Source of the DNA: Saccharospirillaceae bacterium
GTDB lineage: Bacteria; Pseudomonadota; Gammaproteobacteria; Pseudomonadales; Oceanobacteraceae
DNA: 64,000 nucleotides
Assembly (NCBI GenBank): GCA_021208685.1
Contig: JAJOJJ010000016.1
Coordinates: 124,001-188,000, forward strand
Reading direction: 5' to 3'
Part shown: positions 1 through 64,000 of the stretch, one piece after another
Position numbering within the stretch: the stretch's first letter is position 1
Layout of the letters: each line of letters opens with the position of its first letter
Program-made: the position numbers and the translations under genes
The notes under the pieces: model-generated
The model's database searches: none
What the model was told of the DNA's origin: nothing
What the model saw: only the letters and a program-made list of their open reading frames with translations

Positions 1-336
1 GTTGCGCCCGCGCCCCACCCGCAGGAGCGCGCCGATGACCGGGCTGAACCGGCATTTACCTCACCGCCGCTGTTGCATCTGCCTGCCGGGACGATGGATG
101 CGATCAGCGAACAGCCGCTACAAAGCGCACCTTTCGATCCGCGTCTGCGCCGCCAGCTGAATGCGGTGCGCCGTGAGCGGGTGCCTCCGCCGCGTGATTT
201 TATTGAAGCCGGTGAGGCTGGCAGTCTTGCGCCGCAGCCGCTGCGGGTCGGCGACCATTGCTTTCTCTACCGTGAAAAAGATGCGCTGGATGAAGACAGC
301 TTTGACGTCTGGTCGCCAGTGCAATGCCCGCCCTGA
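1..336 (+). CDS. C-terminal part of an uncharacterised protein (5' truncated by the window edge)
   Basis: Frame 1 is open from base 1 to the stop at 334-336, followed by a terminator palindrome; no family recognised. Confidence 0.5.
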   Translation, partial: VAPAPHPQERADDRAEPAFTSPPLLHLPAGTMDAISEQPLQSAPFDPRLRRQLNAVRRERVPPPRDFIEAGEAGSLAPQPLRVGDHCFLYREKDALDEDSFDVWSPVQCPP

Positions 337-345
337 GTGCATAAA

Positions 346-373
346 AAAACGGGCCTCAGCTGAGGCCCGTTTT
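346..373. terminator. Bidirectional intrinsic terminator
   Basis: AAAACGGGCCTCAG/CTGAGGCCCGTTTT perfect palindrome between convergent genes. Confidence 0.8.
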
Positions 374-395
374 CCGGTATTTACGGTTTACGGGA

Positions 396-2024
396 TCAGG
401 ACTCTTTGGCCTGAGCGCGCAGAATAAACTTCTGGATCTTTCCGGTGGAGGTTTTCGGCAACTCGCCAAATACCACGTGACGCGGGATTTTAAAGTGCGC
501 CATATTGGCCCGGCAGAAATCCATAATCGCCGCCGCGTCTTCTTCGGCACCCGGCTTCAGCTTTACGAAAGCACAGGGTGTTTCCCCCCATTTTTCATCC
601 GGCTTGGCCACCACGGCCGCTTCTTCCACATCCGGGTGACGGTAAAGAATGTCTTCGACTTCGATGGAGGAAATATTCTCACCACCGGAGATGATGATGT
701 CTTTCGAGCGGTCTTTGATCTCGATATAACCATCTTCGTGCCATACCGCCAGATCGCCGGTGTGGAACCAGTCACCGGCAAAGGCCTCTTCGCTGGCGCG
801 CGGGTTTTTCAGATAGCCTTTCATCACGATATTACCGCGGATGAAAATCTCACCGATGGTTTCGCCATCGCGGGCCACCGGTTGCAGGTTATCCGGATCA
901 GCAACCATCAGATCCTGCTGCATCGGGCTTTTTACCCCCTGACGGGCTTTCAGCGCGGCGCGCTCACCCGGGGTGCGGCTGTTCCAGGCATCGTCCCACT
1001 CGCACACGACACAGGGGCCGTAGGTTTCGGTCAGGCCGTATACGTGGGTCACTTTAAAGCCCATGGCTTCCATGCCTTCGATCACGGCCGCCGGAGGCGC
1101 TGCACCCGCGACCATGGCATTAACCTGATGTTCGATGCCTTCTTTCATCCCGGCGGGTGCATTGTTGAGCATGTTCAGCACAATCGGCGCGCCGCAGAAA
1201 TGCGATACTTTGTGCTCTTTAATGGCACCGTAAATGGCATCGGCGCGTACATGACGCAGAGAAACGCTGACCCCGGCGGCGGCGGCGAGCGTCCACGGGA
1301 AACACCAGCCATTGCAGTGGAACAGCGGCAGAATCCACAGATACACCGGGTGTTTGCCCATGTCCCAGGAAATAATATTGTTGGCGGCGTTCAGGTAGGC
1401 GCCACGGTGGTGATAGACCACGCCTTTCGGGTTGCCGGTGGTACCTGAGGTGTAGTTCAGGGTAATGGCCTGCCATTCGTTCTGTGGCAGATCCCAGACG
1501 AAATCCGGGTCGGCTTTGGCCAGCAGTTGCTCGTAGGTCTGTTCACCGAGCAGCTCGCCGCCGTCGAAGTACGGATCATCAACGGCGATGATCAGCGGTT
1601 TAACCGCCAGTAATTTCAGGGCTTTGCTGGCGACGTCGCTGAATTCGCGGTCGACAAACAGAATGCGGGTTTCGGCGTGCTGCAGAATAAAGGCAATGGC
1701 CTCGGCATCCAGACGGGTGTTGATGGCATTCAGTACGGCTCCGCTCATCGGCACACCAAAATGCGCTTCAAACATCGGGGGAATATTGGCACACAGGAAC
1801 GACACGGTCTCACCGTGCTGAATCCCCAGCGACTTAAGGCCAGAGGCCAGACGCACGCAGCGCTCGTAGGTTTCCCCCCAGGTGTAGGTGGTGTCCTGAT
1901 GAATCTGGGCGGTACGCTGCGGGTAAACAAAAGCCGCTCGCTGCAGATAGCTGATCGGTGATAAGGCGGTGTAGTTGGCCGGATTGGTGTCCAGACCCAT
2001 TTCATAAATGTTGTAGTGCTGCAT
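396..2024 (-). CDS. AMP-dependent acyl-CoA synthetase (DmdB / medium-long-chain acyl-CoA ligase-like)
   Basis: [21 protein letters not shown]-binding motif, GDWFHTGDLAVWHEDGYIEIKDRSKDII, C-terminal PKTSTGKIQKF; start chosen at MQHYNIYEMGL. Confidence 0.9.
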   Translation of the reverse strand: MQHYNIYEMGLDTNPANYTALSPISYLQRAAFVYPQRTAQIHQDTTYTWGETYERCVRLASGLKSLGIQHGETVSFLCANIPPMFEAHFGVPMSGAVLNAINTRLDAEAIAFILQHAETRILFVDREFSDVASKALKLLAVKPLIIAVDDPYFDGGELLGEQTYEQLLAKADPDFVWDLPQNEWQAITLNYTSGTTGNPKGVVYHHRGAYLNAANNIISWDMGKHPVYLWILPLFHCNGWCFPWTLAAAAGVSVSLRHVRADAIYGAIKEHKVSHFCGAPIVLNMLNNAPAGMKEGIEHQVNAMVAGAAPPAAVIEGMEAMGFKVTHVYGLTETYGPCVVCEWDDAWNSRTPGERAALKARQGVKSPMQQDLMVADPDNLQPVARDGETIGEIFIRGNIVMKGYLKNPRASEEAFAGDWFHTGDLAVWHEDGYIEIKDRSKDIIISGGENISSIEVEDILYRHPDVEEAAVVAKPDEKWGETPCAFVKLKPGAEEDAAAIMDFCRANMAHFKIPRHVVFGELPKTSTGKIQKFILRAQAKES

Positions 2025-2253
2025 ACAGCCCCCGGATAAGCAATGAATGCCGGCGACTGGCACACCTGAGTGCGTTGCGCACGCGATTAGCGCAGTGCCG
2101 GAGAAAGGGGGGCATTAAAAGCCCGCACTCACTGAGTGTGAATGCGACATAGGTATAAACGACTAAGTAGAAATACGGTCTGCATGACGCAGCAACAGAG
2201 CTGTGCCGCCGAACGCTGAACGGGCCCTGCGGCGACGCGTCAGTGACGGATGA

Positions 2254-2604
2254 TTACTGCGGCATTTTCTGTTTGATTCGGCCCAGGAAAAAGTCTTTTA
2301 ACATTACCCAGTCGCCCATAAAGCTCCACAGCGGGTACTTAAATGTCGCCGGTTTATTGTGTTCAAAGAAGAAATGACCGATCCAGGCCTGACCATAACC
2401 GGCAACCAGTGCCAGCGGCAGCAGTGCATACTGACCGCTCCACAGGGCGTAGATCAGAATGCTGAGCGCACTCAGGCTGCCGGTGTAATGCAGTACCCGG
2501 CACACCGGATTGGAATGTTCGCCCAGATAGTAAGGATAAAACTCGGCGAAGCTTTTGAATTCTGGCACTTGCCCGGTGTGAGTTGAGGAGTTCGGATGGC
2601 TCAT
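2254..2604 (-). CDS. DUF962 / Mpo1-like membrane protein
   Basis: FAEFYPYYLGEHSNPVCRVLHYTGSL...GYGQAWIGHFFFEHNKPATFKYPLWSFMGDWVM is typical of the family. Confidence 0.85.
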   Translation of the reverse strand: MSHPNSSTHTGQVPEFKSFAEFYPYYLGEHSNPVCRVLHYTGSLSALSILIYALWSGQYALLPLALVAGYGQAWIGHFFFEHNKPATFKYPLWSFMGDWVMLKDFFLGRIKQKMPQ

Positions 2605-2753
2605 GGTTGCCTGCCTTGCCGGATGGCTGCTGTCAGTTGTTTTTGTTATGAGGTGTTTTATTCGTGTTCAACATACGTCAGTGTGGCAAAAGCCGATTGG
2701 CTTTTCGGGTCAGATTATTATCATCATGGGTCATTTGGTGACGGAGTGGCTCC

Positions 2754-3782
2754 GTGTCTTCAACCATCGTGTACGCAACAGCGCCGCTGGCAACCACCTC
2801 CAGCGCCTGGGTGCGGTTATTGTTACAGGGCGCGGAACGCTTTGGCCTGAGCAGCACAGCGCTGTGTGAACAGGCCGGTATCGATGCCGGGGTATTGCAG
2901 CAGCCTCAGGGACGGATTCCTCAGACGCAGGTCACCGCGTTGTGGAGTGCGATCAGCGCGGCGTGCCCGGATGATGATCTGGCCCTGACGATTGGCCGTG
3001 ATATCCGTCTGGAACATGCACCGGTGATCAGCTTTGCCATGCAATCCAGCCGCACTCTGCGTGAAGCCCTGGAACGGCTGCTGCGCTTTCACCGCCTGAT
3101 TGGTGAGGCCATCGATCTGCCGCTGCAGGAAACTGCCCAAGGTGTACGTATCCGCTTTCACGCCCGCCAGCCAGTGCCGCTGTTGTCATTGCATACTGCC
3201 ATGGTGGCGCTGGTGGCCATGGCACGCTGGCTGACGCGGCAGCCGGTGAGGCCGCTGACCGTCACATTACGCCGCTCTCCTCCTGCACACCCCGAACACT
3301 GGCAGCAGTACTTCGCCTGCCCGGTGCAGTTCTCGGCGTCACAGAACAGCATTGAATTCAGCCATGAACTGCTTGCTATCGCCGTTGCCGGAGCGAACCC
3401 TCAGCAGGCGGCGGCGCAGGATCTGGCGGCGCGTCATGCGCTGCAACAGCTGAATGAGCAGCAGGCGCTGGCTCACGTGCGTTACTGGATTGAGCAATCG
3501 TTACTGTTGGGGGAGCCCGACCGCGCCTGGGTAGCCGGTTGTCTGGGGTTAAGCATCAGTACCTTACAGCGCCGTCTGCGGGCGCACGGGGTGACGTTTA
3601 AACAATTGCTGGAAGATGTCCGCCGTGAACAGGCCTTGCAGTTGTTGCAGCAGGGTGTGGCGTTGCCGGAAATCGCCCTGCGTCTCGGTTATCAGGAGCA
3701 GAGCAACTTTCAGCGGGCGTTTAAGCGCTGGTTTGATCAAACGCCGGGGCGCGTGAGGAATGAACGCCGGGAAAACAACTGA
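2754..3782 (+). CDS. AraC family transcriptional regulator (arabinose-binding-domain type)
   Basis: C-terminal HTH: CLGLSISTLQRRLRAHGVTFKQLLEDVRREQALQLL...IALRLGYQEQSNFQRAFKRWFDQTPGRVR. Confidence 0.9.
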   Translation: MSSTIVYATAPLATTSSAWVRLLLQGAERFGLSSTALCEQAGIDAGVLQQPQGRIPQTQVTALWSAISAACPDDDLALTIGRDIRLEHAPVISFAMQSSRTLREALERLLRFHRLIGEAIDLPLQETAQGVRIRFHARQPVPLLSLHTAMVALVAMARWLTRQPVRPLTVTLRRSPPAHPEHWQQYFACPVQFSASQNSIEFSHELLAIAVAGANPQQAAAQDLAARHALQQLNEQQALAHVRYWIEQSLLLGEPDRAWVAGCLGLSISTLQRRLRAHGVTFKQLLEDVRREQALQLLQQGVALPEIALRLGYQEQSNFQRAFKRWFDQTPGRVRNERRENN

Positions 3783-3867
3783 TAATACATTTCATATTTG
3801 CGAATAGTTCTTGTTTCGTATATTGTCCGCCGCCTTTGATATTGATTCGTATTAACGGGTGGCTTTT

Positions 3868-5388
3868 ATGCAACGCTTTCTTCTGCCGGTTTTACCGGTT
3901 GTGTTTCTGTTGGGTTGTGGTGCGGATGACGACCGTGCGCCCGACATCACCGCACCACAGATCAACGGACAATTTTCCACCGAGCCGGCGATCGTCCAGA
4001 GCCGTCTGCTGACCTTGACGGGCAGCGTCAGTGATGACCGTAAGCTGGCCAGCGTAGAGATTATCAGCGGCGAACAAACCCTGAACGCTGATCTGCAACT
4101 GGCCGACGATGGCCGCAGTGGTCAGTTCAGTGCGGCACTCAGGCTGAGCGGCGGTCTGAATGCCTTTCAGATCGTGGTAAGCGACGCCGCCGGCAACCAG
4201 AGCCGTGCAAGCCATCAGGCGTACTTCGGTAAGCGGGTAACGGCTGGCGGCGCGCACTCCGGTGCGATTGTTGAAGGCAAAACCTATGTCTGGGGCCGCA
4301 ACAACAAAGGCCAGCTGGGACTGGGCATGACCAGCAAACTGGCCAGTGATGAATCGCATCCGGTAACGCCGGTTCTGCTGCCAGCCAGCAAAACATTCGT
4401 GTCGCTGGCGTTTAACCAGAACGCCTCGCTGGCGCTGGCCGCGGATGGCACGGTCTGGAGCTGGGGCGATGGCAGCAATGGTCAGCTCGGGCTGGGCAGT
4501 GCCGGAGCCGAAACCCCGGATACCAGCACCCGCATGACGCCGGTGCAGGTGCCGGGCATCACGGATGCGGTGTCTGTTGTGCGTGGCTATGGCCACTCAC
4601 TGGTGCTGCATAACGACGGTACCGTCTCTGCGTTTGGCAGCAATAACCTTGGTCAGCTGGGGGATGGTTCTGCCCTTAACCGCGATTACCCGGTGCGCTT
4701 AACCCTGAGCGGGATTGTACAGATCGCCGCATCGTCCGGCAGTTCCTATGCGCTCGATGAACAGGGCGTCGTCTGGGGCTGGGGCGCGAATGACTACGCC
4801 AATCTGGGGTTAGCCTCTGAAGACACGGAGGTGCACAGCACCCCCGTTCAGATTCCGCTGCCGCAAGCGATTACTGCTGTAGCTGCTGGTCGTGATCATG
4901 TACTGGCGCTGGCGAAAAGTGGCCAGGTGTATGCGTGGGGTCTGAATTTCAGCAGTCAGGTGGGCTTATTCGTCAGTGAGCAATGGCCGGAAGTGGTGAC
5001 CAGTCCGCAGCTGTTGCCATGGTTCAGCGATGTGCAGGCGGTCTGGGCCAATGGCAATCAGAGTTTTGTGAAGCGCGCCGATGGCAAAGTGTATCCCTGG
5101 GGCCAAAACATGCTGGGTACGCTGGGCATTGAGCTGGATGACGATGTCGAAGCGCCGCTGAGCCCGATTCTGCAATTCGATAATGCTCTGGATCTGGGCA
5201 ATGGTGCGCTGCATACCGTTGGTCTGCGTGGTGATGGTCAGCTGTTCTCCTGGGGCTGGAGTTTTGAGGGCTCTTTGGGGGGCAGCGACCTGATTAATCT
5301 GTGGGGCTATCGCGTACCGGTGCTGGTCACCATCCCTGACGCTGCTGAAGCGAACACAACCACTGCGATGGTGACGGCAGCGCCATGA
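3868..5388 (+). CDS. RCC1-repeat beta-propeller lipoprotein
   Basis: Signal peptide and lipobox LLGCGADD; seven repeats of the form ...G.V(W/Y).WG.N..GQLG... Confidence 0.85.
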   Translation: MQRFLLPVLPVVFLLGCGADDDRAPDITAPQINGQFSTEPAIVQSRLLTLTGSVSDDRKLASVEIISGEQTLNADLQLADDGRSGQFSAALRLSGGLNAFQIVVSDAAGNQSRASHQAYFGKRVTAGGAHSGAIVEGKTYVWGRNNKGQLGLGMTSKLASDESHPVTPVLLPASKTFVSLAFNQNASLALAADGTVWSWGDGSNGQLGLGSAGAETPDTSTRMTPVQVPGITDAVSVVRGYGHSLVLHNDGTVSAFGSNNLGQLGDGSALNRDYPVRLTLSGIVQIAASSGSSYALDEQGVVWGWGANDYANLGLASEDTEVHSTPVQIPLPQAITAVAAGRDHVLALAKSGQVYAWGLNFSSQVGLFVSEQWPEVVTSPQLLPWFSDVQAVWANGNQSFVKRADGKVYPWGQNMLGTLGIELDDDVEAPLSPILQFDNALDLGNGALHTVGLRGDGQLFSWGWSFEGSLGGSDLINLWGYRVPVLVTIPDAAEANTTTAMVTAAP

Positions 5389-6719
5389 TCCGCACGGGTT
5401 ATTTACTGTTAACAACGCTGGTGCTGCTGGCTGGCTGTGGCGCCTCCGACCAATCCGGCTCTGACGCCGGACAACCCGCGCAGAAATGGCTGCCGGTGGG
5501 AGGCGCTGCCACGGTTGAATGGCAGGCCTCTCTGGGCTTTCTGCAGTTTATTCCGGGTCTGCCGCTGGAAGAGCTGGCGCAGGTATCGCGCGGTCGGGAG
5601 CTGTTTGTGGCGGACTGGGAAATGGCCCCCGGCGCCCGTCCGCAACTCGACGGACTGGGACCGCTGTTTGTCGCCGGAGCCTGCGATCTGTGTCACAGCG
5701 CCAATGGTCGTGCCGCCAGCCTGCTGGCTGACGGTCAGATCGGCAGTGGCTTGCTGTTTCGTCTGGGCGACGCCAGCGGCCAGCCTGATCCGCATCTGGG
5801 TGGCCAGTTGCAGCCATTCGCCACCGTCGGACGCGGTGAGGGGGATGTCAGCTGGCAGGATGACGGCTCCGGTAAGCCGCAGTTTGTGCTGAGCAATCCG
5901 AGCCATGCACTGGCGGCTGGTATTCACCTTGGGCCGCGCCTGTCGCCACAGCTGACCGGCGTCGGCTTGCTGAATCTGGTGCCGGAGGAGCAGATTCTGG
6001 CCTATGAAGATGAATCCGACCGTAACGCTGACGGCATTTCCGGTCGCGCGCACCGCCTGCAGCGTGAAGGACAGGACTGCATTGGCCGTTTTGGCTGGAA
6101 GGCGATGCAATGTTCGCTGCGCGGACAAAGCGCCGGTGCCCTGCAACAGGATATGGGTCTGACCAGTGTGGTGAATCCGCAGGAGCCGTGCACGGAGCAT
6201 CAGGATATCTGTGCCAGCCAGCCGTCCGGCGGTCATCCTGAAGTCAGCGAGGAGGCACTGGGTCAGATCAATGAGTTCCTCACCGTACTGGCGGTGTATG
6301 AGCGGCGCGTGAGCGATGACGCGGCCTTTGAGCGTGGAGCGACATTGTTTACCGAAACCGGCTGCGCGGCCTGTCACCGGCCAACATTAACAACCCGAGC
6401 GGACGCTGCGCTGGTGCCGCTGCGCGGCCAGACAATCTATGCCTATACCGATTTGCTGCTGCACGATATGGGCGAAGATCTGAGCGACGGCGTGGGCGAG
6501 GGGGATGCACAACCCCGTGAATGGCGCACCCCGCCACTGTGGGGGCTGGGTTTGCTGGAGGGTGATGGCGTCAGCCGCTTCCTGCACGATGGCCGGGCGC
6601 AAACCTTGCCGCAGGCGATTCTCTGGCATGGTGGTGAAGGTCTGGCAGCAAAACAGGCCTTTGAGCAGCTGAATCCGCAACAACAGTCTGACCTGCTCAG
6701 CTTCCTGCGTGCTATCTGA
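5385..6719 (+). CDS. Di-haem oxidoreductase/DUF1111-type lipoprotein
   Basis: Lipobox LLAGCGAS; two CxxCH motifs (CDLCH, CAACH); MTEWRTPPLWGLG...FLHDGRAQTL-like C-terminal pattern (here REWRTPPLWGLGL...FLHDGRAQTLPQAILWHGGEG). Confidence 0.85.
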   Translation: MIRTGYLLLTTLVLLAGCGASDQSGSDAGQPAQKWLPVGGAATVEWQASLGFLQFIPGLPLEELAQVSRGRELFVADWEMAPGARPQLDGLGPLFVAGACDLCHSANGRAASLLADGQIGSGLLFRLGDASGQPDPHLGGQLQPFATVGRGEGDVSWQDDGSGKPQFVLSNPSHALAAGIHLGPRLSPQLTGVGLLNLVPEEQILAYEDESDRNADGISGRAHRLQREGQDCIGRFGWKAMQCSLRGQSAGALQQDMGLTSVVNPQEPCTEHQDICASQPSGGHPEVSEEALGQINEFLTVLAVYERRVSDDAAFERGATLFTETGCAACHRPTLTTRADAALVPLRGQTIYAYTDLLLHDMGEDLSDGVGEGDAQPREWRTPPLWGLGLLEGDGVSRFLHDGRAQTLPQAILWHGGEGLAAKQAFEQLNPQQQSDLLSFLRAI

Positions 6720-7153
6720 TACGTTAACCGTGAGATACAGGGCGGAGGTTATGGAAAACGTCCGCTTGCTCCTTCCGCTCTGGCTGTCTGCCGGGCTCTG
6801 ACATCGTTGTATCATCGTTCGCTGCTTGATAGGCGGCGGCTTTTCTCATGCTAATGGGCGGTTTTTACAGCCCGTCATTCATTGCCATACTGTTTTAACG
6901 GGCCTTATATATAACGCTCAGTGTGATTGCGTATCGCGCCGATGGCGTAAAAACCAGTACTGATTGCACAAATAACCTGTGAATTTGCCGGTATGGCCTG
7001 AGTGGACAGACATAAAACCGATGTGTCTTCCCAAGAGGACAAAAGCGGATCGGCATTGCAGCATAACCACGCGGGTTTTCTGATAGGCTAGGGTTATAAC
7101 AACCAGAATGTTCTCACTGTCACCCGCTGGTGGCAGTCACGGAGGGACGAACC

Positions 7154-8374
7154 ATGCTCTACAAAATAAATGCCCAGATCATGGATGCCATGCGCCCGGT
7201 GCATGTGCTTGCACGGCATACGCGCAATATGTTTTATCAGCCCTGGAATCCGCTGAATTACGGCATCTTTTTCCGAACCGTTCGAGCCACGATGGAGCTG
7301 ACCGAACGGCTGACCGATTACTACGAACAGCCGGAGTGGGATCTGGACACCACGGAAATCGACGGCCGCACCATCGGCATCGAATACAAAACCGTCGTTG
7401 AAAAACCCTACTGCAATCTGCTGCATTTCCGCCGCCGTACGCGTGGCCTGGATCAGCCTAAGGTGTTGCTGCTGGCACCGTTATCCGGTCACTTTGCGAC
7501 CTTGCTGCGTGGCACTGTGCGGGAGTTTTTACCAGATCACGAGGTGTACATTACCGATTGGCGTAATGCCCGCGATGTGCCCATGAGTGATGGCAGTTTC
7601 CGCTTTGATGATTACGTTGAATACTTAATCGAATTTATGGAAAAACTGGGCCCGGATACCCACGTTCTGGCGGTGTGCCAGCCGTGTGTACCGGCGCTGG
7701 TGGCCGCCGCGTATATGGCAATGCATAACAATCCTAACCTGCCGAAAAGCATGAGTCTGATGGGTGGCCCGGTGGATACCCGCATCAATCCGACCGACGT
7801 TAATGATTATGCATCCGGCCGTGATCTGGAATGGTTTGAAGATAATGTCATCTGCCGTGTACCGCCGGGTTTTAAAGGCCGTGGCCAGCTGGTGTATCCG
7901 GGTTTTATCCAGCTCACCGGTTTTATGTCGATGAATATGGATTCGCACGTCAGCAAACACTTCAAATTTTTCAGTGATCTGGTGAAAGGGGATGGCGAGA
8001 GCGCAGAAGCGCACCGGCAGTTTTATAACGAATATCTGGCGGTGATGGATATGCCTGCACAGTATTACCTCGACACCATTCGCCGGGTCTTTCTGGAGCA
8101 TCAGCTGCCGAAAGGCGAGCTGGAATTCCGCGGTGAAAAAGTCGATCTTAAAGCCATTAAGTCTATGGCCTTAATGACCATCGAGGGAGAGCTGGACGAT
8201 ATTACCGGACGTGGCCAGACATCCTGTGCCCTTGAGTTATGTGCCGGTATCGCCAAAAGTAAAAAACAGCATCTGGAAGAAGAAGGTGTCGGTCATTATG
8301 GTATTTTTAATGGCCGCAAATTCCGCGAAAGCATTGCCCCTAAAGTAAAAGCGTTTATGCAAAAACACGCCTGA
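7154..8374 (+). CDS. phaZ: Intracellular polyhydroxyalkanoate depolymerase
   Basis: HVLAVCQPCVPALVAAAYMA, SLMGGPVDTRINPT, GRGQTSCALELC, VGHYGIFNGRKFRE motifs of the PHB depolymerase family. Confidence 0.9.
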   Translation: MLYKINAQIMDAMRPVHVLARHTRNMFYQPWNPLNYGIFFRTVRATMELTERLTDYYEQPEWDLDTTEIDGRTIGIEYKTVVEKPYCNLLHFRRRTRGLDQPKVLLLAPLSGHFATLLRGTVREFLPDHEVYITDWRNARDVPMSDGSFRFDDYVEYLIEFMEKLGPDTHVLAVCQPCVPALVAAAYMAMHNNPNLPKSMSLMGGPVDTRINPTDVNDYASGRDLEWFEDNVICRVPPGFKGRGQLVYPGFIQLTGFMSMNMDSHVSKHFKFFSDLVKGDGESAEAHRQFYNEYLAVMDMPAQYYLDTIRRVFLEHQLPKGELEFRGEKVDLKAIKSMALMTIEGELDDITGRGQTSCALELCAGIAKSKKQHLEEEGVGHYGIFNGRKFRESIAPKVKAFMQKHA

Positions 8375-8388
8375 AGGTTTTACGGATA

Positions 8389-8427
8389 AAAAAAGCGGCC
8401 TTTGTGATGAACAAAGGCCGCTTTTTT
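8389..8427. terminator. Bidirectional intrinsic terminator
   Basis: AAAAAAGCGGCCTTTGT-GATGA-ACAAAGGCCGCTTTTTT. Confidence 0.85.
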
Positions 8428-8439
8428 ATGCGCAGTCTT

Positions 8440-10020
8440 TCAGGGCGCGTTTTGTACCGCCGGTGCTTCTCTGCCGGTATGCAGGCGGGCGATGCAGCGC
8501 AGCAGTTTCTCACCGCTTAAGGGTTTCAGAACCACATCATCCATACCGGCATTCAGACAGGTCTGACGATCTTGCTCCATAGCGTTGGCGGTCAGGCCGA
8601 CAATAGGAACACAACGGTGATAATCATCCAGTGTGCGCAGCAATTGCGTAGCGCGCAGCCCGTCCATCACCGGCATATGCCAGTCCATTAAAATCAGATC
8701 AAAGCGTTGCTGCTGACAGAGATCAAGGGCCTGCTGGCCGTGTTCGGCGACCGTAGAGCGGATACCCGCATGGGCGAGAATTTTTTTGGTCACCAGCTGA
8801 TTGGTACGGTTGTCTTCAACCAGCAAGACATGCAAATCGGGTATCTTCGGCAACGGATCAATCGGTCCGGGTACCGGAAGATTCTGCATTAACGCCGGAT
8901 AACTCAGATTAAATTCGAACACCGAGCCTTTGCCGGGAACGCTGCTGACGTCAATGCTGCCGCCTTTGGCATTCACCAGATCTTTGCAGATGGTCAGCCC
9001 CAGACCACTGCCTTCATAGCGGCGAGTGGTTGACTGATCGACCTGACTGAACGGACGGAATAACTTATCCATATCGTCGGCATGAATACCGATGCCGGTA
9101 TCGACAACACGGAAACGCAGTTTGTATTCATGTCCCAGACGTTTATCCAGATCCACGCTCAGCGACACGCTGCCTTCGTGGGTAAATTTAACGGCATTAC
9201 TGACCAGATTCAGCAGAATCTGTTTCAGCCTGCCACCGTCGCCATGCAGCTGGTCAGGGATGCGGCTGTCGATATTAACGCTGAAGCGGATGTTCTTTTC
9301 CTGCACCGCATGCCGTATCAGATTCTGCACATCATGGACGGCCTGACGCAGCGAGAACGGCGCATTTTCCAGGCGGATATTGCCACTGTCGATCCGGGCG
9401 TATTCGAGAATATCGGAGGTCTGGCGCGTCAGCGCTTCGGTTGCATTCAGGATCAGCCGGCACAGCTCTTCCTTTTCCTGCGGATCAACGCATTTGAGCA
9501 ATAACTCCGTAGCACCACGAATGCCATTTAACGGGGTACGCATTTCATGGCTCATATTGGCCAGAAAGGATGTTTTAACTTCGTTGGCCGCTTCCGCTGC
9601 TTTCTGTGCCTGCTTCAGACGGGTGATGTTGCGCGAGATACCAAAGATATATTGCACGTCACCGGAAGAGCCAAAAATCGGCGATAAGGTCGTGCTCCAG
9701 TACTGCGTGCTGCCGTCGTGGCTGGTGAGCTCTTCAGATTCTTCGTACTGAATGGGCTCCTTACGTTCTATGCAACGCTTGTAATTGGCCACGACAGCCT
9801 CGTACAGATCGGCAGGCATCATCTGGCGCATGGGCAGATCACGTGGCAGGGCGGACACCAATTCAACACTGATCTGTTGCGCCAGATTGGTTTTTACAAT
9901 GTAAAAATCGTCTTCACTGACGCGCAGAATAAACATGTTATCCGGGGTGTTGCGCCAGATCTCATAGAACAGGTGGGTTTCAAGATCCAGCCCGTTGTCT
10001 GAACGAATCTCCCGGCTCAT
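8440..10020 (-). CDS. Hybrid histidine kinase with PAS/PAC domain and C-terminal receiver
   Basis: SFLANMSHEMRTPLNGIRG H-box, GSGLGLTICKDLV G-box, receiver VLLVEDNRTNQLVTKKIL...DLILMDWHMPVMDG. Confidence 0.93.
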   Translation of the reverse strand: MSREIRSDNGLDLETHLFYEIWRNTPDNMFILRVSEDDFYIVKTNLAQQISVELVSALPRDLPMRQMMPADLYEAVVANYKRCIERKEPIQYEESEELTSHDGSTQYWSTTLSPIFGSSGDVQYIFGISRNITRLKQAQKAAEAANEVKTSFLANMSHEMRTPLNGIRGATELLLKCVDPQEKEELCRLILNATEALTRQTSDILEYARIDSGNIRLENAPFSLRQAVHDVQNLIRHAVQEKNIRFSVNIDSRIPDQLHGDGGRLKQILLNLVSNAVKFTHEGSVSLSVDLDKRLGHEYKLRFRVVDTGIGIHADDMDKLFRPFSQVDQSTTRRYEGSGLGLTICKDLVNAKGGSIDVSSVPGKGSVFEFNLSYPALMQNLPVPGPIDPLPKIPDLHVLLVEDNRTNQLVTKKILAHAGIRSTVAEHGQQALDLCQQQRFDLILMDWHMPVMDGLRATQLLRTLDDYHRCVPIVGLTANAMEQDRQTCLNAGMDDVVLKPLSGEKLLRCIARLHTGREAPAVQNAP

Positions 10021-11264
10021 TTTTCCGCAGTTCCTTTGGCACAGAGCGTGAGGTTCAGGTCTTCAATCGGAATATAGGCGGAAACCGCGACATGATCTTC
10101 CGGGAAGGCGCTGAGAATATCGTTCAGATCATCCATAAACTGGCTGATCACCGGCGTGATGCGGATGGCGTCCGGACAGGCGGTGCCCCACAGGGTACAG
10201 GTCTGACCTTCGCGGATATCCGCAGTCGACAGTGGCGTACCGGCTGCTGCTGTACCGTCTGCCGCCGCCAGCATAATATTGATGCAGTCCGGCGCAATCG
10301 CATGTGGCTTGCCTTGATTTACATCCCAGGCCAGCAGGCTTTCGTTTTTGTAATACACCCAGTAATCACCAGCCGCTGCGCTGAAAACAATTTTGCCGAC
10401 ATCAAAGCCCCCGTGGGTGCGGTTGATGATGGTGCTGATTTTGCCTTCGGTAAACACGTAGTTATGAATGTGCAGCAGATTGAGCAGCATGGACAGGGCG
10501 GGTACGGAGGGCGAACTGAGAATCTGGCGGCCAACGGTCAGGGCGCGACCAATGGAGTTGTAAACCAATGAATTCTTAGCGGATGGACTTTGCAGAAAGT
10601 TGGTATCCAGCGGGTAACAGGCCATGCCACCTACCTCATGGTATTCCGGCTTACTGACAGTCTCGCGCGCCTGCTGTTCCAGTTCGGCAGCGCTCAGATC
10701 CAGAAACAGACTTGATGCAAACGGCTCGTCAGTCCAGTTGCAACGCAGACGGGTGCCGCTCTGGGTATCCGAGGCGATTACCGCCGGGCAGCTTGGCGCG
10801 TCGGTTGCCGCCAGCAGGGTTTCGGTCAGGCGCGGATCGGCGCGGCCGGAGGGGTCGGCGTCGATGACGGCGACTTTTCCGTCCATCATGGAGGCGATAT
10901 AGAACGGGATCAGGGTGTTCACCGCGCCGATTTCACCGGGCAGCAGGTATTCAATGCTTTTCTGCTCTTTCTCTTTCAGATAAGCACTGAGACTTTTGAA
11001 GGCATTGACCGGGGCGGTAAAACCAAAGCCTGCGGTTGCCGCGTCGGGAGAGCCCAGATCGACCACCATCAGGGCGGTTTTGTCCCGCTCGAGTTGTGTA
11101 ACCGGTAACAGACTGACGCTGCCACTCATGCGTTGCAGGAAGTCGAGCGCCATGCTGATGGGGCCGCCGCCACCGGAGGCGAGGAAGCAGGCACCGTAAA
11201 CCAGTGCTTTAAGATCGTCGGTATTGAGGGTGGCGGGTGTGGCAATGGGTTGCATGTCGGGCTT
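10017..11264 (-). CDS. DUF917 family protein
   Basis: YGACFLASGGGGPISMALDFL, VNTLIPFYIASMMDGKVAVIDADPSGRADPRLTETLLAAT; ORF track extends to 11381, the start near MQPIATPATLNTDDL is preferred but exact start uncertain. Confidence 0.8.
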   Translation of the reverse strand, partial: KPDMQPIATPATLNTDDLKALVYGACFLASGGGGPISMALDFLQRMSGSVSLLPVTQLERDKTALMVVDLGSPDAATAGFGFTAPVNAFKSLSAYLKEKEQKSIEYLLPGEIGAVNTLIPFYIASMMDGKVAVIDADPSGRADPRLTETLLAATDAPSCPAVIASDTQSGTRLRCNWTDEPFASSLFLDLSAAELEQQARETVSKPEYHEVGGMACYPLDTNFLQSPSAKNSLVYNSIGRALTVGRQILSSPSVPALSMLLNLLHIHNYVFTEGKISTIINRTHGGFDVGKIVFSAAAGDYWVYYKNESLLAWDVNQGKPHAIAPDCINIMLAAADGTAAAGTPLSTADIREGQTCTLWGTACPDAIRITPVISQFMDDLNDILSAFPEDHVAVSAYIPIEDLNLTLCAKGTAEK

Positions 11265-11568
11265 CCTTTTCCTGAGATACATCAACTTTAGACCATAGGT
11301 GAAATCGCTGTATAGCAGGAAATGTCCCGTTAGCCCTGATAATAAAGTCACAGAAACAGCCATCATGCGGCCGAATGCCAAAAATGGCCGTCGTCGCCAT
11401 CATCTGTCGCCGGAGGAGCACGACCCTGAGGGGCGGTAACCCTGCCTGCTCGCCCGGAGCGATGAAGGCAACGCCGTGTTGCCAGCGCCGCTGCTGTCTT
11501 CTGGCGGCAAGCCTGATAAACTCCGCGCCTTAATTGTCAGCTTTCACCAACGCGGGAAACGAACGCTC

Positions 11569-12732
11569 ATGCCGGATGTTATTCCCGACGACTCCGTCGG
11601 TCTGGTCACTCCCCAGTTACAGCATTTTGATCAGCCACTGACTTTGCGCAGTGGCCGGGTTCTGTCGCAGTACGATCTGATGTACGAAACCTATGGCAGC
11701 CTGAACGCCGATAAATCCAACGCGGTGCTGATCTGTCACGCCCTGAGTGGCGATCATCACGCCGCCGGTTACCACAGCATGGACGATAAAAAGCCCGGCT
11801 GGTGGGATAGCGCAATTGGCCCCGGCAAAGCCATCGATACCCGTCACTTTTTTGTGGTGGCGCTGAATAATTTAGGCGGCTGCGCCGGTTCCACCGGGCC
11901 AACCAGTATGAATCCGGAAAGCGGTGATGTGTACGGCCCGGATTTTCCCATTCTGGCGGTGCGCGATTGGGTAAACAGCCAGGCGCGGCTGGCCGATGTA
12001 CTCGGTATTCAGCAATGGGCTGCTGTGGTCGGAGGTTCGCTGGGTGGCATGCAGGTATTGCGCTGGTCGATTCAGTTTCCTGAGCGGGTACGCCATGCGG
12101 TGGTGATTGCTTCGGCACCGAAATTATCGGCGCAGAATATTGCCTTTAACGAAGTTGCCCGTCAGGCCATTGCCAAAGATCCGGATTTCCATGATGGCTG
12201 GTATCACAAATTCGGCACCATTCCGAAATCCGGTCTGATGCAGGCGCGCATGCTGGGGCATTTAACCTATCTGTCAGACGATGCCATGCGGCAGAAATTT
12301 GGCCGTGAGCTGAAAGAAGGCAAACTGAACTACAGCTTTGCACCGGAATTCGAGGTGGAAAGCTACCTGCATCATCAGGGCGAAAAATTCAGTACGCGCT
12401 TTGATGCCAACACCTACATGCTGATGACCAAAGCTCTGGATTATTTTGATCCGGCGGCCGATTTTGATAACGACCTGGTGAAGTGCCTGAGTCGTGCGCG
12501 GTGTGATTATCTGGTGGTGTCTTTTACCACCGACTGGCGATTCTCCCCGGCGCGCTCGGAAGAGATTGTCAATGCGCTGATTCATGCCGACAAAAACGTC
12601 AGCTACGCCTGCATCGAGTCTGACAATGGCCATGATGCTTTCCTGTTGCCGATTCCACGCTACATGGAAATATTCAAAGCCTATATGCAGCGGGTGGCCA
12701 ACAGTATTCCGGCGACGGAGGGTAAAGCATGA
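11569..12732 (+). CDS. metX: Homoserine O-acyltransferase
   Basis: [48 protein letters not shown]; linked to metW. Confidence 0.95.
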
Positions 12733-13331
12733 CGGTATTGCGCGACGATCTGGCCATTATTCAGCAATGGGTTAAACCCGACAGCCAGGTACTTGATCTT
12801 GGCTGTGGCGAAGGCTCGCTGCTGAGCTATCTGAAGCGCCATAAAAATGTGCGTGGATATGGTCTGGAAATTAATCCGGAAAAAATCACCGCCTGTATCG
12901 CCAACGGTGTGAATGTGATTGAGCAGGACCTGGATAAAGGTCTGAGTAATTTTGAAGACAACAGCATTGATACCGTGATCATGGCTCAGGCGTTACAAGC
13001 GGTGCAGCGCCCGGATCTATTGCTTGATGAAATGCTGCGCATCGGGGATGAAGCCATTGTCACCTTCCCGAATTTCGGTTACTGGCGCACGCGCTTTTAT
13101 CTGTTGCTGAAAGGCCGTATGCCCATGTCGGAAACCCTGCCGTATAACTGGTACGACACACCGAATATTCACATGTGTACCTTCCGCGATTTTGAAATGC
13201 TGTGCCGTGAAAAAGGCATCCGCATCCTCAATAAAACCGTGGTTGATGACCAGCATAAAGAGCACTGGACGATTCGCCTGTGGCCGTCCATGCTGGGCGA
13301 AATAGCCGTTTATCACATCACAAGGAAATGA
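12729..13331 (+). CDS. metW: Methionine biosynthesis protein MetW (SAM-dependent methyltransferase-like)
   Basis: [33 protein letters not shown]; overlaps metX stop. Confidence 0.95.
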
Positions 13332-13333
13332 TC

Positions 13334-13801
13334 ATGAAAGCACTGACTCAGGTTTTTACCGCATGTTTATTCACCCTGTGTGCCGCCTTCAGTCCGTTGT
13401 CGCTGGCCGCCGACCGTGGCGAACAGAAGCAGGTATTCGGTGATTATGAAGTTCACTATATCGGCCTTAATTCCAGTTTTCTGCCTCCTGAAGCGGCTGA
13501 GGCATACGGCATAGCCCGTTCACGGGCGCTGGGTTATATCAGTGTATCGATTCTGCATAACGCAGAAGGCAGCGATATGCCGGTTGCCGTCAGTGGTACA
13601 GTGACCGGCACTATCCGCAATCTGCTCGGTCAGAGCCGCGAACTGGAATTTCAGGAAATCAAAGAGACGAATGCGGTGTATTACATCACCACATTCCGTT
13701 TCGATGATGAAGACATGTATAACGTTAACCTGAAAGCAACTCCGGAAGGCCAGAACCGCACCTTTGATGTGAAATTCAGCCAGCGGTTTTACGAAGAATG
13801 A
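13334..13801 (+). CDS. DUF4426 domain periplasmic protein
   Basis: Signal peptide; position between metW and rdgB as in other gammaproteobacteria; [25 protein letters not shown] (start could be 13328). Confidence 0.8.
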
Positions 13802-14412
13802 ACAAAATAGTACTCGCCAGCGGTAACGCCGGAAAATTGCGGGAATTTACTGCGCTGTTTAACACACATTTTGCTGAACAGAATATTGAGTTAATTCCGC
13901 AGACTCAGCTCAACGTGACGGAGGCCGAAGAAACCGGGCTCAGTTTTGTTGAAAATGCCATCCTCAAAGCGCGCAATGCCTGTGCCGCCACCGGTCTCCC
14001 GGCACTGGCGGATGATTCCGGTCTGGAAGTTGATGCTTTACAGGGGGCACCGGGCATTTACAGTGCCCGTTATGCGGCCGCCGACGATGGCTTCGGGCAG
14101 GGCGACAGTGCCAACAATGCCAAGCTGCTGGCGGCATTAAAGGACGTTCCTGAAGCGCAGCGAACCGCACGCTTCCAGTGTGTGCTGGTGTACATGCGTC
14201 ATGCCACCGACCCCACGCCTCAGGTGTTTCAGGGGTGCTGGGAAGGCCGGATTCTGACGGCGCCTGAAGGGCATGATGGCTTTGGTTATGACCCGTTGTT
14301 TTTTGTCCCACCGGAAGGGTGTGCGGCCGCCAGTCTGACAAAAGAGCGTAAAAACCAGCTTTCTCACCGTGGTCAGGCGATTCAGCAACTTCTTGCACGC
14401 TGGCACGTCTGA
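13798..14412 (+). CDS. rdgB: RdgB/HAM1 non-canonical purine NTP pyrophosphatase
   Basis: [49 protein letters not shown]. Confidence 0.95.
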
Positions 14413-14453
14413 TACTCCTTTGCGGATTTGTGAATCCGCGATCGCACGTCCGG

Positions 14454-14479
14454 CCCGCGCTCACTGTGCGGGTTTTTTT
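14454..14479 (+). terminator. Intrinsic terminator downstream of rdgB
   Basis: CCCGCGC-tcact-GTGCGGG followed by T7. Confidence 0.7.
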
Positions 14480-14504
14480 ATGATTTTTTTAAAAAGAGTT
14501 TTGT

Positions 14505-14849
14505 GTGGATATTTTTGATCAGTTAGAACAAAAAGTACTGCGTACCATCAGTAACATCGAAACCCTGCAGCTGGATAATATGCAATTGCAGGAAGACGTA
14601 CAGACACTGCACAACGAACAGCAACAAAATCAGCAGCAGCTGGCGCAGGCCGCCGCTCAGCTGATTGAATGTGATGCCGAACGGTTGGCCCTGACGCAGC
14701 TGAACGAGCAGCTGAACGCGCAAATACTACAAATGCAGCAGGACAATGAGCGTCTGAGAAAAGACAATACGCGTCTGTCGCACGACAATAACGAATGGGC
14801 CGCCAAGGCAGAAGCCTTGCTGCAGGCGCTGGATCTGGCCGAAGTCTGA
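14505..14849 (+). CDS. Small coiled-coil protein (ZapB-like architecture)
   Basis: 114 aa from GTG, continuous heptad-like Leu/Gln pattern, no other domain; lies between rdgB terminator and hemW. Confidence 0.6.
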   Translation: MDIFDQLEQKVLRTISNIETLQLDNMQLQEDVQTLHNEQQQNQQQLAQAAAQLIECDAERLALTQLNEQLNAQILQMQQDNERLRKDNTRLSHDNNEWAAKAEALLQALDLAEV

Positions 14850-14871
14850 GCGGGAATCTGAGGAAGTAAAC

Positions 14872-16014
14872 ATGCTGCATCTGCCGCCGCTGAGTCTGTA
14901 TATTCATGTTCCCTGGTGTATCCGTAAGTGTCCGTACTGCGATTTCAACTCGCATCAGGCTCAAGGCGATGTGCCGGAGCGCGAATATATTCAGGCGCTG
15001 CTGGCCGATCTTGATGACGACCTGCGCTGGGTGCAGGGGCGGGAGATTCACAGCATTTTCCTCGGTGGCGGTACGCCCAGCTTACTGTCGGCCCATGCTT
15101 ATGATGCGTTGTTTAAAGGACTGAAACAGCGCCTCACCTTCGCCCGTGATATTGAAATTACCCTTGAAGCCAACCCCGGTACCTTCGAGGCTGAAAAATT
15201 CGCAGCGTACCGCACGCTGGGGATTAACCGTCTGTCCATCGGCATACAGAGTTTTCAGCCAGAACACTTGCAGACGCTTGGCCGGGTACATGATCGCGAA
15301 CAGGCGTTGCGGGCGATTAAACTGGCCAAAAAAGCCGGCTTTGATAATGTTAATCTTGATTTAATGCATGGCCTGCCGGGGCAAACGGTTGAACAGGCGC
15401 TGGACGATCTGCAACAGGCACTGACGTTTAAGCCCACGCATGTATCCTGGTACCAGCTGACCATCGAACCCAATACCGAATTTTACAAGCGTCCACCGCT
15501 GTTACCGGAAGACGATGCCTTATGGGATATCCAGGAAGCCGGACTGGCATTACTGGCTGAGCACGGGTTTGATCATTACGAAATTTCAGCGCATTGCCAG
15601 CCGGGCAACGCCTCGAAACATAATCTGAATTACTGGCAGTTTGGCGATTACCTCGGCATTGGTGCCGGAGCACATGGCAAGATCACGCTGGCTGATGCCA
15701 ACGTCATTTACCGCACGCAGAAAACCCGCCTGCCAAGAGATTATCTCAATCCGGATAAAACCTTTCTGACCGCTAAGCAAACCATTGAACCGGAAGATAT
15801 TGGCCTTGAGTGTTTAATGAATGGCCTGCGGCTGCGAGAAGGCATGCTGGTCGACGATTTTGAATACCGAACCGGCCTGACACTGGAGTCGGTAGCTGAG
15901 CCTGTGGCAAAAGCGCAGCAACTCGGATTATTAAACGTTGATAAACGAATTTATCCAACCGACAAAGGCCAGCAATATCTGAATGAACTGCTGGCGCTTT
16001 TCTTAACGGAGTAA
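14872..16014 (+). CDS. hemW: Radical SAM haem chaperone HemW
   Basis: HVPWCIRKCPYCDFNSH (CxxxCxxC), GGGTPSLLSA, NRLSIGIQSFQPEHLQTLGR. Confidence 0.95.
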   Translation: MLHLPPLSLYIHVPWCIRKCPYCDFNSHQAQGDVPEREYIQALLADLDDDLRWVQGREIHSIFLGGGTPSLLSAHAYDALFKGLKQRLTFARDIEITLEANPGTFEAEKFAAYRTLGINRLSIGIQSFQPEHLQTLGRVHDREQALRAIKLAKKAGFDNVNLDLMHGLPGQTVEQALDDLQQALTFKPTHVSWYQLTIEPNTEFYKRPPLLPEDDALWDIQEAGLALLAEHGFDHYEISAHCQPGNASKHNLNYWQFGDYLGIGAGAHGKITLADANVIYRTQKTRLPRDYLNPDKTFLTAKQTIEPEDIGLECLMNGLRLREGMLVDDFEYRTGLTLESVAEPVAKAQQLGLLNVDKRIYPTDKGQQYLNELLALFLTE

Positions 16015-16017
16015 TGT

Positions 16018-16929
16018 TCAGGCAACCCGACCAGGCTCTGCAAAGGCAGCATAATGTTGTCTGAGCCATGCCTGACCGGCGCTTTTACCCTGATCATACC
16101 CCTGTTCAATTTTCTCCAGATTCATTGTCAGCCGGCTGACCGGAAAATCATCCGGTGGGGCAATGGCGCGGATGCGGCATCCGCCTGGGGGATTATGAAT
16201 AAAATCCAGACTGGCGTTGTAATCGGCTGAGCGTTGCTGCATGGCTGCCAGTAATGCGGCGTCGTTGCCGAACAGTTTTTCCAGAGCCTTCTGCATCAGG
16301 CTGTCATCGTCATTGGCGGCCTTTTCTTTTTTGCGATAACCCAACGGCCGTGACAATACAACGGTAATGTCACGCGCACCCATTTCCCAGGCTTTACGCA
16401 CCGGAATAGAGTCTGCGACGCCACCATCAACATAGCGTTCACCATCGACCACGATGGGTTTACGGAAGACAAAAGGCAGAGCGCAGGTGGCGACCATTGC
16501 TGCGTGAATATTATTGGCGGTGACGCGTAAATAGCAGGGCTTGCCGTCGCTGACGCGGGTAGTTACGGCATATATTGGCAGAGCCTTTGGCAGCTGCCGG
16601 GTATGCAATGGCAACTGATCGTGAGCATAATTCCATAGCCAGTCGACATCGGTCAGGTGGCCGCCACGGACAAAGCGCAGAGGGCTGAAAAAGCCACGGC
16701 TGCGGGCGAAGCGGGTAATAACCTCGCGGTTGCGTCCCGGCTGACGCGTGGCATAGGCCGTCAGGTTGGTGGCCCCTGCAGAAACACCAATCGCGAAATC
16801 AAAGGGATAAGCTCCGGCGTGCATAAAGGCATCCAGCACTCCGCTGGCGAAAATACCGCGCATTGCTCCGCCTTCAATAACCAGGGCACTGGTCGCGGAG
16901 TCTGGATTAACCGTTGGAAATGATGGCAT
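16018..16929 (-). CDS. Patatin-like phospholipase
   Basis: EGGAMRGIFASGVLDAF, GVSAGA(TN), DGGVADSIPV catalytic motifs. Confidence 0.9.
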   Translation of the reverse strand: MPSFPTVNPDSATSALVIEGGAMRGIFASGVLDAFMHAGAYPFDFAIGVSAGATNLTAYATRQPGRNREVITRFARSRGFFSPLRFVRGGHLTDVDWLWNYAHDQLPLHTRQLPKALPIYAVTTRVSDGKPCYLRVTANNIHAAMVATCALPFVFRKPIVVDGERYVDGGVADSIPVRKAWEMGARDITVVLSRPLGYRKKEKAANDDDSLMQKALEKLFGNDAALLAAMQQRSADYNASLDFIHNPPGGCRIRAIAPPDDFPVSRLTMNLEKIEQGYDQGKSAGQAWLRQHYAAFAEPGRVA

Positions 16930-17326
16930 TGCAGGCCTCCTGCCGGGTTCGGATAGGTTGCTGAAAGGAACCTATTGTTTCTTTTCACACATCCTGCGGG
17001 AAATAAAAATATCTTATGCTTCTGATAGCGGCGATAAAACGGCCGTTACCGGAACGGGCTGTTTTGCCGGTGGAGTGAACAGTCAGAGATGACAATTCTC
17101 TGGTTAAAAATGAGCCGGACGCGACCTCTGCAGACATAAACCACAGGACTTCTCCGACCGCGCCACCGTCTGCGTGAGAGCGGTGCGCAGGGTCAGGAAC
17201 AGATTGGCCTGCCAACCCCGAAGGGGTGAAGCACAGGAATATGATGAACATCCCCCACTTTCAGCGCCTTGTCTGAGGAATGTTTAGCCGATAACAGGCC
17301 GGAGAGGCTCCTTAATTTCAAGAATC

Positions 17327-18358
17327 TCAGTGATGCTTCCTGAAATCACCCGGGCTTTTCCCTGTCCAGGATTTAAACGCGCGATTAAAGTTTGAAGCAT
17401 CCCTGAAGCCAATATCAAAGCCTACTTCTGATGTTGTTTTGGTCGTATTAAGCAGTAAGTATTTAGCGATTCCAAGTCGGACAGAATCAAGCAACTGCTG
17501 ATAGGTTGTATTGGATTTCTGCAGCTCTCTTCGCAGGGTTCGTGATGATATACAGAGATGCTCAGCGGCTTCAGATAACGACGGATTCTTATTGGGGAAA
17601 TTGATTATAAAGTTATTAATCTCATTTATTATCCCCGATTGATGCTTAACGTTTTTAAGCATTTTCTGACATAATTCTGTGAATGCTTCTTCCGTATCGG
17701 GATTGGCGGTTATAAATGTTTTTTTCAGAAAGGAAGGGTTTAAATATAACGTTGTGGTCTGAGCGCCAAAAATAACAGGGAAATCAATTAAGGACGCCTG
17801 AGTATCCCACCCTTCCGGCTCATCACAGCTGAACTCTGCCCTTTTGATTACGTCTTCACCCTCGGTCAGAAATTTGAAAACACAGTCAAATGCACTGACG
17901 ATGCACGATAGCATGAAGTAACGGACATCTCCGAAATCAAAAGATTCACGCACCTGCAGTATCCTTGAATCCACATCAGGCAGACCATCATGCAGCGTTA
18001 AATCATAGGAAGGGGCGCGGAGTTTGAAAAAAAGAGCTAATTTCCTAACGGCTGACTCACCAGTATCCGAAGACATAATCGCAAGGCCGAGTTCACCCAG
18101 TGAGGAGATATTGATCTTTCGGCCAAATCGCCATCCTAGATGAGAGTCCTGGAATGCCGATAGGGCATTTATGATGAATTCTTTATGTTGCCTGAACGTG
18201 ATTCTGAAGTCATCGCTGATGAACTGATCGCGTACTATGTTGAGACCGCTGAATAACTGATCCAGCCCAATGCCTTCCTCATGGAGCATACGAAGCAGCA
18301 CTCTGTGGAAGTACGTCGGTATAACAGCATCTTGAGCATTAAGTAAGAGTTTAGCCAT
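17327..18358 (-). CDS. AraC family regulator (arabinose-binding-domain N-terminus)
   Basis: HTH: HLCISSRTLRRELQKSNTTYQQLLDSVRLGIAKYLL...IGFRDASNFNRAFKSWTGKSPGDFR. Confidence 0.9.
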   Translation of the reverse strand: MAKLLLNAQDAVIPTYFHRVLLRMLHEEGIGLDQLFSGLNIVRDQFISDDFRITFRQHKEFIINALSAFQDSHLGWRFGRKINISSLGELGLAIMSSDTGESAVRKLALFFKLRAPSYDLTLHDGLPDVDSRILQVRESFDFGDVRYFMLSCIVSAFDCVFKFLTEGEDVIKRAEFSCDEPEGWDTQASLIDFPVIFGAQTTTLYLNPSFLKKTFITANPDTEEAFTELCQKMLKNVKHQSGIINEINNFIINFPNKNPSLSEAAEHLCISSRTLRRELQKSNTTYQQLLDSVRLGIAKYLLLNTTKTTSEVGFDIGFRDASNFNRAFKSWTGKSPGDFRKHH

Positions 18359-18400
18359 GAACCCCTGCCAGCATCAATTATTCACAGGCGCCCTGACGGG

Positions 18401-18430
18401 CATATGACTCTGCAGATGGCCACATATGAC
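18401..18430. promoter_or_regulatory. Candidate AraC operator: 8-bp direct repeats CATATGAC spaced 22 bp
   Basis: CATATGACTCTG at 18401 and CATATGACCATG at 18423, in the divergent araC/sulfatase intergenic region. Confidence 0.45.
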
Positions 18431-18506
18431 CATGAATTGACCACTAGCGCAATTCCTATTTGAGGGTGGGGTACTACAATCTTGGAAGACACTATTGGAT
18501 ATAATA

Positions 18507-20309
18507 ATGAAAACAAACCTGATTCCTTGCCTCAAACAGCATGTAACAATTATTAGCCTGTGTATTGCGCTGTTAGCATCCGCGGGTTCGCTGCTTGCTG
18601 ACGAGCAACCTGCTCGTCCGAATATACTGATCGTTCTTCTCGACGACGTCGGATTTATGGATTTCAGTGCTTACGGAAGTGACACTGAGACGCCTAATTT
18701 TGATGAGATAGGCCAATCAGGTGTCATGCTTACCCGATATTATACGGCACCGCTCTGTGGTCCGAGTCGTGCATCGCTGATGACTGGGCAAAGTCCGCAT
18801 CAGGTCGGTGCGGCAACGTTAACGGAGGTGTTGAATGACGAAATGCGTCAACTTCCTGGGTACAGTATGACCTGGCCAGATCAGCAAAAGACCATCGCTT
18901 CCAGATTAAAAGAAGCAGGGTATCAAACCTTTGTATCCGGCAAATGGGGCATTGGAGATATCGGTGCTAATCTGCCTCATCGCTTCGGATTTGATAAATC
19001 CTGGGTTCTTGATTCAACAGGTTCCAGCAATTACAAAGCAAAATCCTATTTACCCCATTACACCGAAGTTAAGTGGTACGAGGACGGAAAGCGCGTTAAT
19101 TTACCGGAAGACTTTTATTCTTCACGGAATATCGTCGACAAAATGATCGAATATATTGATTCCGCTGATCCAAAAGCCCCTTATTTTGGCTACCTTTCAT
19201 TTCAGGCCATTCACATTCCTCTTCAGGTTTCACCTGAATACATCAATAAATACAATGATGTATTCAGCCGTGGCTGGGATGTGATGCGCAAAGAGCGTCT
19301 GCAAAGAGCGATTGATTTAGGTCTGGTTCCTGAGACAACCAGATTGTCAGATGGAGCCTACAATAGCCGTAAGTGGGATAGTCTGACAGCAGATGAAAAG
19401 ATCTATTGGGCGCGGGCAATGCAAGTGAATGCTGGCATGCTCGAATCGGCAGACTTTCATTTTGGCAGACTGGTTGACCACCTGAAATCCAAAGGGCAAT
19501 TAGAGAATACTATTATCCTTGTTACTTCCGATAACGGGCCCGAGTACAACACACTTGGAAAAACGTCCAAGCCAGCATTACGCGCATTTGAACATCTCTG
19601 GATGGCGATTGAGGGCTGGGATGTCAGCTATGAAAATCTTGGTCAGGCAGGAAATCTGGCGGCTATAGGTCATGAATGGGCATCGGTTTCTGCTGCGCCA
19701 TTTCATTTGTTCAAATTCAATGCTTCAGAGGGCGGTATGCGCGTTCCTCTGGTTGTCTCTGGGCCGGGAATTAAGAACAGAGGATTTGTTAACGGCCGTG
19801 CGCAGGTGGCTGATATTACGCCAACGCTGCTGGACTTTGCCGGTGTTGATTACAATCCGGATGAGTTTTATGGTCGCAGCTTAAAGAGCATACTCAGTAG
19901 TGAGGCAAATAATGTCTATGGAGAGGATGACTCGTTTGTATTTGAAGTCAGCGGCGCCGCCGCTTTGTACCGAGGGAATTGGAAAATTACTAAAACACCA
20001 CCCCCTCACGGTGACGGAAACTGGCACCTTTATGATATTTCAACCGATCCTGGTGAAACCACCGATGTCTCCGAAGTACATCCCGGAATGTTCCAAAGCA
20101 TGATTGCAGAATATCAGGCTTATGCAAACGAAGTGGGGGTTTTTGAACTTCCAGCGGGTGAAAGCTCACGGAAACAGTTAATTATCAATGCGATAAAGGG
20201 AACAGCGACGAATTATTGGTACCTTTTCGTAATGATAGCCGTTGCTCAGATTCTCATATTGTATTTTGTCTATCGTATTATAAAGCGGCTTGTTGTCCGC
20301 AACCCATAA
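18507..20309 (+). CDS. Cys-type sulfatase with signal peptide and C-terminal TM helix
   Basis: NILIVLLDDVGFMDFSAYGSDTETPNFD, LCGPSRASLMTGQ (CxPSR), SGKWGIGD, VTSDNGPEY; C-terminal NYWYLFVMIAVAQILILYFVYRIIKRLV. Confidence 0.93.
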   Translation: MKTNLIPCLKQHVTIISLCIALLASAGSLLADEQPARPNILIVLLDDVGFMDFSAYGSDTETPNFDEIGQSGVMLTRYYTAPLCGPSRASLMTGQSPHQVGAATLTEVLNDEMRQLPGYSMTWPDQQKTIASRLKEAGYQTFVSGKWGIGDIGANLPHRFGFDKSWVLDSTGSSNYKAKSYLPHYTEVKWYEDGKRVNLPEDFYSSRNIVDKMIEYIDSADPKAPYFGYLSFQAIHIPLQVSPEYINKYNDVFSRGWDVMRKERLQRAIDLGLVPETTRLSDGAYNSRKWDSLTADEKIYWARAMQVNAGMLESADFHFGRLVDHLKSKGQLENTIILVTSDNGPEYNTLGKTSKPALRAFEHLWMAIEGWDVSYENLGQAGNLAAIGHEWASVSAAPFHLFKFNASEGGMRVPLVVSGPGIKNRGFVNGRAQVADITPTLLDFAGVDYNPDEFYGRSLKSILSSEANNVYGEDDSFVFEVSGAAALYRGNWKITKTPPPHGDGNWHLYDISTDPGETTDVSEVHPGMFQSMIAEYQAYANEVGVFELPAGESSRKQLIINAIKGTATNYWYLFVMIAVAQILILYFVYRIIKRLVVRNP

Positions 20310-20328
20310 TAACTATAAGGGGTAGGCA

Positions 20329-21720
20329 ATGATTAACAATAATTACACGCTTTACAAAATGGATATTTCCTACTTTTCAGGCAAGCTGGAAGCTTATCTT
20401 CGTTATAAAGAAATCCCGCACTCGGTTGTTGAGTGCGACAGTCTGAAAGTATTCCACAAAATAGGTCAGAGTACAGGCATACAAAAAGTTCCGGCTATTG
20501 AAATGTCAGATGGGAAGTGGTTGTTTGATACCACGCCAACCATTCAGTGGCTGGAAAAATCGAACCCGGATAACCCGGTTATACCAGCCGATCCGGCTTT
20601 AAAGTTTGTCACATTATTGATCGAAGACTACGGCGATGAGTGGCTGTGGCGTCCTGCTATGTGGTGGAGATGGGTGCCAAAAATCTCCCGGGCAACGATG
20701 GGGAGGCGCATTGTTAAGGTTTACTCAAAGCATTTTGCAATTCCTCTTGGATACTACTTTGGAAGAAGGCAGCTTAATGAATGGCTGTGGAATGATGGTG
20801 TAGACAAACACAACAGCAATGATGTACGTGATATGCTATTCCATGAATTAGCATTCCTTGAGCCACTGCTTGAAGATCAGCCTTACCTGATGGGCAGTCA
20901 TCCCAGCATTGCTGACTTTGGCTATTTTGGTCCGTTTTTCCGTCATTTTGGGAATGATCCGATTTCGGCAGAAGTCATCAGACGGCATGGTCCCAATACC
21001 TACGAGTGGCTTGCCCGTCTCTGGAATGCCCGAAAAAGTAAAATGAACGAAAACGTTGAGTGGCAGTGGCCTTCAGCTCCTTATTGGAAGCCGTTATTTA
21101 AACGTATTGCGTCAGATTACTTACCATATTTGCATCAAAACGCTGTTGCATTTAATAGCGGTAAAAAGACGTTTGATTATCATGGATGTCATTTCATGTT
21201 TAAGGCACCTCTGAATAATTCAGTGCCCGCTTCGGCTTACTGAAAACGTTCAGATCAAGGCGCCACGTTGAAGGCATAGCGGGTTACGCCAAAACGTGGC
21301 AACACCGAGCTGGACGTTTTCAGCAAGCCCCGAAGGGCGTGGGCTGCAGAGCGTTTTGACGGTGTTGTCGATTTCATAAAGGACTCGCCATTCATTTCAA
21401 TCGACGCCTTGTCAAAAGCACTCTGCAGCACTCACGCGAAGCTGTGCAGAATTATTCAGAGGTGCCTTAAGAAAACGGTCACAACAAATTACCGGGTCTG
21501 GTGCAGACAGGTGCTTCAGAAAGAATATTCTGGCCTGAATGATATTGACAGAAAAAGAGTGGATGAGCTCTTTGCCGATGTTGGCGGCCTGGGATCGCTG
21601 TTTGCTGATGGTGTTATTGATTCAGGGATGAGTGACCAATTTTCTATGCCGTTTGATCCTGAGCGCGTCACTAAAAAGATGAGTCTGTTCACCCGGTATT
21701 ATGGACAGCCAAGAAATTAG
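20329..21720 (+). pseudogene. Glutathione S-transferase-like protein gene interrupted by a 263-bp MITE-like element (intact reading frame now ends at 21243; original 3' part at 21471-21720)
   Basis: GST N-terminal fold (YTLYKMDISYFSGKLEAYLRYKEIPH...GIQKVPAIEMSDGKWLFDTTPTIQWLE). Deleting 21204-21470 restores one frame: ...CHFMF-KKTVTTNYRVWCRQVLQKEYSGL...RYYGQPRN*. Confidence 0.75.
21204..21466. mobile_element. MITE-like non-autonomous element, 263 bp, TIR GGCACCTCTGAATAATTC / GAATTATTCAGAGGTGCC, TSD TTAA
   Basis: Perfect 18-bp terminal inverted repeats flanked by TTAA at 21200-21203 and 21467-21470; no transposase inside; nested hairpins inside. Confidence 0.8.
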
Positions 21721-21734
21721 TTTCTGAGTGGTGA

Positions 21735-21896
21735 GCTACGCCCGGATGTCTTTGGGGAGCAAAAAATCTGACGGAATTTCGATGCCACAAAAGACATATG
21801 ATTGACGTCAATCAGCGTATTGAAGACCGAACTCTTCGGTACTTACGCGAAGTTGTTCGCGATGATTCCGGTGTGTACCAGAGCCTGTTCAATTAG
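21735..21896 (+). pseudogene. Possible relict 3' end of a coding sequence
   Basis: Open frame without good start: ...NLTEFRCHKRHMIDVNQRIEDRTLRYLREVVRDDSGVYQSLFN*; protein-like composition. Confidence 0.3.
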
Positions 21897-21974
21897 TGTC
21901 GACAGGCCCTAACAGGCCATAACATTAACAACCGTCATAATAATATTAATGATGCAGCAACAGAGGATTCGGTT

Positions 21975-22805
21975 ATGGATTGGTTTAAAGTATTACTTGC
22001 AGTTGTTCTGATTGCCGGTGTAGTTATCTGGTTAGGGCTGCCTTGGGTCCTGCATGTAATGGGGCTTCATCCAAGCTACGATATGCCACACTTCGATCTC
22101 AGGGGGAAACGCGCACTGGTGATTACTACCAGTCATTCGCAGCTTGGGGATACCGGAAAGGCAACCGGTGTCTTTGGTTCAGAAATGACCGTTCCATATT
22201 ATGCCTTTCTGGATGCTGGCATGTCGGTTGATATTGCTTCCATAAAAGGAGGAGAAATACCTGTGGAACCTTTTTCAATGGGATGGCCATTGGCTACGCC
22301 TGAAGATAAGCGTTTCAGGAAAGATCGAGAAGCGATGGCGAAGTTAAAGAACTCGGTTCCTGTCAGCCAGATTAATCCAGCTGATTACGATGTTTACTAC
22401 ATGGCAGGCGGATGGGGCGCGGCCTATGATTTGGCGCAGTCTGAAGCATTAGCGGATCTGATTACGAGAGCTAATGAACACGGGAAAATACTGGGCTCAG
22501 TGTGCCACGGTGCGCTGGGTCTGGTTAGTGCAAAAAATACGGATGGACGACCTCTTATTGAGGGGCGAAAAGTCACGGGTGTTACTAACCGTCAGATTAA
22601 ACAACTGGGTATTGAAGTGACACCCAAACATCCTGAGACCGAAATGCGTAAGTCAGGTGCGATCTTTGAATCCAGAACTTCCGGGATTGAGATGTTCGCA
22701 ACGCATGTGGTTGTGGATGGTAATATCATAACTGGCCAGAATCAGAACAGTGGTTATGAGACATCTCACCGCATTCTGGAAGCGGTCAATAAAATTGCTG
22801 ATTAG
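21975..22805 (+). CDS. DJ-1/PfpI family protein with N-terminal TM anchor
   Basis: ALVITTSHSQ...TGVFGSEMTVPYYAFLDAGMSVDIASIKGG, nucleophile-elbow GSVCHGALGL; N-terminal WFKVLLAVVLIAGVVIWLGLPWVL. Confidence 0.88.
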   Translation: MDWFKVLLAVVLIAGVVIWLGLPWVLHVMGLHPSYDMPHFDLRGKRALVITTSHSQLGDTGKATGVFGSEMTVPYYAFLDAGMSVDIASIKGGEIPVEPFSMGWPLATPEDKRFRKDREAMAKLKNSVPVSQINPADYDVYYMAGGWGAAYDLAQSEALADLITRANEHGKILGSVCHGALGLVSAKNTDGRPLIEGRKVTGVTNRQIKQLGIEVTPKHPETEMRKSGAIFESRTSGIEMFATHVVVDGNIITGQNQNSGYETSHRILEAVNKIAD

Positions 22806-22815
22806 AGCTATCTTT

Positions 22816-23742
22816 ATGAGAATGTTTACGCCGGGTTTTTATCTGGTTTTTCTTGCATCTTTACTGGCTTTTTCTTCTTTAGCTTATGTCGCCTACTTGC
22901 TTATTTCACCATCGGATACTGATGCGGATTGTCATTTTCCGGAAAAGAACATCGGTGGCTTTGTGACGATTGATGGTGGTGGATTTTTAAAGTCAGATAA
23001 AGGTATTTATCCGGAAGAAGGTTCACCGGCAAAGACGTTTGTATCGCCATTTCTGTTGCAAATTCATGAAGTTACGAATAGCCAGTTTGCAGCGTTTGTT
23101 GACGATACAGGGTACGTAACAGATGCAGAAAAAATGGATGGTTCTGCTTTGTTTGTTAATACGGAAACGCCATGGCTGGCTTCATCCTGGTGGAAAATGG
23201 ATAAAGGTGCTACATGGAAAACTCCGTATGGCATAGGCAGTGATCTTGCCGGGAGAGAATTGTATCCTGTTGTTCACGTTACCCTTAATGACGCAAGAGC
23301 CTATGCTGAATGGGCTGGCGGGCGAATTCCGAATGAAACTGAATGGGAGTATGCTGCGAGCCTGGGGTTGTTTGACCCTGCGGATCCGGAGTCCGGTGTC
23401 CGTTCAACGGATGGAACGCCACGTGCAAACGTATGGAATGGAACGTTTCCTGTAAGCAACACGGAGGAAGACGGATTTTCCGGACTGGCACCAATTGGCT
23501 GCTACGAAAAAAGCTTAGTTGGGGCTTACGATATGATTGGCAATGTCTGGGAATGGACGGAGAGCCGTTTTGGTAATGCTAAGCCTTTGTTCACGATTAA
23601 GGGTGGATCTTATTTGTGTGGTTCAAACTTTTGTCGTCGCTATCGTGCCGCTGCCCGGCAAGGGATGGAACAGGATCTGAGTACAGCTCACATCGGATTC
23701 CGGATTGTGAAAGATATTCAGGATAGAAATTCTGAGCGCTGA
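22816..23742 (+). CDS. Formylglycine-generating enzyme/SUMF1 family (sulfatase-maturating), N-terminal signal anchor
   Basis: FLLQIHEVTNSQFAAFVDDTGYVTDAE, GAYDMIGNVWEWTESRF, KGGSYLCGSNFCRRYRAAARQGMEQDLSTAHIGFRIV (both active-site Cys). Confidence 0.9.
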   Translation: MRMFTPGFYLVFLASLLAFSSLAYVAYLLISPSDTDADCHFPEKNIGGFVTIDGGGFLKSDKGIYPEEGSPAKTFVSPFLLQIHEVTNSQFAAFVDDTGYVTDAEKMDGSALFVNTETPWLASSWWKMDKGATWKTPYGIGSDLAGRELYPVVHVTLNDARAYAEWAGGRIPNETEWEYAASLGLFDPADPESGVRSTDGTPRANVWNGTFPVSNTEEDGFSGLAPIGCYEKSLVGAYDMIGNVWEWTESRFGNAKPLFTIKGGSYLCGSNFCRRYRAAARQGMEQDLSTAHIGFRIVKDIQDRNSER

Positions 23743-23813
23743 TTTCTGGATTTTTACGATTTCCGTTATTTTCGGTCATCCGGTATGTTTTTTTAAAAAT
23801 AGGAAGTCATCTG

Positions 23814-25172
23814 ATGAGTCAGGTAAGTAAACAAAAAGGTGCATCCAACAGTAATCCATCTTCCCTGAGACGCTGGTTTATTTCCTTTTTATTGCGTCGG
23901 GCAAGTGACGAGGTAAGGCTCCAAAAGCTAAGAGGTACAAGGGAGTCTAAGCGTAAAGCTGAAGGAAGATCGCATGTTGTTGAGTACTTCCATCAGGTTG
24001 ATGATGCATATTCACATTTAACGCTTCAGATCATCAAAAAGCTGAAGGAAAAGTATTCTGTAAATATCATCGTTAACCTGGTTCCGGGTCTTCGTGATGA
24101 TAACTTCCCTGAACCGGATTTGTGGTCGGAGGTGTCGAGAAAGGATGCTGCTGATATTGCGCCCTATTTTGCTTTATCGTTTCCGGAGTGCCCCATAAAA
24201 CCAGATGAAGATATGGTGCTGTTGGCAACAAAAGTTCTGTGCGCTCTGTCATCCGATCAGTTTTTCGACATCGGCTTTACTGTAAGTGATCATTTATGGA
24301 AAGGTGATTACGACGGTATCAGAAATATTGCCGATCAATACGGTGTCTCATCGGATTCAGAAATCGCTTCGGCGTTGGAAAGGGGACAGAAACGTCGTGC
24401 TGAACTGGGGCATTATGGCAGTGCAAATCTGTGGTATGAGGGCGAATGGTATTGGAAGCCTGACAGGATTTATCATCTCGAAGAACGTTTACTGTCACTT
24501 GGAGTCTCGAAAGGTAGCGATCAGACACTTATTGCACCAAGAGCAGTAATTCCATCTCAATTCAGTGAATCTGCTAAGAATCTGACGCTTGAATATTACG
24601 TATCCCTGCGAAGCCCATATACAGCCGTTTCCTGGCATCCAACCCTTAAGTTAGCAAAAGACAGCGGTATTCATCTTAGCGTACGCCCTGTACTGCCAAT
24701 GGTGATGCGTGGTGTACCTGCAACCTTTCAGAAGGGCATGTACATCTGGTTTGATGCTGCACGTGAAGCCAGAGCCATGGGGCTGGATTATGGTAATTTT
24801 TATGATCCGATTGGTAGGCCTGTTATGCGTGGATACAGCCTTTACATGTGGGCAATGTCTCAGAATAAGGGCGAATCGGTGATCGAAGCGTTCCTGAAGG
24901 CGGCGTTCAGTCAAGGTATTAATACAAATACTCAATCGGGCATCCGGAAGGTTGTGGAAGATGCAGGACTCGATTGGCATGAAGCCAAACAACATCTGGA
25001 TGATGACACGTGCTTATCGTTACTCGAAGACAATCGCAAGAGCATGTATGGCTTCGGTAATTGGGGAGTACCGAGTTATCGCTTACTTGACGCTGAAGGC
25101 CGTGAGCTGTTGGGCGTTTGGGGTCAGGACAGGTTGTGGCTGGTCGCTCAGAAAATACTGGAAAACAGCTGA
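23814..25172 (+). CDS. DsbA/2-hydroxychromene-2-carboxylate isomerase-like thioredoxin-fold protein
   Basis: LEYYVSLRSPYTAVSW...RPVLPMVMRGVP...FLKAAFSQGINTNTQSGIRKVVEDAGLDW...GNWGVPSYRLLDAEGRELLGVWGQDRL. Confidence 0.75.
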   Translation: MSQVSKQKGASNSNPSSLRRWFISFLLRRASDEVRLQKLRGTRESKRKAEGRSHVVEYFHQVDDAYSHLTLQIIKKLKEKYSVNIIVNLVPGLRDDNFPEPDLWSEVSRKDAADIAPYFALSFPECPIKPDEDMVLLATKVLCALSSDQFFDIGFTVSDHLWKGDYDGIRNIADQYGVSSDSEIASALERGQKRRAELGHYGSANLWYEGEWYWKPDRIYHLEERLLSLGVSKGSDQTLIAPRAVIPSQFSESAKNLTLEYYVSLRSPYTAVSWHPTLKLAKDSGIHLSVRPVLPMVMRGVPATFQKGMYIWFDAAREARAMGLDYGNFYDPIGRPVMRGYSLYMWAMSQNKGESVIEAFLKAAFSQGINTNTQSGIRKVVEDAGLDWHEAKQHLDDDTCLSLLEDNRKSMYGFGNWGVPSYRLLDAEGRELLGVWGQDRLWLVAQKILENS

Positions 25173-25212
25173 CAACCTGATCAGCGGATCTATTCAGGGC
25201 CTGCGACACTGA

Positions 25213-26160
25213 TTAAACAGGCCCGGTGTCATTTTCATCATCCGGTGGCAATACCACCATTGCCAGAAATCGCTCATTTTTCAGCAGACTTTCGAAGCTT
25301 GTGTCGCGGCCTGCCTGTAGGCGCAGGGAATCGGCTTTGCCGATGGCGCTTTGCAGGTCGCGCAGCGCTTCTTCTGCTGCGCCACTCTCCGCGTGGGCAC
25401 AGGCGCGCTGATACAGTGCGTGGCTGTTTTCCGGGTCAACTTCCAGAGCGCGGTTGGCAAGGCTGGTAGCCCATTGTGCCTGACCGAGTAATAACGCGGC
25501 ATCGGCTTTGTAAGTCAGGGCTTCAACGTCGTCCGGGCGCAGTTGCAGAATCTGATCGTAAATGGCGATTTTGCTCTGCGGTGTATTTTCCTGTGAGGCT
25601 TTCAGCCACAGGGAATGTATTTCGTTGGTCAGCTCAATTTCTTCCTGCGCCTGGGCAATATGACGCGATTTTCGGTGCAGTTCGTCTTCGAGTTTATCCA
25701 GACGTTTTTCATAGCTGGCGGTGATGCGGCGGATTTCATCGTTGGCAAAGGCGCCGACCCGTTCTTTGATATCACGTAATGAATTCCAGCCAATTAATAC
25801 CAGCAGTGTTGATGCACCGGCAATTAAGTAGAAAAAATAGGTGACGGTATCGGTCGCGTAGGTCAGCGCTTTGCTGGCGACATCGAGCTCTTTATCGACG
25901 ATTTTTTCCGTCAGTTCGACCCGCGCATCGGCAACCTGCTGGCGCAGGTTTTTAACCTCATCGAGCAGATAGCGCTCGGTAAAGGCGCTGTACAGTGGCG
26001 CCTGCAGTTGTTCAATCGTCTGCCCGGCTTTCTGATCGTTCCGGGCCTGCTGTTCATTGCTGTCAATGCTCTGTGCAGCCGCTGGCATGGTGAGGGTTGC
26101 ACAGAAGGCACTGATGCTCAGGAATGACGTCAGATTCAGGCGCTTTTCTGGTCTGGCCAT
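25213..26160 (-). CDS. Membrane TPR-repeat protein
   Basis: Signal-like N-terminus, TM helix TVTYFFYLIAGASTLLVLIGW, TPR-like AIYDQILQLRPDDVEALTYKADAALLLGQ...ALEVDPENSHALYQRACAHAES. Confidence 0.7.
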   Translation of the reverse strand: MARPEKRLNLTSFLSISAFCATLTMPAAAQSIDSNEQQARNDQKAGQTIEQLQAPLYSAFTERYLLDEVKNLRQQVADARVELTEKIVDKELDVASKALTYATDTVTYFFYLIAGASTLLVLIGWNSLRDIKERVGAFANDEIRRITASYEKRLDKLEDELHRKSRHIAQAQEEIELTNEIHSLWLKASQENTPQSKIAIYDQILQLRPDDVEALTYKADAALLLGQAQWATSLANRALEVDPENSHALYQRACAHAESGAAEEALRDLQSAIGKADSLRLQAGRDTSFESLLKNERFLAMVVLPPDDENDTGPV

Positions 26161-27587
26161 GTATCAGATTGCTCAATCAGTTTAGAGTGAAGTGCTTTTA
26201 CGGCACTGGCGTAGTCGTTATCACTGACCAGAAACATGATGTCCACCTGACGCATGGCCTGATGCACGGAGCGGATATTCACCCCAGCCTCGGATAAGGC
26301 TCCGGCGGCTTGTTGCAGCAATCCGGTAATGTTCATGTCGCTGCCGATGGCGCTGACCATGGCCAGTTTTTCTACTCGGATATCGGCCTGCGGATAGGCG
26401 TGCTGCACGCGTTCCATCAGCCAGTTAATGCGGCGTTTATTGCCTTTTAAATAAAAGGTGACGGTGTTGGCGTTAAAGTCTTTGGTCAGTACCCGGACGC
26501 CGGATTCCAATACCAGATCATTCATACGCTGACTGTAAGACGGATCGCCGACCATGTCCTGATCAAAAATTTCCAGTGCCCAGACATTGCGGGTTCCGGC
26601 AATGATTTCCACTTTGGGCGTGCTGCTGCAGTAGTCGCTGTGAATGACCGTGCCACTGTGTTCCGGCTCAAAGGTATTTTTGATGCGCAGCAGAATATTC
26701 TGTTTGCGCAGCCCGGCTGCTGCACGGGGATGGATGGCTTCCATGCCGAGATTGGCCAGCTGATCGGCAACATCGTAGTTGGTCTGGCCAATCGGATGCA
26801 CTTTACCATTGCCGACCAGCAGGGGATCGGCGGTGCTTAAATGGTATTCCTTATGAATGACCGCTTCGCGCGCGCCGGTAAGCGTGGCAATTTTGCTGAA
26901 GGTCATTTCGCTGTAGCCCCGGTCAAAGGTGCGCATCAGGCCTTCGCGGCACTGGGTATAACCGGTGACGATGGGCATTTCTGTGCTCGTATCGACATCG
27001 CTGAAGGCCTGAGTGATGTGCTCATCAAGGCTCAGTTGTTCATCAGAACGCCAGTTGGTGAGATCAATAAAGCGTGCGTTCACATCGTGGCTGCGCAGCA
27101 GTTGCACGGCGTTAAAGGCACTGTGAGCTTCCCCCAGAGCACTGAGCATTTCGCGTACCCGGTGAAGATGATCATTCAGCTGGAAGTGGCCGAAGCTGCA
27201 CACGGCTTCAAGGTGTTTCAGGCATTCCCGCACATCCTGAATGCGTTGCTGAATAAACTGATCGGCGCGTTTCTGCATCATGCTGTCGTGCGCAAACATC
27301 TCAGTGTTGATGGCCAGCATGCTGTTCAGTACGTCCTGCAGTTTGTCTTGCCACGGACGATTTTCGTCCATTTCGGCAAACAGGGCATACACGCCGGGTT
27401 CGCCGCTTTTTTTATGTTCGAGCAGCCCATTGGTGATTCCGGCGTAAGCAGAAACCACAAATACACGCTGGTACAGGGTTTCGCCCAGCGTCCGGTGCCG
27501 GTATGGGCGCAGCCAGATATTGTGCAGAACATCCTGATACTGACTCATTGATGTGCCGCCGATTTTTTCTACCGTATGCAGAGTCAT
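26136..27587 (-). CDS. ask: Aspartate kinase (ectoine-cluster type)
   Basis: N-terminal HTVEKIGGTSM, ACT-like C-terminus (VSAIGSDMNITGLLQQAAGALSEAGVNIRSVHQ); last gene of ectABC-ask. Confidence 0.9.
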   Translation of the reverse strand: MTLHTVEKIGGTSMSQYQDVLHNIWLRPYRHRTLGETLYQRVFVVSAYAGITNGLLEHKKSGEPGVYALFAEMDENRPWQDKLQDVLNSMLAINTEMFAHDSMMQKRADQFIQQRIQDVRECLKHLEAVCSFGHFQLNDHLHRVREMLSALGEAHSAFNAVQLLRSHDVNARFIDLTNWRSDEQLSLDEHITQAFSDVDTSTEMPIVTGYTQCREGLMRTFDRGYSEMTFSKIATLTGAREAVIHKEYHLSTADPLLVGNGKVHPIGQTNYDVADQLANLGMEAIHPRAAAGLRKQNILLRIKNTFEPEHSGTVIHSDYCSSTPKVEIIAGTRNVWALEIFDQDMVGDPSYSQRMNDLVLESGVRVLTKDFNANTVTFYLKGNKRRINWLMERVQHAYPQADIRVEKLAMVSAIGSDMNITGLLQQAAGALSEAGVNIRSVHQAMRQVDIMFLVSDNDYASAVKALHSKLIEQSDTWPDQKSA

Positions 27588-27609
27588 GGGGTCTCCTTTC
27601 TGGGTCAGT

Positions 27610-28011
27610 TCAGGCGTTCAGAGGGGCGGCATCCAGTGCATAAACACCGTCTTTGTCGTGCACCTCGTTGCCGATAAGTGGTGGATTAAAGACACAGGCC
27701 ATCTGCATATCGCTGAAACCACGCAGCAGGTGCTGATCGTGCTTGTCGAGCACATACAGTGTGCCGGGCCTGATCGGATATACCTTGCCGTCTGCGGTGG
27801 TTTCGATTTCGCCTTCGCCGCTGATGCAGTACACCGATTCAAGATGATTCTGATACCAGATGGGCGTTTCGGTACCGGCCAGGATGGTTGTGATGTGAAA
27901 AGAAAAGCCCATACGGTCTTCTTTCAGCAGCATGCGTACACTTTTCCAGTTACCGCCGTTGATATTGCGTGAGGAGTTTTCGCATTCTTCCAGTGTTCTT
28001 ACGATCATCAT
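27610..28011 (-). CDS. ectC: L-ectoine synthase
   Basis: [42 protein letters not shown]...[15 protein letters not shown]. Confidence 0.97.
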
Positions 28012-28085
28012 TTTTTACCCGTATCGGTTAAATAAACCGCCTGCCGGATTTCCCGGCGGCAGGCGATTCTTTCAGGCGAGCGCGC

Positions 28086-29351
28086 TCAGGACGCTTTGGA
28101 GATTTGTTCGGCCATCACATCGCCGATGCACCCGGCAAGAATGCCAAGGCCGGCTTTCAGGGTGTCTTCTCCGATGGTCAGCGGCGTCAGGATTTTTACC
28201 ACCTGGCCGTCGGAGCCACTGGTTTCAATAATCAGGCCGCGTCTGAACGCCAGCTCGGTAATACGGCTGGCAACCTGACCATTCACGCATTCCAGACCCT
28301 GCATCATGCCGCGCCCTTTGTGCTTCATCTGGCCACCGTGTTCAGCCTGAATTTCTTTCAGGCGGCTGCGGATCAGCTGCGCTTTTTTCGTCACGCTCTG
28401 GCTGAAACGGTCATCAGCCCAGTAGGTTTCCAGCGCCATGCGGGCGGTAATAAAGGCATGGTTATTACCACGGAAGGTACCGTTGTGCTCGCCTGGCTTC
28501 CAGGTATCGAGTTTTTCTTTCAAAAGCACAATCGCCATTGGCAGGCCGTAGCCGCTGAGGGATTTGGAGAGGGTAATAATGTCCGGCTCGATACCGAATT
28601 CTTCAAAGCTGAAGAAGGTACCGCTGCGACCACAACCGGCCTGAATGTCATCGACAATCAGCAGCATGTTGTAGCGCTTACACAACGCCTGCAGGCCCAG
28701 CATCCAGGCGGCAGAAGCACTGTTCAGCCCGCCTTCGCCCTGAATGCACTCAACGATCACGGCCGCCGGGTGGCCCAGACCTGAAGAGCCATCCTGTAAC
28801 GCTTTCTCAAAATAGTGCAGCGTATTGAAATCGCCGAGGTAACCGTCGTACGGCATAAACTGCACACCCGGCAGCGGCATGCCGATGGCGTTTTTGTAGT
28901 ACTGATTGGCGGTTACCGCCGCCGCGCCCTGAGTGACCCCGTGAAAACCATTGGTGAACGACACAATGGTCTGGCGGCCAGTATTTTTGCGCACAATTTT
29001 CAGTGCCGCTTCCACCGCATTGGTGCCGGTCGGGCCGGTAAACTGCACCTTATATTTCATGTTACGCGGCTTAAGGATGCGCTCGTTAAAGCTTTGCAGA
29101 AACGCCGTTTTAGCCTCGGTATGCATGTCCAGACCATGGGTGATGTTGTCTGACCCGATGTATTCCAGCAGAGCTTTCTTAAACACAGGGTTGTTGTGGC
29201 CGTAGTTCAGCGTACCGGCGCCACCGAGGAAGTCGATGTATTCATGGCCTTCGTTGTCCGTAAGGATGGCGTTCTGTGCCCGGGTGAATGTCACCGGAAA
29301 AGAGCGGCAGTAGCCACGCACGTTGGATTCGAGTTCGTGATAAATATCCAT
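28086..29351 (-). CDS. ectB: Diaminobutyrate-2-oxoglutarate transaminase
   Basis: MDIYHELESNVRGYCRSFPVTFTRA...IVDDIQAGCGRSGTFFSFE...SLSGYGLPMA. Confidence 0.97.
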   Translation of the reverse strand: MDIYHELESNVRGYCRSFPVTFTRAQNAILTDNEGHEYIDFLGGAGTLNYGHNNPVFKKALLEYIGSDNITHGLDMHTEAKTAFLQSFNERILKPRNMKYKVQFTGPTGTNAVEAALKIVRKNTGRQTIVSFTNGFHGVTQGAAAVTANQYYKNAIGMPLPGVQFMPYDGYLGDFNTLHYFEKALQDGSSGLGHPAAVIVECIQGEGGLNSASAAWMLGLQALCKRYNMLLIVDDIQAGCGRSGTFFSFEEFGIEPDIITLSKSLSGYGLPMAIVLLKEKLDTWKPGEHNGTFRGNNHAFITARMALETYWADDRFSQSVTKKAQLIRSRLKEIQAEHGGQMKHKGRGMMQGLECVNGQVASRITELAFRRGLIIETSGSDGQVVKILTPLTIGEDTLKAGLGILAGCIGDVMAEQISKAS

Positions 29352-29358
29352 GGTGTTT

Positions 29359-29901
29359 TTACTCCTGTGCAAAAAGCATGAAGGGACCAATATGAACCAG
29401 GGTTTCGCTGTCATGAGCACCGCCGAAGTGGCGTTCGCGGTTAAACAGCTCGCTGGTATGGAGAGGGGCGCCAAGGCTGCTGGCCAGGCGACGGAAGGTG
29501 TTCCACGAGGCATCGTTGCCCGGTGTGATGCTGGTGTGCAGGTGATGCACAACGTGTTGATGGCGCTTAAGCAGCGCGTGCAACATGCGGCTGGCAAGAC
29601 CCTGGCCGCGTGCGTTGTCATCGACGGCAACCTGCCAGACGAACAGCGTATCGGGCTGGTGTGGCAGGCGATAACCGGAAATAAAGCCGATCATGTCACC
29701 GTTCTGTTCTGCCACGATGGCCGTGTCGGCAAAGTGCGAACACTGCAACAGGTTGCAGTACATTGAATTGACATCTAAAGGCTTGCAGCGCTTAACCAGA
29801 GAGAAAACGGCATGGCCGTCGGTCGCTGCCGGCTTCCTGAAGGTAATAATTGTTTGATCTGTAATGTTATTTTCTGACGATTCTGTCGAAAATGTATCCA
29901 T
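29359..29901 (-). CDS. ectA: Diaminobutyrate acetyltransferase
   Basis: GNAT fold VDDNARGQGLASRMLHALL; NSMYCNLLQCSHFADTAIVAE; immediately upstream of ectB. Confidence 0.96.
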   Translation of the reverse strand: MDTFSTESSENNITDQTIITFRKPAATDGHAVFSLVKRCKPLDVNSMYCNLLQCSHFADTAIVAEQNGDMIGFISGYRLPHQPDTLFVWQVAVDDNARGQGLASRMLHALLKRHQHVVHHLHTSITPGNDASWNTFRRLASSLGAPLHTSELFNRERHFGGAHDSETLVHIGPFMLFAQE

Positions 29902-29991
29902 TTTTTTCTTTCAGCTGCCACGTACCGAGTATTTCAGCCGGAATTCCATCCATCACGGCTATGAAATCATCATTACGGCAACTGCCATTTA

Positions 29992-30041
29992 CTTAGAGTC
30001 CTAAATAACTTAGCATCGCCCTAATCTATTTACAACCCTAA
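29992..30041. promoter_or_regulatory. Cluster of TTAG/CTAA half-sites upstream of ectA
   Basis: CTTAGAGTCCTAAATAACTTAG plus two further CTAA sites in the ectA-ectR divergent region. Confidence 0.35.
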
Positions 30042-30331
30042 ATAATAATGGATGAAGCCAAAGGGTAAGCATGCTGAGCAGAAGACCCCTGTCGGAACCG
30101 GCGCCGCAGGGCGTCAGCACCGGAGACGGCCGTAGCCTGCCTCCGGAGTATCACGGTGAGTCCGTTGCGTCGTTGCTGATTCGCGCCGGAAAATCATAGG
30201 GCCCGATACATCAGGCATTGCTTCGCCACCGCAGTGGCCGCATTCGGTGGCCGGTGCTTGCGAGCAGAATCGTGCTTTACCAGCGGCACTGAATCCGCAA
30301 TAGCTCGGTGAATCACCGGAGGGGATGGATT

Positions 30332-30880
30332 ATGAATGCTTTGAACACTAACGATGTTAGAATCCGGGCTTATCAGAATGACCCGGACCCTGACATGAAC
30401 CGTTACGATGAAGTACTGGTTGCCCTGCGCCGTATTATCCGCGCCACCGATCTGCACTCACGCCAGCTGAGCAAGATTGCTGGTCTGACGGCCCCGCAGT
30501 TATTGATTCTGCAGTTACTGCGTCAGCACACCGAATTAACGGTGGGTGAGGTGGCTCAGCGGGTCAGTCTGTCGCAGGCAACGGTGACGACCATTATCGA
30601 CCGGCTGGAAAAACGCGGCTTTGTGAAGCGCGAACGTGGCAGCGCCGATAAACGCAAAGTCTACGTCTGTCTGACGCCGGAGGCGGATGCCGTGTTGCTG
30701 AACGCCCCAAAACCATTGCAGGAAAGTTTTGTGCAGCAGTATCAGGATCTGCACGACTGGGAGCAGACGATGATCCTCAGCTCACTCGAACGGGTTGCCT
30801 ACATGATGGATGCTCAGCACATTGATGCTTCACCGGTTCTGGATGTCGGTGCCCTCGATCGCGCGGACCGCGAGGCCTGA
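30332..30880 (+). CDS. ectR: MarR family regulator of the ectoine cluster
   Basis: VGEVAQRVSLSQATVTTIIDRLEKRGFVKRERGSADKRKVYV; divergent from ectABC-ask. Confidence 0.88.
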   Translation: MNALNTNDVRIRAYQNDPDPDMNRYDEVLVALRRIIRATDLHSRQLSKIAGLTAPQLLILQLLRQHTELTVGEVAQRVSLSQATVTTIIDRLEKRGFVKRERGSADKRKVYVCLTPEADAVLLNAPKPLQESFVQQYQDLHDWEQTMILSSLERVAYMMDAQHIDASPVLDVGALDRADREA

Positions 30881-31141
30881 TTCGCTGCGCTTACAGTCCT
30901 CTGCCGAGGTGTCCCCTTTGGCCTGATCCGCACAACGTCTGTTCCTGACCTGCACCAATGGCGGACAGTATTCGGCCATCTTTCGGGTATAATGGCGCGC
31001 CTGCACCTGCCCGGCGTCTGGTTGTTCCGCGTCGACAAAGAGGATAAGCATCAGCCATAAGACTGAGTCGGTGGCTGGTTCATGAAGCCGTCATCCTCAC
31101 TGTGTTACTCAATGCAGGCCCTCATATTCTGGAGAATGTCT

Positions 31142-32323
31142 ATGACCGACGTAGTAATTGTTGCCGCGACCCGTACCGCTATTGGTTCCTTTGCCGGCTC
31201 TCTGGCCAGTGTTCAGGCTGTGGATCTGGGTGCGACGGTAATCCGTTCACTGCTGGAAAAAACCGGGATTAACCCGGCGGAAGTTGATGAAGTGCTGATG
31301 GGCCAGGTCTTAACGGCGGCTGCCGGTCAGAATCCGGCGCGTCAGGCGGCCATTAAAGGTGGCCTGGCCGACACGACACCCGCGATGACCATCAACAAAG
31401 TCTGTGGCTCCGGCCTGAAGGCACTCCATCTGGCGGCTCAGGCGATTAAAGCCGGTGATGCCGATCTGATTATTGCCGGTGGTCAGGAGTCTATGTCCAA
31501 TGCACCTCATGCTCTGCCAAACTCACGCAACGGTCAGCGCATGGGGCCGTGGAACATGGTCGATACCATGATCGTCGATGGCCTGTGGGATGCGTTTAAC
31601 GATTACCACATGGGCATCACCGCCGAAAATATCGCCGATGAATATCAGATTAGCCGTGAAGAGCAGGATGCCTTTGCCGCCGCTTCACAGGAAAAAGCAC
31701 TGGCCGCGATTGCTGCCGGTACATTCAAAGACGAAATCACGCCGGTGATCATTCCTCAGCGCAAGGGCGACCCCAGAGTATTCGATACCGATGAGAACCC
31801 GCGCGCCGGCACCACGGCCGCCAGGCTTGCGGAAATGCGTCCGGCGTTCAAAAAGGACGGTACAGTGACCGCCGGTAATGCCTCTTCCCTGAATGACGGT
31901 GCCGCCGCCGTGATGCTGGCCAGCCGTGAAAAGGCCGAAGCGCTGGGGCTGCCGATTCTGGCCACCATCAAAGCCTATGCGAATGCCGGTGTGGATCCTA
32001 AAATCATGGGCACAGGCCCGATTCCGGCCACTAAAAAGTGTCTGGAAAAAGCTGGCTGGACTCTGGCCGATCTGGATCTGGTGGAAGCCAACGAAGCCTT
32101 TGCGGTGCAGGCTCTGTCGGTGAATAAAGGTCTGGGCTGGAACGCGGATAACGTGAACGTGAACGGTGGGGCGATTGCACTGGGTCACCCGATTGGCGCA
32201 TCAGGTTGCCGTATTGTTGTATCGCTGCTGCATGAAATGATCCGCCGCGATGCGAAAAAAGGTCTGGCAACCCTGTGTATCGGTGGCGGTATGGGGGTTG
32301 CTCTGGCGGTAGAGCGTGCTTAA
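31142..32323 (+). CDS. Acetyl-CoA C-acetyltransferase (thiolase)
   Basis: [53 protein letters not shown] (start may be 31136). Confidence 0.95.
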
Positions 32324-32355
32324 GCATGGCTTTTGCCGGGGAGTGAAATCCGGAT

Positions 32356-32391
32356 AATAAAAAAGGACAGCTAAGGCTGTCCTTTTTTATT
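32356..32391. terminator. Bidirectional intrinsic terminator
   Basis: ATAATAAAAAAGGACAGC-TAAG-GCTGTCCTTTTTTAT. Confidence 0.85.
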
Positions 32392-32398
32392 CAGCACA

Positions 32399-33481
32399 TT
32401 ATGGTGCGGCTTTTTCGGCGAGTTGCTTTACAACCCTGCCGTTCATATACAACGCATAACGGTCACGGGCTTCGGACTGGGTTTCGTCGTCCCAGTCGGT
32501 GACTACAAAACTGTCGTAATCGACATCGTGCAGTATCTCGGTCGGCTCGTAGCCCTCGCGATGATAAATACGGTTGGCATCTTTCAGATAACCGCGATTC
32601 AGAACGTTCATGGTTTGCGGATCGGCTCCGGCAATGGGGGCTGAACGGTCACCGATCAGATCATAGACGGCTGAGTGGTCACGGGCGTAGCCATCGGTAT
32701 CGGGCAGCAGCACAAAGCTTGGCGCATCGGCCATCGGTAATATCATCTTTCCCAGGTAATAAATCCGCTCACGGTCTTTGGCGATGGCGGGCGTAATAAT
32801 ACTGACTTCATCGGGGGTTACTTCGCCAATACGTTCAGTACCGTAATACAGCGTGGTGCCGGAAAGAGCATAGCCAGACGGATTGCCCCAGGCATCCTCC
32901 ACCCGTTTGAACTGCGTCGGGTCAGCACCGGGGACGGCTTTGCCATTAAGGTAAACCTGTTGGTTATCAGCCCAGTATTCCTGGTCACTGTCCATCGGAT
33001 GAAAAGAGGCAGCGTCGGCATCCGCCAGCCGTTCGCCGCGAAAATACACCTGCTTATTATCGCGTGCATACCCGTTGGAATCATAACGGTTGCCCAGCAC
33101 TTCAAAGGTTGCACTGTCGGCTGCGGCGACCGGGCTGGCGTTGTAATACACCCGATTATTGACCTTGGAATAACCGCTGCTGGCAATACCGCTTAATGCG
33201 TTTTTCAGCAGCGAACCATAACCGGATACTCCGAGTGCCAATACAACCATCACCGCAGCAGCCAGCGTGAGAGCTCGGCCAGAAATACCAAACAGTCTGG
33301 CATCGAATATCCAGTACAGTGCACACAACAGAATGGGATAACAGAGGAAGACCATCATTCCGATGATGTGTTCGCGGTTATTTTCTGAGCCCGGTGCATC
33401 AAATGCCATGGGTGACATCATCATAATTATGGGCCAGAACAGCAGTAAAAACAGGGTAATCATCTGAATAATCAGGTACAT
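32399..33481 (-). CDS. DKNYY-repeat family membrane protein
   Basis: N-terminal TM helices then repeats of the DKNYY type (YSKVNNRVYYNASPVAAADSATFEVLGNRYDSNGYARDNKQVYFRGERL...). Confidence 0.75.
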   Translation of the reverse strand: MYLIIQMITLFLLLFWPIIMMMSPMAFDAPGSENNREHIIGMMVFLCYPILLCALYWIFDARLFGISGRALTLAAAVMVVLALGVSGYGSLLKNALSGIASSGYSKVNNRVYYNASPVAAADSATFEVLGNRYDSNGYARDNKQVYFRGERLADADAASFHPMDSDQEYWADNQQVYLNGKAVPGADPTQFKRVEDAWGNPSGYALSGTTLYYGTERIGEVTPDEVSIITPAIAKDRERIYYLGKMILPMADAPSFVLLPDTDGYARDHSAVYDLIGDRSAPIAGADPQTMNVLNRGYLKDANRIYHREGYEPTEILHDVDYDSFVVTDWDDETQSEARDRYALYMNGRVVKQLAEKAAP

Positions 33482-33503
33482 CAGGGAGTCCTTTCCGGAT
33501 ACG

Positions 33504-34226
33504 TCAGAACGGTATATCCGTGTTGGTCACAGGGTAATCGATGGATTCGATGGCGGAATTTATATCGGTTAATACAGTATCCGGAAGTTGTTTGCTCAGC
33601 ATCAGATGCATAGGCTCCTGTTCGGCACCGGCAATCGTGGTGATCTGAAGGGTATTGGCGGCTTGTTGCCGTTGCCAGTCCGCGACGATGCGCTCAACAA
33701 GGTAGCCATCAATCCGGTCAGCAAGAATCATCATCAGTAATTGGTCATCAGCACTGACGATGGTTTTCTGCGGCTCAGGCATTCCGGCAAGAATGCGTTC
33801 AATTTCAAACGGATACTGAAAACCACGAATTAATCCAATACGGTTACGCGGTGCCCAGTCGCTGAAATCCGTGGTCATCCGGCGCTGATGTGTTACCAAT
33901 ACCATTTCTTCATGGCGGTAAGGTCGGCTGAATGTCGCAAAGCGATTCCGCTCCGGCGAATGGCTGGCACCGTACAAAACGTCAATGTTTCCCTGTTCCA
34001 GTTCCTGCAGGGCACGTATCCATGGGAGCTCGACAAACACCAGCCGGCAGTCAGCAGCATCAGCCAGTGCCATCAGATACTGGTATTCGATACCTTTCAT
34101 CGCGCCATGTTCTTCATAAATGTAGGGATGCCAGTTTTCCCAGCCTACACGCAGATTGCAGCTGGCCTGGCTCAGAGCGGGAGAAAGGAATAAGGCGAGT
34201 ATGATGGCACGATCAAAAAAACGCAT
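33504..34226 (-). CDS. Periplasmic solute-binding protein family 3-like
   Basis: Signal peptide; LRVGWENWHPYIYEEHGAMKGIEYQYLMALADAADCRLVFVELPWIRALQELEQGNIDVLYGASHSPER. Confidence 0.8.
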   Translation of the reverse strand: MRFFDRAIILALFLSPALSQASCNLRVGWENWHPYIYEEHGAMKGIEYQYLMALADAADCRLVFVELPWIRALQELEQGNIDVLYGASHSPERNRFATFSRPYRHEEMVLVTHQRRMTTDFSDWAPRNRIGLIRGFQYPFEIERILAGMPEPQKTIVSADDQLLMMILADRIDGYLVERIVADWQRQQAANTLQITTIAGAEQEPMHLMLSKQLPDTVLTDINSAIESIDYPVTNTDIPF

Positions 34227-34430
34227 ACGGCACCTGTTGTCTTAAAACATAATAAATACGACGAATAATATCGGTAGCCGCCGTCAGCATACGCCGGTTC
34301 GGTGAACAGCCTGTGAGCGCTTAGCCAAACTACCCTTTCCCCGCTCATTGTCAATAATGCTTCATTTCCTGCTGGTAGCTTTGCGGGCATCTTATTAAGC
34401 TAGCTACAAAGAACGGACAGGGAACCGATT

Positions 34431-36095
34431 ATGTCACTCACCACGTTTGCGGCCGCCACCGGCCAGATGATGATCCAGCCATTCATTATTTCTGACCTGC
34501 TGGAATACGCTGCCGCGCATCATGGTGCGCGTGAAATTATCAGTCGCCGGCAGGAAGGAGACATTCACCGCTATACCTATCGCGATGCATTAAAGCGCAG
34601 TAAGCAGCTGGCGAATGCATTACTGGCGTTGGGGGTTCAGCCTGGTGACCGGGTGGCGACGCTGGCCTGGAACGGTTACCGCCATTTTGAATGTTATTAC
34701 GCAATTTCCGGTATCGGCGCTATTTGTCATACCGTGAATCCGCGGCTGTACACCGAGCAGATTGAATACATTATTCAGCACGCAGAAGATACCTATGTTT
34801 TTCTGGATGCGTGCTTCGCAAAATTATTGGAGCCGGTGGCGGATAAATTAACCTCGGTAAAAGGCTTTATCGTTATGATTGATGCCGACCAGATGCCGCA
34901 AACCAGTCTGCCCGATACCATCAATTATGAAACGCTGATCGCAGCGCACAGCAGTGAACTGGTATGGCCGCGCTTTCCTCAGGATACCGCCTCTGGCCTC
35001 TGTTACACCTCGGGCACTACGGGAAACCCTAAAGGCGTGCTCTATTCCCATGCCTCCACGGTGCTGCATGCCTATGCCAGCCGTAATCCGGATGCGCTGA
35101 ATGTATCGGCGGATTCCGTGGTGATGCCGGTTGTGCCTATGTATCACGTGTGTGCCTGGGGCATGCCGTATATCGCGCCGATGAGTGGTGCGACGCTGGT
35201 GCTGCCCGGTGACGGTATGGATGGCCAGAGTCTGCATGAATTAATCGAACTGGCCGACGTGGATTTAATGCTGGGTGTGCCTACGGTATGGCTGGGATTA
35301 ATTGATTATTTAAAGCGCAACAATAAACGCATGGATTCGGTTAAAACCGTTGGCGTTGGCGGCTCAGCCTCACCCAAATCGCTGGTGGAAACGCTGGATA
35401 AAGACTATGGCGTGTATTTATTACCAATCTGGGGCATGACCGAAACCTCACCGCTGGCGACACTGGGTGCGCCCACCAAGGCGATGCAGAAAATGAGCGA
35501 CGATGAACGCTATCGTCTGCAGACCACCGCCGGCCGGCCAATGTTTGGTATCGAGCTGGAAATCTTTGGCGAGGATGATCAGCCACTGCCGCATGATGGA
35601 ACAACCCGCGGTTATTTACGTGTGCGTGGCCCCTGGGTATTAACGGCGTATTATAAAAATGAAAAGCCGGATTCGTTCTTTATCGATGCCGATGGCAAGC
35701 AATGGTTCGATACCGGTGATATCGCCGTGATTGATGCGAACAGTTATCTGCAGATTGTTGACCGCGCCAAAGACGTAGTGAAATCCGGTGGCGAATGGAT
35801 TTCCAGTATTGATCTGGAAAACGCGGCGGTAGGACACCCGGATGTAAAAGAAGCCTGCGTCATTGGCGTGCGTCATCAGAAGTGGGATGAACGGCCGTTA
35901 CTGTTTATTGTAAAAAGCGAAGAAAGCGATATCGATAAACAGGATATCTATGATTTTCTGCAAAGCCGGGTCGCCAAATGGTGGCTGCCGGATGACATTA
36001 TATTTGTTGAAGAGCTGCCGCACACAGCGACGGGAAAACTGCAGAAACGTACGCTGCGCGATGAATATATTGATTATCTTGTTGTTAAATCATAA
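34431..36095 (+). CDS. Long-chain-fatty-acid-CoA ligase family
   Basis: [70 protein letters not shown]. Confidence 0.93.
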
Positions 36096-36109
36096 GCGCT
36101 GTCTGCTTT

Positions 36110-37885
36110 TTAAGAAGGCATTTGTGTTGGGAAAAACAGCATAAAACAGGTGCCTTCGCCGGGCTGGCTTTCAATCTCAATACGGCCATGATGACGTTTC
36201 ATAATGCTGTACGATGTCGATAAGCCCAGTCCGGTTCCTTTACCGACTTCCTTGGTGGTAAAAAACGGATCAAATATTTTGTCGCGGATGTCGTCGGGAA
36301 TTCCGCAACCGTTATCACATACCGACAGCCGCCATTCCGCCTGTTGCAGGGCCAGGCTTATTCTCAGTATTCCTCCGGCATCCATCGCATGGACGGCATT
36401 CTGAATAAGGTTGATCAGAACCTGACCGATCATGCCTTCATTGCCCTGGATATCCGCTCTGTCAGGAATATCCAGCTCGGTTTTGGCAATACCATTCAAC
36501 TGATACTGCATAATTTTGACTGCGCTTCTGATGCAGGTGCATAAATCAATATCAACCATCTCCAGTGAATCACGGCGGGAAAAGGTTCGGAGATTATGAA
36601 TAATATCGGTCACGCGCATCAGACCGTTTCTGGAATCACGAACCAATGAAAAAATATCTTCCATCATAAATTCAAAATCAGCCGCTTCGCGCTCCTGTGA
36701 AATGGCTTCCCGCAATTGATTACCCATCTGCGCATCGCCTTCGTTCATCGCGTGGATAAACTGATCGTGCAGTGTCAGCAATTTGCTCATGGTCTGGATA
36801 TATTCATCCAGCGGGCCAAAATTGCTCATAACATACGATACGGGGTTGTTAATTTCGTGCGCGATACCGGCAGCCAATTGACCAATCGATGAGAGCTTTT
36901 CAGCATGATAAAGCTGCTCCTGCGTCTGATGAAGGCGGGATAATGTATTGCGCAAACGCTGGTATTGGTTTTTCAGACGATTCTCGGATTGCTGACGTTC
37001 CAGTTGTGTTCTTACCTGCTCCATGGTTTTTTCCAGCAGACTCATACGAGCAACATCCAGCATCGCCACGGATGATTCGCTCAGCAGCAAAAGATAGTAG
37101 CCGGTAATCTGCTGATAACAGCGCACAGGAATGATAATGCTGGCGGTGATGTCATGCTCACACAACGTGCTGGCCATCTGATGCAGCGGTAAATCACGCT
37201 GTAATTGCAATACAATAAGTTGCTCCTGACTCATCGGAACCTCAGACATTGTGCGCGCAAATTCAGACCAGGCGGATGACAATGGCTGATTGGCAGGATA
37301 AATCCCCAGCAGTGTTGCGTCCTTATCCAGATGCAACAGGCGGTCCGCATGGGTCAGCGAGGTCAGCAGCGTGGCAAGCTCGGCTAATTGTTCCTGCCCG
37401 ATGAACGTGGCCCGGTTCATCCGCGCCAGCCAGGTCAGAAGCTCCAGCTCGCTGTTACGGCTGATGCGCGAATGTTCATCAGCCTGATACTGTTGCCATT
37501 CAGCATGCAGAATGCAGGACAATAACCCCGGTTCAAGATCGTCGTACGAATACACATTCTGGATGCGCCAGGTCCATAACTGACTGAGCAAATGATGGCG
37601 CAATGCCGGAGCAGCAAAGCAAATCAGGCGCGTGCGCTGATTGTTCAGTTCTTCACGGAAATAGCGCACCAGATTCAGCTGAGTTTCGCTGTGAACACCA
37701 TCCAGAACCAAGATCAGAACCGGTAAATCCCACTGCTTGCGCAGCCACTTTTTCAATGTGCGCAGATGATCCTCTGTGATATCACCGACCGGAGCTGGCG
37801 CCATCGATGACGACAGCAACGGGTCTGGCAATGATGGCAGTGCACCCAATGCAGACCAGAAAGAAACGGTGGATGACAATGACAT
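36110..37885 (-). CDS. Sensor histidine kinase with divergent N-terminal (pseudo-receiver-like) region
   Basis: [72 protein letters not shown]. Confidence 0.9.
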
Positions 37886-37999
37886 AGCGATATCTCTGAA
37901 TGGACTACACTCAGCTTAGTCTGAATGCATTGGCTGTATATATCGCTCTGGTATTGTCACCATCAGATATGTACTTTTCAGTTATATGGAGGGCGGTCT

Positions 38000-38407
38000 A
38001 TGCTGGTTCGTCTCGTCTACTACTCCGTCGCCACGCGCGATATGTCTTTATTGGATATTCAGAGCATTCTGGAAGTCGCGCGTGCGCACAACCGCAGTAT
38101 CAGTGTGTGTGGCATGCTGTGTTACGAACAGAAATACTTTCTGCAGGTCCTTGAAGGTGACCGGGAGGATGTTAATGAGCTCTATCTGGAAATCGCCGAT
38201 GATCCGCGTCACGATCAGGTTGTCATCATCAGTTACGATGCTATAACTGCGCCCTTTTTTCCCGACTGGAATATGGGATTTGCCCCGGCATCCGATCACT
38301 TTTATCGATTATTAAATGAGCTTGGCAAGAACGAATTTCTGCCACAGGAATTTACTGCAGAACAGGCCTTATCGTTTTTGAAAGGTCTGTCAGATTACCA
38401 GCAATGA
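38000..38407 (+). CDS. BLUF-domain blue-light photoreceptor
   Basis: MLVRLVYYSVATRDM...NRSISVCGMLCYEQKYFLQVLEGDREDVNELYLEIADDPRHDQVVIISYDAI...PFFPDWNMGF. Confidence 0.93.
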   Translation: MLVRLVYYSVATRDMSLLDIQSILEVARAHNRSISVCGMLCYEQKYFLQVLEGDREDVNELYLEIADDPRHDQVVIISYDAITAPFFPDWNMGFAPASDHFYRLLNELGKNEFLPQEFTAEQALSFLKGLSDYQQ

Positions 38408-38518
38408 GTGGCCTGAACAGGCTGATTGATGTCGCGGCTTTACACCCATTAACCCGTGCTGCACCGATCTGCCGAAAGGGTTTGGCCGTGCCTGTCGGGT
38501 TAATTCTCAACCCTGAAA

Positions 38519-38551
38519 AACGGCCATTAAACACCCCTGAACAATGGCCGC
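38519..38551. terminator. Terminator between BLUF gene and tatC
   Basis: CGGCCATT...AATGGCCG hairpin followed by CTCTTATTTT. Confidence 0.55.
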
Positions 38552-38576
38552 TCTTATTTTCAATGAAACCAGACGA

Positions 38577-39326
38577 TCAGCTTCCCTGAGTTTTCTCTTC
38601 GCCATCTTCCAGCGGCTTTTTAATCAGCCGCGAGGCCAGTACGCCGGCTTCAAACAGCAGCCACATCGGTACGGCCAGAATGGTCTGGGAAATCACATCC
38701 GGAGGTGTGACCAGCATGCCGACAACAAAACAGCCGACAAAAATATAAGGGCGCTTTTCTGTCAGGGCAGCAACGGTGGTAATGCCGCTGAGTACCATCA
38801 GAAAAGTCGCAATCGGTATCTCAAAGGCGATGCCAAAGGCAAAAAAGATTTTAAGAATAAAATCGAGAATATTGCTGATGTCCGGCATAAAGGAAATGCC
38901 TTCTGGTCCGGCGGCGGTAAAAAAACCGAACGCCAGCGGCAACACGACAAAATAGGCAAAGGCGATGCCGGTGTAAAACAGGATAACGCTGGAGACCAGT
39001 AACGGGATGCCGAATTTCTTTTCGTGCTGATACAAACCGGGAGAAATAAAACTCCATACCTGATGCAGCAGAAAAGGCACCGCCAGTAATACGGCGAGCA
39101 CCAGTGTCAGTTTAAACGGCACCAGAAAAGGCGAGGCAACGCCGGTAGCAATCATATTGCCGCTGTCGGGCAGTAATACGGACAGCGGTTTGACCAGAAT
39201 CAGGTACAGGTCGTTGGCAAAGTAAAACATGCCAAGAAACAGCACCAATACCACCAGTACCGATTTCAGCAAACGGTTGCGCAGTTCGATCAGGTGGGCA
39301 ATCAGGGGTTGTTCATGATCGGTCAT
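38577..39326 (-). CDS. tatC: Sec-independent translocase TatC
   Basis: LIAHLIELRNRLLKSVLVVLVLF, six TM helices. Confidence 0.97.
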   Translation of the reverse strand: MTDHEQPLIAHLIELRNRLLKSVLVVLVLFLGMFYFANDLYLILVKPLSVLLPDSGNMIATGVASPFLVPFKLTLVLAVLLAVPFLLHQVWSFISPGLYQHEKKFGIPLLVSSVILFYTGIAFAYFVVLPLAFGFFTAAGPEGISFMPDISNILDFILKIFFAFGIAFEIPIATFLMVLSGITTVAALTEKRPYIFVGCFVVGMLVTPPDVISQTILAVPMWLLFEAGVLASRLIKKPLEDGEEKTQGS

Positions 39327-39691
39327 GATGACGCATCGGTATTATCGGGTTTGATATGAGTAGCAGGCTGTTGCGGACCCGGCTGTTGCGGAAGAACAGT
39401 GCCTGCAGGTTTATTGTCCGTCAGTGTTTCTGCTTTGGGGCTGGGCTGAATGCTGTTAGCCGATGGCGAATCGTCATCGAGAAACGTGGCATAGGGGTCT
39501 TTCAGCTTTTCACGTAATTCTTCGGTGCGGACCTGGCGCTCAAGATCATCCTGGATATTGCTCATGGTGCGGCGCATACGGCCAAGAAACAGGCCAACCG
39601 TACGCGCTGCTTTCGGCAAGCGTTCCGGGCCGAGCACCAGCAGGCCCAGAATGGCTACCACCATTAATTCCAGAAAACCGATATCAAACAT
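39323..39691 (-). CDS. tatB: TatB
   Basis: [33 protein letters not shown]. Confidence 0.96.
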   Translation of the reverse strand: MFDIGFLELMVVAILGLLVLGPERLPKAARTVGLFLGRMRRTMSNIQDDLERQVRTEELREKLKDPYATFLDDDSPSANSIQPSPKAETLTDNKPAGTVLPQQPGPQQPATHIKPDNTDASS

Positions 39692-39951
39692 CAGATTTTA
39701 TCTTGGTCTTTGCTGGTGCTTTTGAATTCGGCGTCTTTCTGCACGCCTTCTTTATGTTCCAGCGTTTTGGCCGGTTCTTTACTCTCGTCTTCGTCGGCTT
39801 TTGCGCTGCCATCTTCATTAACGGCTTTTTTGAAGTTTTTGATCGCACCGCCCAGATCACCGCCCAGGTTGCGTAGTTTCTTGGTGCCGAAAATCATAAT
39901 AACGATGGCCAGAACGATTAATAATTGCCAGATACTGATTCCGCCGAGCAT
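39691..39951 (-). CDS. tatA: TatA
   Basis: [39 protein letters not shown]. Confidence 0.96.
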
Positions 39952-39986
39952 AGGAAAATCCTCTTATTCTTAAATTAAAAATGACA

Positions 39987-40325
39987 TCAGAAGCCGGGCA
40001 GCTGATCGCCGCCCAGAATATGAAAGTGCATATGAAAAACTTCCTGCCCACCTTCTTTACCGGTATTGGTAATGGTGCGGAAGCCAGCCAGATTCTGAGT
40101 ACGGGCAATGACCGGCAGGCTGAGCATTAAATGGCTCATCAGGCTGGCGTCAGCGTCGCTCAGATCATTCAGGTTGACGATATGGCGCTTGGGAATAACC
40201 AGCAGGTGGGTATCCGCTTTGGGCGCAATATCGTGAAACGCCAGCAGCTGCTCATCTTCATAAACAACCCTGGCCGGAATTTTTCCGGCGACGATCTGGC
40301 AAAACAGACAGTCCGGCATACTCAA
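39987..40325 (-). CDS. HIT family nucleotide hydrolase (HinT-like)
   Basis: CLFCQIVAGKIPARVVYED, HMHFHILGG HIT motif. Confidence 0.94.
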   Translation of the reverse strand: MSMPDCLFCQIVAGKIPARVVYEDEQLLAFHDIAPKADTHLLVIPKRHIVNLNDLSDADASLMSHLMLSLPVIARTQNLAGFRTITNTGKEGGQEVFHMHFHILGGDQLPGF

Positions 40326-40352
40326 TCTCTCAGTTCTCTGGTCTGTACCGGT

Positions 40353-40685
40353 TTACTTGGGCGTACGGGACGCCTTTTCTTCCAGGCCGGACATATTAAA
40401 ACGCCGTGCCAGTTCGTTAATAACCGCTTCCGGGCGCTCGCCCAGCTTGGCCAGCGCGACCAGCGTGTGAAACCACAGGTCGGCGGTTTCGTAGATAACA
40501 TTGCTGTTATCGCCACTGGTTTCGGCGTCTTTGGCGGCCAGAATGGTTTCGGTGGCTTCTTCGCCGACCTTCTCCAGAATCTTGTTCAGACCCTTGTGAT
40601 ACAGACTGGCCACATACGATGAATCGGCGGCCGCTTTTTTACGCTCTTCAAGGATATCGCCGAGGGCGGAGAGTATATCGCTCAT
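40353..40685 (-). CDS. hisE: Phosphoribosyl-ATP diphosphatase
   Basis: [42 protein letters not shown]. Confidence 0.95.
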
Positions 40686-40711
40686 AGCTGTTTCAGTTTC
40701 ATTAAGTGGCA

Positions 40712-41092
40712 TCAATAAATATCTTTCGGGTCTTTTAACACCGGATCAACGCTGACCCATTCGCCATTCTGATAAACCCGGTAGAAGCAGCTTTCGCGGC
40801 CGGTATGACAGGCGATACCGCCAATCTGTTCCACCTGCAGGGTGATGACATCGGCGTCACAGTCGAGGCGCACTTCGTGCAGCTGCTGCACGTGGCCGGA
40901 CGACTCGCCTTTGCGCCACAGTTGCTGGCGCGAGCGGGAATAGTAGATGGCGCGGTTTTCCTGCACGGTCAGCGCCAGTGCTTCCCGGTTCATCCAGGCC
41001 ATCATCAGGATACGGCCGGTCTGATAATCCTGCGCAATGGCTGGTACCAGGCCATCGGCGTCCCACTTTACGGCATCAAGCCAGTTACTCAT
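40712..41092 (-). CDS. hisI: Phosphoribosyl-AMP cyclohydrolase
   Basis: [27 protein letters not shown]...[18 protein letters not shown]...[27 protein letters not shown]. Confidence 0.96.
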
Positions 41093-41257
41093 AACATCCC
41101 CCGCGTTCAGAGGTCGCAGGATACCCCATGGCCGGGATTTCGGGTAGGGCTTCACGGCCGGTGAGCATGCGCACCAGAACAACGCCGGGGCTATGGGTTG
41201 GCGCGTCTTTATAGTGCTGACGGCTTTATCGTTAATGATGGGCGCTAACAGGACGTA

Positions 41258-41276
41258 ACAATTCTGATCAGATTGT
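41258..41276. promoter_or_regulatory. Near-palindromic site upstream of the amine dehydrogenase operon
   Basis: ACAAT-TCTGATCAGA-TTGT with perfect TCTGATCAGA core. Confidence 0.3.
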
Positions 41277-41388
41277 CAGCATTCGCCTCTTGAAGTATGC
41301 ATTTCCGGTTATGTTTTGCCGCCGCGTTCAGGCATTGGCATGGGCGCTGCTCTTCACTCCTGCAGACTCACAACGAGAGCTGCAAACC

Positions 41389-42588
41389 ATGACGTTAACC
41401 AAGCAAAAAAGTAAAACCAGAAACCTGTCCCGCCGCGTATTCACTCCGGCACCGCTGGCGGCCTGTATGACAACCCTGCTGTTGTCGGCGGTGATGCCGG
41501 TGGCGCAGGCAGAGCCCTTTAAGCCGGAAGTTTTTACGGTCGAGAAAACCATTCAGCCCGGGCCGAATGTGTTTATGAACGAAGCTGCCTGGGGGGGCGC
41601 CAGCCAGATTCACGTCTTCGCTCAGGATGACCTGCACTATAAAGGCTCGATGCCGGCGGGGATTACCTCGCAGATGAAAGTCTCGAAAGACGGTAAAACC
41701 GTTTACGTGCTGTCCGACTTTGCCAAACGCATAACCTATGGCCCGGTGGAAAGCGTGGTTCAGGTGTACGACGTAGACACCCTGAGCCGTAAGAAAGAAA
41801 TCATCGTGCCTAATAAAGCCGTAAAAGCCATTGGCATGACCCAGCTGCTGGAGTTAAGCGCCGACGAAAAATTGCTGTATGTGCAGAATGCCACGCCGGC
41901 CACCTCGGTTTCGGTCATTGATATTGCCGCCGGTGAAGTGATTACAGAAGTGCCAACTCCGGGATGTTACGGCGTTTACCCGGCCCTGAAAGGCACCAGT
42001 TTCAGCACGCCTTGCGGCACCGGCCAGCTGAAAACCTTCACGGTAAAGGGCAAGGAATACAGCGTTGAGGCATCGGGCAAATTATTCGATGTGGATGCCG
42101 ACCCGATTTATATCCACAGCGAACGCCGTAAAAACGGTGAGCTGATCCTGACCACCTTCGGCGGTGCGCTTTACCTCGCTGATGACAGCGGCAAAACCGT
42201 CAAAATCAAAGAAAAACTGCAGGTGAATGCGGGTATCGAAGGCGATTGGGCTCCGGGTGGTTATGCCATTACGGCCTACAGCGCCACACTGGATATGGTG
42301 TTTATGCTGATGCATTCAGGCGCTTATGACGGCAGCCATAAAAACGGCTCTGAGGAAATCTGGGCCTACAGTCTGAAGAATAAAAAACTCATCAGCCGTT
42401 CTCCGGCGCCGCATATGGTGGCACTGAGTGTGACTGAGGGTAAAACCCCGGTGCTGTTCGGCGCCAATGAAGAAGACGAAACCCTCGACAAGTACGTGCT
42501 GAGCAGCGCGGGCGACTTTATGTTTGAGAAGGCGGCTTCCGACGAGAAATCCGGTTGGACCACCTCGCTGGCGGTGTCTCATGACTGA
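41389..42588 (+). CDS. aauB: Amine dehydrogenase heavy (large) subunit, beta-propeller
   Basis: Signal peptide; VFMNEAAWGGASQIHVFAQDDLHYKGSMPAG; IHSERRKNGELILTTFGG; linked to mauE/D/A homologues. Confidence 0.87.
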   Translation: MTLTKQKSKTRNLSRRVFTPAPLAACMTTLLLSAVMPVAQAEPFKPEVFTVEKTIQPGPNVFMNEAAWGGASQIHVFAQDDLHYKGSMPAGITSQMKVSKDGKTVYVLSDFAKRITYGPVESVVQVYDVDTLSRKKEIIVPNKAVKAIGMTQLLELSADEKLLYVQNATPATSVSVIDIAAGEVITEVPTPGCYGVYPALKGTSFSTPCGTGQLKTFTVKGKEYSVEASGKLFDVDADPIYIHSERRKNGELILTTFGGALYLADDSGKTVKIKEKLQVNAGIEGDWAPGGYAITAYSATLDMVFMLMHSGAYDGSHKNGSEEIWAYSLKNKKLISRSPAPHMVALSVTEGKTPVLFGANEEDETLDKYVLSSAGDFMFEKAASDEKSGWTTSLAVSHD

Positions 42589-43126
42589 GTTACTGCCACT
42601 GGCGAGCCTCACGCTGCTGGTCTTTACCTTGCTGGTATTTCTGCGCGCAGCGCTGCACAAAGCACTGGATTTCCTCGAATTCCAGGGGTTTGTCGCCGAC
42701 TACGATCTGCTGCCGGAAGCTTTGGTTAAGCCCGTGGCCGCTGCCTTGCTGGCGCTCGAAGGCGCACTGGTGCTGATGCTGTTATTCAGCGCCAGCCGTG
42801 CTGCCGGACTGGTGCTGGCGGCGCTGTTGCTGGGCGGCTATGCCATTGCCATGGGCATCAATATCCGTCGCGGTCATACCCGCATCGAGTGCGGCTGTGG
42901 TGGTACTCCGCAACGGCTGGGCAAAACCCTGCTGCTGCGTAATGCGCTGCTGATGGTCTTCGCTCTGCTGCCATTGCTCGGTCTGCCGGAAGCACTGCAA
43001 AGCGCCGAAGTGGTGGTGGCCATCGCTGCTGCTGTTTTTATGTGGCTGGTTTTCCTGTTGTTTGAGCAGGTGAACGCCAACCTGCTGGCCATCCGTGAAA
43101 TGGCCAACTCACTGAAACGAATTTAA
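42581..43126 (+). CDS. aauE: MauE-family membrane protein
   Basis: Multiple TM helices; RAALHKALDFLEFQGFVADYDLLPEALV...RRGHTRIECGCGG. Confidence 0.87.
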   Translation: MTELLPLASLTLLVFTLLVFLRAALHKALDFLEFQGFVADYDLLPEALVKPVAAALLALEGALVLMLLFSASRAAGLVLAALLLGGYAIAMGINIRRGHTRIECGCGGTPQRLGKTLLLRNALLMVFALLPLLGLPEALQSAEVVVAIAAAVFMWLVFLLFEQVNANLLAIREMANSLKRI

Positions 43127-43135
43127 GAGGTCGTT

Positions 43136-43723
43136 ATGACTGCTGTGTATTTTGCTGTCGCATTTTTATTTGTAGCCGTTATCGCGCTGGCCCTCGCCTT
43201 TTTTGTGCTGGCCCGCCAGATCGGCGTGTTGTTTGAACGTATCGCGCCGATGGGTGCGCTGATGAATGACTCCGGGCCGAAAGTCGGTGATTTAACCCCG
43301 GCCTTTACCCTTAACAGCCTGACCGGTGGCGCGGTGCATATTGGCCGCGATAAAGAAAAAGCCATGTTGGTATTTTTCCTGTCGCCGACCTGTCCGGTAT
43401 GTAAAAAACTGCTGCCGATTCTGCGCTCGGTAAAAGCCAGTGAGAAAGACTGGCTGGATGTGGTGCTGGCTTCCGATGGCGAAGAAGAAAAACACCAGCG
43501 CTTTATTCAGCACGTCGGTCTGCAGGATTTTCCATACGTGCTGTCGACCGAACTGGGGCTGGGCTACCGCGTATCGCGCCTGCCGTTTGCGGTGCTGATG
43601 GATAAGCAGGGCGTGATCCGCTCGAAAGGTCTGATCAACAGCCGCGAGCAGCTTGAGAGTCTGTTCAATGCCATGGAAATGGGTGTTGGCTCGGTACAGA
43701 GTTTTCTTGAGCAGCATTCCTGA
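43136..43723 (+). CDS. aauD: MauD-family thioredoxin-like protein
   Basis: N-terminal TM, LVFFLSPTCPVCKKLLPILRS CxxC. Confidence 0.9.
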   Translation: MTAVYFAVAFLFVAVIALALAFFVLARQIGVLFERIAPMGALMNDSGPKVGDLTPAFTLNSLTGGAVHIGRDKEKAMLVFFLSPTCPVCKKLLPILRSVKASEKDWLDVVLASDGEEEKHQRFIQHVGLQDFPYVLSTELGLGYRVSRLPFAVLMDKQGVIRSKGLINSREQLESLFNAMEMGVGSVQSFLEQHS

Positions 43724-43796
43724 ACAAGCCACTCCTGAGCAAACCACTCCTGAGCATCACTCAGTAGGCAACGATTTTTAGGCAACAAGAGAAATA

Positions 43797-44354
43797 ATGA
43801 TGAAACGATTTTTCGACAGCGTATTAACCGGCCTGGATAAAGGCACCGAACATTTAACCCGCAAAGTCGCACAGCGCAGCAGTCGCCGCAGTTTCTTAAG
43901 CCGCGCCGGGATGCTGATGCTGGGCAGCGCCATGCTGCCGGTGCTGCCCTTTGACCGTAATGCCGGCAAGGCCTGGGCGGGAGACGCGGAAGACGAAGCC
44001 CCGGCCGATCCGAATGATCCGACCGCCTGTGAATACTGGCGCTACTGCGCGCTGGACGGCAACCTGTGCAACGACTGTGGCGGCACATTAACCAGCTGTC
44101 CACCGGGTTCCGAAGCGTCCAAAGTCTCCTGGGTCGGCACCTGCCGTAACCCGAACGACGATAAAGACTATCTGGTGTCGTACAACGATTGCTGCGGCAA
44201 AGTGGAGTGCAACGGCACCTTCTGCTTTACCAGCGAACGGGAGCGTCCGGGCTACCGCATGGGGCTGCATAACGACATTAACTGGTGTATGGCCAATGCG
44301 TCGCAGGGTTATCACTGCACCGTCGCTGTGCTGGTTGGTATGGCAGACGCCTGA
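43797..44354 (+). CDS. aauA: Amine dehydrogenase light (small) subunit, TTQ precursor
   Basis: Twin-Arg signal SSRRSFLSRAGMLMLG; Cys-rich body CEYWRYCALDGNLCNDCGG...VSWVGTCRNP...INWCMANASQGYHCTVAV with the two candidate TTQ tryptophans. Confidence 0.9.
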   Translation: MMKRFFDSVLTGLDKGTEHLTRKVAQRSSRRSFLSRAGMLMLGSAMLPVLPFDRNAGKAWAGDAEDEAPADPNDPTACEYWRYCALDGNLCNDCGGTLTSCPPGSEASKVSWVGTCRNPNDDKDYLVSYNDCCGKVECNGTFCFTSERERPGYRMGLHNDINWCMANASQGYHCTVAVLVGMADA

Positions 44355-44367
44355 GGCGGGAGCTGAG

Positions 44368-44841
44368 ATGATGGTTTTGAAAACATTCACCTTATCTCTG
44401 CTCACGGTTTCAGCACTGGGAGCCGCGCTGGCGGCTCCGGTGTCTGCTGCCGGAGCAACTGAGAATAATGGCGAAGCACTGTTTAATCAGCGTTGTGCGG
44501 CCTGTCACCAGCCGGGTGGCATTGGCACGCCGGGGCTGGCACCGCCGCTGGTGAACAGCCTGCTGTGGCCAGCACTGGCGGAACAGGCTCCGGCGTATTT
44601 CTGGGGCGTATTAAATAACGGTTTGTCCGGCACCATCGAAGTGGACGGCATCGGTTATTACGGTCTGGTGATGCCGGCGCAGGCGGATTTAACCGCCGAA
44701 CAGATGAAAGCGCTGGCCGCCTATGTGCTGGGCGATCTTAACGGTCTGAATGCCGTGCTGAGTGACGAAGTGCTGGAACAGGCCCGCAGCACGCCACAGT
44801 CTCACAGCCAGCTGCGCGGAGTACGGAAAAATGCACAATAA
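44368..44841 (+). CDS. Mono-haem c-type cytochrome
   Basis: Signal peptide, CAACH, MPAQADLTAEQMKALAAYVLGDL. Confidence 0.88.
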   Translation: MMVLKTFTLSLLTVSALGAALAAPVSAAGATENNGEALFNQRCAACHQPGGIGTPGLAPPLVNSLLWPALAEQAPAYFWGVLNNGLSGTIEVDGIGYYGLVMPAQADLTAEQMKALAAYVLGDLNGLNAVLSDEVLEQARSTPQSHSQLRGVRKNAQ

Positions 44842-45370
44842 AAAATTCGCGCCAATGCGCGTGAAACCGCTTAATGGCTGGTTATTGCGCGGCAGCCTGC
44901 TGTTGGCACTGTCCGCCGGATTGAGCGGTTATGTTCAGGCGACGGATGCTGTTACGCCGATAAAACCAGCGCCGGCACCGCAGGGTGAACTCAGCCCTCA
45001 GGCCAACTATGTGCTGCGTTGTCTGGGCTGCCATCGACCGGATGGCGCAGGTTCTCCGGCGGGCGGTATTCCCGATTTTAATCATTACGTTGCCTCATTT
45101 GCCGAAACCGAACGCGGCCGTGAATACCTGATGCACGTACCCGGCGTGGTGGGGGCCAGTCTGAGTGATAATGAAATTGCCGAGGTGATGAACTACATCA
45201 TGCAGCGTTGGGGCGGGACTTCCCTGCGGGCCAATTTCCAGCCGTTCAGCGCGGAAGAAGTGGCCAGGCTGAGGCAAACGGACGTCGGCGATGTGGTGAA
45301 ATACCGCCGTATTGTGGTGGCGGAACTGCAGGCGATGGGCTTGCCGGTCGCGGATTATCCCTGGCCTTAA
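44831..45370 (+). CDS. Mono-haem c-type cytochrome
   Basis: Signal peptide, CLGCH; SDNEIAEVMNYIMQRWGG. Confidence 0.87.
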   Translation: MHNKKFAPMRVKPLNGWLLRGSLLLALSAGLSGYVQATDAVTPIKPAPAPQGELSPQANYVLRCLGCHRPDGAGSPAGGIPDFNHYVASFAETERGREYLMHVPGVVGASLSDNEIAEVMNYIMQRWGGTSLRANFQPFSAEEVARLRQTDVGDVVKYRRIVVAELQAMGLPVADYPWP

Positions 45371-45405
45371 TTCCTGATCTTAATTTTTGCCTTTAATTTC
45401 TGATC
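45367..45405. repeat. Three degenerate 13-bp tandem repeats
   Basis: TTAATTCCTGATC / TTAATTTTTGCCT / TTAATTTCTGATC at exact 13-bp phase, first overlapping the cytochrome stop codon. Confidence 0.6.
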
Positions 45406-45418
45406 GGCAGCACCATTG

Positions 45419-45462
45419 GCATTGTAAGACCTGCGGTATATTGCACCACCGTCTTACAATGC
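45419..45462. promoter_or_regulatory. 12-bp perfect inverted repeat upstream of PLP enzyme gene
   Basis: GCATTGTAAGAC (45419-45430) and GTCTTACAATGC (45451-45462), 20-bp spacer, 21 bp upstream of the start codon. Confidence 0.6.
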
Positions 45463-45483
45463 ACTTTTGGCCGGAGTCTGCTG

Positions 45484-46524
45484 GTGTCTTTATCTCCCTT
45501 ATTCAAAGCTTATCCTGCGTTGCAGAAGCTCATTCCGCTGGCGGATATTCCCGGCCAGCAGATTCCGACACCTGTTACTCATAGCCTCGATACGCCGCAA
45601 CTCTGGCTTAAACACGATGATTTAACCAATGCGGTTTATGGCGGTAATAAAAGCCGCAAGCTGGCGTTTATTTTCGGCAAAATGCGGGCAGAAGGAAAAA
45701 CCCGCCTGCTGACTTTTGGCGGCACCGGCACCAATCACGGTGTGGCCTGTGCGGTGCACAGTAAAGCGCTGGGCATGGATTGCGAGATTCTTCTGTTCGA
45801 TCAGCCGGATAGTCCGTCCGTCAGAAAAAACCGGCAGGTGATGCAGCACCATGACGCGACCCTCCGTTATTGCGGCAGCCTGCTGAATACCGTGCTGCGT
45901 TTTTATACTCTGCAGATCCGTGACCGGCTATTACACCGCAAGCAGACCGAATATGTATTTGCCGGTGGCTCGTCGCTGCAGGGCGTGATTGCCTTTATTG
46001 ATGCTGCGTTTGAATTACGTGAGCAGATTGAGCGGGGCGAATGCCCTGTGCCTGAAACCATTATCTGCCCGGTGGGTTCCAGTGCGACCTTAGCCGGTCT
46101 GACGTTGGGCGTGGCACTTGCCGGTCTGTCATCGCGGGTTGTGGGTGTGCGCGTGGCGCCTGCGTATCTTGGCCCCTTTCCCGCCTGCACTGTGGCGACG
46201 GTGAAACAATTAATGCAGCAGACACACCATTATTTGCTGCGTTTGCAGGGCGGAGTTCCGCCATCCAACATTCCGCCACCGGTGCTGCTCGACCAGTATT
46301 ATGGCGAGGGTTATGGCGTTGCCTCGGCGGCCGGTGAGCAGGCGGAGCAATGGTTCCGTAAGCAGCGCTGGGCCGATGGTTTAACTGTGCAGTCTGAATG
46401 CACCTACACCGCTAAAGCGCTGGCGGCCTTGCGTGATGAACTGGCAACGGCCAATGGCCCGGTGTTGTACTGGCATACACTGAATTCGGTGCAGGGGATT
46501 TATAGCGAAGCGGAAGCGGTTTAA
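45484..46524 (+). CDS. PLP-dependent ACC deaminase/D-cysteine desulfhydrase family enzyme
   Basis: LWLKHDDLTNAVYGGNKSRKLAFIFG (PLP lysine), FGGTGTNHGVACA; GTG start. Confidence 0.88.
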   Translation: MSLSPLFKAYPALQKLIPLADIPGQQIPTPVTHSLDTPQLWLKHDDLTNAVYGGNKSRKLAFIFGKMRAEGKTRLLTFGGTGTNHGVACAVHSKALGMDCEILLFDQPDSPSVRKNRQVMQHHDATLRYCGSLLNTVLRFYTLQIRDRLLHRKQTEYVFAGGSSLQGVIAFIDAAFELREQIERGECPVPETIICPVGSSATLAGLTLGVALAGLSSRVVGVRVAPAYLGPFPACTVATVKQLMQQTHHYLLRLQGGVPPSNIPPPVLLDQYYGEGYGVASAAGEQAEQWFRKQRWADGLTVQSECTYTAKALAALRDELATANGPVLYWHTLNSVQGIYSEAEAV

Positions 46525-46612
46525 TGCGTGCACCTTGATCACGGCTGAAAGCCGTTCCCACTCAAATCCGGCACTCACGCACAGCCTTGGAACGGGCCAT
46601 GATTTTTCACAG

Positions 46613-46645
46613 ATAAAAAAGCCGCAGAATTTGCGGCTTTTTTAT
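46613..46645. terminator. Bidirectional intrinsic terminator
   Basis: ATAAAAAAGCCGCA-GAATT-TGCGGCTTTTTTAT. Confidence 0.85.
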
Positions 46646-46671
46646 GGTTCGGTGTGCTGGCTTGCTACTTC

Positions 46672-47940
46672 TCAGCCAAACACTTTCCGGCCATCAATAA
46701 ACACGGCGTTAACCGCGCCTTTTAAGGTCTTGCCAGCCACCGGGCTGTTACGCCCTTTGGACAGCAGCGTCGAGCGGCGGAAGCTTTGTCCGGCGTCTGG
46801 GTTGATCAGTGCAGCATTAAACCAGTTGCCTTCGCTCAGTGACTGATTCTGCCCAAGCACGGTTGCAGGCAGTGTGCTGGTGGCGCGGATCAGAGCCGCT
46901 AATTCGAGCTCGCCGCGTTCAACCAGTTGCAGCGCCAGAGGCAGGAAGCCATCAAAAATGCTCATGCCCGGCTCGGCATCGGCAAAAGGCGCTTTCTTGG
47001 CGGCCACTTCGTGCGGACGATGGTTGGAACTGATGGCCAGTTCACCGGCGTTAACGGCGGCGAGCAAGGCCCGACGGTCGCTTTCGCTGCGCAACGGTGG
47101 CTGCACATTGAACTGGCTGTTGTAACCGGTAACGGCTTCGTCGGTATAAATCAGGTTGGCCAGCGGCGTATCGGCGCTGACGCGGATGCCCTGCTCGCGG
47201 GCCTGCGCCAGCATGCGCACACTGCGTGCACAGCTGATCTGGCTGATGTGGGCGCGTACGCCGGTCTGCTCAATCAGCAGCAGCATTTGCGCCAGAGCGA
47301 TGGTCTCGGCGGTTTGCGGAATACCGGTCAGGCCCAGACGGGTGGCGGTCGGACCTTCGTGCATACAGCCCGCGTCTGATAGCGCGGCGTCATCGGGGTT
47401 CAGGAAGACCGGTATATCGTAAGTCGCGGCGTATTCCATCACCCGGCGCAGCACGTAACTGTCTTTAAACGGTGCGCGGGCGTTGCTCAGCGCCACACAA
47501 CCGGCTTCACGCAGGCTGAACATGGAGGCCAGTTGCTCACCGCCAAGGCCCTGAGTCAGTGCGCCCAGTGGCAGTACTTTGGCAAAGCCGGCTTTGGCGG
47601 CTTTTTCCTGAATTAACTGAATCACCGCCGGGCTGTCGGCCACCGGTTTGGTGTCCGGCAGTGCGCAGACATGGGTAAAACCACTGGCGCAGGCGGCGCG
47701 CGTTTCACTGGCGATGGAGCCTTTATGGGTAAAGCCCGGCTCAGCCAGATGTGCGCCAAGATCGATCAGACCGGGAACCAGTAACAGGCCGCTGGCGTCG
47801 ATACTGTGTTCAATACCGCCGGTCGCTGGTTTGTGGCCAATGGCGTGGATGCGTCCTTCGGCGATGTAAACATCGGTGACCTGATCGAGATTCTGTGACG
47901 GGTCGATCAGGCGGGCGTTTTCAATGTGCAGGTATCTCAT
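46672..47940 (-). CDS. Dihydroorotase-like protein, predicted non-catalytic (PyrC'/PyrX type)
   Basis: Amidohydrolase fold; PGLIDLGAHLAEPG in place of PGLID(M/P)HVHLREPG; adjacent to pyrB. Confidence 0.9.
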   Translation of the reverse strand: MRYLHIENARLIDPSQNLDQVTDVYIAEGRIHAIGHKPATGGIEHSIDASGLLLVPGLIDLGAHLAEPGFTHKGSIASETRAACASGFTHVCALPDTKPVADSPAVIQLIQEKAAKAGFAKVLPLGALTQGLGGEQLASMFSLREAGCVALSNARAPFKDSYVLRRVMEYAATYDIPVFLNPDDAALSDAGCMHEGPTATRLGLTGIPQTAETIALAQMLLLIEQTGVRAHISQISCARSVRMLAQAREQGIRVSADTPLANLIYTDEAVTGYNSQFNVQPPLRSESDRRALLAAVNAGELAISSNHRPHEVAAKKAPFADAEPGMSIFDGFLPLALQLVERGELELAALIRATSTLPATVLGQNQSLSEGNWFNAALINPDAGQSFRRSTLLSKGRNSPVAGKTLKGAVNAVFIDGRKVFG

Positions 47941-47942
47941 GT

Positions 47943-48977
47943 TTATGCCTCCTCCTGACCGGGTTCGTTGTGTTGCTCGGCGAGTTCGTTACGCTCCTGC
48001 TGCTGACCACTCATGGCCATCGCCATGACCGCCATGCGCACGGCGATACCGTAGCTGACCTGATTGAGGATCACCGATTGCGGGCCGTCGGCGACATTGG
48101 ATTCAATCTCGACGCCGCGGTTAATCGGCCCCGGATGCATCACAATGGCATCGGGTTTGGCGTAGGTCAGCTTTTCTTCGGTCAGGCCGTAGAGTTTGAA
48201 AAATTCGCTTTCGCTTGGCAGCAGGGCGTTTTGCATACGCTCTTTTTGCAGACGCAGCATGATGATCACATCGCAGTCTTTCAGGCCGTCTTCCATGCGG
48301 TAGTAGGCTTTGCAGCCCAGTGCTTCGATATCGCGCGGCAGCAGGGTGCCGGGGCCGATCACGCGGATTTCGGCAGCACCTAAGGTACGCAGCGCATGAA
48401 TCTGTGAGCGGGCAACGCGGGAATGCAGGATATCGCCGACGATGGCGACGATTTTGCCTTCAATCGCACCCTGATGGCGGCGGATGGTGAGCATATCCAG
48501 CATGGCCTGGGTCGGATGCGCGTGGCGGCCGTCACCGGCGTTGATGATGGCAACGTTGGGGGTGACGTGTTCGGCAATAAAGTGGGCGGCACCGGAATCG
48601 GCATGGCGCACGACGAACATATCGGAATACATGGCCTCGAGATTCCACAGCGTATCCATCAGGGTTTCGCCCTTGGCGGTCGCGGATTTGGCAATGTCGA
48701 GGTTAAGAATATCGGCTGACAGGCGCTTGGCGGCCAGCTCGAAGGTTGAACGTGTTCGGGTACTGTTCTCGAAGAACAGGTTGACCACGGTTTTACCGCG
48801 CAGCAGCGGGACTTTTTTCACGTCCCGCTCCTGAGTGCTGATAAACGAATCGGCGGTGTCGAGAATCTCGGTCAGGAGTTCACGGCTCAGGCCCTCGGTG
48901 GTGAGGAAGTGCTTCAGACGCCCGTCGGCGGTCAGCTGCAGCTGGCTTGGGTCTGTGGTCATGGCGTTGCTACTCAC
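47943..48977 (-). CDS. pyrB: Aspartate carbamoyltransferase catalytic chain
   Basis: [45 protein letters not shown]. Confidence 0.97.
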
Positions 48978-49016
48978 AAAGTTTCAGTCATTCGGGCTGG
49001 GGTTTAAGCTGAAATT

Positions 49017-49511
49017 TCAGGACAGGCTCAGTTCTAACGGCACCGGGCCGCTCAGTTTTACCAGCTGTCCTTCTTCCAGCTCCAGCCGGACACCGCACAG
49101 GTCTGGCTGGATAGGGAGTTCGCGGCGGCCAATATCCAGCAAACAGACCAGGCTGATGCTGGCCGGGCGGCCATAATCGAACAGTTCGTTCATGGCGGCG
49201 CGGATGGTGCGGCCGCTCATTACGACGTCGTCGATCAGAATAATATGGCGGTCTTCGATGCTGTCCGGCAGCTCGGAGCCTTTGACCTGAGGGTGCAGGC
49301 CGTGGCGGGTAAAGTCGTCACGGTAAAAGCTGATGTCGAGGGAGCTGACGCCATCTTCCGTCTGCAATTGTTGCTGCAGGCGTTCGGCAATCCACACGCC
49401 ACCCGTGCGGATGCCAACCAGCAGTGGCTGTTCAATGTTGTTCTGCTCCAGATAAGCCGCCAGGCGCTGGCCCAGCTCGGTGCAGGTGTGTTCGATATCG
49501 GGCAAATGCAT
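49017..49511 (-). CDS. pyrR: PyrR bifunctional regulator/uracil phosphoribosyltransferase
   Basis: LVGIRTGGVWIAERL, HIILIDDVVMSGRTIRAAMNELFDYGRPASI. Confidence 0.95.
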   Translation of the reverse strand: MHLPDIEHTCTELGQRLAAYLEQNNIEQPLLVGIRTGGVWIAERLQQQLQTEDGVSSLDISFYRDDFTRHGLHPQVKGSELPDSIEDRHIILIDDVVMSGRTIRAAMNELFDYGRPASISLVCLLDIGRRELPIQPDLCGVRLELEEGQLVKLSGPVPLELSLS

Positions 49512-49521
49512 AGCGCGTCCT

Positions 49522-49983
49522 TTATACAGGGGGCGTTTCGGATAATGGCCAGGCCGCCATCCAGCTTTCGAGAATTAATTGTGCGGCAATACCGTCCACC
49601 GAGTTGGCGCCAAAATCGCGGCTGCCCCCCTGAGCGATCACCATGCCTTTGGCTTCGTAACTGCTCAGACGCTCGTCGTGGGTAAACGACGGACGGTGAA
49701 AGCGGCCTTCGAGACGACCGGCAAACTTCTTAGCGCGGCGGCTCATGTCGCTGGGCGTGCCATCCATATTCAGTGGCAGACCAACGACAAAGGCATCGGG
49801 CTGCCACTCATCAATAATGCGCTGCAAAACGTCCCAGTCGGGTACGCCGTCACGGGCCTTAAGCGGGTTCAGCGGGCGGGCGGTGGCGCTGATGCGCTGG
49901 CCGGTAGCGATACCGATGCGCTGGGTGCCGAAATCAAACGCCAGCAGGGTTTTAACCCGCGCCGACGGTGCCGGGCTGCTCAT
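49522..49983 (-). CDS. ruvX: RuvX/YqgF Holliday junction resolvase-like
   Basis: LLAFDFGTQRIGIATGQ, FVVGLPLNMDGTPSDMSRRAKKFA, DERLSSYEA. Confidence 0.94.
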   Translation of the reverse strand: MSSPAPSARVKTLLAFDFGTQRIGIATGQRISATARPLNPLKARDGVPDWDVLQRIIDEWQPDAFVVGLPLNMDGTPSDMSRRAKKFAGRLEGRFHRPSFTHDERLSSYEAKGMVIAQGGSRDFGANSVDGIAAQLILESWMAAWPLSETPPV

Positions 49984-50540
49984 CAGGCATGCCCCGCATC
50001 GGAACTCAGAAATTCGGCACTGACGCCGAGCTGGCTGAGTGCGGCCTGATACAGTTCGTCGTGGGGCACTTCAAACAGCAGATGTTCGGTGGCTTCAATG
50101 GTGAGCCAGGAATTGGCCAGTATTTCTTCGTCGAGCTGGTGGGCATCCCAACCAGCGTAACCCAGCGTCAGGCGGTAATTCTGCGGGCCTGAACCAGCGG
50201 CAATGGCCTTGAGAATATCTTTTGATGAGGTCAGGTGCGCCTGTTCGGTGACGTTCAGCGTTGCCCCCCAGTTGCCCTGCTGACGGTGCAGTATAAAGCC
50301 GTGTTCCTGACTGACCGGGCCGCCGGCGTAAATGCCCGGATCAATACCGGGTAAGCGGATGATGTCCAGCTGTTCGCAGATTTCGTGAAAGGTAACCGGC
50401 AGAGGTTTGTTCAGCACAATGCCCATGGCGCCATCGGCGTTGTGTTCACACAGATAGGTAACGGTGCCGGCAAACCAGGAATCTTCCAGTTGCGGCATGG
50501 CAATCAACAGATGGTTTTTCAGGCTGTTCAGTTGTTGCAT
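49983..50540 (-). CDS. YqgE/AlgH family (DUF179)
   Basis: NHLLIAMPQLEDSWFAGTVTYLCEHNADGAMGIVLNKPL. Confidence 0.95.
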   Translation of the reverse strand: MQQLNSLKNHLLIAMPQLEDSWFAGTVTYLCEHNADGAMGIVLNKPLPVTFHEICEQLDIIRLPGIDPGIYAGGPVSQEHGFILHRQQGNWGATLNVTEQAHLTSSKDILKAIAAGSGPQNYRLTLGYAGWDAHQLDEEILANSWLTIEATEHLLFEVPHDELYQAALSQLGVSAEFLSSDAGHA

Positions 50541-51415
50541 TAATTAGCGTCCGAAATGTAGCGGTTGCCCTTGAATTGCCAGGTGCGGATGATTTCCAGA
50601 ATATCGGTCTGCTTGCGCATTTCTTCGGTAAACGGGGCAAATGGCGCAGACAGACGCACAATGCGCAGCGCGGCGTCATCCAGGACTTTTTTGCCGGATG
50701 ATTCGAGAATGCGCAGTTCGTTGATGGTGCCGTCGGGGTTAATCGCAACCAGCAGGCGCAGGCGGCAATTGTCAAAGCAGCTTTCCGCTTCACGGGGATA
50801 ATTCAGGGCGCCCATCTGTTCGATTTTGCGCCGCCAGCTGTTCACATAATAAGCATCCGAGGCTTTCATCGTCGATGCTGCCGTCAGGCGCTGAATGCGG
50901 GGCTGCCTGGCATAGGTCTGACGCAGGGAATCCAGTTTGGCCTCCAGGCTGGCCATTTCCAGGCTGCGCTCCAGTAAGGTTTTTTCCGGGCCGTCGGGCA
51001 GGTCGACCTGCATGGCGCGGCGTTCTTGCTCACTGGTCACTTTATGACGGCTGCTGCCACTGGTGGTGACCAGCTGGCGATTACCCTGTACCTGACGCGG
51101 TGCGCTGGCCTGCTGTTCCTGCGGTGAGGTTTCGTTGATTTCGTTGGCATGGAAGGTGGCTTCGACATCGGTGGTCAGCATACGGGCTTCATCGGAGGTG
51201 CCGCTGCCTTCCTGATTGTCCTGAGCAATAAAATCGGCCTTTTCCGGCGTTTTGTCGCTTTTATAGGTCGCCAGCGTGACTTCCAGCGTCTTGGACAGGT
51301 TATCGCGGTCACTGGCTGTGAAGCTGATGCCGAGAATAACAACGGCATGGATCAGCAGAGCCAGAAACAGGGCGAAGGACAAGCGATCGGAGCTGGTCAC
51401 GGCGGTGGCTGACAT
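50540..51415 (-). CDS. Energy transducer TonB-family protein
   Basis: N-terminal TM; C-terminal NYPREAESCFDNCRLRLLVAINPDGTINELRILESSGKKVLDDAALRIVRLSAPFAPF. Confidence 0.9.
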   Translation of the reverse strand: MSATAVTSSDRLSFALFLALLIHAVVILGISFTASDRDNLSKTLEVTLATYKSDKTPEKADFIAQDNQEGSGTSDEARMLTTDVEATFHANEINETSPQEQQASAPRQVQGNRQLVTTSGSSRHKVTSEQERRAMQVDLPDGPEKTLLERSLEMASLEAKLDSLRQTYARQPRIQRLTAASTMKASDAYYVNSWRRKIEQMGALNYPREAESCFDNCRLRLLVAINPDGTINELRILESSGKKVLDDAALRIVRLSAPFAPFTEEMRKQTDILEIIRTWQFKGNRYISDAN

Positions 51416-51567
51416 GCGTGCGGAAGTACCTGTTTAAAGACTGAAAAACGGGTGCAAGTCTGCGCTCTCAGGGGGGATTTGTCCATATTCAGACCGTGCA
51501 GCCGCTGCCCCGTGGTTTGCGGTGCAGCGGCCTCTGCCGTGCTGCTGGCGGGCGTGTTGCCTCAGCG

Positions 51568-52524
51568 CTATCGCGTCAGCTTAGCCAGCAGGCAGTCGAT
51601 CAGCAGACCGGCCACGTCAATGCCGGAATCGCGGCTGATTTCACGCACGCAGGTGGGGCTGGTGACGTTAATTTCGGTCAGGTTGTTGCCGATGATGTCG
51701 AGGCCAACAAAATACAGGCCTTTTTCTTTCAGAACCGGGCCGATTTTTTCAGCGATGGCGCGGTTCTCATTGCTCAGTGGCTGGGTTACGCCCTGACCGC
51801 CGGCCGCCAGATTGCCACGGGTCTCTCCCTGCGCCGGAATGCGTGCCAGGCAGAAAGGAACGGGCTCACCATCAATCATCAGGATGCGTTTATCCCCGGC
51901 CGTGATTTCCGGAATAAAGCGCTGCGCCATAATTTGCTGGTGGCCATGGCTGGTGAGCGTCTCAATAATCACACTGACGTTTGGATCATCGGCACGCAAA
52001 CGGAAGATAGAAGAACCGCCCATGCCATCCAGTGGTTTAAAGATAACGTCACCATGCTCCTTGTGAAACGCCTTCAGCAGGTCGGCGCGGCGGGTAACGA
52101 TGGTCGGGCTCATCAGTTCCGGGAATGCCGTGGCAAATACCTTCTCATTACAGTCACGCAGGCTTTGTGGCTTATTGGCTACCAGAACCCCTTCCTGCTC
52201 CGCCCGTTCAAGAATGTAAGTGCTGTAAATAAATTCGCTGTCAAATGGCGGATCTTTACGCATCAGAATGATATTCAGCTCGGCCAGCGGTTGCTCGCGG
52301 TAGTCACCGAGGTCGAACCAGTGCTCCGGATTCATTGCCACCTTTAAAGGAGCCATGCGCCCCATGGCTTTGCCGTTCTGGATCGACAGGTCGCTCTGCT
52401 CCATATAGAAGAGTTCGCAGCCGCGTTCCTGAGCGGCATGCAGCAGGGCCAGTGAGGTGTCTTTTTTAAAGGCGATGTCTGCGATCGGGTCCATCACCAC
52501 ACCCAGTTTAATGCTCATATACAA
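51568..52524 (-). CDS. gshB: Glutathione synthetase
   Basis: KLGVVMDPIADIAFKKDTSLALL, FKPLDGMGGSSIFRL, NVTSPTCVREISRDSG. Confidence 0.97.
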   Translation of the reverse strand: MYMSIKLGVVMDPIADIAFKKDTSLALLHAAQERGCELFYMEQSDLSIQNGKAMGRMAPLKVAMNPEHWFDLGDYREQPLAELNIILMRKDPPFDSEFIYSTYILERAEQEGVLVANKPQSLRDCNEKVFATAFPELMSPTIVTRRADLLKAFHKEHGDVIFKPLDGMGGSSIFRLRADDPNVSVIIETLTSHGHQQIMAQRFIPEITAGDKRILMIDGEPVPFCLARIPAQGETRGNLAAGGQGVTQPLSNENRAIAEKIGPVLKEKGLYFVGLDIIGNNLTEINVTSPTCVREISRDSGIDVAGLLIDCLLAKLTR

Positions 52525-52733
52525 AGGCTCCGTAAAATCAGGTGCTCAATAATGCCGCCAGTGTAACCTATGCATTGTCCCGGCGGCGTAACTTAATTGT
52601 GTGACGCAGCGCAGCGTGCCGGCCTAGCCTTTGTTGCATAATGTGTGATACAAACGTGCGCAATGGCGTCTCCTGCGATTGTTGAACACAACCGCCCACT
52701 AAAACATAAGAATGGATGGTTAAAGGCCTCCCT

Positions 52734-53117
52734 ATGGACGATAACTTTCAGAATATTAAAGTCATGGTCATCGACGACAGTAAGACCATTCGTCGTACGG
52801 CTGAGACTTTGCTCAAAAAGGTCGGCTGCGAAGTCATTACCGCAACAGACGGTTTTGACGCACTGGCCAAGATTGCCGACACTCACCCGGACATCATCTT
52901 CGTCGACATCATGATGCCGCGTCTGGATGGTTATCAGACCTGCGCCCTGATCAAAAATAATTCCAAGTTCAAGTCGACACCGGTCATCATGTTGTCCAGC
53001 AAGGACGGTTTGTTCGATAAAGCGAAAGGGCGCATTGTTGGATCTGATGAATATTTAACCAAGCCTTTCAGTAAAGAAGAGCTGCTGGGTTCAATTCGTC
53101 AGTATGTAAAATCCTGA
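52734..53117 (+). CDS. pilG: Twitching motility response regulator PilG
   Basis: Receiver: MVIDDSKTIRRTAETLLKKVGCEVITATDGFDALAKI...FVDIMMPRLDGYQ; first gene of Pil-Chp cluster. Confidence 0.93.
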   Translation: MDDNFQNIKVMVIDDSKTIRRTAETLLKKVGCEVITATDGFDALAKIADTHPDIIFVDIMMPRLDGYQTCALIKNNSKFKSTPVIMLSSKDGLFDKAKGRIVGSDEYLTKPFSKEELLGSIRQYVKS

Positions 53118-53156
53118 GCCAGCGACAGCGATAAAAGAGTTTAAGAGGTAACAGGC

Positions 53157-53522
53157 ATGGCCCGCATTTTGGTAGTAGATGATTCTCCGACAGAAACGGA
53201 AGCGTTCCGCTCGATGCTGGAGAAAAATGGTCACGAAGTACTGACCGCAGAAAATGGTGCTGATGGTGTGGCACTGGCACGCAAAGAAAAGCCCGATGTT
53301 GTACTGATGGACATCGTGATGCCGGGCCTCAATGGCTTTCAGGCAACACGCCAGTTGACCAAAGATCCGGAAACCCAGCACATCCCGGTGATTATCGTTA
53401 CCACCAAGGATCAGGAAACGGATCGTGTATGGGGTAAGCGTCAGGGGGCAAGCGGTTATCTGGTGAAGCCGGTTGCTGAGGCAACCCTGTTGTCTGAGAT
53501 TGCTTCAGCTATGGCTGGCTGA
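53157..53522 (+). CDS. pilH: Twitching motility response regulator PilH
   Basis: ARILVVDDSPTETEAFRSMLEKNGHEVLTAENG...VLMDIVMPGLNGFQATRQL. Confidence 0.93.
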   Translation: MARILVVDDSPTETEAFRSMLEKNGHEVLTAENGADGVALARKEKPDVVLMDIVMPGLNGFQATRQLTKDPETQHIPVIIVTTKDQETDRVWGKRQGASGYLVKPVAEATLLSEIASAMAG

Positions 53523-53523
53523 T

Positions 53524-54048
53524 ATGCATCCGTACGCACAACTGCTGGATATCGCCGAACGTAGCCGACGCAATGCGTCGGCTTTGCCGCAACAGGTGGA
53601 AGCGGTTTCTTACTGGCGTGGCGTAGGTTTTATGCTCGCCGGTCAGAGTTTTGCTGCTGACATGGGTGACGTTGCGGAAATATTGCAGCCGCCACGCCTG
53701 ACCAAGGTGCCGGGTGTGCGCAGTTGGGTTCTTGGTGTTGCTAATGTCCGGGGCCGTATGGTGCCGGTTATGGATCTGGCTGGCCTTCTGGGGATGCCAT
53801 CCAAAGCGAACTGGCGCAGTCGTCGTGTTCTGGTGGTTGAACAGGATGATCATCTGACCGGTTTGCTGGTTGATGCCGTACTGGGTATGCAGCAGTTTGC
53901 GGTTGATCGTCGGATTGATGTGACTGAACTTGATCCGGCGTTCAGCAAGTTTGTCGGACATGGTTTTGAGCGGGACGGACGAGAGTGGCCGGTATTTCAG
54001 CTGCGTGAGCTGATACAGGCACCGGAGTTCCTGCAGATTGCGGTATGA
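53524..54048 (+). CDS. pilI: CheW-like adaptor PilI
   Basis: AADMGDVAEILQPPRLTKVPGVRSWVLGVANVRGRMVPVMDLAGLLG. Confidence 0.92.
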   Translation: MHPYAQLLDIAERSRRNASALPQQVEAVSYWRGVGFMLAGQSFAADMGDVAEILQPPRLTKVPGVRSWVLGVANVRGRMVPVMDLAGLLGMPSKANWRSRRVLVVEQDDHLTGLLVDAVLGMQQFAVDRRIDVTELDPAFSKFVGHGFERDGREWPVFQLRELIQAPEFLQIAV

Positions 54049-54145
54049 CAACATCCCGGTAACGGGTGTGGTCTGCCAATCTGATCGAATCTGCCAGCAG
54101 GCAGATAATAATTAAAATACATGCAGTGAGTGTGGAGAGAACGGC

Positions 54146-56200
54146 ATGAGCGGAAATACAGGAAGCGTCTTGTCGACGGTCTTCAGAAACCGGATTAACG
54201 GTATTCTGGCTGGGCTGTTGTTCGTGTTTCTGGCGGTGTTTATCGGTATTACGGTGTTCGTAAACCGCTTGGCAAACCAGGACGAGCAGTACATTGAGCA
54301 CGCCGGTGAGTTGCGCGTATTGTCGCAGGAACTGGCAAAGAACGCGGTAGAAGCGGCGGGTGGTAAACGGGAAGCCTTCGGTCAACTCAAGCTTGCCCGC
54401 GATAACTTCGCTACCCGCTGGGGCTACCTGACCAGGGGGGACGCCGCCAATGGCCTGCCGGCTGCGGAAGTGGCCACCATGACGAACGTAGAGGGCGTGT
54501 GGAACAAGGTTCAGGGTAATGCTGACCAGATCATCCGCGCCGAAGACATTATTCTTTCCCTGCACGAAGTTGCTGCAACACTGGCAGAAACGATTCCGCA
54601 GCTGCAGGTGGAATACGACGAGATCGTAGAAATTCTGCTGGATAACGATGCTCCTGCGGATCAGGTTGCGGTTGCTCAGCGTCAGTCCTGGCTGGCAGAG
54701 CGTATCGTGCGCTCGGTTAACAAAGTACTGGCCGGTGGTGAGGATGCGGTTATGGCCGCGGATGCCTTCGGCCGTGACGCCTCCCTGTTCGGTCGGGTTC
54801 TGAACGGTATGATTCAGGGCAACGTGGCCATGAACATCTCTCAGGTTAAAGACGAAGAGGCCGTTTACGCACTGGCAGAAGTTGCTGAACTGTTTGAATT
54901 CGTATCCGGTTCTGTTGATGAGATTCTGGAAACGTCCCCTGAACTGTTCCAGGTGCGTGAAGCATCTGACTCCATCTTTAACGATTCCCGTACTCTGCTG
55001 GATCAGACATCGAAACTGACCGAAACCATTCAGGATGGTGCTGGTGAGCGGGAGATTCTGCAGGCTGTGGGCTATATTTCGGCGGTTCTGGCACTGGTCA
55101 TGATGATGGCGTTTGGTGTGGTGTCTTACCGCGAAACCCGTCGCGATCTGGACGCTACGGCGAATAAAAACGAACAGAACCAGATGGCGATTTTGCGTCT
55201 GCTGGACGAAATTGCTGACCTTGCGGACGGTGACTTAACAGCCTCAGCAACGGTAACCGAAGACTTTACCGGGGCAATTGCAGACTCCATTAACTACGCA
55301 ATCGACCAGATGCGCTCTCTGGTATCGGCAATTAACGAAACTGCGGTACAGGTATCTTCTGCGGCGCAGGAAACGCAGGCAACTGCGATGCACCTGGCCG
55401 AAGCGTCCGAACATCAGGCGCAGGAAATCGCCGGAGCGTCTGCGGCGATCAACGAGATGGCGGTGTCCATTGACCAGGTATCGGCGAACGCCTCGGAATC
55501 ATCCGCGGTAGCGGAGCGGTCGGTAGCGATCGCCAACAAAGGTGCTGAAGTGGTACAGGCGACCATCAACGGAATGGATAACATCCGTGAGCAGATTCAG
55601 GAAACCTCCAAGCGTATTAAACGTCTGGGTGAATCGTCACAGGAGATCGGTGACATCATCTCCCTGATTACCGACATTGCTGACCAGACCAACATTCTGT
55701 CCCTGAACGCTGCGATTCAGGCATCCATGGCCGGTGACGCTGGCCGGGGCTTCGCGGTGGTAGCGGACGAGGTTCAGCGTCTGGCGGAACGTTCTGCGGC
55801 GGCCACCAAGCAGATCGAAGCGCTGGTTAAAACGATTCAGAACGATACCAACGAGGCGGTAATCTCGATGGAACAGACCACCACCGAGGTGGTACGCGGT
55901 GCCCGTCTGGCACAGGACGCGGGTGTTGCTCTGGAAGAAATTGAAAACGTATCGAAGAACCTGGCGGAACTGATTCAGAACATTTCCAACGCCGCCCGTC
56001 AGCAGGCATCGTCTGCTGGTCATATTTCCAACACGATGAACGTTATTCAGGAAATTACCTCGCAGACGTCTGCGGGTACTACCGCAACGGCGAAGTCGAT
56101 CGGTAACCTGGCGGAAATGGCGAATAAACTGCGTGAATCGGTTGCGGGTTTCAAACTGCCGGAAACTGAGCTGGACCTTCATCAACGACAGGTGCTGTAA
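54146..56200 (+). CDS. pilJ: Methyl-accepting chemotaxis protein PilJ
   Basis: Two TM helices, HAMP-like region, signalling hairpin SLITDIADQTNILSLNAAIQASMAGDAGRGFAVVADEVQRLAERS. Confidence 0.95.
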   Translation: MSGNTGSVLSTVFRNRINGILAGLLFVFLAVFIGITVFVNRLANQDEQYIEHAGELRVLSQELAKNAVEAAGGKREAFGQLKLARDNFATRWGYLTRGDAANGLPAAEVATMTNVEGVWNKVQGNADQIIRAEDIILSLHEVAATLAETIPQLQVEYDEIVEILLDNDAPADQVAVAQRQSWLAERIVRSVNKVLAGGEDAVMAADAFGRDASLFGRVLNGMIQGNVAMNISQVKDEEAVYALAEVAELFEFVSGSVDEILETSPELFQVREASDSIFNDSRTLLDQTSKLTETIQDGAGEREILQAVGYISAVLALVMMMAFGVVSYRETRRDLDATANKNEQNQMAILRLLDEIADLADGDLTASATVTEDFTGAIADSINYAIDQMRSLVSAINETAVQVSSAAQETQATAMHLAEASEHQAQEIAGASAAINEMAVSIDQVSANASESSAVAERSVAIANKGAEVVQATINGMDNIREQIQETSKRIKRLGESSQEIGDIISLITDIADQTNILSLNAAIQASMAGDAGRGFAVVADEVQRLAERSAAATKQIEALVKTIQNDTNEAVISMEQTTTEVVRGARLAQDAGVALEEIENVSKNLAELIQNISNAARQQASSAGHISNTMNVIQEITSQTSAGTTATAKSIGNLAEMANKLRESVAGFKLPETELDLHQRQVL

Positions 56201-56226
56201 CCTGAACGATGGTTGGATGACGTTTA

Positions 56227-57117
56227 ATGAACCATCAGTTACGCACAGGTTTGAGTACCGTTCCGGAGATGGACGACACTCAGTTTGTTCGCTGGCAAGG
56301 CTTGCTGGAAGAGCGTACAGGCATGTGTCTGGCACCGCAGCGCCGTTCGTTTCTGCAGACCAGTCTTGGTCTGCGGATGCGCGAGGTTGGCTGCGACAGC
56401 TATCAGGAATACTACGACCGTATTGTGAATGGCGCTTCCGGTGCTATTGAGTGGAGCACGCTGGTTGATCGTCTGACGGTACAGGAAACCCGTTTTTTCC
56501 GTGATCCGGATGCATTTGCGTTTGTTGAGCAATTTGTCCAGCAAAAAGCCGCTGACAGCGGTGTCAATGGAACGCTGGAACTCTGGAGTGTCGGTTGCTC
56601 CTCCGGTGAAGAGGCTTATAGCCTCGCCATGGTAGCGGAGCGTTTTCTGGCACCACAGGGCAAGCGTTACGCGGTGACCGGTACCGACATCTCTACCATC
56701 GTGTTGCGCAAAGCCCGTGCTGGCCGTTACCAGCCACGGGCTCTGGATTGGGTCGCTGATGAATATCGTCAGCTGGGATTCATGGATCTGCAGCCGGGGA
56801 GTCCGCTGCAGGTATCCGATACACTGCGTCAGCGCTGTTGCTTCAGTCAGGTGAATATCCTGAATCTGGCCAGTTGCCCGCTGCAATCTCAGCATATTAT
56901 TTACTGCCAGAACGTACTGATTTACTTCCGTCGCTGGCGTCGCCGTGAAATTCTTAATGTCCTGGCAGAGCGTCTTGCTCCCGGTGGCATTCTGGTTATT
57001 GGTCTTGGGGAAATGGTGGACTGGCAGCATCCTTTATTGGAACAGGTTCGTAGTAGCCGGGTATCCGCGTTTGTGCGTAAGCAATCGAATTCGACAGGGG
57101 AGACCACAAGGCGATGA
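56227..57117 (+). CDS. pilK: CheR-type protein methyltransferase PilK
   Basis: LTVQETRFFRDPDAF, LWSVGCSSGEEAYSLAMVAERFL, CQNVLIYF. Confidence 0.94.
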   Translation: MNHQLRTGLSTVPEMDDTQFVRWQGLLEERTGMCLAPQRRSFLQTSLGLRMREVGCDSYQEYYDRIVNGASGAIEWSTLVDRLTVQETRFFRDPDAFAFVEQFVQQKAADSGVNGTLELWSVGCSSGEEAYSLAMVAERFLAPQGKRYAVTGTDISTIVLRKARAGRYQPRALDWVADEYRQLGFMDLQPGSPLQVSDTLRQRCCFSQVNILNLASCPLQSQHIIYCQNVLIYFRRWRRREILNVLAERLAPGGILVIGLGEMVDWQHPLLEQVRSSRVSAFVRKQSNSTGETTRR

Positions 57118-60100
57118 GCCAGGACTACATCGCCCTGGAATGGGTAAAAGGGGAAATCGAAGAGACTCTGCAACAGGCCCAGCAGGCGCTGGAAGCTTAT
57201 GTGGAGAATCCCCAGGACAACAGCCGGCTGAAATTCTGCCTGAGTTACCTGCATCAGATTCACGGTACTCTGCAGATGGTCGAATTCTATGGCGCTGCCT
57301 TGCTGGCGGAGGAGATGGAGGCTGTCGCTTCGGCGCTGGCTGAGTCTTCATTGAGCAATGAGCGCGATGGCCTTGAGATTTTGATGCAGGCCATTATTCA
57401 GCTGCCTCATTATCTTGAGCATGTCAAAGTCGGTCGTCGTGACTTGCCGGTCGTGCTGTTGCCGATTCTTAATGAATTGCGTTCTGCGCGGGGCGAAAGC
57501 TTCCTGTCAGAAACCGCGCTCTTTGCCCCGGCGATTAAACACCATGCTCCCATCAGCAAAGAACAGGCAGCCGCTTTTGCCGGCGATGATTTCCGTCAGT
57601 GGGCGCGCAAAATCCGGCAGATGTTGCAAACCGCGACCCTGCAATTGCTGCAGAACAAACAACCGGATGTGGCCAAGCAGTATCTGAACAAAGCGTTTGC
57701 CCGTTTGCATAAAGCGCTGGGTAAAACGCCGCAGGGTCTGGTCTGGTTACCGGCGCTGGCATTCAGTGAATGGTTGCTCAGACAACAACATTTACCGAAC
57801 AGTGCGAAACAGCTGTTGCGTCAGCTTGATCATCTTCTGAAGTCTGCAATTGACGATGGTGTCGCGGCGATAAACCAGCCACCTTCTGATGAGCTGCTGA
57901 AAAATCTGCTGTTTTATGTTGCCCGTACCGATGTGAGTGGCGAGGCCATCCGTCAGGTTCAGGAACAATTTGGTCTGCGTCAGGCGCTGCCAACAGAAGC
58001 TGAAATTCAGCAGGAGCGTGATGCCCTGTCCGGTCCTGACCGCGACACGGTTGGCCATGTTCTGGGGGCTTTGGTTGAAGAAATTGCTGCCGTTAAAGAT
58101 CGTCTTGATCTGCTGGTCCGCAGTGATGATGACCGGGTCGAATCCTTGCGGTCTATGTCTCCGAGTCTCAAGCAGGTTGCCGACACAATGGGCATGCTGG
58201 GTCTGGGGATGCCACGCAAAGTCATGCAGGAACAGCAGAGTCTGGTCGCACGGCTGATTGACAGCGGTAATGTCGATGACAGTAACCTGCTCGATATGGC
58301 CGGTGCCCTGTTGTATATCGAAGCGACGCTGAGCGGTATGCAGCGTGAAGGCGATCTGAATGCCCGCAGCAGTGAGAGTACGCTGTCTGATGCACAGAAA
58401 GCCGTACTGCGTGAAGCACGCAACGTGCTTGAGCAGGTAAAAGACGCGGTTGTCGAATACATTGCCAAGCAATGGTCAGTGGCAGAGCTGCACGAAGTGC
58501 CGGGCCTGCTGCATACCATTGAAGGTTCGCTGAATATGATACCGCTGCCACGGGTGGCCGGTATTCTTTCCCGTGCCGCTGCATTCGTGCAGGGCCAGCT
58601 AATTGACCAGAGTCTCAAACCGCAGTGGTCTGTACTGGATGTTCTGGCCGATATCCTGACCGGCGTTGAGTACTTTATCGAACGCTACTCTGAAAACCCA
58701 CGGAGTGCCGGTGCTGAGCTGCTGGATAAGGCTGAGGCGGCATTGGCTGATCTGCCTGCGAGTGAGTTCCGGCACGATTCTCTGGACGATATCTCTTTCG
58801 ACGGTGATGAAAATCTGCCAGAAGCCGAAGTGACCTCTTTTGGTGATGCACTGGCACTTGACGATGATGACGATGCTGAAATCGTGCATGCCGAACCAGA
58901 GCGGTACGCGCTGGCGGAGCCTGACTACACCGGTTCGGAATGGAATGCTGACAACGATAACGTTATCAGCGCTGAATCCGCCGCCGATGACAGCATCCAT
59001 TTTGATTTTGATACTCTTCAGCCAGACAATGACAGCGGCGACCTGCATGATCTGGTTGAGCACCTGCGTGAACAGCAGGCTGATGATCAACTGTCTGACG
59101 ATTCACAGGCGCTGCAGGATGCCCCATCATTCGATCAGGCTGCACCGGCGCCGGTTATTCAGACTGCTGATTCAACCGCTGAGGAAGAAGATGATGATCT
59201 TATTGATGATGAGATTATTGAGATATTCCTCGAAGAAGCCGAAGAAGTCACCGAAACCCTGAATGAATTCTGGCCGCAGCTGACATCCGATCTGGATGAC
59301 AAAGAAGCGCTGACGACTGTCCGCCGTGCTTTCCATACACTGAAAGGCAGTGGACGCATGGTGAAAGCCGAGTTTATCGGAGAGTTGGCGTGGTCAATTG
59401 AGAACATGTTCAACCGTGTACTCGATAACACCATCGTGATGGATGCCAACCTGATAGCACTGGTCGATCATGTGATCGCTCAGTTGCCGTTATTGATTGA
59501 CGATTTCCGCCAGCAACGTCCTGCATCGATTGAGATTCAGCCACTGATGGATTACGCCACGGCACTGGCCAGTGGCCAGAGTGTCGCAGCCTTTGCGCCT
59601 GTTGCGCAGGCACAACCGGCATTGGCGGGACCTGCGGATGGCCCTGATCACGCGGATGACGATGAAGACGATGCATTGCTGGAAGTGTTTGAAGGCGAAG
59701 CCCGTTCTCATCTGGTGACACTGGACGAATTTGTGCAGGAGTCTTATGCCGACGACTTTATCAACGGTCTCAGTGATCAGCTGCAGCGCGCATTACATAC
59801 GCTGAAAGGCAGTGCCCATATGGCTGGCATCACCGCCATTGCCAATGTTGCATCCCCCCTGGAGCGGCTGATTAAAGAATTGCGCGCCTATCAGGTTAAA
59901 AACAGTGCGGAAGTCGTTGACCTCATTGCCACTGGTTCGGGCCTCATCGCTTCTGCACTGGAATCCCGCGCACTGTTACAGGCCGAACGCATTGCCGGAG
60001 CTGAGGATTACGTAGAACGTCTGCACCAGCTGGAGAAGCATCTGCTGGAACCACTGCAGGTTGAAAACCCGGTTCGTCGCGGACCGAACCCGCAGGCTAT

Positions 60101-63100
60101 TGCGCAATTCCTTGCTCAGGGTATGGATTCATTGCTGGACGCTGACCGCTTGCTGAACCGCTGGCATCACGACAACGATGAAAGCGTTCTGACGGCGTTG
60201 ACTCAGGATCTTCAGGAAGTGAGTGCCGGTGCAGCAGAAGCAGAAGTGCCGCACATTCAGGCGCTGGCAGACGCTCTCAATACGTTGTACCAGCGTATCC
60301 AGCATGAGCAGGCCGCACCTGCCGAAGATTTACTGGCCCTGGCGGCGGAAGCCCATGAAGCGGTTCTGGCCATGATGGATTGTCTGGCGGCTGGCCAGGA
60401 AACCCAGAGCCCGGACGAATTGCTGCAGCAAATCAATACCTGGCAATTTCCGTCAGCGGATATGGGCGATGATTGGCCGCTAATGCCGCTGGATGATATC
60501 GGTGCGGATGACGTTGCGATGGATGATGGCGCAGAGGCGATCACCCTGGCGGATCTTCCTTTCGACACCGACGAAGCCGATGTGGCCGCAGAGGCTGCCT
60601 TTGGGCTGACCGACGACATGAGCGATGAGTCGTTGCCTGATGTGTCTGACGCGTCCGACGAGCAGAACGATGACCTGCCGTATGCACAGGATGATGAACG
60701 GCCACTGGCACAAAGCGAGCTGAATAACGATGCAGAAGAACTGCCTCTGTTATCGGTCGCCGATAGCGATGAAGACGAGATTCTGGAAATTTTCCTCGAA
60801 GAAGCACAGGAAATTACCGAATCCGTTGAAACCGCCCTGCAGCGCTGGCGTCAGCATCCGGACAACCTGCTGCACGTCGCCCAGTTGCAGCGTGAACTGC
60901 ACACCCTGAAAGGTGGCGCACGCATGGCTGAGCTATCGGAAGTGGCCGATCTCTGTCACGAGCTGGAAACGCTCTACGAAAATATCAACGACGGCCGTCT
61001 TGGCGTACAGCCGCCGATGTTTGATCTGCTTGAACGCGCCCATGACGAACTGGGAACGCAATTGGATGCTGTGCGGCAAGGGATTCGGCCACAGGCGGCT
61101 GAGCAAATGGTTGCTGCCATTCGCCAGTATCTGAAAGGTGATGCGGGTACCGAATGGCTGCAAACGTCTGATGAAGACAATGATCAGGATGACGACGCCC
61201 AATGGATAACACAACCTGCACCAGCGGAGGCGCAGGCCGAAACACTGGATGAATCGGACCGCGAAATTCTTGAAATCTTCCTCGAAGAAGCTCATGAGCT
61301 TCAGGAAGCGCTGGATCGTGCACTGCACGATTGGGAACAGGAACCTGCCAATACCGCTGGCGCAGAAGAGGCGCAACGGGTACTGCATACTCTGAAAGGA
61401 GGGGCGCGTCTGGCGGGTCTGACCGAGATCGGCGATCTGGCTCACACCTTTGAAGCCACCATCCTCAAAGCGCAGCAGGGGCAGATTGAGCGCTCACCGT
61501 CGTTCTTCCAGTCTGCTTATCAGCGACAGGATGAACTGATCAGCCAGCTCGACTCCGTGGAATCCATGCTGGCTTCCGACGGACTGGTGGTACTGGGTGA
61601 AAAGTCTCTCACCATCGAGCCACTGACCATCGATATTCTCAGCGATGCCGGAGTGACGGAGACGGATCAGCCGATGACCGATTCCGTTCCGCTTGCTGAA
61701 CCGACAGTGACGGATACGCGCCCGGCGGTGGAAAGTGTTTCGAATGTCGTGCCGTTGCGTCGCGCGGTGACGGAAGCTCCGAAACAGGAACCGGCGGCGG
61801 TACAGCAGGCTGTGCGCAAAGCACCGCAGGAGCTGGTGAAAGTGTCCGCCGACTTGCTGGATAACCTGGTCAACCTGGCCGGTGAGACCTCGATTGGCCG
61901 TGGCCGTCTGGAACAGCAGGTCACTGACTTCTCCCATACCCTCGAAGAGATGGATATGACGCTGGATCGTCTGCGCGATCAGCTGCGTCGTCTGGATATG
62001 GAAACCGAAGCTCAGGTGATTTTCCGTCAGGAACGTCAGGGCCCGGATTATGAAGACTTCGATCCGCTGGAAATGGACCGCTACTCGGCGATTCAGCAGT
62101 TATCGCGCGCGCTGGTGGAATCCGCATCGGATTTGCTCGACCTGAAAGAGACCCTGAGCCATAAAACCCGTGATGCGGAAACCCTGTTGCTGCAACAGAG
62201 CCGGGTAAACACCGAGTTGCAGGAAGGTCTGATGAAGACCCGCATGGTACCGTTCCAGCGCCTCGTGCCGCGTCTGCGCCGTATCGTGCGCCAGATCAGT
62301 CTGGAACTGGATAAGCAGGTTGAGCTGCGGGTTTATAACGCCGATGGCGAGATGGACCGGACCATTCTTGAACGCATGATCTCGCCGCTTGAACACATGG
62401 TGCGTAACGCGGTTGACCACGGTATTGAAAATCCGGCATTACGCGCCGCCGCCGGCAAGCCAGAGATCGGCAGCATTGAACTGGATATCAGCCGTGATGG
62501 TGGTGACGTTGTACTGACCATGAGCGATGACGGTCGCGGGGTAAACCTCGAGGCGGTTAAGCGTAAAGCGATTGAGCGTGGTCTGATGGATGCAGACGCC
62601 AGCCTGTCGGATCAGGAAATCATGCAGTTTATTCTGCAGGCCGGATTCTCCACCGCTGAATCCGTGACTCAGATTTCCGGTCGTGGTGTGGGCATGGACG
62701 TAGTGTCCAGTGAAATCAAACAGATGGGCGGCAGTGTTGAGATTCAGTCGGAATCCGGTGCCGGTACCCGCTTTGTTATCCGCCTGCCGTTTACCGTATC
62801 GGTTAACCGCGCACTGATGGTACGTGTCGGTGACGATCTCTACGCCGTACCGCTGAATAACATTCAGGGTATTGTGCGTGCGCCAGTGGCACAGCTGCAG
62901 TCGTTGTACGAGCAGCCGCAGGCCGAGCGCAAATATCATTATGCCGGTACCGACTACCGTATTGAGTATCTTGGTGTGATGCTGGAAAACGAGGCTCAGC
63001 CAAAATTCAGTGCGCAGCACATGCCATTACCGGTGTTGCTGATCCGCGGTGCCACGCCGTTTGCCTTACAGGTGGATTCGCTGCTCGGCTCGCGTGAGAT

Positions 63101-63668
63101 TGTGGTAAAAACGCTCGGTCCTCAGTTTGCCAGCGTGATGGGTGTTTCCGGCGGTACCATTCTTGGTGACGGTAGCGTGGTGATCATTCTGGATCTGCCG
63201 GCCATGATCCGCACTCAGGCGAGTCTCGAATATCAGCAGGCGAAATTGCTCGACAGTCAGGCTGCTGAACGTCGTCACGAACTCGAAAACCGCCTGCCGC
63301 GCATTCTGGTGGTCGATGACTCAGTGACCGTACGCAAGGTAACCAGCCGTTTGCTGGAGCGTAACGGCATGGAAGTTTTCACCGCAAAAGACGGTGTGGA
63401 TGCCATGGCAACGCTGCAGGATCACAAACCGGATCTGATGCTGCTGGATATCGAAATGCCACGTATGGATGGCTTCGAAGTGGCCTCTCTGGTGCGCCAT
63501 GATTCGCGCCTGAAGGACATCCCGATCATCATGATTACCTCGCGTACCGGTGATAAGCACCGCGATCGTGCGATGGCGATTGGTGTGAATGAATACATGG
63601 GTAAACCCTTCCAGGAAGATGCCCTGCTGAGCACCATGAACCGCTTGCTGGGGCGTGAGGAACACTGA
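57114..63668 (+). CDS. chpA: Hybrid CheA-type kinase ChpA/PilL with multiple Hpt domains
   Basis: Four HTLKG Hpt motifs, CheA dimerisation/HATPase (MISPLEHMVRNAVDHGIE, GRGVGMDVVSSEIKQMGG), CheW-like region, C-terminal receiver ILVVDDSVTVRKV...LMLLDIEMPRMDGFE. Confidence 0.97.
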   Translation: MSQDYIALEWVKGEIEETLQQAQQALEAYVENPQDNSRLKFCLSYLHQIHGTLQMVEFYGAALLAEEMEAVASALAESSLSNERDGLEILMQAIIQLPHYLEHVKVGRRDLPVVLLPILNELRSARGESFLSETALFAPAIKHHAPISKEQAAAFAGDDFRQWARKIRQMLQTATLQLLQNKQPDVAKQYLNKAFARLHKALGKTPQGLVWLPALAFSEWLLRQQHLPNSAKQLLRQLDHLLKSAIDDGVAAINQPPSDELLKNLLFYVARTDVSGEAIRQVQEQFGLRQALPTEAEIQQERDALSGPDRDTVGHVLGALVEEIAAVKDRLDLLVRSDDDRVESLRSMSPSLKQVADTMGMLGLGMPRKVMQEQQSLVARLIDSGNVDDSNLLDMAGALLYIEATLSGMQREGDLNARSSESTLSDAQKAVLREARNVLEQVKDAVVEYIAKQWSVAELHEVPGLLHTIEGSLNMIPLPRVAGILSRAAAFVQGQLIDQSLKPQWSVLDVLADILTGVEYFIERYSENPRSAGAELLDKAEAALADLPASEFRHDSLDDISFDGDENLPEAEVTSFGDALALDDDDDAEIVHAEPERYALAEPDYTGSEWNADNDNVISAESAADDSIHFDFDTLQPDNDSGDLHDLVEHLREQQADDQLSDDSQALQDAPSFDQAAPAPVIQTADSTAEEEDDDLIDDEIIEIFLEEAEEVTETLNEFWPQLTSDLDDKEALTTVRRAFHTLKGSGRMVKAEFIGELAWSIENMFNRVLDNTIVMDANLIALVDHVIAQLPLLIDDFRQQRPASIEIQPLMDYATALASGQSVAAFAPVAQAQPALAGPADGPDHADDDEDDALLEVFEGEARSHLVTLDEFVQESYADDFINGLSDQLQRALHTLKGSAHMAGITAIANVASPLERLIKELRAYQVKNSAEVVDLIATGSGLIASALESRALLQAERIAGAEDYVERLHQLEKHLLEPLQVENPVRRGPNPQAIAQFLAQGMDSLLDADRLLNRWHHDNDESVLTALTQDLQEVSAGAAEAEVPHIQALADALNTLYQRIQHEQAAPAEDLLALAAEAHEAVLAMMDCLAAGQETQSPDELLQQINTWQFPSADMGDDWPLMPLDDIGADDVAMDDGAEAITLADLPFDTDEADVAAEAAFGLTDDMSDESLPDVSDASDEQNDDLPYAQDDERPLAQSELNNDAEELPLLSVADSDEDEILEIFLEEAQEITESVETALQRWRQHPDNLLHVAQLQRELHTLKGGARMAELSEVADLCHELETLYENINDGRLGVQPPMFDLLERAHDELGTQLDAVRQGIRPQAAEQMVAAIRQYLKGDAGTEWLQTSDEDNDQDDDAQWITQPAPAEAQAETLDESDREILEIFLEEAHELQEALDRALHDWEQEPANTAGAEEAQRVLHTLKGGARLAGLTEIGDLAHTFEATILKAQQGQIERSPSFFQSAYQRQDELISQLDSVESMLASDGLVVLGEKSLTIEPLTIDILSDAGVTETDQPMTDSVPLAEPTVTDTRPAVESVSNVVPLRRAVTEAPKQEPAAVQQAVRKAPQELVKVSADLLDNLVNLAGETSIGRGRLEQQVTDFSHTLEEMDMTLDRLRDQLRRLDMETEAQVIFRQERQGPDYEDFDPLEMDRYSAIQQLSRALVESASDLLDLKETLSHKTRDAETLLLQQSRVNTELQEGLMKTRMVPFQRLVPRLRRIVRQISLELDKQVELRVYNADGEMDRTILERMISPLEHMVRNAVDHGIENPALRAAAGKPEIGSIELDISRDGGDVVLTMSDDGRGVNLEAVKRKAIERGLMDADASLSDQEIMQFILQAGFSTAESVTQISGRGVGMDVVSSEIKQMGGSVEIQSESGAGTRFVIRLPFTVSVNRALMVRVGDDLYAVPLNNIQGIVRAPVAQLQSLYEQPQAERKYHYAGTDYRIEYLGVMLENEAQPKFSAQHMPLPVLLIRGATPFALQVDSLLGSREIVVKTLGPQFASVMGVSGGTILGDGSVVIILDLPAMIRTQASLEYQQAKLLDSQAAERRHELENRLPRILVVDDSVTVRKVTSRLLERNGMEVFTAKDGVDAMATLQDHKPDLMLLDIEMPRMDGFEVASLVRHDSRLKDIPIIMITSRTGDKHRDRAMAIGVNEYMGKPFQEDALLSTMNRLLGREEH

Positions 63669-63669
63669 C

Positions 63670-64000
63670 ATGGCCTTGCCCAGGGTTGGGATCCTGGCCG
63701 ATGACCGGCTGCAGCAGCATCTGCTCAAATCCGCGCTGATTCACTTCGGATTTGATGTGGTGATTAATACCGACCCGCAACGCTTTGTGCTGCTGGATCA
63801 GAGTAAACTGCAACTGGATGCCTGGCTGGTCGATCTCCGTCAGGAAGACGACGAAGAGAATATGCAGTGGCTGGAACAATTGCTGGATGGCGATGTACCG
63901 GTTTTGCTGGGGCTGGAAAAAGCCCCGCAAAAAACCTGTGCAACCTTCCCTAAGTGGGAAAAGCGTCTGTACGGTAAAATGCGTGAAATAATCAGGGTAA
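63670..64000 (+). CDS. chpB: ChpB-like (CheB-type) protein, N-terminal part, truncated by window end
   Basis: Directly follows chpA; pseudo-receiver-like LPRVGILADDRLQQHLLKSALIHFGFDVVINTDPQRFV. Confidence 0.6.
   Translation, partial: MALPRVGILADDRLQQHLLKSALIHFGFDVVINTDPQRFVLLDQSKLQLDAWLVDLRQEDDEENMQWLEQLLDGDVPVLLGLEKAPQKTCATFPKWEKRLYGKMREIIRV

Follow-up and report, generated by a model that had tools for sequence, protein, structure and literature searches.

In the methylamine dehydrogenase (MADH) of Paracoccus denitrificans, a homologue of aromatic amine dehydrogenase (AADH), completion of the tryptophan tryptophylquinone (TTQ) cofactor requires the di-haem enzyme MauG. The mau clusters that encode MADH contain genes for MauF, MauJ, MauG, the ferredoxin-type proteins MauM/N and mostly amicyanin but lack the mono-haem cytochrome that we term C2 below, whereas aau clusters encode C2 and none of these proteins. 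That aau clusters have no mauG is not a new finding: in 2001, Chistoserdov reportedly described an aau cluster that lacks mauF/G/L/M/N analogues and is followed by a mono-haem cytochrome gene. In 2005, the aauBEDA and orf-2 genes of Alcaligenes faecalis are said to have yielded active AADH in P. denitrificans, a MauG-bearing host; if orf-2 corresponds to the other cytochrome discussed here, C1, that activity would point to the host's MauG. To our knowledge, no route to TTQ without mauG has been established for AADH since the gene cluster was described, and our literature searches found no paper on the C2 cytochrome.

Here, we analyze a 64,000-nucleotide stretch of DNA (the window) from a Thalassolituus-like genome, in which a standard aauBEDA operon plus two haem proteins occupies positions 41389-45370. 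The initial annotation had listed a heavy subunit, MauE, MauD, a TTQ light subunit and two cytochromes with CAACH and CLGCH motifs, and we find six open reading frames in just this order, all on the + strand, with the B-E-D-A arrangement established from the open reading frame list and profile matches together. The first gene, aauB (41389..42588), encodes the beta-propeller heavy subunit (PF06433, 81.6 bits), and is followed by aauE (42575..43126) for a MauE-type membrane redox protein, a putative disulfide and export helper (PF07291, 93.6 bits), and by aauD (43136..43723) for a thioredoxin-like MauD protein that scores 196.3 bits against the 188.6 cut-off of the NCBIfam equivalog TIGR02661. 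The light subunit gene aauA (43797..44354; PF02975, 183.3 bits) encodes a leader with the motif SRRSFLSR, in agreement with the twin-Arg signal first proposed for it. Two mono-haem c-type cytochromes complete the cluster: C1 (44365..44841; CAACH; PF13442/PF00034), a probable electron acceptor or carrier, and C2 (44834..45370; CLGCH), a candidate TTQ-maturation factor whose open reading frame overlaps that of C1 by 8 bases. The locus thus has the heavy subunit, MauE, MauD and the TTQ light chain in common with the aau cluster of A. faecalis, but possesses two mono-haem cytochrome genes where that cluster is said to be followed by one. Its neighbors in the window are hisIE/tatABC and a gene for a PLP enzyme.

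Judged by the sequences of its light and heavy chains and by its gene order, all of which are of the aau type, the enzyme is an AADH and not an MADH, because both chains miss the cut-offs of the MADH equivalogs (177.5 against 196.85 for the light-chain model TIGR02659, and 87 against 454 for the heavy-chain model TIGR02658) and the best-matching structures are those of A. faecalis AADH. The closest solved structure to AauA is the light chain of this enzyme (2agl_D, E 5e-48), and AauB matches AADH heavy chains at E ~1e-44 (2h3x and 2agl) and MADH chains at 6e-18 or weaker. AADH type would predict phenethylamine, tyramine or dopamine, rather than methylamine, as the class of substrate. P. denitrificans MADH nonetheless shares with the window's enzyme homologous heavy and light chains, MauE, MauD and both TTQ tryptophans: W112 and W163 of AauA, together with the catalytic Asp131, are kept in every TTQ light chain that we compared. 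None of mauF, mauG and mauJ occurs among the open reading frames at 38000-49500.

The two cytochromes, which had at first been treated alike, can be clearly separated. C1 is present in 63 of 80 loci and absent from the other 17, and its Met ligand, M103, is invariant in 64 of 64 sequences and aligns with that of Thermus thermophilus c552. From its sequence C1 looks like a plain, dispensable, Met-ligated electron carrier, and we rejected it as a maturation enzyme on these grounds. C2, in contrast, lies directly next to aauA at 75 of the 79 loci that were informative, a degree of conservation equal to that of the catalytic subunits and reached at AADH loci by no gene other than aauB, aauE, aauD, aauA and C2 itself. 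Among 370 class genomes sampled blind to AADH, C2 was detected (127-200 bits) in exactly the ten that encode a TTQ light chain, and the next-best score was 46 bits. On plasmids C2 replaces MauG one for one: all 15 AADH-type records carry C2 with no MauG beside it, and all 15 MADH-type records carry MauG and none C2, with MauF and MauJ in each of the six that were read. The clusters of Salinisphaera orenii and Thiomicrorhabdus comprise only B-E-D-A-C2, and C2 is there the sole haem protein tied to the enzyme, since these clusters contain no C1 and the genomes encode neither a CCP_MauG-family nor a DHOR (PF06537) protein.

C2 lies outside the MauG family, as it has a single CxxCH motif and no CCP_MauG match, and the bis-Fe(IV) state of MauG is inaccessible to a protein with one haem. 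Its best sequence match is T. thermophilus c552 (~32% identity), and structural modelling, a step that the initial annotation had proposed, agrees: the AlphaFold model (pLDDT 87.7) adopts a c552-like fold, with 1qyz, 1dt1 and 1c52 as best matches. The two proteins align on both flanks of the loop that bears Met69 in c552, but the loop itself is deleted in C2. In an alignment of 76 sequences (75 orthologues and the window copy), we found no conserved replacement distal ligand, as no M/H/K/C/Y position in the 15-residue stretch at this place is conserved above ~0.6. Since the Met-ligand loop is missing from an otherwise c552-like fold, we predict that the C2 haem is open, being either five-coordinate or water-ligated. 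The CxxCH motif is invariant in 76 of 76 sequences. Most of the residues that are invariant in C2 (R96, E142 and R158) are shared with c552 and may be structural.

We propose that C2 matures TTQ in AADH, a role that its co-occurrence with the enzyme, its conservation and the loss of its ligand loop together make somewhat probable. The broader proposal that this family of ligand-less single-haem c cytochromes is the TTQ synthase of AADHs, constituting a MauG-independent route that evolved separately from the di-haem enzyme, we put forward with slightly less than even confidence. In our model, AauB and AauA would form the enzyme, with AauA exported by the Tat route and its disulfides made by AauE and AauD, and the AauA residues W112 and W163 would be converted to TTQ in the periplasm with no MauG involved. 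The open haem of C2 could react with peroxide or O2 to reach a ferryl state, which might then draw electrons from the AauA tryptophan pair, the job that di-haem MauG performs on pre-MADH. Met-ligated C1 would carry electrons away from mature AADH into the respiratory chain; other carriers, for example azurin, may take its place. If C2 is indeed the maturation enzyme, a di-haem protein would not be required for oxidizing paired tryptophans to TTQ, and one would know the smallest set of genes from which a laboratory host could make AADH. The main counter-evidence comes from Sulfuritalea, where four genomes encode an aauBEDA-C1 type cluster and C2 nowhere, on contigs that run on beyond C1. These genomes encode twin CCP_MauG proteins, which in two of them lie within ~6 kb upstream of aauB. 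A similar cassette is, however, found in C2-bearing relatives.

The abundance of CCP_MauG proteins in C2-free Sulfuritalea fits a different solution, in which TTQ is completed by a MauG-like enzyme encoded away from the aau locus. The initial annotation reported no MauG, which is correct for the proteins of the window's cluster but not for the genome: a search of the whole assembly revealed four CCP_MauG-family di-haem proteins, all on contigs other than the window's. The most likely of these to act on AADH, a lipoprotein on contig C30, is 47% identical to P. denitrificans MauG over 376 residues and keeps the ligand at the Tyr294 position. Nevertheless, we regard TTQ completion by any of the four in the window organism as very unlikely. 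Membership of MauG proper combines the Tyr294 ligand with Trp93, Trp199 and linkage to mau genes, and in the C30 protein the two tryptophans are replaced by His and Thr, respectively, while its gene sits in an imelysin/DHOR/DUF1513 cluster; the loss of Trp199 alone is not decisive, because a mau-linked MauG from Methylobacterium also lacks it. Homologues of the C30 protein occur in 57 of the 370 class genomes, most of them AADH-free, whereas five of the ten AADH genomes in this sample have none. More generally, 25 of 98 distinct AADH-bearing genomes encode no CCP_MauG protein, including two (G466 and G568) that are closed, single-contig and 100% complete, and 17 of these 25 also lack DHOR, which we therefore rejected as a MauG stand-in. 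Because of these absences, a MauG-type enzyme looks unnecessary for AADH as far as gene content can tell, and we rejected a MauG elsewhere in the genome as a general answer.

With this usual escape removed and the cytochromes separated, one small testable protein is left, and of the alternatives first offered for this locus, that TTQ arises by a different route or that one of the cytochromes takes part, both still stand and are favored by the comparative data, with C2 behaving as one would expect of a maturation factor. Its tight linkage would, however, suit a dedicated electron-transfer partner equally well, and would also be compatible with an assembly partner. C2 could be the electron acceptor of AADH, or a relay working with C1, if TTQ arose through O2-dependent self-processing or a house-keeping periplasmic oxidant; its c552-like fold and its position as the only linked haem protein in C1-free loci agree with this. 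We consider such a role possible but doubtful, as a carrier that has lost its Met-ligand loop and gained no conserved substitute would be unusual, C1 with its normal ligands already suits the task in most loci, and the homologous MADH depends on MauG for TTQ completion. C2 might instead be a non-catalytic assembly subunit or chaperone for an unlinked enzyme, a flavoprotein or other, that makes TTQ, which one-to-one co-occurrence would also allow. Precedent exists in QhpG, LodB and GoxB, flavin enzymes for CTQ that act outside the MauG family to make other tryptophylquinones post-translationally (PMC7876137). This explanation is unlikely given the invariant haem motif of C2 and the neighborhoods of 73 AADH loci, in which the conserved genes are B, E, D, A, C2, C1 and, in 37 of 73, one for an AraC-type regulator, with no flavoprotein among them; we set the regulator aside along with opposite-strand shadow open reading frames.

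We rejected C2-like matches at 29-31% identity from plasmids of Rhizobium and Thioclava, which are cytochromes encoded beside a GMC oxidoreductase or among other cytochrome genes and are not AADH-linked. One AADH genome contains two bare B-A pairs without E, D or C2, and a third locus in the same genome carries C2.

The locus at 41389-45370 (+ strand) comprises six ORFs, and our ORF calls bear out the order and strand given in the initial annotation. Pfam and NCBIfam assign a heavy chain (aauB), MauE (aauE), MauD (aauD, an equivalog match) and the tryptophan tryptophylquinone (TTQ) light chain (aauA), which keeps the two tryptophans of the TTQ cofactor as well as the catalytic Asp; 3' of these genes lie two mono-haem c-type cytochromes, C1 (CAACH; 44365-44841, + strand) and C2 (CLGCH; 44834-45370, + strand). 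Since the window's subunits do not satisfy the two NCBIfam equivalog models for methylamine dehydrogenase (MADH), and Alcaligenes faecalis aromatic amine dehydrogenase (AADH) structures are the best structural match for both subunits, the enzyme is, judged from its sequence, an AADH. In its make-up this is a regular aau cluster. Among named relatives, the nearest one found was Thalassolituus alkanivorans, with an AauA that is 99% identical. Genes for tatC, tatB and tatA (38577-39951, - strand) lie ~1.4 kb upstream and AauA carries a twin-Arg leader, a proximity that is probably coincidental synteny. After the cluster, on the same strand, is a PLP enzyme of the D-cysteine desulfhydrase/ACC deaminase type (45484-46524).

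MauG completes TTQ in MADH by a six-electron oxidation of a tryptophan pair that is already mono-hydroxylated (PMC6405878; PMC7876137). MauG is absent from the window, as the initial annotation stated, but its family is represented in the genome, which encodes on other contigs four proteins of CCP_MauG, the di-haem family that includes MauG. One of them aligns over 376 residues with Paracoccus denitrificans MauG at 47% identity; its Tyr ligand is retained, but MauG Trp93 and Trp199 are replaced by His and Thr. The gene for this lipoprotein lies on contig C30 beside two imelysin genes, a gene of the related di-haem family DHOR (PF06537) and a DUF1513 gene, in what looks like a metal-uptake cluster (8625-16646). 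Its homologues occur in 57 of the 370 genomes sampled from the class, mostly without AADH, and are missing from five of the ten AADH genomes in that sample. Azospirillum plasmids encode proteins sharing 54-56% identity with P. denitrificans MauG (hits H71-H80), and a TTQ light chain was not detected on those plasmids.

A stronger test than this own-genome search comes from 98 distinct AADH genomes (50 + 28 + 21 and the genome of the window, minus two counted twice). No CCP_MauG match was found in 25 of the 98, including Vibrio furnissii, Yersinia massiliensis, Buttiauxella brennerae, three Chimaeribacter, two Pleomorphomonas, Salinisphaera orenii and Thiomicrorhabdus, and 17 of these 25 also lack the DHOR family; as a positive control, MauG was found within the cluster in 15/15 MADH-type plasmid records. 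Thus, a MauG-type enzyme is not a general requirement for AADH, presuming that the AADHs of MauG-free genomes are active, as is likely because their catalytic residues are intact. Two of the 25, single-contig genomes with 100% completeness (G466 and G568), weigh most in this argument, since draft genomes may miss genes.

C1 and C2 are unlike in how closely they accompany the enzyme. Among 80 loci fetched with AauA as query, the contig reaches the C2 position in 79, and C2 directly follows aauA or C1 in 75 of these; C1 is present in 63 of the 80. When ORFs from 73 non-redundant loci were clustered, only aauB, aauA, aauD, aauE and C2 were near-universal, followed by C1 and then by a family of AraC-type regulators present at about half of the loci. 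Across 370 gammaproteobacterial genomes, C2 scores at least 127 bits in exactly the ten that encode a TTQ light chain (next value, 46), an agreement with a chance of ~1e-19 under independence that measures linkage rather than the number of independent events, since operon genes are inherited together. Samples of the phylum and of one alphaproteobacterial family added more loci, nearly all with C2. On plasmids, C2 and MauG are mutually exclusive (15 AADH-type versus 15 MADH-type records, one AADH-type record, from Sphaerotilus, being degenerate). Because MauG users form one long-branched clade in the light-chain tree, with C2 users making up the rest, the division between MauG and C2 may go back to one ancient event.

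No curated family fits C2, which gives only weak cytochrome c matches. Across the domain, its AlphaFold model (40-sequence alignment) is of high confidence, with a mean pLDDT of 87.7 and values >90 from about residue 51, and Thermus c552 structures are the best solved folds. At the loop of c552 that bears its haem ligand, Met69, the phmmer match between the two proteins skips 24 residues of c552 but only 6 of C2. Across 75 orthologues plus the C2 of the window, this stretch has a constant length of 15 residues and contains no conserved Met, His, Lys, Cys or Tyr (best about 0.6); in C1, the Met ligand is retained in 64/64 sequences. We infer that the C2 haem is open. We propose that C2 fills MauG's place for AADH: peroxide would generate a ferryl haem in C2 that draws electrons from AauA, while C1 or another carrier would take electrons from the mature enzyme. 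The chief rival is that C2 is instead an unusual electron acceptor. In S. orenii and Thiomicrorhabdus, whose loci hold only aauB-E-D-A and C2 and whose genomes lack both CCP_MauG and DHOR, C2 is the only linked haem protein.

The chief evidence against a maturation role of C2 comes from Sulfuritalea, four genomes of which have aau genes and C1 but no C2. In one locus (L080), the gene after C1 encodes a DUF1329-like protein, by similarity to a neighbour in locus L075. These Sulfuritalea genomes also encode twin CCP_MauG proteins, and in two of the four the gene is close to aauB: at L080 (1587-4250) and L084 (1528 onwards), a protein of 866-887 aa with two CCP_MauG domains (four haems) is encoded upstream of aauB. 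Twin CCP_MauG proteins also occur in some C2-keeping relatives. In Sulfuritalea the twin protein may be a replacement for C2; alternatively, the wide distribution of C2 may overstate how essential it is.

mauG was reportedly noted as missing from aau clusters in 2001, and in a 2005 paper aauBEDA together with orf-2 reportedly yielded active enzyme in P. denitrificans. What this analysis adds is that some AADH genomes lack the MauG family altogether, that C2 goes with the AADH-type light chain almost one to one, and that C2 has apparently lost its distal haem ligand. The novelty of the window locus hinges on the proposed C2 function; otherwise it is another ordinary aau locus. Genome G153 contains three loci for TTQ dehydrogenases; at two of them (L119 on contig C112 and L120 on C92) a heavy-light pair stands alone, with no MauE, MauD or cytochrome, and these pairs may depend on the third locus for maturation.
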